Of a stretch of 39,997 nt of DNA, positions 1 to 39,997 are shown in pieces. Below the pieces are notes generated by a model, which ran no database searches, was not told the origin of the DNA, and saw only the letters and a program-made list of their open reading frames with translations. The position numbers and the translations under genes are program-made. Origin of the DNA: Clostridia bacterium (lineage in GTDB: Bacteria > Bacillota > Clostridia > Christensenellales > Aristaeellaceae); NCBI GenBank assembly GCA_017465155.1, contig JAFTWV010000126.1, forward strand, positions 1-39,997. The letters are read 5' to 3'. Position 1 is the first letter of the stretch; every line of letters begins with the position of its first letter.

Positions 1-812
1 GTCACATCGGTCGCGGTTTCCGAGCGGCTGGTGATACGGCCCAGCTCCTGCGTTCCGGCGATGTAGCCGTCCAGCGCATCCTGCGGAATCCGCAGCGTCA
101 GGTATGCACGGCGCAGGCCGGTGGAGCTGTTCAGGCTCTCGCTGCTGTTTTCGATCCATCCGCCCTCGGCCTCGCACATAGTCTTCAGGCTGGCCAGACT
201 TCCGTCATAGGTTTGGGTCTGAAGGGTCAGGGTTGCGGTGCGGATGATCTTCTTTTCGCCAATGGTACTGACGGTCTCAGCGGCGGATTCTTCTGTAATA
301 GCGTCCTCGGCTTCGGCGCTGCGCTTTCCATATGCCGTGAAAGTCCCGGTCTCCGCTTCGGCGCTCGCAGGGGCAGGTACGGAATCATAGGATGCTCCGG
401 ACGCGGCGGTGTAAATGGCGGCAGTCACGCCGGCGTCATTGGCTGCAGCGCCATTGACGGCGTTTTCGTAGTCTGCAAGAGCTTGCCTGTATTCAGCAGC
501 GTTCTTGGCGGCATAAGCCAGTTGATCGTTGGAAGCAGCGGTGATGGCGTAGTCCTTTTCAAGTCTTGCGCGGTTTTCAAGGTCATCGCGCGTCAGCAGC
601 GTTCCGCCCACGATGAACACCAGTGCAGCTGCGGCGCTCAGGAAATGGGTGAAAGCCTTGCGGCTGCGGGTGTTTGCGGCGCGATGATCCTCCATGTGCT
701 CCTCCACCTTTTGCATCCAGGCGGTGTGAAGCTCCTCCGGCATGGGGGGAACTTCATCATTCAGGCCTGACAGCATGTCCCGGAGGACTTCGTTCTCGTC
801 GTAGTTATGCAT
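1..812 (-). CDS. DUF4349-type membrane anti-sigma factor (partial, C-terminus beyond left edge)
   Basis: The 270 visible codons read through to the left edge, so the C-terminus is missing. Residues 1-52 form an acidic cytoplasmic N-terminal segment. Residues about 55-74 are one transmembrane helix (AFTHFLSAAAALVFIVGG). A low-complexity Ala/Glu-rich extracellular linker follows, and from about residue 184 comes a DUF4349-like domain (KKIIRTATLTLQTQ, then EGGWIENSS and LTLRIPQDAL). The ATG overlaps the sigma-factor stop by 8 bases (ATGCATAA) and has an AAAGGAGGG ribosome binding site, so the two are translationally coupled. Known for the family: DUF4349 proteins often accompany ECF sigma factors. 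Inferred: it holds the sigma factor at the membrane until a surface signal releases it. There is no clear zinc-binding anti-sigma motif (HxxxCxxC) in the N-terminal segment. Confidence 0.85.
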   Translation of the reverse strand, partial: MHNYDENEVLRDMLSGLNDEVPPMPEELHTAWMQKVEEHMEDHRAANTRSRKAFTHFLSAAAALVFIVGGTLLTRDDLENRARLEKDYAITAASNDQLAYAAKNAAEYRQALADYENAVNGAAANDAGVTAAIYTAASGASYDSVPAPASAEAETGTFTAYGKRSAEAEDAITEESAAETVSTIGEKKIIRTATLTLQTQTYDGSLASLKTMCEAEGGWIENSSESLNSSTGLRRAYLTLRIPQDALDGYIAGTQELGRITSRSETATDV

Positions 813-1410
813 CTGCGCGCCCTCCTTTCATCCTGTTTGACGCTGGGGTGATGGATTTGTTCCCGTGGTCGGCGAGAAATTTCGCAATCTTCTGCCGTGC
901 GCGGTTCAGGCGGCTTTTGACCGTGCCGACGGCGGTACGGGTCGTTTCTGCGATCACCTCGTAGGGCTGTCCTTCAAGGGCATATAGGATGAGGACTGTG
1001 CGCATCTCTCCGGGGAGACTGTCGATGGCGGCGCGGAGCTGCTCGTTGGACTCTGCATGAAGCGCGGCTTCATCCGGGGCAGGGGAGCTGTCGATGGGGT
1101 GATACCCTGTTTCGGCCATTTCGTCGGCTGATTCGGTGACGGGCAGACGTTTCTGCTTGCGCAGGAAGTCAAGACAGACGCTGGATGCAATGCGATACAG
1201 CCATGTTTCCAGCACGCAGTCCAGCCGATAGCTGCCAATGGAGCGCCATGCTTTGAGCATGGTTTCCTGCAGGCAATCGCTGGCGTCCTCCTGGTGGTGC
1301 GTATAGTGCCAGCATACGCGCCACAGCATCTGCTCATGAGGTGTAACAAGGCGTTCAAAGGCGCTTGTGTCGCCCTTGTGTGCACGCCGCAGTGTGAATT
1401 CGTCGCTCAT
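805..1410 (-). CDS. ECF (SigW-like) RNA polymerase sigma factor
   Basis: A 201-residue sigma-70 family protein of the extracytoplasmic-function type. Region 2 is at residues about 8-85 (SAFERLVTPHEQMLWRVCWH, then DASDCLQETMLKAWRSI and TWLYRIASSVCLDFLRK). Region 4 is near the C-terminus (LPGEMRTVLILYALEGQPY, then AVGTVKSRLNRARQKI). It redirects RNA polymerase to a small stress or envelope regulon. The ATG at 1410 is preferred over an in-frame TTG at 1458. It has a GAGGGA ribosome binding site, it gives the usual family N-terminus (MSDEF...), and the ECF-type promoter at 1462-1490 would start transcription close to the TTG. The next gene is its probable anti-sigma factor, overlapping by 8 bases. 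The regulon is not evident from the window. Confidence 0.93.
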   Translation of the reverse strand: MSDEFTLRRAHKGDTSAFERLVTPHEQMLWRVCWHYTHHQEDASDCLQETMLKAWRSIGSYRLDCVLETWLYRIASSVCLDFLRKQKRLPVTESADEMAETGYHPIDSSPAPDEAALHAESNEQLRAAIDSLPGEMRTVLILYALEGQPYEVIAETTRTAVGTVKSRLNRARQKIAKFLADHGNKSITPASNRMKGGRADA

Positions 1411-1461
1411 ATGTGATCCCTCGCTTTCGATCAAGCGGACGGCGGTTTGGTCTTTCAACTG

Positions 1462-1490
1462 TTAGACGACGCAGAAATCGGTTTTGTTCC
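1462..1490 (-). promoter_or_regulatory. Candidate ECF-type autoregulatory promoter
   Basis: On the minus strand, GGAAC (1490-1486) is followed after 17 bases by CGTCTAA (1468-1462). This is the form of an ECF -35/-10 pair (AAC-containing -35, CGTC-type -10). It lies about 50 bases upstream of the sigma-factor ATG, suggesting positive autoregulation. Assigned by eye. Confidence 0.5.
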
Positions 1491-1540
1491 CGGTTTCTTC
1501 AATAATATAGCATAAGGTTGTAAAAAATGCTACGGGCGCG

Positions 1541-1569
1541 TTGACAATCATATCAGGCTCTGGTATCAT
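1541..1569 (+). promoter_or_regulatory. SigA-type promoter for the 1594 gene
   Basis: TTGACA (1541-1546), a 17-base spacer and TATCAT (1564-1569). The transcript would start near 1576, leaving a leader of about 18 bases before the ATG at 1594. It diverges from the sigma-factor promoter on the other strand. Confidence 0.75.
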
Positions 1570-1593
1570 GCGGGCATAGGAGCGTGAGGAGCG

Positions 1594-2736
1594 ATGGAAG
1601 CAGGGATATTGTTTATTTCTGACGGTGAAATGGGCGTTTATGCGCAGGGCAGGGCACAGATTCTGCGCAGCATCCGCAAGGAGAAGTACATGACGACGTT
1701 GCGGGAGCTGGAAATGCGCAATGCCTGGAAGTACGAGGGTGCAGGCGCGCAGTTTCAACACCAGAGAAATCCCTATGAGGGCGCAAGCCGTATGGCGGAC
1801 AGCGCCTGTCAGGTGACGGCGGTCATGCCTATGGGCGGACGGGTCCTCTATGCGCTCGTTACACCGGATATGGGTGGATTGTACATCCGGGAATTAGATG
1901 CCAGTGAGGATGGCGAGATCAGCTGGCTCAGCGAACGAACCTTTCTCGTGCGTGATATGCACATGCGGGATGATCAGCTTGTCTGTGCGCTGGATTTTCC
2001 TAACAGGGAGTGTCATATCGCGCTGCTGGAGGCCGGAAGCACCCGCTATCAGATCCTGACGCAGGGTGACACGCAGGACACGGCGCCGTTTCTCAGTGCT
2101 GATGGCTGCACGCTGTATTATGCTTCCGCCGGATATGCCCGGAATGAGGAAGGTGAGCTGCTGGCGAAGGGCCCCAGCGCGCTGCTGCAGCTGAATCTGC
2201 GGACGGGCGTGCTGGAAGAGCTCCTTGCGGATGACGCAACCGATTATCTCCGGCCCAAGGAAGGTCCGGATGGTGCGCTGTATTTCATCCGCCGGCCCTA
2301 TCAGCAGCCGGCAGCAAAGCGGCTGTCTCTGGTGGATAAGGCGCGCAATGTGGGCGCATTCTTCAAGGGTGTGGGCAAGCTGCTGACGATCATTGGGGAT
2401 CCGGATAAGGCAGCCCGGAAGAAGCCGCAGATTGCCGGCCGGCCAGCGGAAGACTCCCAGCAGCGCATGCTGGAGGGCGTCATGGTGGACATCGCCCGCA
2501 GCGCCGACGCCGAAACAGATGACGCAGCGAACGGCTGTGTGCCGGATACATGGGTGCTTGTACGCCGGGAAGCGAACGGCACGCTGACCGAGGTCGTCAA
2601 CGGCGCGGCAGATTATGATTTTGACGGAAAAACGCTGGTATATTCCGACGGACGGCGGATCATTCGCCTTGCAGACGGCAGGAAGAATGTGCTGTACAAG
2701 GGTGCGTTCATTCCGCGGGTGGTGGTGTGTGAATAA
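1594..2736 (+). CDS. Uncharacterised cytosolic protein, probable beta-propeller
   Basis: A 380-residue protein without signal peptide or membrane helix. I do not recognise a named family. The N-terminus has a distinctive conserved-looking stretch (GVYAQGRAQILRSIRKEKY), and the rest reads as repeated short beta-strand blocks like PD40/TolB-type propeller blades, for example TAPFLSADGCTLYYASAGY and LRPKEGPDGALYFIRR. A more helical insert lies at about residues 240-290 (VDKARNVGAFFKGVGKLL). The start is chosen because the promoter at 1541-1569 gives a leader beginning just upstream and GAGGAG precedes the ATG, although the spacing is short. An ATG at 1690 is a weaker alternative. It is a single-gene unit ended by the terminator at 2752-2785. 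Function unknown. Confidence 0.8.
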   Translation: MEAGILFISDGEMGVYAQGRAQILRSIRKEKYMTTLRELEMRNAWKYEGAGAQFQHQRNPYEGASRMADSACQVTAVMPMGGRVLYALVTPDMGGLYIRELDASEDGEISWLSERTFLVRDMHMRDDQLVCALDFPNRECHIALLEAGSTRYQILTQGDTQDTAPFLSADGCTLYYASAGYARNEEGELLAKGPSALLQLNLRTGVLEELLADDATDYLRPKEGPDGALYFIRRPYQQPAAKRLSLVDKARNVGAFFKGVGKLLTIIGDPDKAARKKPQIAGRPAEDSQQRMLEGVMVDIARSADAETDDAANGCVPDTWVLVRREANGTLTEVVNGAADYDFDGKTLVYSDGRRIIRLADGRKNVLYKGAFIPRVVVCE

Positions 2737-2751
2737 AGATCGTTTCCCAGG

Positions 2752-2785
2752 AGGCAGACTTTTGCTTGAAGGGCCTGCCTTTTTC
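2752..2785 (+). terminator. Rho-independent terminator after the 1594 gene
   Basis: AGGCAG (2752-2757) pairs with CTGCCT (2775-2780), with a further weak CTTT/AAGG pairing inside, followed by a T-run (2780-2785). It begins 15 bases after the stop codon. Confidence 0.75.
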
Positions 2786-2800
2786 TTAAACAAAGAATTG

Positions 2801-2827
2801 TTAGCACTCTCTTGCGATGAGTGCTAA
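2801..2827 (+). promoter_or_regulatory. CIRCE operator (HrcA binding site)
   Basis: A perfect TTAGCACTC (2801-2809), nine-base spacer and GAGTGCTAA (2819-2827). This is the exact CIRCE consensus bound by the heat-shock repressor HrcA. It ends 7 bases upstream of the htpG -35 box. Confidence 0.97.
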
Positions 2828-2834
2828 TTTCTGC

Positions 2835-2863
2835 TTGCATTTCGGGTAAACTGGTGATACAAT
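2835..2863 (+). promoter_or_regulatory. SigA-type promoter of htpG
   Basis: TTGCAT (2835-2840), 17-base spacer and TACAAT (2858-2863), directly after the CIRCE element. The leader to the ATG at 2930 is about 60 bases. Confidence 0.8.
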
Positions 2864-2929
2864 ACCATCCGGGGACATCAACGCCCTGAATGCAATATAA
2901 GATGTTTGTCAACAGGAGGTATATTATTT

Positions 2930-4822
2930 ATGGCTATCCATATGGAAAAGGGCTCCGTATCCATTGACGCACAAAATATCATGCCGGTCATTAAGCGCTG
3001 GCTGTACTCTGATCAGGATATCTTCCTGCGCGAGGTTGTGTCAAATGCCTGTGACGCGATCACGAAGCACCGTATGCTCCGCGGCGCGGAGGAGGAAATG
3101 TCCGTCTCCGTCTCCGTAAATAAGGAAGCGGGTACTGTCACCATTTCCGATACCGGTATCGGCATGACCGACGACGAGGTGCGCCGCTACATCAATCAGG
3201 TGGCCTTCTCCGGTGCGAGCGAGTTTATGAAGCAGTTCGAGGGCGATGAGAAAAAGGGCGATATCATCGGACACTTTGGTCTGGGCTTCTACAGCGTGTT
3301 CATGGTGTCGGACAGGGTTGAAATTGAAACGCTTTCTTCCAATGAAGGCGCGGAGGCTGTGCACTGGGAGTCAAGCGACGGCATGGACTATGCCATCAGC
3401 GCAGGCGCACGTACTGTCCATGGCACGGATATCATCCTGCATATTTCTGAGGATGCGAAGGAGTTCCTGGAGCTCTACCGCGTGCGGGAGGTGCTGAACC
3501 GCTACTGCGGCTTCATGGCGTACCCTGTGTACCTTGAGGATGCAAACGCCAAGCCCTATGAGCGCGAGGAAACCGTCGAAGGCGAGACGAATGAGGATGG
3601 TACCCCCAAGAAGCGAAAGGTCATGGTGGACCCCAAGCCCAGCCTGATCAACGAGACAGCGCCCCTGTGGCTCAAGAAGCCTTCCGAATGCGAGGACAAG
3701 GAGTACATTGATTTCTACCATAAGATGTTTGGCTGGGAAGATCCGCTGTTCTGGGTGCATCTGAATGTTGATTATCCCTTCAACCTCAAGGGTATTCTGT
3801 ATTTCCCCAAGCTGCGCAATGATTTCGGTGCAAATGAGGGTCAGGTGAAGCTGTTCTCCGGTCAGGTGTTCGTGGCGGATAACGTCAAGGAGGTTATCCC
3901 GGAATTCCTGATGCTCCTTAAGGGCGTGATTGATTGCCCCGATCTGCCTCTGAATGTCAGCCGCTCCTTCCTGCAGAATGACGGGACGGTCAAGAAGCTC
4001 TCCGCGCACATCACCAAGAAGGTTGCGGATAAGCTGGCAGGCCTGTTCAACACCGAACGCGAAACCTACGAGAAGTACTGGGAGGATATCAGCCCCTTCG
4101 TGAAGTTCGGCTGCATGAAAGACGCGAAGTTCTATGAGCAGGTCAAGAAGGCGCTGCTGTTCAAAACGACGGATGACCGTCATCTGACCCTTGCCGAGTA
4201 TCAGACTGCCAACGAGGGCAAGGCGGAGAAGAAGGTCTTCTACACCAACGATCCCAAGCGGCAGGCGGCGAGCGTGGCGCTGTATACCCAGCGCGGCATC
4301 GATGTGGTGGTCATGGATCACCTTATCGACAGCAACTTCCAGTCCTTCATGGAGTATTCCGGCGGCGAGGAGGGTCTGAGCTTTGTGCGCGTGGACGCGG
4401 ATGTATCCGGTCTGACGGAGGAAAGCGACGAGGGTGCGGCGCTGGATCAGGGAAAGCTGGCGGACATGTTCCGCAAGGCTGTGGGGCAGGCGGAGATGCC
4501 TGTCAATCTGGCTGCGCTGGCTGACGTCGAGCTCCCTGCCATTGTGACCGAGGATGAACAGATGCGCCGCATGAAGGAAATGAGCCGTCTGTACGGCCAG
4601 GAATTCCCGATGCCTGATCGTTACACGCTGGTATTGAATCGCCGCAATGCAACGGTGCAGGCGCTGGCAGAGCGGGATGCAGAGGACGAAACGACGCAGA
4701 TGCTGTGCCAGCAGCTCTATGATCTGGCACGCATGGCGGCCAAGCCTTTGGAAGCAGAAGAGATCACTGCATTCCTTGCACGCAGCCAGAAGCTGGTAGC
4801 CATGGCGGCCAAAACCAACTGA
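2930..4822 (+). CDS. htpG: Molecular chaperone HtpG (Hsp90 family)
   Basis: A 630-residue bacterial Hsp90, an ATP-dependent dimeric cytosolic chaperone. The N-terminal GHKL ATPase domain shows the ATP-site asparagine in FLREVVSNACDAI, the ISDTGIGMT loop and the lid/glycine motif GHFGLGFYS. The middle domain carries LYFPKLRNDFG and the conserved DLPLNVSRSFLQND. The C-terminal dimerisation domain is present and the length is typical. The ATG at 2930 has AGGAGGT nine bases upstream; an in-frame codon at 2906 lacks a ribosome binding site. It is a single-gene unit under a perfect CIRCE element, so HrcA control and heat induction are predicted. This differs from Bacillus subtilis, where htpG is outside the HrcA regulon. 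Confidence 0.98.
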   Translation: MAIHMEKGSVSIDAQNIMPVIKRWLYSDQDIFLREVVSNACDAITKHRMLRGAEEEMSVSVSVNKEAGTVTISDTGIGMTDDEVRRYINQVAFSGASEFMKQFEGDEKKGDIIGHFGLGFYSVFMVSDRVEIETLSSNEGAEAVHWESSDGMDYAISAGARTVHGTDIILHISEDAKEFLELYRVREVLNRYCGFMAYPVYLEDANAKPYEREETVEGETNEDGTPKKRKVMVDPKPSLINETAPLWLKKPSECEDKEYIDFYHKMFGWEDPLFWVHLNVDYPFNLKGILYFPKLRNDFGANEGQVKLFSGQVFVADNVKEVIPEFLMLLKGVIDCPDLPLNVSRSFLQNDGTVKKLSAHITKKVADKLAGLFNTERETYEKYWEDISPFVKFGCMKDAKFYEQVKKALLFKTTDDRHLTLAEYQTANEGKAEKKVFYTNDPKRQAASVALYTQRGIDVVVMDHLIDSNFQSFMEYSGGEEGLSFVRVDADVSGLTEESDEGAALDQGKLADMFRKAVGQAEMPVNLAALADVELPAIVTEDEQMRRMKEMSRLYGQEFPMPDRYTLVLNRRNATVQALAERDAEDETTQMLCQQLYDLARMAAKPLEAEEITAFLARSQKLVAMAAKTN

Positions 4823-4935
4823 CAAGGAATCCGAAATTGGGTCAGCGAATGATTCACTTTGCGCAGGTGGAGGGCTGCGTAAGCCCTTCCTGCCAAAGGT
4901 GCGCTGACTGTCGTGCATACAACATTCACATGCAA

Positions 4936-4979
4936 GGGCGCTGCTCCAATACCGGGGCAGCGCCCTGTTTTATCTTTTG
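4936..4979 (+). terminator. Rho-independent terminator after htpG
   Basis: GGGCGCTGCTCC (4936-4947) and GGGGCAGCGCCC (4954-4965) form a 12-pair stem with one G-T pair and a six-base loop, followed by TGTTTTATCTTTT. Confidence 0.93.
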
Positions 4980-5296
4980 GCTTTTGCGGGGGAAAGCTTC
5001 GCCGGGAGGTGGGCTCACTGCCTGTATCCCTCCTTGAAAAAATGCGGACGGGAGTCCTTGCGTGTTCGTCAGCCTGCACGTGGGACAAAGGCGTCGACTC
5101 CCGTGCTGAAGATGTCGCAGATAAGCAATACATGAGCGTACAGGATGAAGTCCCGCCCTGATGCCGGCGGGAATCTGCGGAGCGATAAGTTTGCACATTG
5201 GTGGATGTGCACAAAAACAGTGTCTTGCAAGCAATGCACTGTCAAAAACGTTTTCGAAGCAAAAAATGAGCATTAGCGCAAGAAAAGAGCACAAAA
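4980..5296. other. Non-coding stretch with several inverted repeats
   Basis: I see no convincing gene here. Structures visible are ACGGGAGTC (5048-5056) against GACTCCCGT (5096-5104), a hairpin TCCCGCC/GGCGGGA (5151-5172), and a hairpin TGCACAT/ATGTGCA (5192-5211). A weak cre-like sequence (5243-5256, CAAAAACGTTTTCG, three mismatches to the consensus) follows. None of the hairpins has a proper T-run. The short reading frames are probably random. Confidence 0.5.
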
Positions 5297-5324
5297 TGCT
5301 CAAATAACAACAGTTATTTGAGCA
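5297..5324. promoter_or_regulatory. 28-bp perfect palindrome, candidate operator of the sugar operon
   Basis: Arms TGCTCAAATAAC (5297-5308) and GTTATTTGAGCA (5313-5324) are perfect inverted repeats separated by four bases. They end seven bases before the -35 box. There is no T-run, so it is not a terminator. The position suits binding of a dimeric regulator, and the family of that regulator cannot be told from the site. Confidence 0.7.
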
Positions 5325-5331
5325 AAATACC

Positions 5332-5361
5332 TTGACAAGGAAACGGAAGTGCGGTTATGAT
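5332..5361 (+). promoter_or_regulatory. SigA-type promoter of the GH43/ABC operon
   Basis: TTGACA (5332-5337), 18-base spacer and TATGAT (5356-5361). The -35 box is embedded in a small dyad CCTTG-A-CAAGG (5330-5340). The leader is about 70 bases long. Confidence 0.8.
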
Positions 5362-5440
5362 AGCAATAGTGCTTAATTGTACAAAATCACCGAATCCGAA
5401 GCGCGTTGGCATTCGGATATTTTTTTCGGAGGAGATGCCT

Positions 5441-6892
5441 ATGAAGATCAAGCAGCTCATCAGCCTTCTGGCGATCCTCCTGCTGGGGACAATGACAAAT
5501 GTCCTTGCGGAGGAGGCCGTCACGCCCAATACGGAGCTGCCGACCCCGCGCTGGCAGGATGTGGCCGTCCATGACCCGTCGATTATCAAGGCGGACGACG
5601 GCTACTACTATATTTTCGGCAGCCATATGGCTGCGGCCAGAAGCGCCGATCTGATCAAGTGGAAGCTGATCTCCCGAGACGCCTCCAATGGTGGCTGTAC
5701 CCTTGTGAAAGAGGTGCAGACGGAGATGAAGGAAGCACTTTCCTATGCAAGGACGACGACCTTCTGGGCGCCGGACGTGGTGCAGCTGGCGGACGGCAGG
5801 TACTACATGTATTACTGCACATGCGAGGGCTCATCGCCCCTGTCGGCGCTGGGCTATGCCGTCAGTGACAAGCCCGAAGGCCCGTACGAAAATCTGGGGA
5901 TCATCCTCAAGTCGGGTTACGGCGGATATAACGCCACGGTGCTGCCCAATGCCATTGATCCCTGCCTGTTCTATGATAAAGAGGATCGGCTGTGGATGGT
6001 TTATGGCAGCTATTCCGGCGGTATCTACATTCTGGAAATGGATCCCGTGACGGGCCTTCCGTTGGAAGGACAGCTCAATGCAGGATATGGCAAGAAGCTG
6101 CTGGGCGGCAACCATGCCCGCATCGAAGCTCCCTATATCCTTTACAGCCCTGATACGGATTACTATTACCTGTTCCTGTCCTTTGGCGGATTGGGCGCGG
6201 CGGATGGTTACAACATCCGCGTTTGCCGGTCGAAGACGCCCGATGGCCCCTATGAGGATGCGCTGGGACAGAACATGATCCGCTGCGCAGGCCGCGCCGG
6301 CACCTTTTTCAACGATCCGGATTATGAGCCCTATGGCGTGAAGCTCATGGGAGGCTACGAGTTCATGCCGGTTTCTACGGACAAGAACAAGTTCACGCAG
6401 GCGTTCCGAAGCCCCGGTCACAACAGCGCCTATTATGATGAAGAAACAGGCCGGTATTTCATGATCTTCCATACCCGTTTTGCCAACACGGGCGAGGCCT
6501 TCAGCGTTCGCGTGCATCAGATGTACATGACGGCAGACGGCTGGCCTGTGGTGTCTCCGATGCGGTATGCCAATGAAATGCCGCAGCCTGTTGCAGCTGA
6601 AGCGATGAGCGGCGTGTACAAGGTGCTGCTCCATGGACGCGATATCAACAAGGTGGAGCACGAATCGCAGGAGATGACGCTCCATGCAGATGGTATGGTC
6701 ACCGGCGCGCTTACCGGAACATGGCAATGTACTGACGGCGTCAACGTGACATTGACGCTTGACGGCCTGAATTACACCGGCGTGATGCATACCGCGCTGG
6801 AGGCCGGTCAGAAAAACTGGGCAACCTGCATCTCTGCGCTGGACGAAACAGGCGCTTCGCTCTGGGCCGTCCGCGCTCTGGTACAAGACTAA
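5441..6892 (+). CDS. Secreted GH43 arabinan endo-1,5-alpha-L-arabinosidase-like enzyme
   Basis: A 483-residue exported glycosidase. The signal peptide (about residues 1-23) ends NVLA|EEA. The five-bladed GH43 propeller carries the three expected acids: base Asp45 (VHDPSII), pKa-modulating Asp173 (NAIDPCLF) and acid Glu229 (RIEAPYI). WAPDVVQLADGRYYMYY and the C-terminal beta-domain from about residue 385 (SGVYKVLLHGRDINK, then MTLHADGMVTGALTGTW) match the arabinanase subgroup with a GH43_C domain. The ATG at 5441 has GGAGGAG six bases upstream; the earlier in-frame start at 5357 lies inside the -10 box. It is the first gene of the operon, which suggests arabinan or arabino-oligosaccharides as substrate. 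Exact specificity (endo or exo) is inference. Confidence 0.92.
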   Translation: MKIKQLISLLAILLLGTMTNVLAEEAVTPNTELPTPRWQDVAVHDPSIIKADDGYYYIFGSHMAAARSADLIKWKLISRDASNGGCTLVKEVQTEMKEALSYARTTTFWAPDVVQLADGRYYMYYCTCEGSSPLSALGYAVSDKPEGPYENLGIILKSGYGGYNATVLPNAIDPCLFYDKEDRLWMVYGSYSGGIYILEMDPVTGLPLEGQLNAGYGKKLLGGNHARIEAPYILYSPDTDYYYLFLSFGGLGAADGYNIRVCRSKTPDGPYEDALGQNMIRCAGRAGTFFNDPDYEPYGVKLMGGYEFMPVSTDKNKFTQAFRSPGHNSAYYDEETGRYFMIFHTRFANTGEAFSVRVHQMYMTADGWPVVSPMRYANEMPQPVAAEAMSGVYKVLLHGRDINKVEHESQEMTLHADGMVTGALTGTWQCTDGVNVTLTLDGLNYTGVMHTALEAGQKNWATCISALDETGASLWAVRALVQD

Positions 6893-6910
6893 TGAAGTGG
6901 GGTGAATAGC

Positions 6911-9786
6911 TTGCGCACACGAATCGTTACTCTGGTCATCCTGCTTTGCTGCATGTTCACCTTCGCCGTGGCGGAGGATGTTCAGGCGGCGCAGACGGTG
7001 GACACGCTGTATACCGCAGCAGCCAGGGCATATACGCTGCCCGTATATGCCGGTGAAGCCGTAACGACCGAAATGTCTCTCTCCCTGCCGCTGAACACAA
7101 AGGGTGAGGCAACCTTTGCCGTACCAGAGGATGGTCAGTATGAGATCTGGCTGTCCTACGTGAACACGGCAAACACCACGCTGCCTACGGAAATGACCGT
7201 CGCCATCGACGGTGAAATCCGCTTTGCTGAGATGCAGCGCGTGAAGCTGCATTCCACCTGGGTGGATGACGGCGTATTCCCCACGGATCGCTACGGCAAC
7301 GAAATTGCTACCACGCCCTATGCGGCGCAAGGCGTTAACGAGGCCGGCATCAGCGATTCCACCGGCCGCAGTGCCGATCCGATGCTCTTTGAGCTCACGG
7401 CAGGCGAGCATACCATTGCCTTTTCCGTTCAGGATGGCGGCGTGGATATCTCTGCCCTGACCCTCAAGGCGCCTGTGATGGTACCTGCCTATGTGGGCGG
7501 CGATGCTTCGGGTGACAGCATCATTGTCATCGAGGCCGAGCAGATTGCGGAGCGCAGCGAGTCCTCCATCCGCGGTGCGGGCGAGTTCAACGCGGCGCTG
7601 TCTCCCTACAACAATGATCACCGCATGATCAACTTCCTTGACGGCGCATCCTTCGATGCGGCGGGCGATACAGTGACGTGGAAATTCACGGTGGAGGAGA
7701 GCGGCTGGTATCAGCTGGGCGCCTATTACCGCCAGAGTGCCCGCGCGGACTTCCCGACCTTCGTCGACGTGTATGTGGACGGCGTGATTCCCAGCACGGA
7801 GGCGCAGACCGTGGCCTTCGACTACACGACCAGCTTCACGCACATGGTTGCCAGAACCGGCGCGGGGGAGAACATGACCCTCTATCTGGAGGCGGGCGAT
7901 CATACCCTGTCCTTCCGTATCAACGCAGAGTGCATGACTCCTGTGTATGAGACCATTGATGTACTGCTGGAGGAGATCAACGTCCTGTCCAATGACATCA
8001 AGTCCCTCATGGGCGGTGCGACGGCCGATCCCTACCGAGATTATAACATGCTGGAGAACTTCCCTGATCTGGTTGACCGGCTGAATGGCTGGGCCCAGAA
8101 GTGCGAGGATCAGGTGACTTACATCAAGCAGTTCTCGCCCATCGGAAGCGGCTCTGCGTTCTCGTCCCTGACCCTGTGTGCAGATCAGCTGCGCCGTCTG
8201 GCGGATGATCCTGAGGATCTGCCCCGCCGTATGTCCGAGTTCTCCACCGGCGCAAACTCTGCTGCCCGTATGCTGGCGCAGCAGCTGACAGATATGGCCA
8301 TCAATGATCTGTCTATTGACCAGATCTACCTGTACCAGACCGAAGCCAAGCTGCCGGCGAAGGCGAATTTCATCCAGAGCACGGCAGCGGGGATTCAGCG
8401 CTTCTTTACGTCCTTCACCAACACCGACTACACTGCCGGCAACGGTGAGGAAGGCCATCTGCAGGTCTGGATGGGCCGCAGCCGCCAGTATGTCGAGACT
8501 GTGCAGAACATGATCGACACTCAGTTTACCCCCGCTACCGGCATTGAGGTTGATATCTCCCTGATGCCCGACGCGAACAAGCTGGTACTGGCCAATGCTG
8601 CCGGTACTGCGCCGGATGTAGTGCTGAGCCTGCAGTACGTTGTGCCCAGCTACCTGAACATCCGCGGCGCGCTGTATGACCTGACGCAATTCGAGGACTT
8701 CCCGGAGGTGGCTCAGCGCTTCTCATCTGGTCTGTTCATCCCCTACATTCTGGGCGACGGTGTGTATGCCATGCCTGAGACGGTCAACTTCTGGGTCATG
8801 TTCTATCGCAAGGACATCCTGGAATCGCTCCAGATTGAAGTGCCCAACTCCATGGACGAGGTCAAGCTCATCCTGCCGGAGCTGCAGCGCCGTTCGATGA
8901 ATTTCTACTTCCCCACGGCCGGCATGGTTGGCACGAAGGTGTTCCCCGGAACGCTGCCCCTGATCCTGCAGGCCGGCGGCTCCATTTACCCCGAGACCAT
9001 CGGCGATACCACCCTTGACAGCGAGATCTCCCTCGAGGGCTTCCGCGAGATGACCGAGCTGTTCACCATCTACAACATGCCTACGGACGTTCCGTCTCCC
9101 GGCTTCTACCAGCAGTTCCGCGACGGCACGCTGCCCATCGGCATTGCTGATCTGGCCACCTACAACCTGCTGCTCAACGCCGCGCCTGAGCTGGACGGCC
9201 TGTGGGACATTGCGCTGTTCCCCGGTCTGACCAACGACGAGGGCGAGGTGCTCCGCTGGACGACCGGCGGCGCGGAAACCATGGCCATCATGTCTGCTGC
9301 GGCGGATCATGGCATGGAGGATGAGGCATGGGAGTTCCTGAAGTGGTGGTCCTCTGCAGAGGTGCAGAGCTCCTTCGGTAACCTCCTGCAGAGCACCTAT
9401 GGCTCCGAGTACATCTGGCCCACTGCCAATCAGGAAGCCTTTGCGACCCTGCCCCTGCGCTCGGCCCATAAGCAGGTCATCATTGAGCAGATGGAGTGGA
9501 TGACCGAAGCGCCCTGGGTGCTGGGAACCTACATGCTGGAGCGCGAGCTGTCCAACGCCTTCATCTCTGTGACGGCAGACGGTGTGGAAGCGCGCCGCGC
9601 CATGGACACGGCGGTCAAGCGCATTAACCGCGAGACCTACCGCAAGCTGGAGGAATTCGGCTACTACAAGGACGGCGTGATGCTGGAGGAATTCCCCACG
9701 CCGAGCGTCGAGGTTATTACGAACCTGATCGAAGAGTACAACGCGAAAAAGGCTGTTGAAGCCGCAGCAGAGGAGGGGACAGCTGA

Positions 9787-9790
<4 letters not shown>
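6911..9790 (+). CDS. Oversized sugar-binding protein with N-terminal carbohydrate-binding-like domains
   Basis: About 959 residues, twice the usual length of an ABC solute-binding protein. After a signal peptide (cleavage near FAVA|ED) come two beta-rich modules resembling CBM6/CBM35 folds. The first spans about residues 30-195 (for example [14 protein letters not shown]). The second spans about 205-355 ([15 protein letters not shown], then [18 protein letters not shown]). A helical linker (about 355-510) leads to a family-1 extracellular solute-binding domain ([49 protein letters not shown]). The TTG at 6911 is preferred because GGGGTG lies six bases upstream; a GTG at 6902 in the same frame lacks a site. 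No lipobox cysteine is evident. It overlaps the next permease by four bases (ATGA). It probably captures oligosaccharides at the surface. Confidence 0.88.
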
Positions 9791-10671
<881 letters not shown>

Positions 10672-10687
10672 GAAAGGAGGGAATCCC

Positions 10688-11554
10688 GTGGCAGTTGGCG
10701 GAACCAAGGTCAATCCGAAAAAGTTTGAAACCAGCCAGATACCGCTGTACGTGTATCTGCTTCCTCTGGCAGTGCTGATGGGCGCGCCGATCGTGTACAT
10801 CATTTGTCACGCGTTCAAGCCCATGGATGAGCTGTTCGCATTCCCCCCGAAGTTCTTCGTGAGCCACCCCTCGCTGATCAACTTCCAGAACCTGATGCAG
10901 CAGGCGGCGGCCTCTACCGTGCCCTTCTCCCGCTATGTGTTCAACTCTCTGGTAGTGACTGCGGCGGTGCTGGTGCTGGCCATCCTGATTTCCACCATGG
11001 CTGCATTCGCGCTGAGCAAGATGCGCTTCCGGCTGAAGAACATCATGATGGAGATCAATAACCTGGCGCTGATGTTCGTGGCTACGGCTGTCGTCATCCC
11101 GCGCTACCTGACCATCTCTACCATTGGCATTCTTGATACGTGGCTGGCGCACATCCTGCCGCTGATTGCAATGCCTGTGTGTCTGTTCCTGATCAAGCAG
11201 TTCATGGATCAGGTGCCGGACTCCCTTCTGGAGGCTGCGCAGCTGGAGGGAGCAGGCTCCTTCACCATCTACCTGAAGATCATCCTGCCCATGGTGAAGC
11301 CTGCCATTGCGACCGGCTGTATCCTGACCTTCCAGCAGGTGTGGAACAACACGGAAACTTCCAACCTGTTCACGTCTACTGAAAGCATCCGCACGCTGGC
11401 GTTCTATATGAACACCCTGTCCGGTGTGGGTACGGTTCAGGGTCAGGGCATGGCAGCTGCGGCAGCACTGATCATGTTTGTCCCGAATCTGGTGCTGTTC
11501 ATCATCAGCCAGTCCAGCGTTATGAATACCATGGCGCACTCTGGCCTGAAGTAA
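10688..11554 (+). CDS. Sugar ABC transporter permease (MalG/ThuG-like)
   Basis: A 288-residue permease with six predicted helices (PLYVYLLPLAVLMGAPIVYI near the start). The EAA loop is at about residues 184-203 (EAAQLEGAGSFTIYLKIILP). The GTG at 10688 is chosen because AAAGGAGGG stands seven bases upstream; an in-frame upstream start at 10637 would overlap the previous gene and has no site. It forms the second half of the first permease pair and lies 16 bases after it. Confidence 0.94.
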   Translation: MAVGGTKVNPKKFETSQIPLYVYLLPLAVLMGAPIVYIICHAFKPMDELFAFPPKFFVSHPSLINFQNLMQQAAASTVPFSRYVFNSLVVTAAVLVLAILISTMAAFALSKMRFRLKNIMMEINNLALMFVATAVVIPRYLTISTIGILDTWLAHILPLIAMPVCLFLIKQFMDQVPDSLLEAAQLEGAGSFTIYLKIILPMVKPAIATGCILTFQQVWNNTETSNLFTSTESIRTLAFYMNTLSGVGTVQGQGMAAAAALIMFVPNLVLFIISQSSVMNTMAHSGLK

Positions 11555-11566
11555 GGAGGATTGAAG

Positions 11567-13606
11567 ATGAAGAAATTTGCAGCATGGCTGCTCCTCGTCG
11601 TCCTCCTTCTGTCCGCATGCCTGACTGCACAGGCTGCGACGCCCTTCCGCACCTTCACTCTCGGCACGGATGACGACCTCATTGAGACTCAAACGGCCTA
11701 CGATCCTGTGCGTACGATGATCCGCTTTGGTGAAGAAACCCTCAAGCAGCCGCAGGATCTCCGCATGGGCCCCGATGGCAACCTCTACATCGCCGACAAC
11801 GGCAACAAGCGCATCCTCGTTGTAGACAAGGAAGGCAACTTCGTCAAGGAAATCGTCGACAAGAAGAACATGAAGTCCGCCATGGGTGTGTTCGTTGACG
11901 AAAACCTGAACGTCTACGTCGCGGATGAGAAATCCCGCGCTGTACTGGTGTATGACAAGAACGGCAAATATGTCATGGAATATGGCAAGCCGACACACCA
12001 GCTCTTTGGTGACACGGCGCCCTATGTGCCCCAGAAGGTCGTGCTGGACAAGCGCGGCAACCTCTACATCGTGTCCAAGGGCAATACCAATGGTATCGTG
12101 CAGATCAGCCCTGTGGGCGGCGGTGAGTTCCTGGGTTACTATGGCGCCAACAGCTCCCGCATTTCCCTCCTGACGCATGTGCGCCGCTTCCTTTTCGGTG
12201 AGAATTCCGATGTGGTGGCGGGCATCGTGCCGATTTCTGTCAAGAATCTGACCATCGACCAGAAGGGCATGGTCTATACCGTGACAGAGGCGGGCGATGA
12301 AAGCTCCCTGCGCCGTCTGAACGTGGCCGGCAAGAGCACCATGACGCCGGAATGGTGGATTGAGCTGAATACGTCGGTTGCGGTCAATGCTTCCGGTTCC
12401 ATCTTCACAGCCAACGCCAACGGTACCATCATGGAGTATACCTCCGAGGGTGCGCTGCTGTTTGTGTTCGGTGCCAATGATGCGCTCAGCGAGCAGCGTA
12501 TCGGTATGTTCAAGTCCGTTACGGGTATGGTGGTCGACGATGATTACACCATCTATGTTCTGGATGCGAACCTGAACAGCATTCAGGTCCTCAAACCCAC
12601 GGAGTTTACCGACCTTGTGCATCAGGCCTTCACGCTGTTCCAGCAGGGTAAGTATGCCGAGTCCAAGGCGCCGTGGACGGAAGTGCTGCGCATGAACTCC
12701 CTGTTCACCTACGCTTCCACAGGTCTTGGCGAGGCGCTTTACCGAGAGGGTGATTATGAGGAGGCCATGGAGGCCTTCCGCAACGGCGGCTACCGTCAGG
12801 GCTACTCTGACGCATGGTGGGAGCAGCGCTCCAACATGCTGCACACCAACATGTCCACCATCATCTACGTGGCTGTGGCGGTCATCGTGGTGTGGCAGAT
12901 CATCAAGCTCCTTGATCGCAAGACGGGAATCCTCAAGCCTGTGCGGTTTGTGAAGCAGAAGATTACCGGCGTGAAGCTGATTGATCAGGTGCTTTACGTC
13001 TTCCAGATGCTCCGCAATCCCTACGATGCGTGCTACGGCATCAAGCGCGAAAAGCGTGCGGGCGTGCTGTCGGCTATGATCGTACTGGTGATCTTCTTTG
13101 TGGAATTTGTGGCGAACAAGTATTTTGCCGGCTTCCTGTTCAAGACGATGCCGGACGGTTACTTTGAGCTGCTGAACGACTTCATCAGCGTCTTCGGCGT
13201 GTATGCACTGCTGACCATCTGCTGCTATCTGGTCTGCACCATCACCGACGGCGAGGCGAAGTTCCGTGACATCTTCATCACCGCCGCCTATGCGCTGGCG
13301 CCGATGATTGTGTTCCAGCCCATCAAGCTGGTGCTGTCCAATGTGCTGACGTTCAATGAGGAATTCTTCATCACCCTCATCGATGTGGTCAGCCTTGGCT
13401 GGACGGCTCTGCTGATCGTCCTGATGCTGATGTATCAGAATGACTATACGCTCAAGAAGACCTTCAAGACCATTTTCCTGACGCTGTTCTGCGTGCTGGT
13501 CGTGGTGGCTCTGATGGTAGTACTGTACATGCTGATCAGCCAGCTGGTGGACTTCATTGCGTCCATTTACGGAGAGGTGGTGTATCGCTTTGTCAAGAAA
13601 GTCTAA
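11567..13606 (+). CDS. NHL-repeat/TPR/Yip1 membrane protein of unknown function
   Basis: A 679-residue protein with an N-terminal signal or anchor (FAAWLLLVVLLLSACLTAQA). NHL-type propeller repeats fill about residues 50-350 (LKQPQDLRMGPDGNLYIADN, MGVFVDENLNVYVADEKSRA, MVVDDDYTIYVLDANLNSIQ). Two TPR-like helices follow at about 350-420 (AFTLFQQGKYAESKAPWTEV, EALYREGDYEEAMEAFRNGG), then a transmembrane helix at about 430-450. A Yip1-like domain with five or so helices completes it (VLSAMIVLVIFFVEFVANKY, then VYALLTICCYLVCTITDGEA). The first helix could end in a lipobox (LLSAC). The ATG at 11567 has AAGGAGGA six bases upstream. The propeller is predicted outside the cell. The gene overlaps the DUF5696 gene by 17 bases, implying joint function. 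Confidence 0.85.
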   Translation: MKKFAAWLLLVVLLLSACLTAQAATPFRTFTLGTDDDLIETQTAYDPVRTMIRFGEETLKQPQDLRMGPDGNLYIADNGNKRILVVDKEGNFVKEIVDKKNMKSAMGVFVDENLNVYVADEKSRAVLVYDKNGKYVMEYGKPTHQLFGDTAPYVPQKVVLDKRGNLYIVSKGNTNGIVQISPVGGGEFLGYYGANSSRISLLTHVRRFLFGENSDVVAGIVPISVKNLTIDQKGMVYTVTEAGDESSLRRLNVAGKSTMTPEWWIELNTSVAVNASGSIFTANANGTIMEYTSEGALLFVFGANDALSEQRIGMFKSVTGMVVDDDYTIYVLDANLNSIQVLKPTEFTDLVHQAFTLFQQGKYAESKAPWTEVLRMNSLFTYASTGLGEALYREGDYEEAMEAFRNGGYRQGYSDAWWEQRSNMLHTNMSTIIYVAVAVIVVWQIIKLLDRKTGILKPVRFVKQKITGVKLIDQVLYVFQMLRNPYDACYGIKREKRAGVLSAMIVLVIFFVEFVANKYFAGFLFKTMPDGYFELLNDFISVFGVYALLTICCYLVCTITDGEAKFRDIFITAAYALAPMIVFQPIKLVLSNVLTFNEEFFITLIDVVSLGWTALLIVLMLMYQNDYTLKKTFKTIFLTLFCVLVVVALMVVLYMLISQLVDFIASIYGEVVYRFVKKV

Positions 13607-16169
13607 GCTGCTTTCTCTGGTGCTGGCAGCGGTGCTGCTGTGCTCCTGCTGCCTGCCCGCCTTCGCGCAGGGCGCCCAGAGCGAGCCCGCGGCTTCCTCC
13701 AGCGTTCCTGCCGGATACACGCTGGTAGCCTCGAGCAGCCGCTTCAATCTGTACCTGCGCCAGGATACCATGGCCTTGATCGTCGAAAGCAAAGAAAATG
13801 GCCAGCTCCTGTATTCCACCGTGCAGGATCCCAATACCGGCAATAAGACCTGGAAGGGCTTCTACCAGTCCGGCGTGGTCATCGAGTATCTCGAGGACGT
13901 GAAGGATAAGCCTATTCAGGCGGATTTCATCAACAATGCCAACACCGTTACTTACGATTTTGCGGAGAATGCCTTTACTGCGCACATCAGCTACACGGAT
14001 CTGGGCATCAGCTTTGATGTGAATGTATGGCTGGATGAGGCGGGCATTCACGCGCATGTGCCTACGGACAGCATCGTAGAGACCAGGGACGAGACCTTCA
14101 TGATCGTCCTGAACGATGCTGGCGCGGAAGAACGCGTTGACATGACCAAGTACACCAAAACCGCTGAGGAGAGCGAGTTCCTGCTTACCGCGAAGGACGG
14201 CAAGGTGTATACCCTCAACAAGACCTACTACGTTTCCACCAAGGGCGATACCGTAACAGTCAAGAATGTGGACGGCACTGCACAGGTAACCGTCCCGCTG
14301 GCAGAGGGTGCTGCAGTGTCCTGCGGCGTGCAGGCGACGGATGCAGCCGGCAAAGCTGTGGAGCTGGCGGCGGCGGATGTGGTCAGCGTACAGAAGAACA
14401 TGTACGTTACCGGCACTGCCAAGGATGGCTCTGCCCTGCGGATCCCGAAGGAGAAGGTCGTTTCCATCAGCGAGTATTCCTACACCATCGCATCCATCTA
14501 TCTGTTCCCCTTCATGGGATACAGCGTGGCGGGCGAAGGGAAGGGATACATGATCATTCCCGACGGACAAGGCGCGATCGTAGGCTTCGAGGATAACGAA
14601 GGCCGTTATTCCTCGCCCTATGACAAGCAGGTCTACGGCATGAACATCGGCGTGGAGGATCAGGCGTCCTCTGATACCCGCGTACCGGCTGAGGATGTGC
14701 TGGCGCCCTTCTTCGGTATGGTGCATACGGATAAGCAGATCGCCGTATTGGGCGTGGTCGAGGGTGGCGACATTTCTACCCGCATTCAGGCTTACCCCAA
14801 CGGTGTGCGCAACCTGCCCTTTGACTGGGTGACGGCCAAGCTCACCTACCGCTTTGTGTTCAGCCAGCCCATGGGTCCCGGCGCCGGCGCCGTGGCTACC
14901 CGCAATGCCCATCGCCGTCAGTTCGACGTTATCCAGCATTTCCTGCTGGAAAGCGGCGCAACGGCCAGCTATGCAGGCCTGGCAGTGGCTTACCGCAATT
15001 ACCTGCTTGAACAGGGAACCTTCGAAAGTGCGGAGGATCGTGACTTCGACGTGCAGCTGGACTTCCTTGGTCTGGAGCGCGAAAATTTCATCCTTGGCAA
15101 GCAGGACGTGGTGATGACTACCTTCGAGCAGGCCGGAGAAATCATCGATGCACTCCACGGTAAGGGCGTTGAGAACATGAGCGCCGTTTACCGCGGCTGG
15201 CAGACCAACGGCCTGACGGGTGGTATCCCCACCGACAGCTACAGCCCGGCCCGCTCCCTTGGCGGTGCGAATGGCCTGAAGGAGCTGCGGGAAAAGGCGG
15301 AAGCCATGGGCGTAAGCTTCGCTCTTGAGGCCGACGTGCTGAGCCTGAACATCGAGACGCATCCGACCATGACTTTCAGCGCGTACAAGAAGATTACTTC
15401 CCAAACCTGGTCCAAGCCTACCTTCGGCCTGGTGTATGATACGCTGCATTACCTGACCCCGGCTGTGTCCCGCGATGTGGCGGATGGCCTGATCAGGCAG
15501 CTGACCGACGCAGACGTCAAGGGTGTATCCTTTACGGGCATCACCCAGCTGCTGGCGGACTACTACCATCAGAATGCATACCATGACAGCAGTGAGATGG
15601 CCGCGGTTTACAGCAGCATCGTCGACAAGGCAAATGACGTCATGACCACCAGCCTTGTCAGCCCCAACGCTTATCTGTGGCGTTACGCAGATGCGATCAG
15701 CGATCTGCCCATCGGCGGCAGCGATTACACCTACACCGATGCAGAGATCCCGTTCCTGACCATCGCGCTGTCTGGTCAGATTCCTTACTATGTGGAGTAT
15801 GTGAATTTCCAGGCCAATACCAAGGAATTCTTCCTGCACCTGATGGAGCAGGGGGCGCGTCCCTCCTTCCTGCTTACGTGGGAGGACCCCATCAAGCTGC
15901 AGAACTCCAACTCCTCCAGCATCTACTCCTCCAGGTACGAACTGTACGAGAGCCTGATTGTTGAGTGGTACGGCGAGCTGAAGGCGCTGTATGAGACGGT
16001 CGGCAAGGATGGTGTGATCATGGATCATGTCCGCTCCGGCGATATGGTTTGCGTCACCTGGTCCAACGGCACGAAGGTCTACCTGAACTTCGGCGACAGG
16101 GCAGCTTCCATGGACGATGTGACTCTGGAGAAACTGAGCTTTAAGGTGGTGAACGGCAATGGCAACTAA
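13590..16169 (+). CDS. DUF5696 exported protein, possible glycosidase-like TIM barrel
   Basis: About 859 residues. The N-terminal signal (LLSLVLAAVLLCSCCLPAFA) contains a possible lipobox (LCSC). Residues about 30-450 look beta-rich, like a large sandwich domain. Residues about 480-740 alternate strands and helices like a (beta/alpha)8 barrel, with segments such as VENMSAVYRGWQTNGLTGG, MGVSFALEADVLSLN, VKGVSFTGITQLLADYYHQ and DLPIGGSDYTYTDAEIPFL. A C-terminal beta segment closes it (GDMVCVTWSNGTKVYLNFG). This matches the DUF5696 family, for which I know no characterised member. The TTG at 13590 is chosen because GAGGTGG precedes it and a signal peptide begins there. It overlaps both neighbours (17 and 11 bases). 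A hydrolytic role is inference only. Confidence 0.82.
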   Translation: MSRKSKLLSLVLAAVLLCSCCLPAFAQGAQSEPAASSSVPAGYTLVASSSRFNLYLRQDTMALIVESKENGQLLYSTVQDPNTGNKTWKGFYQSGVVIEYLEDVKDKPIQADFINNANTVTYDFAENAFTAHISYTDLGISFDVNVWLDEAGIHAHVPTDSIVETRDETFMIVLNDAGAEERVDMTKYTKTAEESEFLLTAKDGKVYTLNKTYYVSTKGDTVTVKNVDGTAQVTVPLAEGAAVSCGVQATDAAGKAVELAAADVVSVQKNMYVTGTAKDGSALRIPKEKVVSISEYSYTIASIYLFPFMGYSVAGEGKGYMIIPDGQGAIVGFEDNEGRYSSPYDKQVYGMNIGVEDQASSDTRVPAEDVLAPFFGMVHTDKQIAVLGVVEGGDISTRIQAYPNGVRNLPFDWVTAKLTYRFVFSQPMGPGAGAVATRNAHRRQFDVIQHFLLESGATASYAGLAVAYRNYLLEQGTFESAEDRDFDVQLDFLGLERENFILGKQDVVMTTFEQAGEIIDALHGKGVENMSAVYRGWQTNGLTGGIPTDSYSPARSLGGANGLKELREKAEAMGVSFALEADVLSLNIETHPTMTFSAYKKITSQTWSKPTFGLVYDTLHYLTPAVSRDVADGLIRQLTDADVKGVSFTGITQLLADYYHQNAYHDSSEMAAVYSSIVDKANDVMTTSLVSPNAYLWRYADAISDLPIGGSDYTYTDAEIPFLTIALSGQIPYYVEYVNFQANTKEFFLHLMEQGARPSFLLTWEDPIKLQNSNSSSIYSSRYELYESLIVEWYGELKALYETVGKDGVIMDHVRSGDMVCVTWSNGTKVYLNFGDRAASMDDVTLEKLSFKVVNGNGN

Positions 16170-17148
16170 GAAAAAACAGCAGAATATGCAGGAGATCGCC
16201 ATCGCGCCGAAGAAACCTTCTAAGCGTGAAAAAAATCCGCACGACAAAAAGCGCCTCACCAAACGCCGTGTGCGTGAGTGGCTGTATGGCTATCTGTTCC
16301 TGTCTCCGTGGATTATTGGCGTGATCATCTTCTTCGTGTGCTCGATGGTCACTTCGCTGAATTACTCGGTGCACAAGATCATTTTTGACAATGGTGTGCA
16401 GCTCCAGCCTCTGGAGTTCTGGTACAAGAACTATGTGGACGTCTTCACCCTGGAGACGGACCTGCCGACAACGCTTGGTACCTTCACCATCAGCCTTGTG
16501 CTGCAGCTGCCCATCATCATTTCCTTCTCGCTGATTATCGCCATGCTGCTCAACAGCAAAATCCGCTGCCGTTCGCTGTTCCGCATGATCTTCTTCCTGC
16601 CGGTGATCATTGCGACCGGCCCCGTGATGACTATGCTGACTGCGCAGGGTGTGGCGACGGTTCCCATGATGAGCGACGGTTCGCTGACGGTGCTGCTGGG
16701 AGGGCTTCCGGCTTTCATCGCGGAGCCGATCACGGAGCTGTTCAATTCCCTGATTCTGATCCTGTGGAATTCGGGTATTCAGATCCTGATCTTCCTCTCC
16801 GGCCTGCAAAAGGTTTCCACCACCATGTATGAGGCGGCAAAGATCGACGGTGCGAACGGCTGGGAGTCCTTCTGGAAGATCACGCTGCCGATTCTCAAGC
16901 CCATCATTCTGCTGAACTCGGTTTACACGGTTGTGGCGCTGGCTACCGGCGGTACGAATGAGATCATCGAGCTGATCTATTCCGCCACCTACCTCACGCC
17001 GTGGACCAAGGGCTACAGCTATGGCATGGCCTTCAGCTGGATCTATACGGCGATCATCGCGGTGATCCTGATAGTCGTGTTCCTGCTCCTCAAGGAGAAG
17101 AGCGACAAGAAGGTCAAGTACGAGAAGCGTCTCGTGACGCTGCGCTAA
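16159..17148 (+). CDS. Sugar ABC transporter permease (second pair, MalF/LplB-like)
   Basis: A 329-residue permease with a basic N-terminal tail of about 40 residues (KKKQQNMQEIAIAPKKPSKR) before the first helix (GYLFLSPWIIGVIIFFVCSM). The EAA loop is at about residues 223-242 (EAAKIDGANGWESFWKITLP). The ATG overlaps the end of the DUF5696 gene by 11 bases and uses AAGGTGGTG as its ribosome binding site. It is one half of the second permease pair of the operon. Confidence 0.94.
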   Translation: MATKKKQQNMQEIAIAPKKPSKREKNPHDKKRLTKRRVREWLYGYLFLSPWIIGVIIFFVCSMVTSLNYSVHKIIFDNGVQLQPLEFWYKNYVDVFTLETDLPTTLGTFTISLVLQLPIIISFSLIIAMLLNSKIRCRSLFRMIFFLPVIIATGPVMTMLTAQGVATVPMMSDGSLTVLLGGLPAFIAEPITELFNSLILILWNSGIQILIFLSGLQKVSTTMYEAAKIDGANGWESFWKITLPILKPIILLNSVYTVVALATGGTNEIIELIYSATYLTPWTKGYSYGMAFSWIYTAIIAVILIVVFLLLKEKSDKKVKYEKRLVTLR

Positions 17149-17160
17149 GGAGGGAAGAGA

Positions 17161-18138
17161 ATGATACGTTTCAAACTGCCTCCCAAGGGCGCACGCAAGG
17201 ATTACTACAAGAAGGTTATGCTGGGCAGCAACGACCGCCGCGGCGTGGTCATGAGCATTGTGGTTTACGTGCTGCTGATCACCATCGCCTTCATCTACCT
17301 CTACCCGGTGCTCTACATGTTCTCCCGTTCCCTGATGGACAAGACGGATCTGTTGGATGCATCGGCCAAATGGATCCCCAGCTCCATCACGCTGAACAAC
17401 TATACCTCGGCCGTCGCGACGATGGATTACTGGAATTCGCTGGGCAAGAATCTGGCGATTGCCTTGTCCTCAACGCTGCTGCAGGTGTTTGTCTGCTCGC
17501 TGGTGGGTTACGGCTTTGCGCGGTACAACTTCCCGGGCAAAATGTTCTGGATGGTGATCCTGATCCTGTCCTTCCTGCTGCCCTCGCAGACCATCGCCGT
17601 GCCAAACTTCCTGCTGTTCAACTCCTTCTCGCTGGTTGACGGCACACTCAAGCCCTTCCTGATCACAGCTGCCCTGGGTCAGGGCTTCAAGAGCTGCCTG
17701 TGCATCCTGATCTTCTACAACTTCCATCGTCAGGTGCCCCAATCCCTGATTGAAGCGGCAGAAATCGATGGCGCGGGCCATATCAAGGCATACTTCCAGA
17801 TTGCCGTTCCGCTGTCTGCGGCGGCCATCGTGGTCGTGACGCTGTTCTCCTTCGTGTGGTACTGGAACGAGGTTGACCTTGTACGTACCTATCTGGGCAG
17901 CACCAACGACCGAAACAAGGGTCTGACCACGCTGATGCTTGAGCTGAATAAGTTCGAGGACAGCTACAATGCCGTGTACGCCACGCATGCGCAGAGCGCT
18001 ACATCCACCAACCGCCTGAACGACGCCATCAAAATGGCCGGTACAATGCTCTCCATTGCGCCGATGATGCTGATGTACTTCTTCCTGCAGAAGCAGTTCG
18101 TCGAATCTGTTGACAAGGCCGGTATTACGGGCGAGTAA
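17161..18138 (+). CDS. Sugar ABC transporter permease (second pair, MalG/LplC-like)
   Basis: A 325-residue permease, first helix near residues 30-52 (GVVMSIVVYVLLITIAFIYL), and an EAA loop at about residues 200-220 (EAAEIDGAGHIKAYFQIAVP). It starts 12 bases after the previous permease with AAGGAGGG upstream. A long loop near the C-terminus (about residues 245-290, with TYLGSTNDRNKGLTTLMLEL) is typical of this subtype. A hairpin in the following gap separates it from the second binding protein. Confidence 0.94.
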   Translation: MIRFKLPPKGARKDYYKKVMLGSNDRRGVVMSIVVYVLLITIAFIYLYPVLYMFSRSLMDKTDLLDASAKWIPSSITLNNYTSAVATMDYWNSLGKNLAIALSSTLLQVFVCSLVGYGFARYNFPGKMFWMVILILSFLLPSQTIAVPNFLLFNSFSLVDGTLKPFLITAALGQGFKSCLCILIFYNFHRQVPQSLIEAAEIDGAGHIKAYFQIAVPLSAAAIVVVTLFSFVWYWNEVDLVRTYLGSTNDRNKGLTTLMLELNKFEDSYNAVYATHAQSATSTNRLNDAIKMAGTMLSIAPMMLMYFFLQKQFVESVDKAGITGE

Positions 18139-18149
18139 GGCTTGCACGT

Positions 18150-18177
18150 CCCCTGCTTTGCATCAGCAGGGCAGGGG
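18150..18177 (+). repeat. Intra-operon hairpin between permease and binding-protein genes
   Basis: CCCCTGC (18150-18156) can pair with GCAGGGG (18171-18177); alternatively CCCTGCT (18151-18157) pairs with AGCAGGG (18165-18171) around a seven-base loop. No T-run follows, so it is not a normal terminator. Such hairpins can protect mRNA segments or set unequal expression. Confidence 0.6.
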
Positions 18178-18253
18178 AGACAGGACTCTGTTTCCCATTC
18201 AGAATCAAAGCCGCGAGTCGGCTATGATTACATTTTATAAGGAGGGTACCCCA

Positions 18254-19684
18254 ATGAAAAAGCTGGTTTCCCTGGTGCTGGCTCTGTGCATGGCGCTGTC
18301 CCTGTGCTCCTTCGCGAGCGCTGAGGCTGCCTACAACATGCCTGCCATGAACACCACCGACCCCATCACCCTGTCCGTCATGACCTGGGACGACTTCGAG
18401 ATGGCTGAAGCGCTGGCCGCTTCCTTCACCGAGCTGTATCCCAACATCACTGTCGAGATCGTTCGCACCACCACCGCGAACGTCACCGCGGATCTGACCA
18501 ACTACGCCGCGGCTGGCACGCTGCCGGACATCTTCTTCTTCCTCGACATCGATCCTCTGCTGGCCAGCCCCTATCTGGCTGACATCACCGAGTACATCGA
18601 GAACGACGAAGAGGCCCAGACCAAGCTGTATCCGACTCTGCGCAAGATTGGCTACATCGATGGCAAGCGCTGCTACTTCATGGCTGGTGAGTTCCTGCCC
18701 GCGACCGTGTACCTCGATGCCAACGTCTTCGAGACCCTGAACATCGAAATGCCTGGTCAGGACTGGACCTGGGAGCAGTTCGTTGAGCTGACCCAGACCA
18801 TGACCGATCCCTCTCAGAACATCTGGGCTTACACCAATGGTATGTATGCCCCCGTCACCTTCGGCCCCATCTCCCTGACCGAGAATGCGATCGGCGAGTT
18901 TGGCTGGAATGGCGAGAGCTACAACTTCGAGTCCGGCTGGGCCGAGGCTCTGGAGCTGCAGCAGGAGAATGTCCGTCTGGGCAACACCGCCGTGGCTGCT
19001 TCCGAGGAGTACATGGCGCTGCATGCTGATCAGGAATGGCCCGGCCAGACCGGTCACGTGGCTGTCCTGACCGACGCCTTCTGGACCCTGAACAACATCT
19101 ACACCAAGCCCCTGGCGCTGGATCGCGGCATCAAGATGGTGCCCTACAATCCTCCGGTGGGCGCCGAGAGCGGCGGCCAGCTGGCCTTCCTGGACAATGT
19201 TGCCATCTCTTCCGCTTGTGAGTATCCCCGTGAGGCTTATGAGCTGATGAAGTACCTGACCTGGGGCAAGGACGGCTGGATGAAGCGCTGCGAGCTGTTC
19301 CCCACTCTGGTTTGGGAAGACACTGAGAACAAGGCTTACGACGTGCCCAACTGCCTGCCCATGATCCAGGATGAAGAGCTGAACGCTGCGTTTGCGGATC
19401 TGATGCCTGACCTGGGCTACTGGAATGACTGGGCTTCCTTCATGGAGAACATCAAGAACCCCGTGACCTGGGGCGCCCGTACCATCCCCGGCTTCAACGC
19501 CTTCCTGGCTAACTACTACCTCGGCAACGACTTCAATGGCGTCATCGGCATTGAGGCTGCTGTGGACCAGGGTGTGGCTGATCCCTACGACTACGTCGAG
19601 GAGCTGGCTGAGCAGGGTAAGTACTACTACGAGCAGGCGATGGCCGCCTTCTTCGAGATCTACGGCCAGCCCGACGCTGAGTAA
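18254..19684 (+). CDS. Sugar ABC transporter solute-binding protein (family 1)
   Basis: A 476-residue extracellular binding protein. The signal peptide is residues about 1-23 (LVSLVLALCMALSLCSFASA|EA). The mature part begins with the typical ITLSVMTWDDFEMAEALAAS and TELYPNITVEIVRTTTANVT, then GTLPDIFFFLDIDPLLASP and a hinge-type C-terminal half. There is no conventional lipobox: the cysteine in LSLC has Leu at -1. The ATG at 18254 has AAGGAGGG upstream. Codon use is strongly biased to C-ending codons and CTG compared with the permeases, which suggests very high expression. It is the last gene of the operon, followed by a terminator, and probably serves the second permease pair. Confidence 0.94.
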   Translation: MKKLVSLVLALCMALSLCSFASAEAAYNMPAMNTTDPITLSVMTWDDFEMAEALAASFTELYPNITVEIVRTTTANVTADLTNYAAAGTLPDIFFFLDIDPLLASPYLADITEYIENDEEAQTKLYPTLRKIGYIDGKRCYFMAGEFLPATVYLDANVFETLNIEMPGQDWTWEQFVELTQTMTDPSQNIWAYTNGMYAPVTFGPISLTENAIGEFGWNGESYNFESGWAEALELQQENVRLGNTAVAASEEYMALHADQEWPGQTGHVAVLTDAFWTLNNIYTKPLALDRGIKMVPYNPPVGAESGGQLAFLDNVAISSACEYPREAYELMKYLTWGKDGWMKRCELFPTLVWEDTENKAYDVPNCLPMIQDEELNAAFADLMPDLGYWNDWASFMENIKNPVTWGARTIPGFNAFLANYYLGNDFNGVIGIEAAVDQGVADPYDYVEELAEQGKYYYEQAMAAFFEIYGQPDAE

Positions 19685-19756
19685 TTCCGGTTTATCTGAT
19701 TGACTCAGTGCAGGCTGCTGATGGTCCTCGGGACTTCGGCATGACCTGAACCTCCA

Positions 19757-19789
19757 GGGGAGCGGCTTTCGGGCTGCTCCCCCTTTTTT
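19757..19789 (+). terminator. Rho-independent terminator of the GH43/ABC operon
   Basis: GGGGAGC (19757-19763) pairs with GCTCCCC (19776-19782), followed by CTTTTTT to 19789. Confidence 0.93.
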
Positions 19790-19803
19790 CAAAGCCGGAG
19801 CGT

Positions 19804-19855
19804 GATAACCATTTGGATATCTGGCGTGATATGTCGAGATATCCAAATGATTATC
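19804..19855. repeat. 52-bp near-perfect palindrome
   Basis: Inner arms CATTTGGATATCT (19810-19822) and AGATATCCAAATG (19837-19849) are perfect, with a 14-base spacer. The outer GATAA (19804-19808) and TTATC (19851-19855) extend the pairing beyond one mismatch. No T-run follows. It lies 15 bases after a good terminator and about 80 bases before the -35 box of the GH51 operon. It may be an operator or a structured element; its role is unknown. Confidence 0.75.
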
Positions 19856-19935
19856 ATGTTGTTTTAAGCGCAGAGCTGTTTTGGTGCAGGCCTTGCAGAA
19901 GGGATTCCAAAGATACGGGGAGCTGCGCAAAGTGA

Positions 19936-19963
19936 TTGCAAATTGATAAACATGTGCTATAAT
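19936..19963 (+). promoter_or_regulatory. SigA-type promoter of the GH51 operon
   Basis: TTGCAA (19936-19941), 16-base spacer and a perfect TATAAT (19958-19963), about 30 bases before the ATG at 19995. Confidence 0.78.
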
Positions 19964-19994
19964 AACAGAAAAGGCCGTGTGAAAGGATGTTCAA

Positions 19995-21962
19995 ATGATG
20001 CGTTCTCTGCTTACGCGCAGCCTGCTGGTGCTGCTTTGTCTTCTGCTGCCGTCGTGCGCCTTTGCCGCAACGCTGACTGCGGACGCTGACGTAACCACTG
20101 TTGAAATGAGCGATACGCTCTATGGCCTGTTTTTTGAGGACATCAATTATGGTGCAGACGGCGGCCTCTATGCGGAACTGCTGCAGAATCGTTCCTTTGA
20201 GTATGAGGATATCCTTAATCCCCGTGCGATTGACCATTATAACGGCTGGGGCTTCAACCTGACCTTTGGCGCGAAGGGTAAGGCCACCGTCATGACGGAG
20301 GATCCGCTCAATATAAACAACCCCACCTATATGCGTGTTACCTGCGAAAAGGGCGATTACCGCTTTGCCAACCTGGGTTATCAGGCCACAACCCTTGCGG
20401 GCGGTGTGCCTGTGGAGGTAGGGAAGAACTACCGCTGCTTCGTGTACCTGCGCAATGCCGGCGATTTCAGCGGTACGGTGGAAGTCGCTCTGACAAAGCG
20501 TACCGGCAAGGCCATCGCGCAGGCGCAGACTCTGACCCTGACCGATGCATGGCAGAAATACGAGATGACCTTCACGGCGGCTTCGACTGAGGATGCGGTG
20601 CTGTCCTTCATTCTGCATGGAACGGGCAGCGTGGATGTGGATATGGCGTCTCTCATGCCGGCGGACGCCTTCGGTGCAGACTGGCCTGGCGGCGGTCTCC
20701 GCAGCGATCTTGTGCAGGCACTGATGGATCTGAATCCTTCCTTCCTGCGTTTCCCCGGCGGATGTATCGTTGAAGGCTCCTACTACCAGTCCAATTTTTA
20801 CGATTGGAAGGACACAGTTGGCCCTGTCGAAACACGGAAGGAAAACTTTAACACCTGGGGCTATATGCAGAGCTATGGATTGGGATACTTCGAGTATTTC
20901 TGTCTGGCAGAGGCGCTGGGAGCGGAGCCGCTGCCGGTGGTTCACTCCGGCGTACTGTGTCAGGCCCGCGAAAAGAAGGAAGGGGATCTGACACTCAAGG
21001 AGGTACGCGAATATGCGCAGGATATCCTTGACCTGATCGAATTTGCCAACGGCGATGTAACGAGCACCTGGGGGGCGCTGCGTGCTGAAATGGGTCATCC
21101 GGAACCCTTTAATCTCAAGTACCTCGGTATCGGCAATGAAAACTGGGACAGCGTTTACTGGACGCGCTTTGACATCCTCTACAATTGCGTAAAGGAAGCG
21201 CATCCGGAAATAAACATCGTGTCCTCGGCAGGGCCTGTTGCGGAGGGGGCGCTGCCCAGCAGTGCATGGGCAACCATCCGTGCACGGTATCCCGATACGA
21301 TTGTGGATGAGCATTACTACATGTCCGGCGAATGGTTCCTCAGGAATACCAGTCGCTATGACAGGTATCCCCGCACGACGAAGGTATTTCTGGGTGAATT
21401 TGCGGCTCACGAGCCTGTGCAGTACAACGGACGACGTCCCAATAGCCTGTATTCTGCCCTGTGCGAGGCAGCCTACATGACCGGCCTGGAGCGCAACAGC
21501 GATGTGGTGGTCATGGCCAGCTATGCACCGCTGATGGCCCGGGAGGGGATGCAGCAGTGGACTCCCGACATGATCTGGTACAATTCCCGGGAGGTTATGC
21601 TGACGCCGAATTATTACGTGCAGCAGATGTTTGCCCGGACGGTAGGCGATCAGGTGGTTGCCAGCAGCTGCGAAAGCACCAATCAGTTGCTGTATCACGT
21701 CGTTACCCGCACGGCAGACAAGCTCTATGTGAAGCTCGTGAATGTTTCTGACAGCGAGGAGGACATGACGCTTTCCCTGACGAATGTTCCGGATGGAACG
21801 GCAGTCTACACGCGCCTTTCAGGCGAGAGGGACGCCATCAACAGCTTTACCACCAAGGATCGCGTTGCGCCCGTCAGCGGCGAATGCACCATCGCGGCTG
21901 GCATGGCAGATCTGCTCCTGCCGGCGTACTCCGTGACGATTCTGACGTTCGACCTGCAGTGA
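19995..21962 (+). CDS. Exported GH51 alpha-L-arabinofuranosidase with CBM4-like insert
   Basis: A 655-residue enzyme that removes terminal arabinofuranose from arabinan or arabinoxylan. The signal sequence (residues about 1-25) contains a possible lipobox (LPSC). The N-terminal GH51 strand (DTLYGLFFEDINYGADGGLY) is followed by a beta-sandwich insert at about residues 85-215 (carbohydrate-binding, CBM4-like, TLTDAWQKYEMTFTAAS). The catalytic barrel then carries FLRFPGGCIVEG, acid/base Glu382 (GIGNENWDSVYW) and nucleophile Glu468 (VFLGEFAAHE). A C-terminal beta-domain ends it. The ATG at 19995 has AAAGGA seven bases upstream. It is followed 37 bases later by a cytosolic GH51 enzyme, an outside/inside pair for stepwise arabinose release. 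Confidence 0.93.
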   Translation: MMRSLLTRSLLVLLCLLLPSCAFAATLTADADVTTVEMSDTLYGLFFEDINYGADGGLYAELLQNRSFEYEDILNPRAIDHYNGWGFNLTFGAKGKATVMTEDPLNINNPTYMRVTCEKGDYRFANLGYQATTLAGGVPVEVGKNYRCFVYLRNAGDFSGTVEVALTKRTGKAIAQAQTLTLTDAWQKYEMTFTAASTEDAVLSFILHGTGSVDVDMASLMPADAFGADWPGGGLRSDLVQALMDLNPSFLRFPGGCIVEGSYYQSNFYDWKDTVGPVETRKENFNTWGYMQSYGLGYFEYFCLAEALGAEPLPVVHSGVLCQAREKKEGDLTLKEVREYAQDILDLIEFANGDVTSTWGALRAEMGHPEPFNLKYLGIGNENWDSVYWTRFDILYNCVKEAHPEINIVSSAGPVAEGALPSSAWATIRARYPDTIVDEHYYMSGEWFLRNTSRYDRYPRTTKVFLGEFAAHEPVQYNGRRPNSLYSALCEAAYMTGLERNSDVVVMASYAPLMAREGMQQWTPDMIWYNSREVMLTPNYYVQQMFARTVGDQVVASSCESTNQLLYHVVTRTADKLYVKLVNVSDSEEDMTLSLTNVPDGTAVYTRLSGERDAINSFTTKDRVAPVSGECTIAAGMADLLLPAYSVTILTFDLQ

Positions 21963-21984
21963 TCAATCCGGGTGAGCCCGGTGA

Positions 21985-23499
<1,515 letters not shown>

Positions 23500-23553
23500 A
23501 AGCTGTGATGCCCCTGTTCAACCGCAAAATCTGATCAATCCATACAAAAAATG

Positions 23554-23595
23554 AGGCGCGTTTGTGCAAGAAATGAGCATAACGCGCCTTTTTTT
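23554..23595 (+). terminator. Rho-independent terminator of the GH51 operon
   Basis: AGGCGCGTT and AACGCGCCT form a nine-pair stem around an 18-base loop and are followed by a run of T. Confidence 0.92.
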
Positions 23596-23670
23596 GTGTA
23601 GTGTATTCAGAAAATGTGTGTTAATATGGTAATAAATAAACCGTTCTGAACATGAAAGGGGAGGACGTAG

Positions 23671-24888
23671 ATGAAAAAGCTGATGTCTCTCGTACTGGCG
23701 GTGTTGATGTGCCTGTCATGCTCTGCCATTGCAGAGGAGGAGCGCGGTGCGCTGGAGTATCAGCCGCTGAAGGAGCTGACGGTTCCGCTGGGCTTCACTA
23801 TGGGCGCGCCGCTGAGCTACAACCAGATGGCTGACGGGCAATATCTCAAGCTGCTGAGGCATCATTTTGATACCATCACGACGACGAACGAGATGAAGGC
23901 ATACTCTCTTCTGGATCAGCGGGCGAGCCAGCGCAGCAGCGATGGCATGCCTGTCATGAACTACACAAAGGCTGATAAGATGGTCTCGTGGGCTCAGAAG
24001 GCGGGCCTGAAGGTGCGTGGTCACGTGCTGGTCTGGGATGCATATATGACCCAGTGGTTCTTCCACGAGGGATATGACGTATCGAAGCCTATTGCGGATC
24101 AGGAAACCATGCGGCAGCGTGTGCAGTCCTATATTGAGGACGTGATCTGCCATTTTGAAGAAAAATTCCCTGGTGTGGTATACTGCTGGGATGTGGTAAA
24201 CGAAGCCGTGGGCGACAATGCCGGCGAATATGTTCCCAGCGATGCGCGCCATGTTCGCACCAAGCGCAACGGCGCGGCAAATCCTTTCTACGAGTATGTC
24301 GGAGAGGATTATGTGGAGCTTTCCTTCCTGTACGCGAGGGATACCGTTGATCGCCTTGGTGCGGATATCAAGCTGTTCTACAATGATTACAGCTCCTTCT
24401 ACGAAAACAAGCGAAATGCCATCAAGACGCTCGTGGAGAGCATCAACAGCTATGCTGTGGACGAAAATGGAAATCCCAGGAAGCTGATCGACGGCGTGGG
24501 TATGCAGGGCTATATTGGCGGCTACGGCACCCAGAGCGGCTGCTTCTCCAACAATGACCTGGCGCTGATCAAGAAGTCCATTCAGGAATACGCAGCACTG
24601 GGTGTTCAGGTGCAGCTGACGGAAATGTCCGTCCGCAATTACAGGGTGGAAGAAGATGCACAGCATGCGGAGTACTATGGCCGCCTCTTCAAGGTGTTTG
24701 CCAGTGTCAACAGCGGCGATGCAAGACCTTTGACCAGCGTGGCCATCTGGGGCGTGAAGGATTGCAACGACCTGCCCACCAACCATTATACATACAAACT
24801 CAACGGCCCCTACTGCGGTCTGTTCGACCTGAAGCTTAATGTCAAGAATGCGTTTAAGACCGTGTATGCGCAGCTTGGTGGCGAGTAA
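23671..24888 (+). CDS. Secreted GH10 glycosidase (xylanase-like, variant active site)
   Basis: A 405-residue exported GH10 protein, family activity endo-1,4-beta-xylanase. The signal peptide is residues about 1-21 (VLAVLMCLSCSAIA|EEE). The catalytic acid/base Glu178 (WDVVNEAVGD) and nucleophile Glu318 (VQLTEMSV) are both present, as is Lys76. Several usually invariant GH10 positions are changed. TNEMK has Thr72 where Glu is usual, and VWDAYM has Asp123 where VWH is usual. NDYS has Ser241 for Asn, GMQGY has Tyr281 for His, and TEMS has Ser320 for Asp. No carbohydrate-binding module is attached. The ATG has GGGGAGGA upstream. I see no strong promoter in the 75-base gap after the terminator. It is probably a divergent xylanase subgroup, and the substrate is uncertain. 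Confidence 0.9.
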   Translation: MKKLMSLVLAVLMCLSCSAIAEEERGALEYQPLKELTVPLGFTMGAPLSYNQMADGQYLKLLRHHFDTITTTNEMKAYSLLDQRASQRSSDGMPVMNYTKADKMVSWAQKAGLKVRGHVLVWDAYMTQWFFHEGYDVSKPIADQETMRQRVQSYIEDVICHFEEKFPGVVYCWDVVNEAVGDNAGEYVPSDARHVRTKRNGAANPFYEYVGEDYVELSFLYARDTVDRLGADIKLFYNDYSSFYENKRNAIKTLVESINSYAVDENGNPRKLIDGVGMQGYIGGYGTQSGCFSNNDLALIKKSIQEYAALGVQVQLTEMSVRNYRVEEDAQHAEYYGRLFKVFASVNSGDARPLTSVAIWGVKDCNDLPTNHYTYKLNGPYCGLFDLKLNVKNAFKTVYAQLGGE

Positions 24889-24902
24889 GTAAAGCAGAAT
24901 AC

Positions 24903-24941
24903 AAAAAACGGGCAGCGTCTGCGTGTAACAGGCCCTGCCCG
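24903..24941 (-). terminator. Rho-independent terminator after the sufB-like gene
   Basis: CGGGCAG (24909-24915) pairs with CTGCCCG (24935-24941). On the minus strand the stem is followed by six T (24908-24903). On the plus strand it may also hinder read-through from the GH10 gene. Confidence 0.85.
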
Positions 24942-24945
24942 CGGT

Positions 24946-25866
24946 TTATTTCAGGAAACCGTTGATGATCTGTTCTTCGGCTTCTGCTTCGGTCAGGCCG
25001 AGGGTCATCAACTTGATGATCTGTTCACCCGCGATCTTGCCGATGGCGGCCTCGTGGATCAGTGCGGCGTCGATGTCGTTTGCCTCCAGCTGGGGGATGG
25101 CGAGGATCTTGGCCTGATCCATGATGATCGCATCGCATTCGGTATGGCCGGTGCAGGGTGCATTACCGGTGATGCGGCTGTCAAACTTCTGGTAGGACAT
25201 ATCACGGGCCACTGAGCGGCTGACCACGTCGGTGGAGGCGCCGGCGCCGTTGAGGTTCACGAAGTAGCTGCTGATGGCTTCCTGATCGCCGTGGGTCATC
25301 AGACGCTCCCGGACGACAAGCGATGCACCTGCTGCCAGGTCCGCTGTGGTGACGCGGTTGGTGTTGTCCACGCCCTTGATCTGTACCATTTCCATTTCCA
25401 TGCTGCTGCCGGCTTCCATGGTGACTTCGGTCACGGGATTGAGGATGCGCTTGCCTGTGCCCTCGCCGGAACCGTAGTGCTTTTCAACATACTTAACCTT
25501 TGCGTTTTCGCCCACGAAGAAACGGTGAATGCCGTCGTGCTCGGAGTCCTGATCGCCGCAATTGTGGATGCCGCAGCCTGCGACGATAACCACGTCGCAG
25601 TTTGCGCCGATGTGGAAGTCATTGTAGACCATTTCCTTCAGACCGGACTGGCTGAGCACCACCGGGATGTGTACGCTCTCGTTCACGGTGCCGGGCTTGA
25701 TGTAGATATCGATACCCGAGCCGTCCTCCTTGGAAATGATGTCGATGTTGGCCGTCACATTCCGTGCGGCGGATACGCCGTTTGCGCGGATGTTGTACGC
25801 GCCTTCAGGAACTTCGTGGAGGTCGGCAACCTCCATGAGAATCCGCTTCTGAATTTCATCCATCAT
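24946..25866 (-). CDS. sufB: SufB/SufD-family Fe-S cluster scaffold protein (short form)
   Basis: A 306-residue SufB/SufD-type protein, much shorter than the about 465 residues of standard SufB. Visible are the beta-helix core (VVIVAGCGIHNCGDQDSEHD, then HRFFVGENAKVKYVEKHYGS) and a SufB-like C-terminus (CTGHTECDAIIMDQAKILAI, then DAALIHEAAIGKIAGEQI). That part contains the Cys, Glu and His residues used by SufB. It begins inside the stop of the ATPase gene (TGATG overlap), so they are coupled. No sufD, sufS or sufU is present. This matches the two-gene minimal SUF-like arrangement (SmsC-SmsB) described for many anaerobes. Its role is Fe-S cluster assembly in the cytosol. Confidence 0.88.
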   Translation of the reverse strand: MMDEIQKRILMEVADLHEVPEGAYNIRANGVSAARNVTANIDIISKEDGSGIDIYIKPGTVNESVHIPVVLSQSGLKEMVYNDFHIGANCDVVIVAGCGIHNCGDQDSEHDGIHRFFVGENAKVKYVEKHYGSGEGTGKRILNPVTEVTMEAGSSMEMEMVQIKGVDNTNRVTTADLAAGASLVVRERLMTHGDQEAISSYFVNLNGAGASTDVVSRSVARDMSYQKFDSRITGNAPCTGHTECDAIIMDQAKILAIPQLEANDIDAALIHEAAIGKIAGEQIIKLMTLGLTEAEAEEQIINGFLK

Positions 25867-26606
25867 CAGGCGCCTCCCTTCGTCAGCTGTGCGCAGGCGT
25901 TGACTGCTGCCGGAGTGCCCAGAAGCGTCGGCAGCACATCCTCACGGGAACCGTGGTTCAGGATGTGTCCGCTGCCCAGCACGATGATTTCGTCTGCGAT
26001 ATTCAGGATACGCTCCTGATGGCTGATGACGAGGATGGTGCGGTCGGAATTGACCTTGCGCATCCGTTCAAACACCTCGATCAGGCTCTTGAAGCTCCAC
26101 AAGTCAATGCCGGCCTCAGGCTCATCAAACACGCTCAGCGCCGTTCCGCGGGCCAGAACTGTAGCGATTTCAATGCGCTTAAGCTCGCCGCCGGAAAGGC
26201 TGCCGTTGACCTCGCGGTCGATATAATCCCGGGCGCACAGGCCGACCTCGCTCAGATATGCGCAGGCATCGCCCACAGAGAGCTTCTTCCCGCTGGCGAT
26301 GCGCAGCAGATCAATCACGCGGATGCCCTTGAACTTCACAGGCTGCTGGAAAGCGTAGCTCACGCCCATATGTGCGCGCTCGGTGATGGATTTGTCTGTC
26401 ATGTCCACGCCATCGAGCAGGATGCTGCCGCCGGTGGGCTTTTCAATACCAGCGATGAGCTTGGCCAGCGTGGATTTTCCGCCGCCGTTGGGGCCGGTGA
26501 TTACTACAAAGCGGCCCTTTCCGATGGTCAGGCTGATATCATGGATAATCTCCTTTTCTGCCGTGTCAGCAGCTACGGCAAAGGAGAGATTCTTGATTTC
26601 AAGCAT
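25866..26606 (-). CDS. sufC: SufC-type Fe-S assembly ATPase
   Basis: A 246-residue ABC-type ATPase without membrane partner. Walker A is at residues about 38-46 (GPNGGGKST), the ABC signature is LSGGELKRIEIA, and Walker B is LSVFDEPEAGIDLWSF. The glutamate-proline pair DEPEAGID is typical of SufC rather than of transport ATPases. The final His is in VISHQE. The ATG at 26606 has GAGGT upstream, and the gene is expressed from the promoter at 26654-26683. It would drive the SufB-like scaffold encoded immediately after it. It is not the missing ATPase of the sugar transporters. Confidence 0.93.
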   Translation of the reverse strand: MLEIKNLSFAVAADTAEKEIIHDISLTIGKGRFVVITGPNGGGKSTLAKLIAGIEKPTGGSILLDGVDMTDKSITERAHMGVSYAFQQPVKFKGIRVIDLLRIASGKKLSVGDACAYLSEVGLCARDYIDREVNGSLSGGELKRIEIATVLARGTALSVFDEPEAGIDLWSFKSLIEVFERMRKVNSDRTILVISHQERILNIADEIIVLGSGHILNHGSREDVLPTLLGTPAAVNACAQLTKGGA

Positions 26607-26653
26607 TGGTATGTACCTCGATGCTCATTGATTGCGTAAATTCGCCAAAATTC

Positions 26654-26683
26654 ATACTACCACAGATGCAGCTCCTTTGTCAA
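26654..26683 (-). promoter_or_regulatory. SigA-type promoter of the sufCB unit
   Basis: On the minus strand TTGACA (26683-26678), 18-base spacer and TAGTAT (26659-26654), about 50 bases before the sufC ATG. No IscR- or SufR-like palindrome is obvious. Confidence 0.75.
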
Positions 26684-26776
26684 GGAATCGACAAGCAGCT
26701 GTACTGTCAATGGTATTATACCCGGGTATTGCCAGCCTGAAACATGCGTGCGGCGCCGGTTCTGCACTTAAGCAGC

Positions 26777-26807
26777 AAAAGTGCCGTCCCCGGAGCGGAG
26801 ACGGCAC
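26777..26807 (-). terminator. Rho-independent terminator after the GH13 gene
   Basis: GTGCCGTC (26781-26788) pairs with GACGGCAC (26800-26807). On the minus strand TTTT follows the stem. Confidence 0.8.
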
Positions 26808-26812
26808 ATGTA

Positions 26813-28579
26813 TCACTTTCTGCAGACCGTGATGACCTCGCGGGTGGTGCAATGGGTCTTGTTGCCAAGTGCGTCCACACCGTTGTCCATGTAGCGGATG
26901 ATGGTAATGGTATCCTCATCGACAGCTTCAATGTCGCACAGGCCGTATTTGAGCACATCGGACTGCTGGCGATGGGTCAGCTTGTTGCTGACGTACTGCT
27001 GCAGCGTCTTGTCCTCGTGGCCCCAGGGGAAGGGACGGCGGTTCCACGGGTCGTGGCAGCCGGTCAGGCCTGCTTCGTCGCCGTAGTACACCGTCGGGCA
27101 GCCCGGCAGTGCGCACAGCAGGTCGATACACAGCTTGTAGCGCTTCACGGCCAGCTCGTATTCATCGACCGTCAGATGCACGAACTGCTGATCAGCTTTG
27201 CTCAGATCATCGCGCTCTTCACCGCAGAGCATGTTCAGCACGCGGGTACGGTCGTGGCTGCCGACAAGATTCATCAGCGCATAGCGGAACTGTGCGGGAT
27301 AAACCTCTGCCTGATGCTTCACCAGGCGAACGAGCTCAGTCGCCGGAGCTTTGCCGGTCATGAAGGCGAGGATGGCTTCGCGCAAGGGATAGTTCATGAC
27401 GGAGTCGAGGGTATCACCGGTACAGTAGCAGCGCATTTCGCCATAAGCGACCTTGTTGGACGCATCCTCCCAGACCTCGCCAAGCACCACGGCGTTGGGA
27501 TCGGCCTTACGGGCTGCGACGCGCAGCTTGCGCAGGAAGTCCATGCTCAGCTCATCTGCCACATCCAGACGCCAGCCGCATGCGCCGGCGTGAATCCAGC
27601 GCGGGACAATGCCCGTCTTTTCGTGGAACATGAAGTCCTGATACTCCGGATTATCTTTGCGCAGCTCAGGCAGGCTCATGATGCCCCACCACGCACGATA
27701 GTCCTCGGGGAAGTGCTTGAAGGTGTACCAGTCATAGTAGGGGGAGGATTCGCCCTGATACGCGCCGAGGGTAGGATAATGGCCGAAGTGGTTGAAGTAC
27801 ACGCTGTCTTCACCTGTGTGGGAAAACACGCCGTCCAACATCACGCGCATGCCGTTGTCTTCCGCAGCCTTGCACAGTGCCCGGAACTCCTCCTCCGTGC
27901 CGCACAGGGGGTCGATTTTCGCATAATCGCCCGTGTCGTAACGATGGTTGGAGCGGGCGCGGAAAATCGGGTTGAGGTAGATGATGTCCACGCCCAGAGA
28001 CTTCAGGTAGGGAAGCTTCTCTATGACGCCGTTCAGATTGCCGCCGTAGAAATCCAGCTCCTGATACTTGCCGCCGCGCATATCGCCGACGGAGATCATT
28101 TCCTCATCCCAGTTTTGATGCACATAGCGGTCCATACGGTCGTCCACGGCCTTGGTGTCCGCGTGCCAGAAACGATCGGGGAAAATCTGGTAGATGTTGG
28201 CGCCGTGAAAATAGGACGGCGTGGTGAAGGCCTTGTCAAACACGGTGATCTGGAAGGACTCCGGTTCACCCTTTTCGTATACCGCGCCCTCGCCGCCGAG
28301 CTTATCGTAGGCATTGCCGTAACGCAGGGTACGGCCGTCCTTGCGATAAATGATGAAGGAGTACCAGAACAGGCCGGGTTTTTCCGGCAGTGTAATGGTG
28401 CACTCCCAGTCGTTCTTGGCCGTGTTGGTCATGGCGTAGCACAGCTCCTCCTCCTGCCATGTGCGCAGGACGACAGCGGTGGCCTCGTCGCACTGGAAGC
28501 GGATGATGACCTTGGTGCCGGTTGCCGCCGGGCCCATAGGCTGGCGATAGAAAGCTTTATGGGAATCGTGGAGCATCAT
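26813..28579 (-). CDS. GH13 alpha-glycosidase (cyclomaltodextrinase/neopullulanase-like)
   Basis: A 588-residue cytosolic enzyme acting on alpha-glucan oligosaccharides. An N-terminal beta-sandwich (residues about 1-120) precedes the barrel, as in the neopullulanase subgroup. The conserved GH13 regions are present: region I DGVFSHTG, region II GWRLDVADEL with nucleophile Asp339, region III GEVWED with acid/base Glu368, and region IV VGSHD with Asp443. There is no signal peptide. The ATG at 28579 (a second follows at once) has AAGGA eleven bases upstream. A cre-like site lies 48 bases before the start. With the phosphorylase upstream it forms a maltodextrin/glycogen breakdown pair, though a terminator separates them. 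The exact activity within GH13_20-like enzymes is uncertain. Confidence 0.92.
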   Translation of the reverse strand: MMLHDSHKAFYRQPMGPAATGTKVIIRFQCDEATAVVLRTWQEEELCYAMTNTAKNDWECTITLPEKPGLFWYSFIIYRKDGRTLRYGNAYDKLGGEGAVYEKGEPESFQITVFDKAFTTPSYFHGANIYQIFPDRFWHADTKAVDDRMDRYVHQNWDEEMISVGDMRGGKYQELDFYGGNLNGVIEKLPYLKSLGVDIIYLNPIFRARSNHRYDTGDYAKIDPLCGTEEEFRALCKAAEDNGMRVMLDGVFSHTGEDSVYFNHFGHYPTLGAYQGESSPYYDWYTFKHFPEDYRAWWGIMSLPELRKDNPEYQDFMFHEKTGIVPRWIHAGACGWRLDVADELSMDFLRKLRVAARKADPNAVVLGEVWEDASNKVAYGEMRCYCTGDTLDSVMNYPLREAILAFMTGKAPATELVRLVKHQAEVYPAQFRYALMNLVGSHDRTRVLNMLCGEERDDLSKADQQFVHLTVDEYELAVKRYKLCIDLLCALPGCPTVYYGDEAGLTGCHDPWNRRPFPWGHEDKTLQQYVSNKLTHRQQSDVLKYGLCDIEAVDEDTITIIRYMDNGVDALGNKTHCTTREVITVCRK

Positions 28580-28626
28580 CGTAAAATCAGTCCTTGCTAC
28601 ATAGAATGGGGCTTATGGTACGATGG

Positions 28627-28640
28627 TGGAAACGTTTTCA
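28627..28640. promoter_or_regulatory. cre-like site upstream of the GH13 gene
   Basis: TGGAAACGTTTTCA (TGAAAACGTTTCCA on the minus strand) fits the CcpA consensus TGNAANCGNWNNCA at every fixed position. It lies between the phosphorylase terminator and the GH13 start, suggesting carbon catabolite control. Other LacI-family regulators use similar sites. Confidence 0.7.
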
Positions 28641-28652
28641 GGAAAACTGGGG

Positions 28653-28679
28653 AAAAGGCCCGGACAGTGGAGTCCGGGC
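28653..28679 (-). terminator. Rho-independent terminator after glgP
   Basis: GCCCGGAC (28658-28665) and GTCCGGGC (28672-28679) form a perfect eight-pair stem with a six-base loop. On the minus strand CTTTT follows. Confidence 0.9.
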
Positions 28680-28748
28680 GGGAAGGACGGCATAAGGCGG
28701 CCAGTGCAGGGTATGCACACGGATGATATGCTCTGCGCAGCCTCGTCA

Positions 28749-31205
28749 TCAATGATTCTTGAGCGCTTCCAGATGCCAGATGCTGTCGTTGTACTCACGG
28801 ATGGTACGGTCGGAGGAGAAGACGCCGGACATGGCAGTATTGATGACGGCCATGCGGTTCCACTTATCCTTATCAGCATAGTCAGCGTCGATGCGGCGCT
28901 GGGCCATGGAGTAGGAGCCGAAGTCCTTGAGGACGAAATAGGGATCGCCCATGTTGCCGTAGTCGCCGATGAGCAGGCTGTGGTACAGATCCTGCAGGGC
29001 GCCGGGCGCCTCAGGCAGCACAGTGCCGTCAATCATCTGGGTCAGGGCCAGACGCAGCTCGGCGTTGGTCTCGAAGATGGACATGGGGTTGTAGGTATGC
29101 TCGCGGTACATATCCAGCACCGTATCGGAGCGCATGCCGAAGATGTAGATGTTGTCCATGCCGACCTGCTGGCTGATCTCGACGTTCGCGCCGTCCATGG
29201 TGCCGATGGTGACGGCGCCGTTCATCATGTACTTCATGTTGCCGGTGCCGCTGGCTTCCTTGGAGGCAGTGGACAGCTGCTCGGAAACCTCGGTCGCGGG
29301 GATCAGAATCTGAGCGCTGGACACGTCGTAGTTTTCCAGGAACACCACCTGCAGCATCTTGCTGGCGCGGGGATGCTTGGCAATCAGGCGGCTGAGGGCG
29401 TTGATGAAGCGGATGATCTGCTTGGCGCGGTTGTAGCCCGGAGCGGCCTTGGAGCCGAAGATGAAGGTGCGGGGCTGCATGGTGAAGCTGGGATCGTTCA
29501 CGATGCGGTTGTACAGCACCAGGCAGTGCAGGGCGTTCAGCATCTGACGCTTGTACTCATGCAGACGCTTGGACTGGGCATCAAAGATGAAGGCCGGATC
29601 GACCTCGGCGCCCTGATGCTGCTTGAGGAAGTTGGACAGACGAACCTTGTTGTTGTACTTGATCTTGGCGAACTTCTCGCGGAAAGCTGCGTCGTCCGCG
29701 TAGGGCTTGAGGTTCTCCAGCAGCTCGGTGTTCTTGATCCAGTCGTTGCCGATGGTCTCGTTGATCAGGGCGGTCAGTTCAGGGTTGCAGGCCATCAGCC
29801 AGCGGCGATGGGTGATGCCGTTGGTGATTGCGCTGAACTTTTCAGGCATAACCTGATAGAAATCATTGAAGGTCTCAGCCTTCAGGATGTCGCCGTGCAG
29901 CTGGGACACACCGTTGGTATTGAAGGTCATGGCCACGCACAGGTTTGCCATGTGAATATAGCCGTAGGAGATGATGGCCATCTTGCCCACGCGCTCTGCC
30001 TGGCCGGGGAAGTGATTCCACAGACGGGCACACAGACGGCGGTTCATTTCCACCAGAATCTGATAGATACGGGGCAGCAGGGTCTTGACCATTTCCTCGG
30101 GCCACTTTTCAAGGGCTTCGGCCATGATGGTGTGGTTGGTGTAGGCAATGGTCTTGGTGACGATGGCCTGAGCCTCGTCCCAGCCCAGACCCTCTTCGTC
30201 CATCAGCAGACGCATCAGTTCAGGGATGGCGAGGCCGGGGTGGGTGTCGTTGACATGCACGACGACCTTTTCGGGAAGCTTCTGCCAGTTGGTGCCGTTG
30301 AGCTTCTTGAAGTCCTTGAGCATGTACTGCAGGGTTGCAGAGGTGAAGAAGTACTGCTGCTTCAGACGGAGCAGCTTGCCCTCGTAGTGGTTGTCTTCGG
30401 GGTAGAGGATGTTGGAAATAGCCTCAGCCAGCTCCTTCTCCTCGGTGGCCTGCACATACTGGCCGCGGCCGAAGCTGCCCAGGTCCATACGCTTGGGGGA
30501 GCGGGCGCTCCACAGACGCAGGCTGTTGACGGTGGCGGTGTCATAGCCGACCAGGGGCATGTCATAGGGCACAGCTTCAACAGTATTGTAGCCCACGTGC
30601 TTGAAGGTCAGGCGGCCATTTTCTTCCACCATGTCCACATGACCGTTGAAGTGCACCTCGCAGGCGTCCTCCATGACGGGCATTTCCCACACGTTGCCGT
30701 TGCCCAGCCAGTAGTCAGGCAGCTCGACCTGCTGACCGTCGATGATCTTCTGACGGAACAGGCCATACTCATAACGGATGGAGCAGCCCATGCTGGGCAG
30801 ATCCAGAGAGGCCAGAGAGTCCATGAAGCAGGCTGCCAGACGGCCCAGACCGCCGTTGCCCAGCGCGGGTTCGGGCTCTTCCTTGAGCACCGCATCCACA
30901 TCGATGTTCAGCTCATCCAGCGCAGCCTTGTATTCCTTGGTGGACACCAGATTCAGGATGTTGGTGTACAGGCTGCGGCCCATCAGGAATTCGACGGACA
31001 GGTAATACAGGCGCTTGTTGTTGTTGGTCTTGCGCTCCTCACGGGAGATCATCCACTTCTGCATGATCTGGTCACGGACGGTCGAAGCAAGCGCACGGTA
31101 GATCTGCGCGTTGGAAGCCTCGGCGATGGTGCGGCCGTTGTAGCGCTGCAGCTTGCCGATGATCGAAGCCTTGATAGACTCCTTGTCAAAGGACTTGGTG
31201 GGCAT
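28749..31205 (-). CDS. glgP: Glycogen/maltodextrin phosphorylase
   Basis: An 818-residue GT35 enzyme releasing glucose 1-phosphate from the non-reducing ends of alpha-1,4-glucans in the cytosol. The N-terminus has the family block NKRLYYLSVEFLMGRSLYTN, then GNGGLGRLAACFMDSLASL. The pyridoxal phosphate lysine is Lys658 in EASGTGNMKYMMNGA, followed by TIGTMDGANVEI. The length is typical for bacterial GlgP. The ATG has AAGGAGGA upstream. It is transcribed from a strong promoter with a dyad right at the predicted start point. No glycogen synthesis genes are in the window, so the physiological substrate (storage glycogen or imported maltodextrin) is open. Confidence 0.97.
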   Translation of the reverse strand: MPTKSFDKESIKASIIGKLQRYNGRTIAEASNAQIYRALASTVRDQIMQKWMISREERKTNNNKRLYYLSVEFLMGRSLYTNILNLVSTKEYKAALDELNIDVDAVLKEEPEPALGNGGLGRLAACFMDSLASLDLPSMGCSIRYEYGLFRQKIIDGQQVELPDYWLGNGNVWEMPVMEDACEVHFNGHVDMVEENGRLTFKHVGYNTVEAVPYDMPLVGYDTATVNSLRLWSARSPKRMDLGSFGRGQYVQATEEKELAEAISNILYPEDNHYEGKLLRLKQQYFFTSATLQYMLKDFKKLNGTNWQKLPEKVVVHVNDTHPGLAIPELMRLLMDEEGLGWDEAQAIVTKTIAYTNHTIMAEALEKWPEEMVKTLLPRIYQILVEMNRRLCARLWNHFPGQAERVGKMAIISYGYIHMANLCVAMTFNTNGVSQLHGDILKAETFNDFYQVMPEKFSAITNGITHRRWLMACNPELTALINETIGNDWIKNTELLENLKPYADDAAFREKFAKIKYNNKVRLSNFLKQHQGAEVDPAFIFDAQSKRLHEYKRQMLNALHCLVLYNRIVNDPSFTMQPRTFIFGSKAAPGYNRAKQIIRFINALSRLIAKHPRASKMLQVVFLENYDVSSAQILIPATEVSEQLSTASKEASGTGNMKYMMNGAVTIGTMDGANVEISQQVGMDNIYIFGMRSDTVLDMYREHTYNPMSIFETNAELRLALTQMIDGTVLPEAPGALQDLYHSLLIGDYGNMGDPYFVLKDFGSYSMAQRRIDADYADKDKWNRMAVINTAMSGVFSSDRTIREYNDSIWHLEALKNH

Positions 31206-31285
31206 GGGTCATCCTCCTTGCATCTTCGGGAAAATACCGATCTATATACGGTGAACACCATCCATCGGACGGTACGCGGAATAAG

Positions 31286-31300
31286 CGTTGGTCACCAACG
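31286..31300. promoter_or_regulatory. Candidate operator at the glgP transcription start
   Basis: CGTTGGT-C-ACCAACG is a 15-bp perfect dyad with a one-base centre, too tight to be an RNA hairpin. It begins about 8 bases after the -10 box, so a bound repressor would block transcription. The regulator is unknown. Confidence 0.6.
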
Positions 31301-31307
31301 ACTCAAT

Positions 31308-31336
31308 ATTATACATGTTTTCCGATAAAATGGCAA
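31308..31336 (-). promoter_or_regulatory. SigA-type promoter of glgP
   Basis: On the minus strand TTGCCA (31336-31331), 17-base spacer and a perfect TATAAT (31313-31308). The leader to the ATG is about 95 bases. Confidence 0.82.
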
Positions 31337-31418
31337 GTGATTTTGCAGGAAAGCCTTGATTTTCCTGCGTTTGGGGCATTTGGGCGAATAATGGCCGGAA
31401 AGACGTGGACGAGGGATG

Positions 31419-31450
31419 AAAAAAGACGCACCCGCTTACACGGATGCGTC
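31419..31450 (-). terminator. Rho-independent terminator after the OadG-like gene
   Basis: GACGCACCCG (31425-31434) and CGGATGCGTC (31441-31450) form a ten-pair stem with one G-T pair and a six-base loop. Six T follow on the minus strand. Confidence 0.93.
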
Positions 31451-31475
31451 CTGTGTCTGCAGTGAGCAGGCTCTC

Positions 31476-31679
31476 TTACTTGAGCACCTTCTGCATCAGC
31501 TTGATGGTCAGGAAGAACAGGATCAGCACCAGGAACACGCCCAGCAGGCCGCCAGCGGTGACGATCAGGCCCTTGGTCAGCAGGGAAGCGCCGGCGAGGG
31601 AAGAGGTCACAGCGGCTTCCTCGGCAAAGGCGGTGCCAACCAGCATCAGGGGCAGCAGGATGGAAATCAGCTTCTTCAT
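31476..31679 (-). CDS. Small OadG-like sodium-pump decarboxylase subunit
   Basis: A 67-residue protein with a signal-like N-terminus (LISILLPLMLVGTAFA|EEA), a short linker and one transmembrane helix (GGLLGVFLVLILFFLTIKLM) ending in a basic tail (QKVLK). Small one-helix partners of this sort accompany OadB-type pumps and help assembly. Identification rests mainly on its place 18 bases after oadB and its topology. The ATG has AAGGAGGAG upstream. It is much shorter than classic OadG and lacks its long C-terminal tail. Confidence 0.75.
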   Translation of the reverse strand: MKKLISILLPLMLVGTAFAEEAAVTSSLAGASLLTKGLIVTAGGLLGVFLVLILFFLTIKLMQKVLK

Positions 31680-31697
31680 ATCTCAATCTCCTCCTTA

Positions 31698-32915
31698 TTA
31701 ACCGCCGATCAGCATGCTGACCAGGGTGATTACCATGCCGCCCGCAACGATGGAGCCCAGCTGACCGGACACGTTCGCGCTGGTGGACTGCATGAGGATG
31801 AAGTTGCTGGGATCTTCCTTCAGGGCCATCTTGGCGATGACGCGGGAGGACATGGGGAAGGCGGAGATGCCGGCAGCGCCGATCATCGGGTTGACCTTCT
31901 TTTTGCGGAAGATGTTCAGGAACTTGGCGAACAGCACGCCGCCCGCGGTGTCAAACACGAAGGCGAACAGGCCCAGCGCCAGGATCAGCAGGGTGGTGGG
32001 GTTCAGGAACTTGTCGGCGACCATGGTGCCGCCGATGGTGATGCCCAGCACGATGGTGACAAGGTTGGCCAGCTCATTCTGAGCGGTCTTGCTCAGGCGC
32101 TCCAGCACGCCGCACTCGCGGATCAGGTTGCCGAACATGAGGGAGCCGACCAGCGGCGCGCTCATGGGCACGATGATGCCCGCAACGATGGTAACGATGA
32201 TGGGGAACAGGATCAGCGTGGTCTTGGAGCAGCGGGCCTCCTGATAATCCATGCGGATCATGCGCTCCTTGCGGGTGGTGAGCGCCTTGATAACCGGGGG
32301 CTGGATGACAGGAACCAACGCCATGTAGCTGTAAGCAGCCACGGAGATGGGGCCCATGTAGTCCTTGAGCTGGAAGTGGTTGGCCACGAACAGGGTGGTG
32401 GGGCCGTCCGCCGCGCCGATGATGCCGATGGCAGAAGCGAGCTTCATCACCATGTCGGAGTCGCCCTCGGCGATCAGGCCGGGGATCAGCGGCAGCAGCA
32501 CCAGGCTCAGCAGGAAGGTCATGAAGATGCCAAACTGAGCTGCCGCGCCGAAGAAGATCATGGAAGGATCCTTCAGCAGGGGGGAGAAGTCGATCATCGC
32601 GCCAACGGCGATGAAGATCAGCACCGGGAACAGCTCGTTGGCGATGCCGGCATTGAACAGCACGCTCAGGAAGCCGCTGTCACCCAGCGCGGAGGGGGCA
32701 GAGATGCCCGTCAGCGCATCGATGGCGGGGGGCAGGTTTGCCAGAATGCAGCCGAAGCCGATCGGCAGCAGCAGGGTCGGCTCGTAGTCCTTCTTGATGG
32801 CCAGGTAGATCAGCACGCCCGCGATGATAAACATCACCAGCGACTTCACGCCCGCCATCGAGAACAGGTAGACCACGCCGGAGAACAGTTCGGTCAGGAT
32901 AGCCTGAATGTCCAT
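31698..32915 (-). CDS. oadB: Sodium-pumping decarboxylase beta subunit (OadB/GcdB/MmdB family)
   Basis: A 405-residue polytopic membrane protein, the carboxybiotin-decarboxylating sodium channel subunit. Family hallmarks are LLLPIGFGCILANLPPAID, FFGAAAQFGIFMTFLL, GIIGAADGPTTLFVANHF and APLVGSLMFGNLIRECGVL. The ATG at 32915 has AGAGGA eight bases upstream; the frame is open 40 codons further, but that part is the leader of the transcript. The only partner nearby is the small OadG-like gene. The carboxyltransferase (alpha) and biotin carrier subunits are absent from the window, so whether it serves oxaloacetate, methylmalonyl-CoA or glutaconyl-CoA decarboxylation cannot be said. Confidence 0.93.
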   Translation of the reverse strand: MDIQAILTELFSGVVYLFSMAGVKSLVMFIIAGVLIYLAIKKDYEPTLLLPIGFGCILANLPPAIDALTGISAPSALGDSGFLSVLFNAGIANELFPVLIFIAVGAMIDFSPLLKDPSMIFFGAAAQFGIFMTFLLSLVLLPLIPGLIAEGDSDMVMKLASAIGIIGAADGPTTLFVANHFQLKDYMGPISVAAYSYMALVPVIQPPVIKALTTRKERMIRMDYQEARCSKTTLILFPIIVTIVAGIIVPMSAPLVGSLMFGNLIRECGVLERLSKTAQNELANLVTIVLGITIGGTMVADKFLNPTTLLILALGLFAFVFDTAGGVLFAKFLNIFRKKKVNPMIGAAGISAFPMSSRVIAKMALKEDPSNFILMQSTSANVSGQLGSIVAGGMVITLVSMLIGG

Positions 32916-33069
32916 GGTCACGATCCTCTCTCTGAATGTAATGTGGTAAAGGGGGACACTGGCCATGAGTCTCACCGTTTCAGCCAGCACCGGGCGATAA
33001 ACGCCGTCCTGACGATGCTGACATGTACGCGGCATAACGCCGGTGCACCGGTTACTCCCTCAGGCAACA
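32916..33069 (-). other. Long oadB leader (about 155 bases), possibly structured
   Basis: Between the predicted start near 33069 and the oadB ATG the leader contains a CCGGTGCACCGG self-complementary stretch and CTGGC/GCCAG-type pairings. There is no clear terminator with T-run before the gene. I recognise no known riboswitch. Confidence 0.4.
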
Positions 33070-33075
33070 CTTTTC

Positions 33076-33105
33076 ATTATAAACGGACAAAATGCTCTTT
33101 GTCAA
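33076..33105 (-). promoter_or_regulatory. SigA-type promoter of oadB
   Basis: On the minus strand a perfect TTGACA (33105-33100), 18-base spacer and a perfect TATAAT (33081-33076). Confidence 0.88.
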
Positions 33106-33154
33106 TAGCGCTGTTACATTCAATAGGAAGAAAGACGTAATCTTTCCGGCAATC

Positions 33155-33185
33155 AAAAAGGTGCATCCGTGGGGACGGAGGCACC
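33155..33185 (-). terminator. Rho-independent terminator after pfkA
   Basis: GGTGC-A-TCCGT and ACGGA-G-GCACC form an 11-position stem with one mismatch around GGGG. On the minus strand five T follow; TTTT on the plus strand makes it potentially bidirectional. Confidence 0.88.
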
Positions 33186-33200
33186 TTTTCTGTACGAAGA

Positions 33201-34256
33201 TTATTCGCGGATATCGTTGACCAGCTTGTACAGGTCGTGACGGAAGGAATGCTCCTCCTTGAGGGCCTCCTCGATGCCCATGTGGAAGACGCGGCCGTGG
33301 CGGGTACCGATGACCTGGTTGGAAATACCATCATGCAGCAGCTTGACAGCCAGATGACCGGCCTCAAAGGCGAAGGCGCTGTCCTTGGCAACGGGGAGCG
33401 CGCCGCGCTGGGTGTAGCCAACGACGGTGGAGCGCACCTCGACCATACCGCACTTGCGCTTGAGGATGGAGGCCAGACGATTGGCGCTGATGGGCTCGCC
33501 CTCGAAGCACTGCTTGCCGTGGCTGGTCAGGAAACCGTACATATCAAAGGGTTCCATTGATTCCCAGCAGCCCTCGGCGATGACGACGGTGGCGCGGGTG
33601 TTGCCCTTGGCGATCTGCTTGTTCAGGCGTGCAGCGACCTCGTCGATGGACCAGTGCACTTCAGGCACCAGAACAATTTCTGCACCAGTGGCACAGGCGG
33701 CCTTGATGGCCACATCGCCGCAGTGACGGCCCATGCACTCCACCACGTGGGGACGGTCATGGGAACGGCTGGTGGCGCGGATGGAACGGATGGCTTCGGT
33801 ACAGACCTGCACGGCGGTCTCGTAGCCCAGCGTCATCTCGGTATAGGCAAGGTCGTTATCGATGGTGCCGGGGATGCACACGCAGGGGATGCCCAGCTCG
33901 CACAGACGCATGGCGCCCTGGAAGGAGCCGTCACCGCCGATGACTACCAGACCATCGATCTCCATGTCACGCAGGGTCTGGGCGGCAAAGGCGCGGTAAG
34001 CGGGATCCATGAACTCGCTGCAGCGGGCGGTACGCAGGTAGGTGCCGGGCTGATCTGCAATATCAAGTACGGTGTCCAGCGTCAGCTCCTGCAGGTCATC
34101 GTAGATGCTGGTAGACTTGCGCAGCAGGCCGTTATAGCCGTGCTTGATGCCAACAAGGGGCATGCCGTAGCGGGCAGCGCTCTTGGCGACGGACATGACC
34201 GCCGCGTTCATACCCGGCGCGTCGCCGCCGGAGGTCAGTACGCCGATCTTCCTCAT
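33201..34256 (-). CDS. pfkA: ATP-dependent 6-phosphofructokinase
   Basis: A 351-residue PfkA, the committing step of glycolysis (fructose 6-phosphate to fructose 1,6-bisphosphate). Visible are the N-terminal ATP loop (IGVLTSGGDAPGMNAAVMSV), GLVVIGGDGSFQGAM, the catalytic PGTIDNDL aspartates and MGRHCGDVAIKAA. The GGDGS motif argues for ATP rather than pyrophosphate as donor. It is somewhat longer than the usual 320 residues, with extension in the C-terminal half. The ATG at 34256 has AAAGGAG eight or nine bases upstream; the longer frame upstream is leader and promoter. A cre-like site directly upstream of the -35 box suggests CcpA activation. Confidence 0.96.
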   Translation of the reverse strand: MRKIGVLTSGGDAPGMNAAVMSVAKSAARYGMPLVGIKHGYNGLLRKSTSIYDDLQELTLDTVLDIADQPGTYLRTARCSEFMDPAYRAFAAQTLRDMEIDGLVVIGGDGSFQGAMRLCELGIPCVCIPGTIDNDLAYTEMTLGYETAVQVCTEAIRSIRATSRSHDRPHVVECMGRHCGDVAIKAACATGAEIVLVPEVHWSIDEVAARLNKQIAKGNTRATVVIAEGCWESMEPFDMYGFLTSHGKQCFEGEPISANRLASILKRKCGMVEVRSTVVGYTQRGALPVAKDSAFAFEAGHLAVKLLHDGISNQVIGTRHGRVFHMGIEEALKEEHSFRHDLYKLVNDIRE

Positions 34257-34348
34257 GATGATACGCTCCTTTGGATCAATCAGGATCCATGTTAAATATG
34301 TCAGTGGCGGCACGGAAGATTCCGGCACACCATAGCTGGCCACATAAC

Positions 34349-34377
34349 AGTATACCACAACCCATCCTGTGAAACAA
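34349..34377 (-). promoter_or_regulatory. SigA-type promoter of pfkA
   Basis: On the minus strand TTGTTT (34377-34372), 17-base spacer and TATACT (34354-34349). The leader is about 85 bases. Confidence 0.78.
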
Positions 34378-34382
34378 GAGCG

Positions 34383-34396
34383 GGTAAGCGCTTTCA
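34383..34396. promoter_or_regulatory. cre-like site just upstream of the pfkA -35 box
   Basis: GGTAAGCGCTTTCA (TGAAAGCGCTTACC on the minus strand) differs from TGNAANCGNWNNCA at one position. It ends six bases upstream of the -35 box, a position seen for CcpA-activated genes. A weaker related sequence, TTCAAACGTTTTCG, lies at 34398-34411. Confidence 0.65.
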
Positions 34397-34411
34397 TTTC
34401 AAACGTTTTCG

Positions 34412-34621
34412 GGAAAATTGTTTGTTTTTTCAAAAAGACGAACAAAAAGCATGAACGGATCATCGGAAGTTAGGGAAAATTGTGAAATGAACGGGATGCT
34501 CTGAGAGACAACAAGGGTTTTGCTGCAGGAAGACATACATTTATATATAGGAGATAGAAATCGAACAGTGTGAACAGCAGACAGGGTAGACTGCGAAGGA
34601 AAGAAAATTTGCACAAACCTC
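34412..34621. other. AT-rich intergenic stretch without a gene
   Basis: I see no credible coding region between the pfkA regulatory sites and the infC promoter. An 11-base direct repeat, GGGAAAATTGT, begins at 34411 and occurs again at 34473-34483. No hairpin with T-run is evident. Confidence 0.5.
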
Positions 34622-34650
34622 TTGACATGAACCTCCAGAGGTGGTATACT
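34622..34650 (+). promoter_or_regulatory. SigA-type promoter of infC-rpmI-rplT
   Basis: TTGACA (34622-34627), 17-base spacer and TATACT (34645-34650). Transcription would start near 34657, giving a leader of about 170 bases. Confidence 0.85.
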
Positions 34651-34656
34651 CTCAAT

Positions 34657-34829
34657 GTTTGAAGCAGAGGCTTGCCCGTCTCTCACCTTGCGCGGCTCAC
34701 GCTGCCGGGTATCATGGCAACTTTCCCTGAGGCAGGGAGATAGTGTGCATGTGCAGCGACGGGTCAAGAAGCCCCGTCGCTTTTTTGCAGTTTGAAGCAG
34801 AGAGCGAAGCTTTTGAAATATGGAGGTGT
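34657..34829 (+). promoter_or_regulatory. infC leader RNA with attenuator (L20-leader-type)
   Basis: The leader holds a small hairpin (CCCTG/CAGGG near 34726-34739) and then a full terminator before infC. This is the layout of the Bacillota infC operon leader, where ribosomal protein L20 causes premature termination. Which sequence acts as anti-terminator was not resolved, and the class is assigned from context. Confidence 0.6.
34756..34786 (+). terminator. Leader terminator (attenuator) ahead of infC
   Basis: GCGACGGG (34756-34763) pairs with CCCGTCGC (34773-34780) and six T follow (34781-34786). It lies inside the transcribed leader, 44 bases before the infC start, so it must be regulated. 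Confidence 0.85.
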
Positions 34830-35414
34830 ATGGACATCGCTATCGATCTGATGATCAATGAAGAAATCCGGGACAGAGAGGTTCGCCTGATCGACGAGAA
34901 CGGCGAGCAGCTCGGCGTAATGCCTACGCATAAGGCACTGGAGCTGGCGGAGGAGCGCGGCCTTGATCTGGCCAAGATCCAGCCCACGGCAAAGCCCCCT
35001 GTGTGCAAGCTGCTGGACTATGACAAGTACCGCTATGAGCAGTCCAAGCGTGAGCGCGACAACCGGAAGAATCAGCGGGTCGTGTCCATCAAGGAGGTCC
35101 AGCTGTCCGCCACGATCGAGGAGAACGACGTTCTGACCAAGGCGAAGATGGCGCAGAAGTTCCTCGCAGATGGCGACAAGGTCAAGGTTTCCATCCGCTT
35201 CCGCGGCCGTCAGATTACCCACAGCGAAATCGGTATGAAAGTCATGCAGAACTTCGCCGAGCGCTGCAGCGAGGTGAGCAGCGTTGAACGCCGCCCCACC
35301 ATGGATGGCCGTCACATGATCATGATCCTCGCGCCCAAGGCTGCCAAGGCCTCCTTCGCTGAGAAGAAGGCTGCCCGCGAAGCCAAGGTCAATCAGGACA
35401 ACACTCAGGAGTAA
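34830..35414 (+). CDS. infC: Translation initiation factor IF-3
   Basis: A 194-residue IF-3, which binds the 30S subunit and checks start-codon pairing. The N-terminal domain shows INEEIRDREVRLIDENGEQL and AKPPVCKLLDYDKYRYEQSK; the C-terminal domain shows KVSIRFRGRQITHSEIGMKV. A basic tail follows. The frame is open further upstream but lacks homology there. The ATG at 34830 is only three bases after GGAGG. An in-frame ATC at 34836 would have the ideal nine-base spacing. IF-3 genes are known for starts such as AUU or AUC, so the true start may be that ATC. It is the first gene of infC-rpmI-rplT. Confidence 0.96.
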   Translation: MDIAIDLMINEEIRDREVRLIDENGEQLGVMPTHKALELAEERGLDLAKIQPTAKPPVCKLLDYDKYRYEQSKRERDNRKNQRVVSIKEVQLSATIEENDVLTKAKMAQKFLADGDKVKVSIRFRGRQITHSEIGMKVMQNFAERCSEVSSVERRPTMDGRHMIMILAPKAAKASFAEKKAAREAKVNQDNTQE

Positions 35415-35513
35415 GGCCTGCGGCAACGGACGCGTGCGTCCCAGTGCCGATGTACAGCCTTGAGGTCAGCGCCCTCCCGTGCTGATCGCAACATTGTAAA
35501 GGAGGACTACACC

Positions 35514-35714
35514 ATGCCTAAGCAGAAGTCTCATCGTGGTGCTGCCAAGCGCTTTTCCTTTACCAAGTCCGGTATCGTGAAGCATAAGCAGATGAACGCC
35601 AACCATCAGGTTCGCCTCAAGACCACCAAGCGCACCCGTCACCTGCGCGCTGACGGCATCGTGGACAATGCGGCTGAAGCCCGTACCATCCACAAGCTGC
35701 TGCCCTACAAGTAA
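35514..35714 (+). CDS. rpmI: 50S ribosomal protein L35
   Basis: A 66-residue basic protein of the large ribosomal subunit with the family N-terminus PKQKSHRGAAKRFSFTKSG and C-terminus ARTIHKLLPYK. The ATG has AAAGGAGG upstream. It lies between infC and rplT in the conserved order. Confidence 0.98.
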   Translation: MPKQKSHRGAAKRFSFTKSGIVKHKQMNANHQVRLKTTKRTRHLRADGIVDNAAEARTIHKLLPYK

Positions 35715-35748
35715 TTTCGCCCTTTAGCTGGCAAGGAGGATACTAAAA

Positions 35749-36096
35749 ATGGCACGTATTAAGAGAGCTGTGAACGCTCTGAAGAAGCGTCGCAAGGTAA
35801 TGAAGCTGGCCAAGGGCTACTGGGGTGCAAAGTCCAAGCAGTACCGCGCCGCGTCCGAGCAGGTTGCCCGTTCCCTGCGTTATGCCTTTGAAGGCCGTAA
35901 GCTGCGTAAGCGTGATTTCCGCTCCCTGTGGATCACCCGTATCAACGCTGCTGCCCGCCTGAATGGCATGAGCTACTCCACCTTCATCAACGGCCTGAAG
36001 AAGCAGAACATCGCCGTCAACCGCAAGATGCTGGCTGATCTGGCTGTGAATGACGCTGCTGCTTTCGCCAAGCTGGTGGAGATCGCCAAGAACTAA
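35749..36096 (+). CDS. rplT: 50S ribosomal protein L20
   Basis: A 115-residue basic protein needed for early 50S assembly ([20 protein letters not shown], then [20 protein letters not shown]). In Bacillota it also represses its own operon by binding the infC leader. The ATG has AAGGAGG upstream and the gene is followed by a strong terminator. Confidence 0.98.
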
Positions 36097-36149
36097 GCGG
36101 GAATCGGTGATTCTCTCTGGTTCCTGTGCATTTCGATGCGAAGCAATTA

Positions 36150-36187
36150 CGCCCGATTTGTCCTGAAGAGGATGAATCGGGCGTTTT
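36150..36187 (+). terminator. Rho-independent terminator after rplT
   Basis: CGCCCGATT (36150-36158) pairs with AATCGGGCG (36175-36183), then TTTT. Confidence 0.9.
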
Positions 36188-36227
36188 GCCTTTTGGTCGG
36201 AAGGCGTGCAGCAGTGCGGCTTGCCTC

Positions 36228-36256
36228 TGTACAACGGCGATGTTTTCGTGTATAAT
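36228..36256 (+). promoter_or_regulatory. SigA-type promoter of the pyruvate kinase gene
   Basis: A perfect TATAAT (36251-36256) preceded at 17 bases by TGTACA (36228-36233, four of six matches). The leader is about 30 bases. Confidence 0.65.
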
Positions 36257-36293
36257 AAGGAGGTCAAAAAGACAAGTGACGGAGGGATATGCC

Positions 36294-38060
36294 ATGAATA
36301 CACCCATCCGCAAGACGAAGATCGTCTGCACCATGGGCCCGAACCTGTTTGAAAAGGGGCTGATCGCGCCGCTGATGCAAGCAGGCATGAACGTGGCCCG
36401 GTTCAATTTTTCCCACGGGACGCACGAAAGCCATGAGTATTATTTCAATGAGGTTTGCCGCATCCGTGATGAGCTGGGGCTGCCGGTAGCGACGCTGCTG
36501 GATACAAAGGGCCCGGAGGTACGCGTGAAGACATTCCGCGATGGCCGCGTGACGCTGACGGCCGGGCAAACCTTTATCCTGACGGCGGAGGATGTGGAGG
36601 GTGATGAACAGCGCGTATCCATCACCTACAAGGGTTTGCCGCAGGATGTGAAGCCTGGCAACAGCATTCTGATTGACGACGGCCTGATTGGTATGACCGT
36701 TGAGGAGGTAACCGGACAGGACATCATCTGCCGTGTGCTCAACGGAGGCGTGGTCAGCAACAACAAGGGCGTCAATATCCCCAATGTACACCTCACGATG
36801 CCCTTCATCAGCGAGAAGGACCGCGGGGACATCCTTTTTGCCATTGATCATGGCTATGATTATATTGCTGCGTCGTTCACCCGATCAGCGGATGACATTA
36901 TGCAGATCCGTCATATTCTGCAGGAGCAGGGCTGCACGTCTATCAACATCATCGCGAAGATCGAGAACATGGAGGGCGTGGAGAACATCGACGAGATCCT
37001 GCGCGTTGTGGATGGCGTGATGGTTGCTCGCGGCGATCTGGGCGTTGAGGTTCCGCTGGAGGATGTGCCTGCCCTGCAGAAGGAGCTGATCCAGCGCGGC
37101 ATTGCAGCAGGAAAGCCCGTCATCACCGCCACGCAGATGCTGGAATCCATGATCAAGAATCCGCGTCCTACGCGTGCGGAAGCTACCGACGTGGCCAATG
37201 CCATCTATGACGGTACGAGCGCTATCATGCTATCGGGAGAGACGGCTGTCGGCGCCTATCCGGTGGAAGCTGTGCAGACGATGGTTCGCATTGCCCTGCG
37301 TGCAGAGGCGGATATCGGCAACATCCGCGGCTTTACCCGCGCCAATCCTACCTCAACCGATGTGACCAACGCCATCTCTCATGCGACGGTCACATCCGCC
37401 CATGACCTGAATGCCAGCGCGATTATTACCGTGTCGAAGTCGGGCTCCACGGCGCGCATCCTTAGCCGGTATCGTCCGGGCTGTATCATCGTGGGCTGTA
37501 CGCCTAACCGCACTGTGTGGCGGCAGCTGGCGCTGTCCTGGGGTGTGGTGCCGCTGATGATCGGCGAGGAGTCCAATACGGACGACCTGTTTGAACACGC
37601 GGTGGACGCCGCAGTGCAGGCGGGTCTTGTGCGGGACGGCGAGCTGGTGGTGCTCACGGCGGGCGTACCGCTGGGCATCTCCGGTACGACCAATCTGATG
37701 AAGGTGCATGTTGTGGGCCATCTGCTGACGAAGGGTACGGGCCTGCACGGCGGACGGCTTGTTGCTCCGCTGTGCGTGATCCGCGATTATGAGCGGGATG
37801 CGCATGAATTTGATGCGGGGGACATCATCGTCTGCAAGCAGACTACGGGCGAAATGTTCTCCATGCTCCGAAAGGCCAGCGGCCTTGTTCTGGAGGATCC
37901 CAATCCCGAGGGACACGGCGCTATCGCCGGCATGACGCTCGATATCCCTGTGGTCATCGGTGCGCAGCATGCCACGGATGTGCTCAAATCCGGCGCTGTG
38001 GTTACCCTTGATGGCAGGAAAGGAACGGTGAGCGCAAATGATGCAGACGATCTTCATTGA
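36294..38060 (+). CDS. pyk: Pyruvate kinase with extra C-terminal PEP-utiliser-like domain
   Basis: A 588-residue enzyme converting phosphoenolpyruvate and ADP to pyruvate and ATP. The barrel shows TKIVCTMGPN, AGMNVARFNFSHGTHE, LLDTKGPEVRVKTF, IIAKIENMEGVENIDEIL with the catalytic lysine, VMVARGDLGVEVP and the signature-like KPVITATQMLESMIKNPRPT. Standard enzymes are about 475 residues. The extra C-terminal 110 or so (GRLVAPLCVIRDYERDAHEF, then PNPEGHGAIAGMTLDIPVVI) is the swivelling-domain extension known from Geobacillus-type enzymes. The ATG has GGAGGG upstream. The end overlaps the barstar-like gene by 23 bases. Confidence 0.97.
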   Translation: MNTPIRKTKIVCTMGPNLFEKGLIAPLMQAGMNVARFNFSHGTHESHEYYFNEVCRIRDELGLPVATLLDTKGPEVRVKTFRDGRVTLTAGQTFILTAEDVEGDEQRVSITYKGLPQDVKPGNSILIDDGLIGMTVEEVTGQDIICRVLNGGVVSNNKGVNIPNVHLTMPFISEKDRGDILFAIDHGYDYIAASFTRSADDIMQIRHILQEQGCTSINIIAKIENMEGVENIDEILRVVDGVMVARGDLGVEVPLEDVPALQKELIQRGIAAGKPVITATQMLESMIKNPRPTRAEATDVANAIYDGTSAIMLSGETAVGAYPVEAVQTMVRIALRAEADIGNIRGFTRANPTSTDVTNAISHATVTSAHDLNASAIITVSKSGSTARILSRYRPGCIIVGCTPNRTVWRQLALSWGVVPLMIGEESNTDDLFEHAVDAAVQAGLVRDGELVVLTAGVPLGISGTTNLMKVHVVGHLLTKGTGLHGGRLVAPLCVIRDYERDAHEFDAGDIIVCKQTTGEMFSMLRKASGLVLEDPNPEGHGAIAGMTLDIPVVIGAQHATDVLKSGAVVTLDGRKGTVSANDADDLH

Positions 38061-38289
38061 CGGACGTGACTATGCTACGGCGGCGGAGCTGCATGACGCG
38101 ATTGCCATGATGCTGGATTTCCCGGAGCATTATGGCAGGAATGCTGACGCGCTGAACGATTGCCTTGGTGAACTGGGACATCCGGTTCGTGTGATTGTAA
38201 CCCACATGGGAGAGGGGGAAGTGGCTGCCAAGCTGGAAATATGTCTTCGCGTCTTTGAGGACAATGGCGGTCAGTTCCGGCGCCCCTGA
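38038..38289 (+). CDS. Barstar-like ribonuclease-inhibitor family protein
   Basis: An 83-residue acidic protein with the barstar fold pattern: an N-terminal strand (MQTIFIDGRDYATAAELHDA), then the helix motif DFPEHYGRNADALNDCLGEL typical of the family, and a final strand/helix. Barstar inhibits the secreted ribonuclease barnase. No barnase-like gene is in the window. Its ATG lies inside the end of pyk, so it may be translated from the pyk mRNA. Many Bacillota carry such orphan barstar-family proteins of unknown partner. Confidence 0.87.
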   Translation: MMQTIFIDGRDYATAAELHDAIAMMLDFPEHYGRNADALNDCLGELGHPVRVIVTHMGEGEVAAKLEICLRVFEDNGGQFRRP

Positions 38290-38316
38290 CAAAGTGTCAG
38301 AAAATTGAGAATACGG

Positions 38317-38354
38317 AAGCTCCCGCTGTGCTGATCTGCGCGGCGGGAGCTTTC
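38317..38354 (+). terminator. Probable terminator after pyk/barstar
   Basis: AAGCTCCCGC (38317-38326) pairs with GCGGGAGCTT (38343-38352). Only TTTC follows the core stem, so termination may be partial. Confidence 0.65.
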
Positions 38355-38382
38355 AAGCAGCGGAATCCTCCCTGTGTTCCCC

Positions 38383-38410
38383 TTGCAATCTGTGGCGCCT
38401 GTGATATAAT
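38383..38410 (+). promoter_or_regulatory. SigA-type promoter of the Cys-rich protein/dinB unit
   Basis: TTGCAA (38383-38388), 16-base spacer and a perfect TATAAT (38405-38410). Confidence 0.78.
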
Positions 38411-38444
38411 ATAGATGACTCAACTGCGAAAGGATGTTCTTGTC

Positions 38445-38669
38445 ATGCGTTGCTCCTGCAAGGAATGCGGAATCTATATGGTTCAGGCGGATGCGCCCCA
38501 CCTGGGCTGCGTGTGCCCGGAGTGCTTCTATCGGTGCACGGATTGTCTGGGCACCAATACTGTCGTAAGCCGGGAGAGTCTGAAGGCGCTGGCCTTTGAT
38601 CCTCGCTTTAACCCGGAGAATCTGGCAGCCAATTTTGTCAAGCAGCCAGAGGATGACGATGCATACTGA
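38445..38669 (+). CDS. Cysteine-rich small protein, probable zinc ribbon
   Basis: A 74-residue protein whose first 35 residues hold eight cysteines (Cys3, 5, 8, 22, 24, 27, 31, 34) in CxCxxC, CxCxxC and CxxC patterns. The rest is an uncharged-to-acidic helix-like tail (ESLKALAFDPRFNPENLAAN). It probably binds zinc. I do not recognise a named family. The ATG at 38445 is chosen because AAAGGA precedes it; an in-frame ATG at 38415 lies close to the promoter and lacks a site. The gene overlaps the Y-family polymerase start by 11 bases, so a link to DNA damage tolerance is possible but unproven. Confidence 0.75.
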   Translation: MRCSCKECGIYMVQADAPHLGCVCPECFYRCTDCLGTNTVVSRESLKALAFDPRFNPENLAANFVKQPEDDDAY

Positions 38670-39858
38670 GACGGAGCGGGTCATTCTCCACTGCGACTGC
38701 AATAATTTCTATGCATCGGTGGAGCTGATTGACTATCCGGAGCTCAGGGAGGTGCCGGTGGCGGTGGCTGGTGATCCGGAGGGACGGCACGGGATTATAC
38801 TGGCCAAGAATATGCCCGCGAAAAGGATGGGCGTGCAGACCGGCGAGGCAATTTGGCAGGCAAAGCAGAAATGCCCGAATCTGATCCTTATGCCGCCTCA
38901 TCATGAGCGCTACGAGGAGCTGTCGCAGAAGATCAATCACATCTATCTGGATGTGACGGATCAGGTGGAGCCCTTTTCGGTGGACGAGAGCTGGCTGGAC
39001 GTGACGGGCTCGCGGCGGCTCTTTGGCGATGGAGCGGCAATTGCCAATCTGCTGCGGCAGCGTGTGCGGGATTCGCTGGGAATCACCATCAGCGTCGGTG
39101 TGAGCGACAACAAGACCTGGGCTAAGATGGGCAGCGACTACAAAAAGCCTGACGCTACCACCGTCATCACTCGTGAGAATGTTGCAGAGCTGCTGTATCC
39201 GCTGCCGATACGCGATATGCTGTTTGTAGGTCATGCAGCGGCGGAAGCGCTGCGCAGACGTGGCGTGTATACCATTGGCGCGCTGGCTGCAACGCCGCCG
39301 GAGACGCTTCGGCGCTGGATGGGCAAGAATGGCGAGAGCCTGTGCCGGATGGTGCACGGGCTGGACTTTGCACCCGTGAAGCGTTGGGGTGAGCGCGATC
39401 CGGTGAAATCCGTGGGAAACAGCCTGACCTATCCTTACGATCTGTTGGGAAAGGAGGCGTGGCATGCAGGACTGATGCCGCTGTGCGACAGTGTTGGCGC
39501 CCGGCTGCGTGCGCAGCATCTCAAATGCCGTACAGTCACGCTGGCAGTGAAGGACCCAGGCTTTCAGGTCATCTCCCGGCAGAGGACGCTTGAAGTGCCC
39601 ACAAATCAGACGCTGCAGCTTTTCCGGGAGGCGCTTTTGCTGCTGGAGGAATGCTGGTCGCCGGAGAAGCCGATCCGTCTGCTTTCGGTATCGGGCAGCA
39701 GCCTGTGCGGTGAGGATGAACCCTATGCGGCGCAGCTGTCGTTCCTCGGCGGCGATCGGCAGGAGGATCCACGCCGCGCGCTGCTGGATCAGACGATGGA
39801 CGGGCTTCGGCGGCGCTTCGGAAAGGACGCCATTGGCCCGGGAACGGGGAAAATTTAG
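38659..39858 (+). CDS. dinB: Y-family DNA polymerase (DinB/Pol IV-like)
   Basis: A 399-residue translesion polymerase. The palm has the metal-binding aspartates in ILHCDCNNFYASVE and in FSVDESWLDVTGSRRLFG. Finger and thumb regions follow (ISVGVSDNKTWAKMGSDYKK, ELLYPLPIRDMLFVGHAAAE) and then a little-finger domain (GNSLTYPYDLLGKEAWHAGL). The NKTWAKMGSDYKKPDATTVI block replaces the more usual NKFLAKIASDLNKPDG. The start at 38659 has GAGG six bases upstream. The C-terminus is short: it ends GKDAIGPGTGKI with no visible clamp-binding QLxLF-type motif. Its TAG stop is formed at the edge of an insertion sequence, so the end may have been altered. Confidence 0.93.
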   Translation: MHTETERVILHCDCNNFYASVELIDYPELREVPVAVAGDPEGRHGIILAKNMPAKRMGVQTGEAIWQAKQKCPNLILMPPHHERYEELSQKINHIYLDVTDQVEPFSVDESWLDVTGSRRLFGDGAAIANLLRQRVRDSLGITISVGVSDNKTWAKMGSDYKKPDATTVITRENVAELLYPLPIRDMLFVGHAAAEALRRRGVYTIGALAATPPETLRRWMGKNGESLCRMVHGLDFAPVKRWGERDPVKSVGNSLTYPYDLLGKEAWHAGLMPLCDSVGARLRAQHLKCRTVTLAVKDPGFQVISRQRTLEVPTNQTLQLFREALLLLEECWSPEKPIRLLSVSGSSLCGEDEPYAAQLSFLGGDRQEDPRRALLDQTMDGLRRRFGKDAIGPGTGKI

Positions 39859-39997
39859 GTTCTTCACGGAAAGTTAGGGAGAGAGAGAGTCCTGACAAGG
39901 GAGAAGAAATAGGAATCATTGCGAAAACCGTAGGCAATGCGCTTAGCGACCTTGATTTTGTTGTTAAAGCCCTCAAGTTTACCGGTGGAGATGGGAA
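39858..39997. mobile_element. ISL3-type insertion sequence, one end (continues beyond right edge)
   Basis: GGTTCTTCACGGAAAG starting at 39858 resembles ISL3-family terminal repeats, which begin GG(C/T)TCTT. The transposase reads inwards from the right and stops six bases inside this end. The preceding AAAATTTA (39850-39857) could be the 8-bp target duplication. The other end is outside the window. Confidence 0.75.
39864..39997 (-). CDS. ISL3-family transposase, C-terminal fragment
   Basis: The last 44 codons of a DDE transposase are visible; the rest lies beyond the right edge. The segment ISTGKLEGFNNKIKVAKRIA followed by YGFRNDSYFFSLVRTL matches the conserved C-terminal part of ISL3/IS204/IS1001-type transposases, including the glutamate of the EGxNNKIK motif that completes the catalytic triad. 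The stop TGA is at 39866-39864. Whether the element is intact cannot be judged. Confidence 0.88.
   Translation of the reverse strand, partial: PISTGKLEGFNNKIKVAKRIAYGFRNDSYFFSLVRTLSLPNFP

Follow-up and report, generated by a model that had tools for sequence, protein, structure and literature searches.

The gene cluster at positions 5297..19789 of the window (the whole stretch of 39,997 nucleotides of Clostridia bacterium DNA that was analysed) is not peculiar to this locus but one instance of a widespread bacterial gene set with a strict order. The order of this set, here called the module, is SBP1-P1-P2 / NHL-TPR-Yip1-DUF5696-P3-P4 / SBP2, where P1 to P4 are permeases and SBP1 and SBP2 are binding proteins. 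Four complete copies are present in this genome, and the module also occurs in other Bacillota, including Paenibacillus (among them P. barcinonensis, loci L098 and L148), Cohnella and one Butyrivibrio plasmid. The similar gene sets that the preliminary description mentions in Paenibacillus and Clostridia are real. The reading that we favour, with somewhat better than even confidence, is that the module serves to import glycans in general, by way of an importer that has two additional subunits of its own, a membrane scaffold and a glycan-handling ectodomain, and a second importer working alongside it.

The open reading frames and Pfam domains agree with the gene order first listed for the cluster, all on the forward strand. 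A GH43 glycosidase with a signal peptide (5441..6892, in a frame open from 5357; PF04616, E 2.6e-38, and PF16369) is followed by the 962-residue SBP1 (6902..9790), the MalF-type permease P1 (9787..10671; PF00528), the MalG-type permease P2 (10688..11554; PF00528), the NHL-TPR-Yip1 protein (11567..13606), the DUF5696 protein (13590..16169), the MalF-type permease P3 (16159..17148; PF00528), the MalG-type permease P4 (17161..18138; PF00528) and SBP2, a binding protein of ordinary size (18254..19684). The spacing is as tight as was claimed, given the start codons chosen by the analyst, on which these figures depend: 9 nt from GH43 to SBP1, an overlap of 4 between SBP1 and P1, 16 nt from P1 to P2, 12 nt from P2 to the NHL-TPR-Yip1 gene, overlaps of 17 between the latter and DUF5696 and of 11 between DUF5696 and P3, 12 nt from P3 to P4, and 115 nt from P4 to SBP2. 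The nine genes are probably one transcription unit, and their arrangement is beyond chance because the same order recurs at many other loci.

A sigma-70-like promoter (TTGACA-18-TATGAT, 5332..5361, forward strand, 11/12 consensus matches) precedes the genes, and a hairpin resembling an intrinsic terminator (19757..19782, forward strand, 11 pairs, 8 of them GC, with a T-run) lies at the end of the unit; the next strong promoter-like site on the same strand is at 19936. Since the scan of the window found six promoter-like sites against a shuffle mean of 9.8, and 18 terminator-like sites against 13.8 (sd 3.4) in shuffles, that is, promoter-like sites no commoner and terminator-like sites little commoner than in shuffles, these calls are supporting only. 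Just 5′ of the -35 element is a perfect palindrome with 12-bp arms, TGCTCAAATAAC-AACA-GTTATTTGAGCA (5297..5324), a candidate operator. Its 22-nt core has no second site at up to three mismatches in the genome assembly, which is 68.5% complete, and therefore no regulon could be built from it. Another palindrome 5′ of the promoter, AAAACGTTTT (5245..5254), is present once in the window and in none of 100 shuffles, and resembles a LacI/CcpA-type half-site.

The preliminary description proposed that the DUF5696 and NHL-Yip1 genes belong with ABC permeases, and a survey of 128 DUF5696 loci bears this out. NHL-Yip1 is immediately 5′ of DUF5696 at all 120 loci with enough contig, and P3-P4 is immediately 3′ at 122 of the 124 loci with room, the remaining two being split frames; rare co-occurrence is thereby ruled out. 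When 20 more loci were picked by Yip1 alone, DUF5696 was in the cluster at every one, directly downstream at 19 and in a permuted order at one. DUF5696 (over cut-off) and module-type Yip1 (at least 142 bits, the best other Yip1 scoring 46 bits) occur in the identical 26 of 299 genomes of the phylum. The number of full Yip1 copies reaches 17 in the fragmented genome G082. SBP1 has a full match in 25 of those 26 genomes and a contig-edge piece in the other (G103), and is also found in two genomes outside the 26, on contigs that stop inside P1. Most adjacent core genes are no more than 30 nt apart (109/124 for DUF5696-P3). SBP2 is linked more loosely, with gaps of 30 nt or less in 7/39 cases from P4 to SBP2 and in 8/76 cases between SBP2 and SBP1, and is present at 32 of 44 phylum loci. 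An apparent giant DUF5696 fusion of 2554 residues (L207) was discarded because it results from a masked stretch of N.

These counts bear on a rather unlikely explanation in which two ordinary, independent ABC importers are co-transcribed with an active secreted glycosidase (DUF5696) and a housekeeping-type membrane protein, the link among them being regulatory only. Mere co-regulation would not be expected to fix gene positions at 120/120 and 122/124 loci, nor to place both proteins in the same 26/299 genomes. Patterns of divergence, which count for independent importers as well as for the favoured reading, fall into two blocks, SBP1-P1-P2 and NHL-Yip1-DUF5696-P3-P4-SBP2, which are less distinct over all 741 pairs (0.73-0.88 between them). 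The two extra genes are thus not spread evenly between the importers, as had been implied; their divergence tracks P3-P4-SBP2 more closely than SBP1-P1-P2. Matched divergence is also explicable by shared inheritance of an operon. SBP1-P1-P2 adjoins the rest of the module at 94 of 98 loci with room. In favour of independent importers, SBP1-P1-P2 is sometimes downstream of P4 (L079, L080), and SBP1 is found on contigs for which no module-type Yip1 is listed (G062:C52, G101:C80). SBP1 copies are fewer than Yip1 copies in several multi-copy genomes (G062, with 10 Yip1 and 4 SBP1, G165, G135, G040 and G082). Because it is not always adjacent and is outnumbered in multi-copy genomes, SBP1-P1-P2 may be a separate importer. 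The simple idea that one SBP1-P1-P2 unit is common to all modules of a genome was rejected, as many-module genomes keep several SBP1 copies.

In the permease tree, P3 of the module forms one clade (70 rows), and P1 of the module (46 rows) together with four SBP1-adjacent copies forms another, both apart from ordinary permeases; judged from these sequences, the members of the P1 clade are shown to share descent, and those of the P3 clade likewise. Loops resembling the EAA motif of ABC permeases were found in 120/121 P1, 99/102 P2, 123/123 P3 and 126/136 P4 proteins, using a pattern that was widened, after the P1 of the window had been seen, to admit the one extra residue that P1 proteins have before the proline; a narrower pattern caught only 18/121 P1. 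SBP1 and SBP2 both match PF01547, in SBP1 at the C-terminal end. The N-terminal half of SBP1, with CBM35-like and golvesin-like matches below the Pfam cut-off, retrieves SBP1-type proteins when used as a lone query and has no useful match in the PDB (best E 0.018).

The NHL-TPR-Yip1 protein consists of a signal peptide, an NHL propeller (PF01436), a TPR region (PF13432, just under cut-off), a transmembrane helix and a Yip1 domain of five transmembrane segments (PF04893, 38.5 bits against a curated cut-off of 28.6). It is a single gene in the window, whereas each of the other three module copies in this genome has it split into two genes. From a topology predicted by hydropathy only, we read it as a membrane scaffold with an outward-facing propeller and TPR.

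The DUF5696 protein of the window (PF18952, E 1.9e-140) was called uncharacterised in the preliminary description, which is not wholly so: it is predicted to be secreted, and its profile and predicted fold are like those of GH129 and DagB. Its structural model, with a mean pLDDT of 66 and very low values at residues 103-281, matched DagB (5opq, E 3.9e-29) and the GH129 enzyme NagBb (5wzn, E 3.7e-21) in Foldseek, at 12% identity and a TM-score of about 0.5 by query length; the overall predicted fold of DUF5696 is that of NagBb and of the GH129-like DagB (5opq, and 8rzk, the D486N variant with substrate). Profile similarity covers the first half of the barrel and, for DagB, extends weakly to the N-terminal and C-terminal domains. 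A plain GH129 assignment was rejected, there being no match of the window copy to PF11308 at E up to 1 (the filters of HMMER remove most hits weaker than about 0.1); PF11308 is found in 0/199 phylum genomes and 0/14 controls, and hence is uninformative on absence.

The catalytic nucleophile is Asp435 in NagBb and Asp486 in DagB, according to PMC5698469. The candidate nucleophile column where barrel strand 4 of DUF5696 ends, mapped by strand counting in the model and not by residue-level superposition, has Asp in 36 of 56 representatives; the protein of the window differs from NagBb and DagB in having Gly650 there. The DUF5696 profile has a residue other than Asp where NagBb has the Asp of its LHLDGW stretch, and an Asn is conserved at the expected acid/base position, also placed by strand counting. 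As far as this model can guide, DUF5696 in this copy would bind glycan rather than cut it, and many of the members with the strand-4 Asp may be active enzymes. The enzyme fold and the frequency of that Asp agree with an active glycosidase carried beside two independent importers; however, the Asp label switches at least eight times on the tree, and the module is retained throughout.

The other glycosidases of these neighbourhoods vary widely (GH10, 43, 30, 26, 42, 31, 3, 95, 130, 38, 9 and 5, from 151 neighbour frames scanned at other copies), whereas the module core is constant where they differ, a further point against a link by co-regulation only. Given this variety, neither arabinan nor arabinoxylan was accepted as a substrate for the family as a whole; of the earlier proposal of arabino-oligosaccharides, what stands is that arabinoxylan or arabinan is likely for this copy only. 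The neighbourhoods also hold regulators, which could point to NHL-TPR-Yip1 and DUF5696 being a sensor pair that signals bound glycan to a regulator and has no part in transport. The Butyrivibrio copy has histidine kinase and response regulator genes as its neighbours, and AraC-type, LacI and histidine kinase families occur near others. These families match few neighbour frames (HTH_18 4/76 and 5/75, LacI 4/75, His_kinase 3/75), whereas P3-P4 follows DUF5696 almost invariably, and neither the two proteins of the window nor those relatives that were scanned have a signalling domain, making a sensor pair very improbable.

In the favoured reading of an importer with extra subunits, P3-P4 and SBP2 would form a CUT1-type ABC importer with NHL-TPR-Yip1 as its dedicated membrane scaffold, while the DUF5696 ectodomain would hold glycan where import takes place, perhaps also trimming it in certain lineages. 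SBP1-P1-P2 would be a second, nearly always present importer cooperating with the first, its binding protein having extra CBM-like domains. The ATPase would come from outside the operon, presumably as a shared MalK/MsmX-type protein: Pfam found no MalK-type ATPase among the nine proteins and two matches (PF17912) elsewhere in the genome, and one related module copy is headed by a ugpC ATPase. This copy probably imports arabinoxylan or arabinan fragments released by GH43, GH51 and GH10. In this reading the parts of the module would form one physical complex. A bolder and rather doubtful proposal is a single large machine for long-chain uptake, a Bacillota counterpart of SusCD, with two ABC permease cores, a Yip1-anchored scaffold of propeller and TPR that bridges them, and a GH129-derived glycan receptor; several modules could then share one SBP1-P1-P2 unit.

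In Bacteroidota, SusCD takes up glycans through a TonB-dependent porin with SusD. The module is similar in having an invariant transporter core, variable glycosidases around it and many copies in some genomes, but would be powered by ABC permeases, and no TonB-dependent porin or SusD domain was found by Pfam in the nine proteins of the window. The 4F2hc/rBAT heavy chains of SLC7 transporters share with DUF5696 the idea of a glycosidase-fold ectodomain as a transporter subunit; they have a GH13 fold and serve animal amino-acid exchangers, and no homology is claimed. YesL/DUF624 proteins, found in Bacillus pectin-importer operons, are likewise extra membrane proteins linked to an ABC sugar importer, but belong to a family other than Yip1 and lack NHL, TPR or a GH-like partner. 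The module also resembles CUT1 (MalEFGK-like) importers such as the arabinoxylodextrin importer XuaABC of Ruminiclostridium cellulolyticum, described in PMC9675976 with one SBP and two TMDs: the likeness lies in a family-1 SBP, a permease pair with EAA loops, short gaps and arabinoxylan enzymes nearby. CUT1 importers are defined by one SBP and two permeases with no further dedicated subunit, whereas in the module four permeases and two SBPs are joined by two further conserved subunits of non-ABC type. Searches of the open-licence PMC literature found no description of the module, of DUF5696, of Yip1 in Caldicellulosiruptor, or of NHL proteins with ABC genes in Butyrivibrio or with permeases in Paenibacillus; on the Yip1 domain they gave a review of Golgi proteins.

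Gram-positive degraders of plant fibre are usually thought to import glycans by plain ABC systems of one SBP and two permeases. To these the conserved set of eight to nine genes adds two dedicated subunits, in 26 of the 299 phylum genomes sampled. If the two extra proteins are parts of an importer, the view of glycan uptake would be revised for many gut and soil bacteria, DUF5696 and Yip1 would be a marker gene pair for locating such loci, and the module would offer a test case of a glycosidase fold turned into a transport receptor.

Nine genes on the + strand span 5357-19684 of the window, beginning with a GH43 gene and continuing in the order that the preliminary description had given: binding protein SBP1 and permeases P1 and P2 (importer 1), an NHL-TPR-Yip1 protein, the GH129/DagB-like secreted protein DUF5696, and permeases P3 and P4 with binding protein SBP2 (importer 2). 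Its account of the spacing also holds, with overlaps of 4 nt (SBP1/P1), 17 nt (Yip1/DUF5696) and 11 nt (DUF5696/P3) and one long gap, the 115 nt from P4 to SBP2. A sequence scan placed a promoter (TTGACA-18-TATGAT) at 5332-5361, with a perfect 12-bp palindrome (5297-5324) just upstream of it, and a terminator hairpin at 19757-19782. These sites, which frame one unit, serve only as supporting evidence because promoter matches in the region are no more frequent than in shuffles. The core of the palindrome has no second site, at 3 mismatches, in the sequence of the window's own genome (G000; 2.8 Mb, 68.5% complete). Further up from the palindrome is a AAAACGTTTT site (5245-5254). The next strong promoter-like site on the + strand, at 19936, precedes a separate downstream group (19995-24888) of two GH51-type arabinofuranosidases and a GH10 xylanase; on the minus strand, a SufBD-core protein adjoins an ABC ATPase, probably SufC (24946-26606), and a GH13-type amylase lies beside a carbohydrate phosphorylase as a starch/glycogen pair (26813-31205).

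G000 has four matches each to DUF5696 and Yip1, all within modules of the same order, SBP1-P1-P2-NHL/TPR-Yip1-DUF5696-P3-P4-SBP2. NHL-TPR is fused to Yip1 in the window and is a separate frame in the three other copies; across the own, phylum and named sets of loci, fusion is seen in 35 NHL frames and not in 91, counting broken frames. At one of the other copies (L011), an additional binding protein that follows the module (16481-18022) has a lipobox-like motif, whereas the first SBP2 has none.

The neighbourhood of DUF5696 and NHL-Yip1, which the preliminary description had proposed to survey, was examined at 128 DUF5696 loci: the four of G000, 44 from a draw across the phylum, and, from named genomes, the best 80 of at least 577 relatives, mostly Paenibacillaceae with many near-copies. 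Gene labels came from profiles that were derived from the four own modules and then refined with the phylum set. NHL-Yip1 is directly upstream of DUF5696 at all 120 loci with at least 2.6 kb of upstream sequence, and P3-P4 is directly downstream at 122 of the 124 loci with room, the remaining two having split frames. SBP1-P1-P2 directly precedes NHL at 94 of 98 loci with room; the exceptions are one split P2, two loci with the set downstream and one without it in the stretch. SBP2 is less fixed (present at 4/4 own, 32/44 phylum and 77/80 named loci), lying downstream in the window and mostly upstream in Bacilli.

Module-type Yip1 was also sought independently of DUF5696 in 299 genomes. It scored at least 142 bits in 26 of them, the best remaining match being 46 bits, and the same 26 hold DUF5696 over its cut-off. 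Four multi-copy genomes (G040, G062, G135 and G165) contained 23 module-type Yip1 places not reached via DUF5696; at all 20 that were examined DUF5696 is within the cluster, directly downstream of Yip1 at 19 and in the permuted order DUF5696-P3-P4-NHL-Yip1 at the other (L203). A search with only the N-terminal half of SBP1 gave a full match in 25 of the 26 module genomes and a contig-edge piece in G103; SBP1 also occurs in G104 and G154, which lack module-type Yip1 and whose contigs end inside P1. A further Yip1 place, reached through SBP1 (L198), has the complete module order. The survey shows fixed position and co-occurrence of the parts. Five genomes of family f15 without DUF5696 over the cut-off (G007, G054, G093, G127 and G157) contain frames of ~250-560 aa that are similar to the N-terminal half of SBP1.

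MalF-type permeases, P1 and P3 among them, were placed on a tree of 144 sequences, made by a quick method and with several long branches; here module P3 (n=70) forms one side of a single branch (support 93), and module P1 (n=46) forms another group (support 99) with the rearranged or split-frame loci L067, L073, L079 and L080. The remaining permeases, from G000 and from flanks, fall outside both groups; P1 and P3 are module-specific. At least three modules of G000 are old, separate lineages, because the window joins L051 and L083, L009 joins L050/L052, and L010 joins L055 in each of the two parts of the tree.

Pairwise divergence among 39 clusters with all nine parts (741 pairs, 640 of them distant) separates two blocks. 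For the distant pairs, correlations are 0.94-0.96 within SBP1, P1 and P2, 0.72-0.90 within NHL, Yip1, DUF5696, P3, P4 and SBP2, and 0.55-0.71 between blocks; over all 741 pairs the split persists less sharply (between blocks, 0.73-0.88). By this split, NHL-Yip1 and DUF5696 group with importer 2. Copy numbers, with weak matches left out, agree with such a tie of the uncharacterised proteins: Yip1 and SBP1 are equal in G000 (4/4), G066 (2/2), G290 (2/2) and G101 (3/3), and Yip1 exceeds SBP1 in G062 (10/4), G165 (8/4), G135 (10/4), G040 (10/6) and G082 (17/8 plus one edge piece of each, in an assembly of 310 contigs with 5% contamination). The last five genomes are 2.2-3.0 Mb in size and each hold between 8 and 17 full copies of module-type Yip1, an increase that calls SusCD to mind.

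An EAA-type loop is retained in each of the four permease families, as judged by a pattern devised here. The operon itself has no ATPase gene, and G000 has two MalK-type matches outside it. The N-terminal half of SBP1 weakly matches golvesin-C (12/20 members) and CBM35 (8/20), in the window below the Pfam cut-off. The propeller and TPR of the window's NHL-TPR-Yip1 should lie outside the cell, because hydropathy gives a signal peptide (4-22), a single helix (431-449) that follows the TPR, and five helices (498-653) in Yip1. Alignments show an invariant Glu and Arg among the last Yip1 residues. The DUF5696 N-terminus is hydrophobic, with a lipobox-like motif in 57/81 Bacilli and 5/48 phylum-set frames that is absent from the window copy.

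Against the PDB, a 44-member DUF5696 profile matched the 3,6-anhydro-galactosidase DagB (5opq, E 2.9e-13) and GH129 NagBb (5wzn, 9.1e-9); a second profile matched more weakly (7.8e-8 and 1e-6). The AlphaFold model of the window protein has a mean pLDDT of 66, residues 103-281 being unreliable and the barrel mostly at 74-98 save loops near 545, 590-620 and 651-670. Foldseek with this model returned DagB (3.9e-29), NagBb (3.7e-21), then GH101, GH36 and GH31, at ~12% identity and TM-scores near 0.5. According to PMC5698469, DagB uses Asp486, Glu517, Glu531 and Asp202, only Asp486 has a catalytic counterpart in NagBb (Asp435), and the authors propose DagB as a family of its own.

By strands counted in the model, the DUF5696 nucleophile position would be near column 650, at the end of strand 4. 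Asp occupies this column in 36 of the 56 representatives (<60% identity) and in 95 of 125 sequences; the G000 copies differ here, L009 and L010 having Asp, the window Gly and L011 Phe. A tree of these 56, with long branches, shows nine changes of the Asp label, of which supported branches force at least eight, and Asp is missing throughout the window's group of seven. The acid/base position is expected at the end of strand 5, at Asn693 (kept in 53/56; Ala in L011). Arg667 is kept in 54/56, the window and L011 having Ser instead; W537 and N739 are kept in 56/56, and E753 in 55/56. That the strand-4 Asp has been lost or gained several times while the module stayed argues that catalysis by this residue is not the core role.

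On plasmid pNP243 of Butyrivibrio fibrisolvens D1, from bovine rumen, the window's order is kept from GH43 on (GH43, SBP, permease, permease, NHL protein, YIP1 protein, DUF5696, permease, permease, SBP, SBP), with a divergent response regulator and histidine kinase ahead of GH43. On a Paenibacillus cellulosilyticus plasmid, the ATPase gene ugpC is directly before SBP1, and LLM-type oxidoreductases follow P4. At this locus (L194, 3552-25836), LLM-class flavin oxidoreductases, an NADPH oxidoreductase and an aldo/keto reductase follow the ugpC-headed module, a set that we take to resemble sulfosugar monooxygenase pathways, so the substrate may be unusual. Neighbour frames were scanned for 76 of 114 chosen in the phylum set and 75 of 110 in the named set. 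Among the first 25 of 93 and 25 of 58 families, respectively, glycosidases top both lists, with GH43 (6) and GH26 (5) in the phylum set and GH10 (13), GH43 (9) and GH30 (6) in the named set.

As we infer the contacts between parts, the direction of hand-over and the substrate, glycan at the cell surface would be captured by the extra domains of SBP1 together with DUF5696, which the NHL/TPR/Yip1 protein would keep at P3-P4; SBP2 and SBP1 would pass chains on to the two pairs of permeases, with energy from a shared ATPase. Every gene of the set already has a database name, and an open-access literature search found no paper on the set. The arabinoxylan importer Xua, described from R. cellulolyticum, comprises a single SBP and two TMDs (PMC9675976). 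We place the module among the CUT1 importers as a new variant that departs from their plain subunit make-up.
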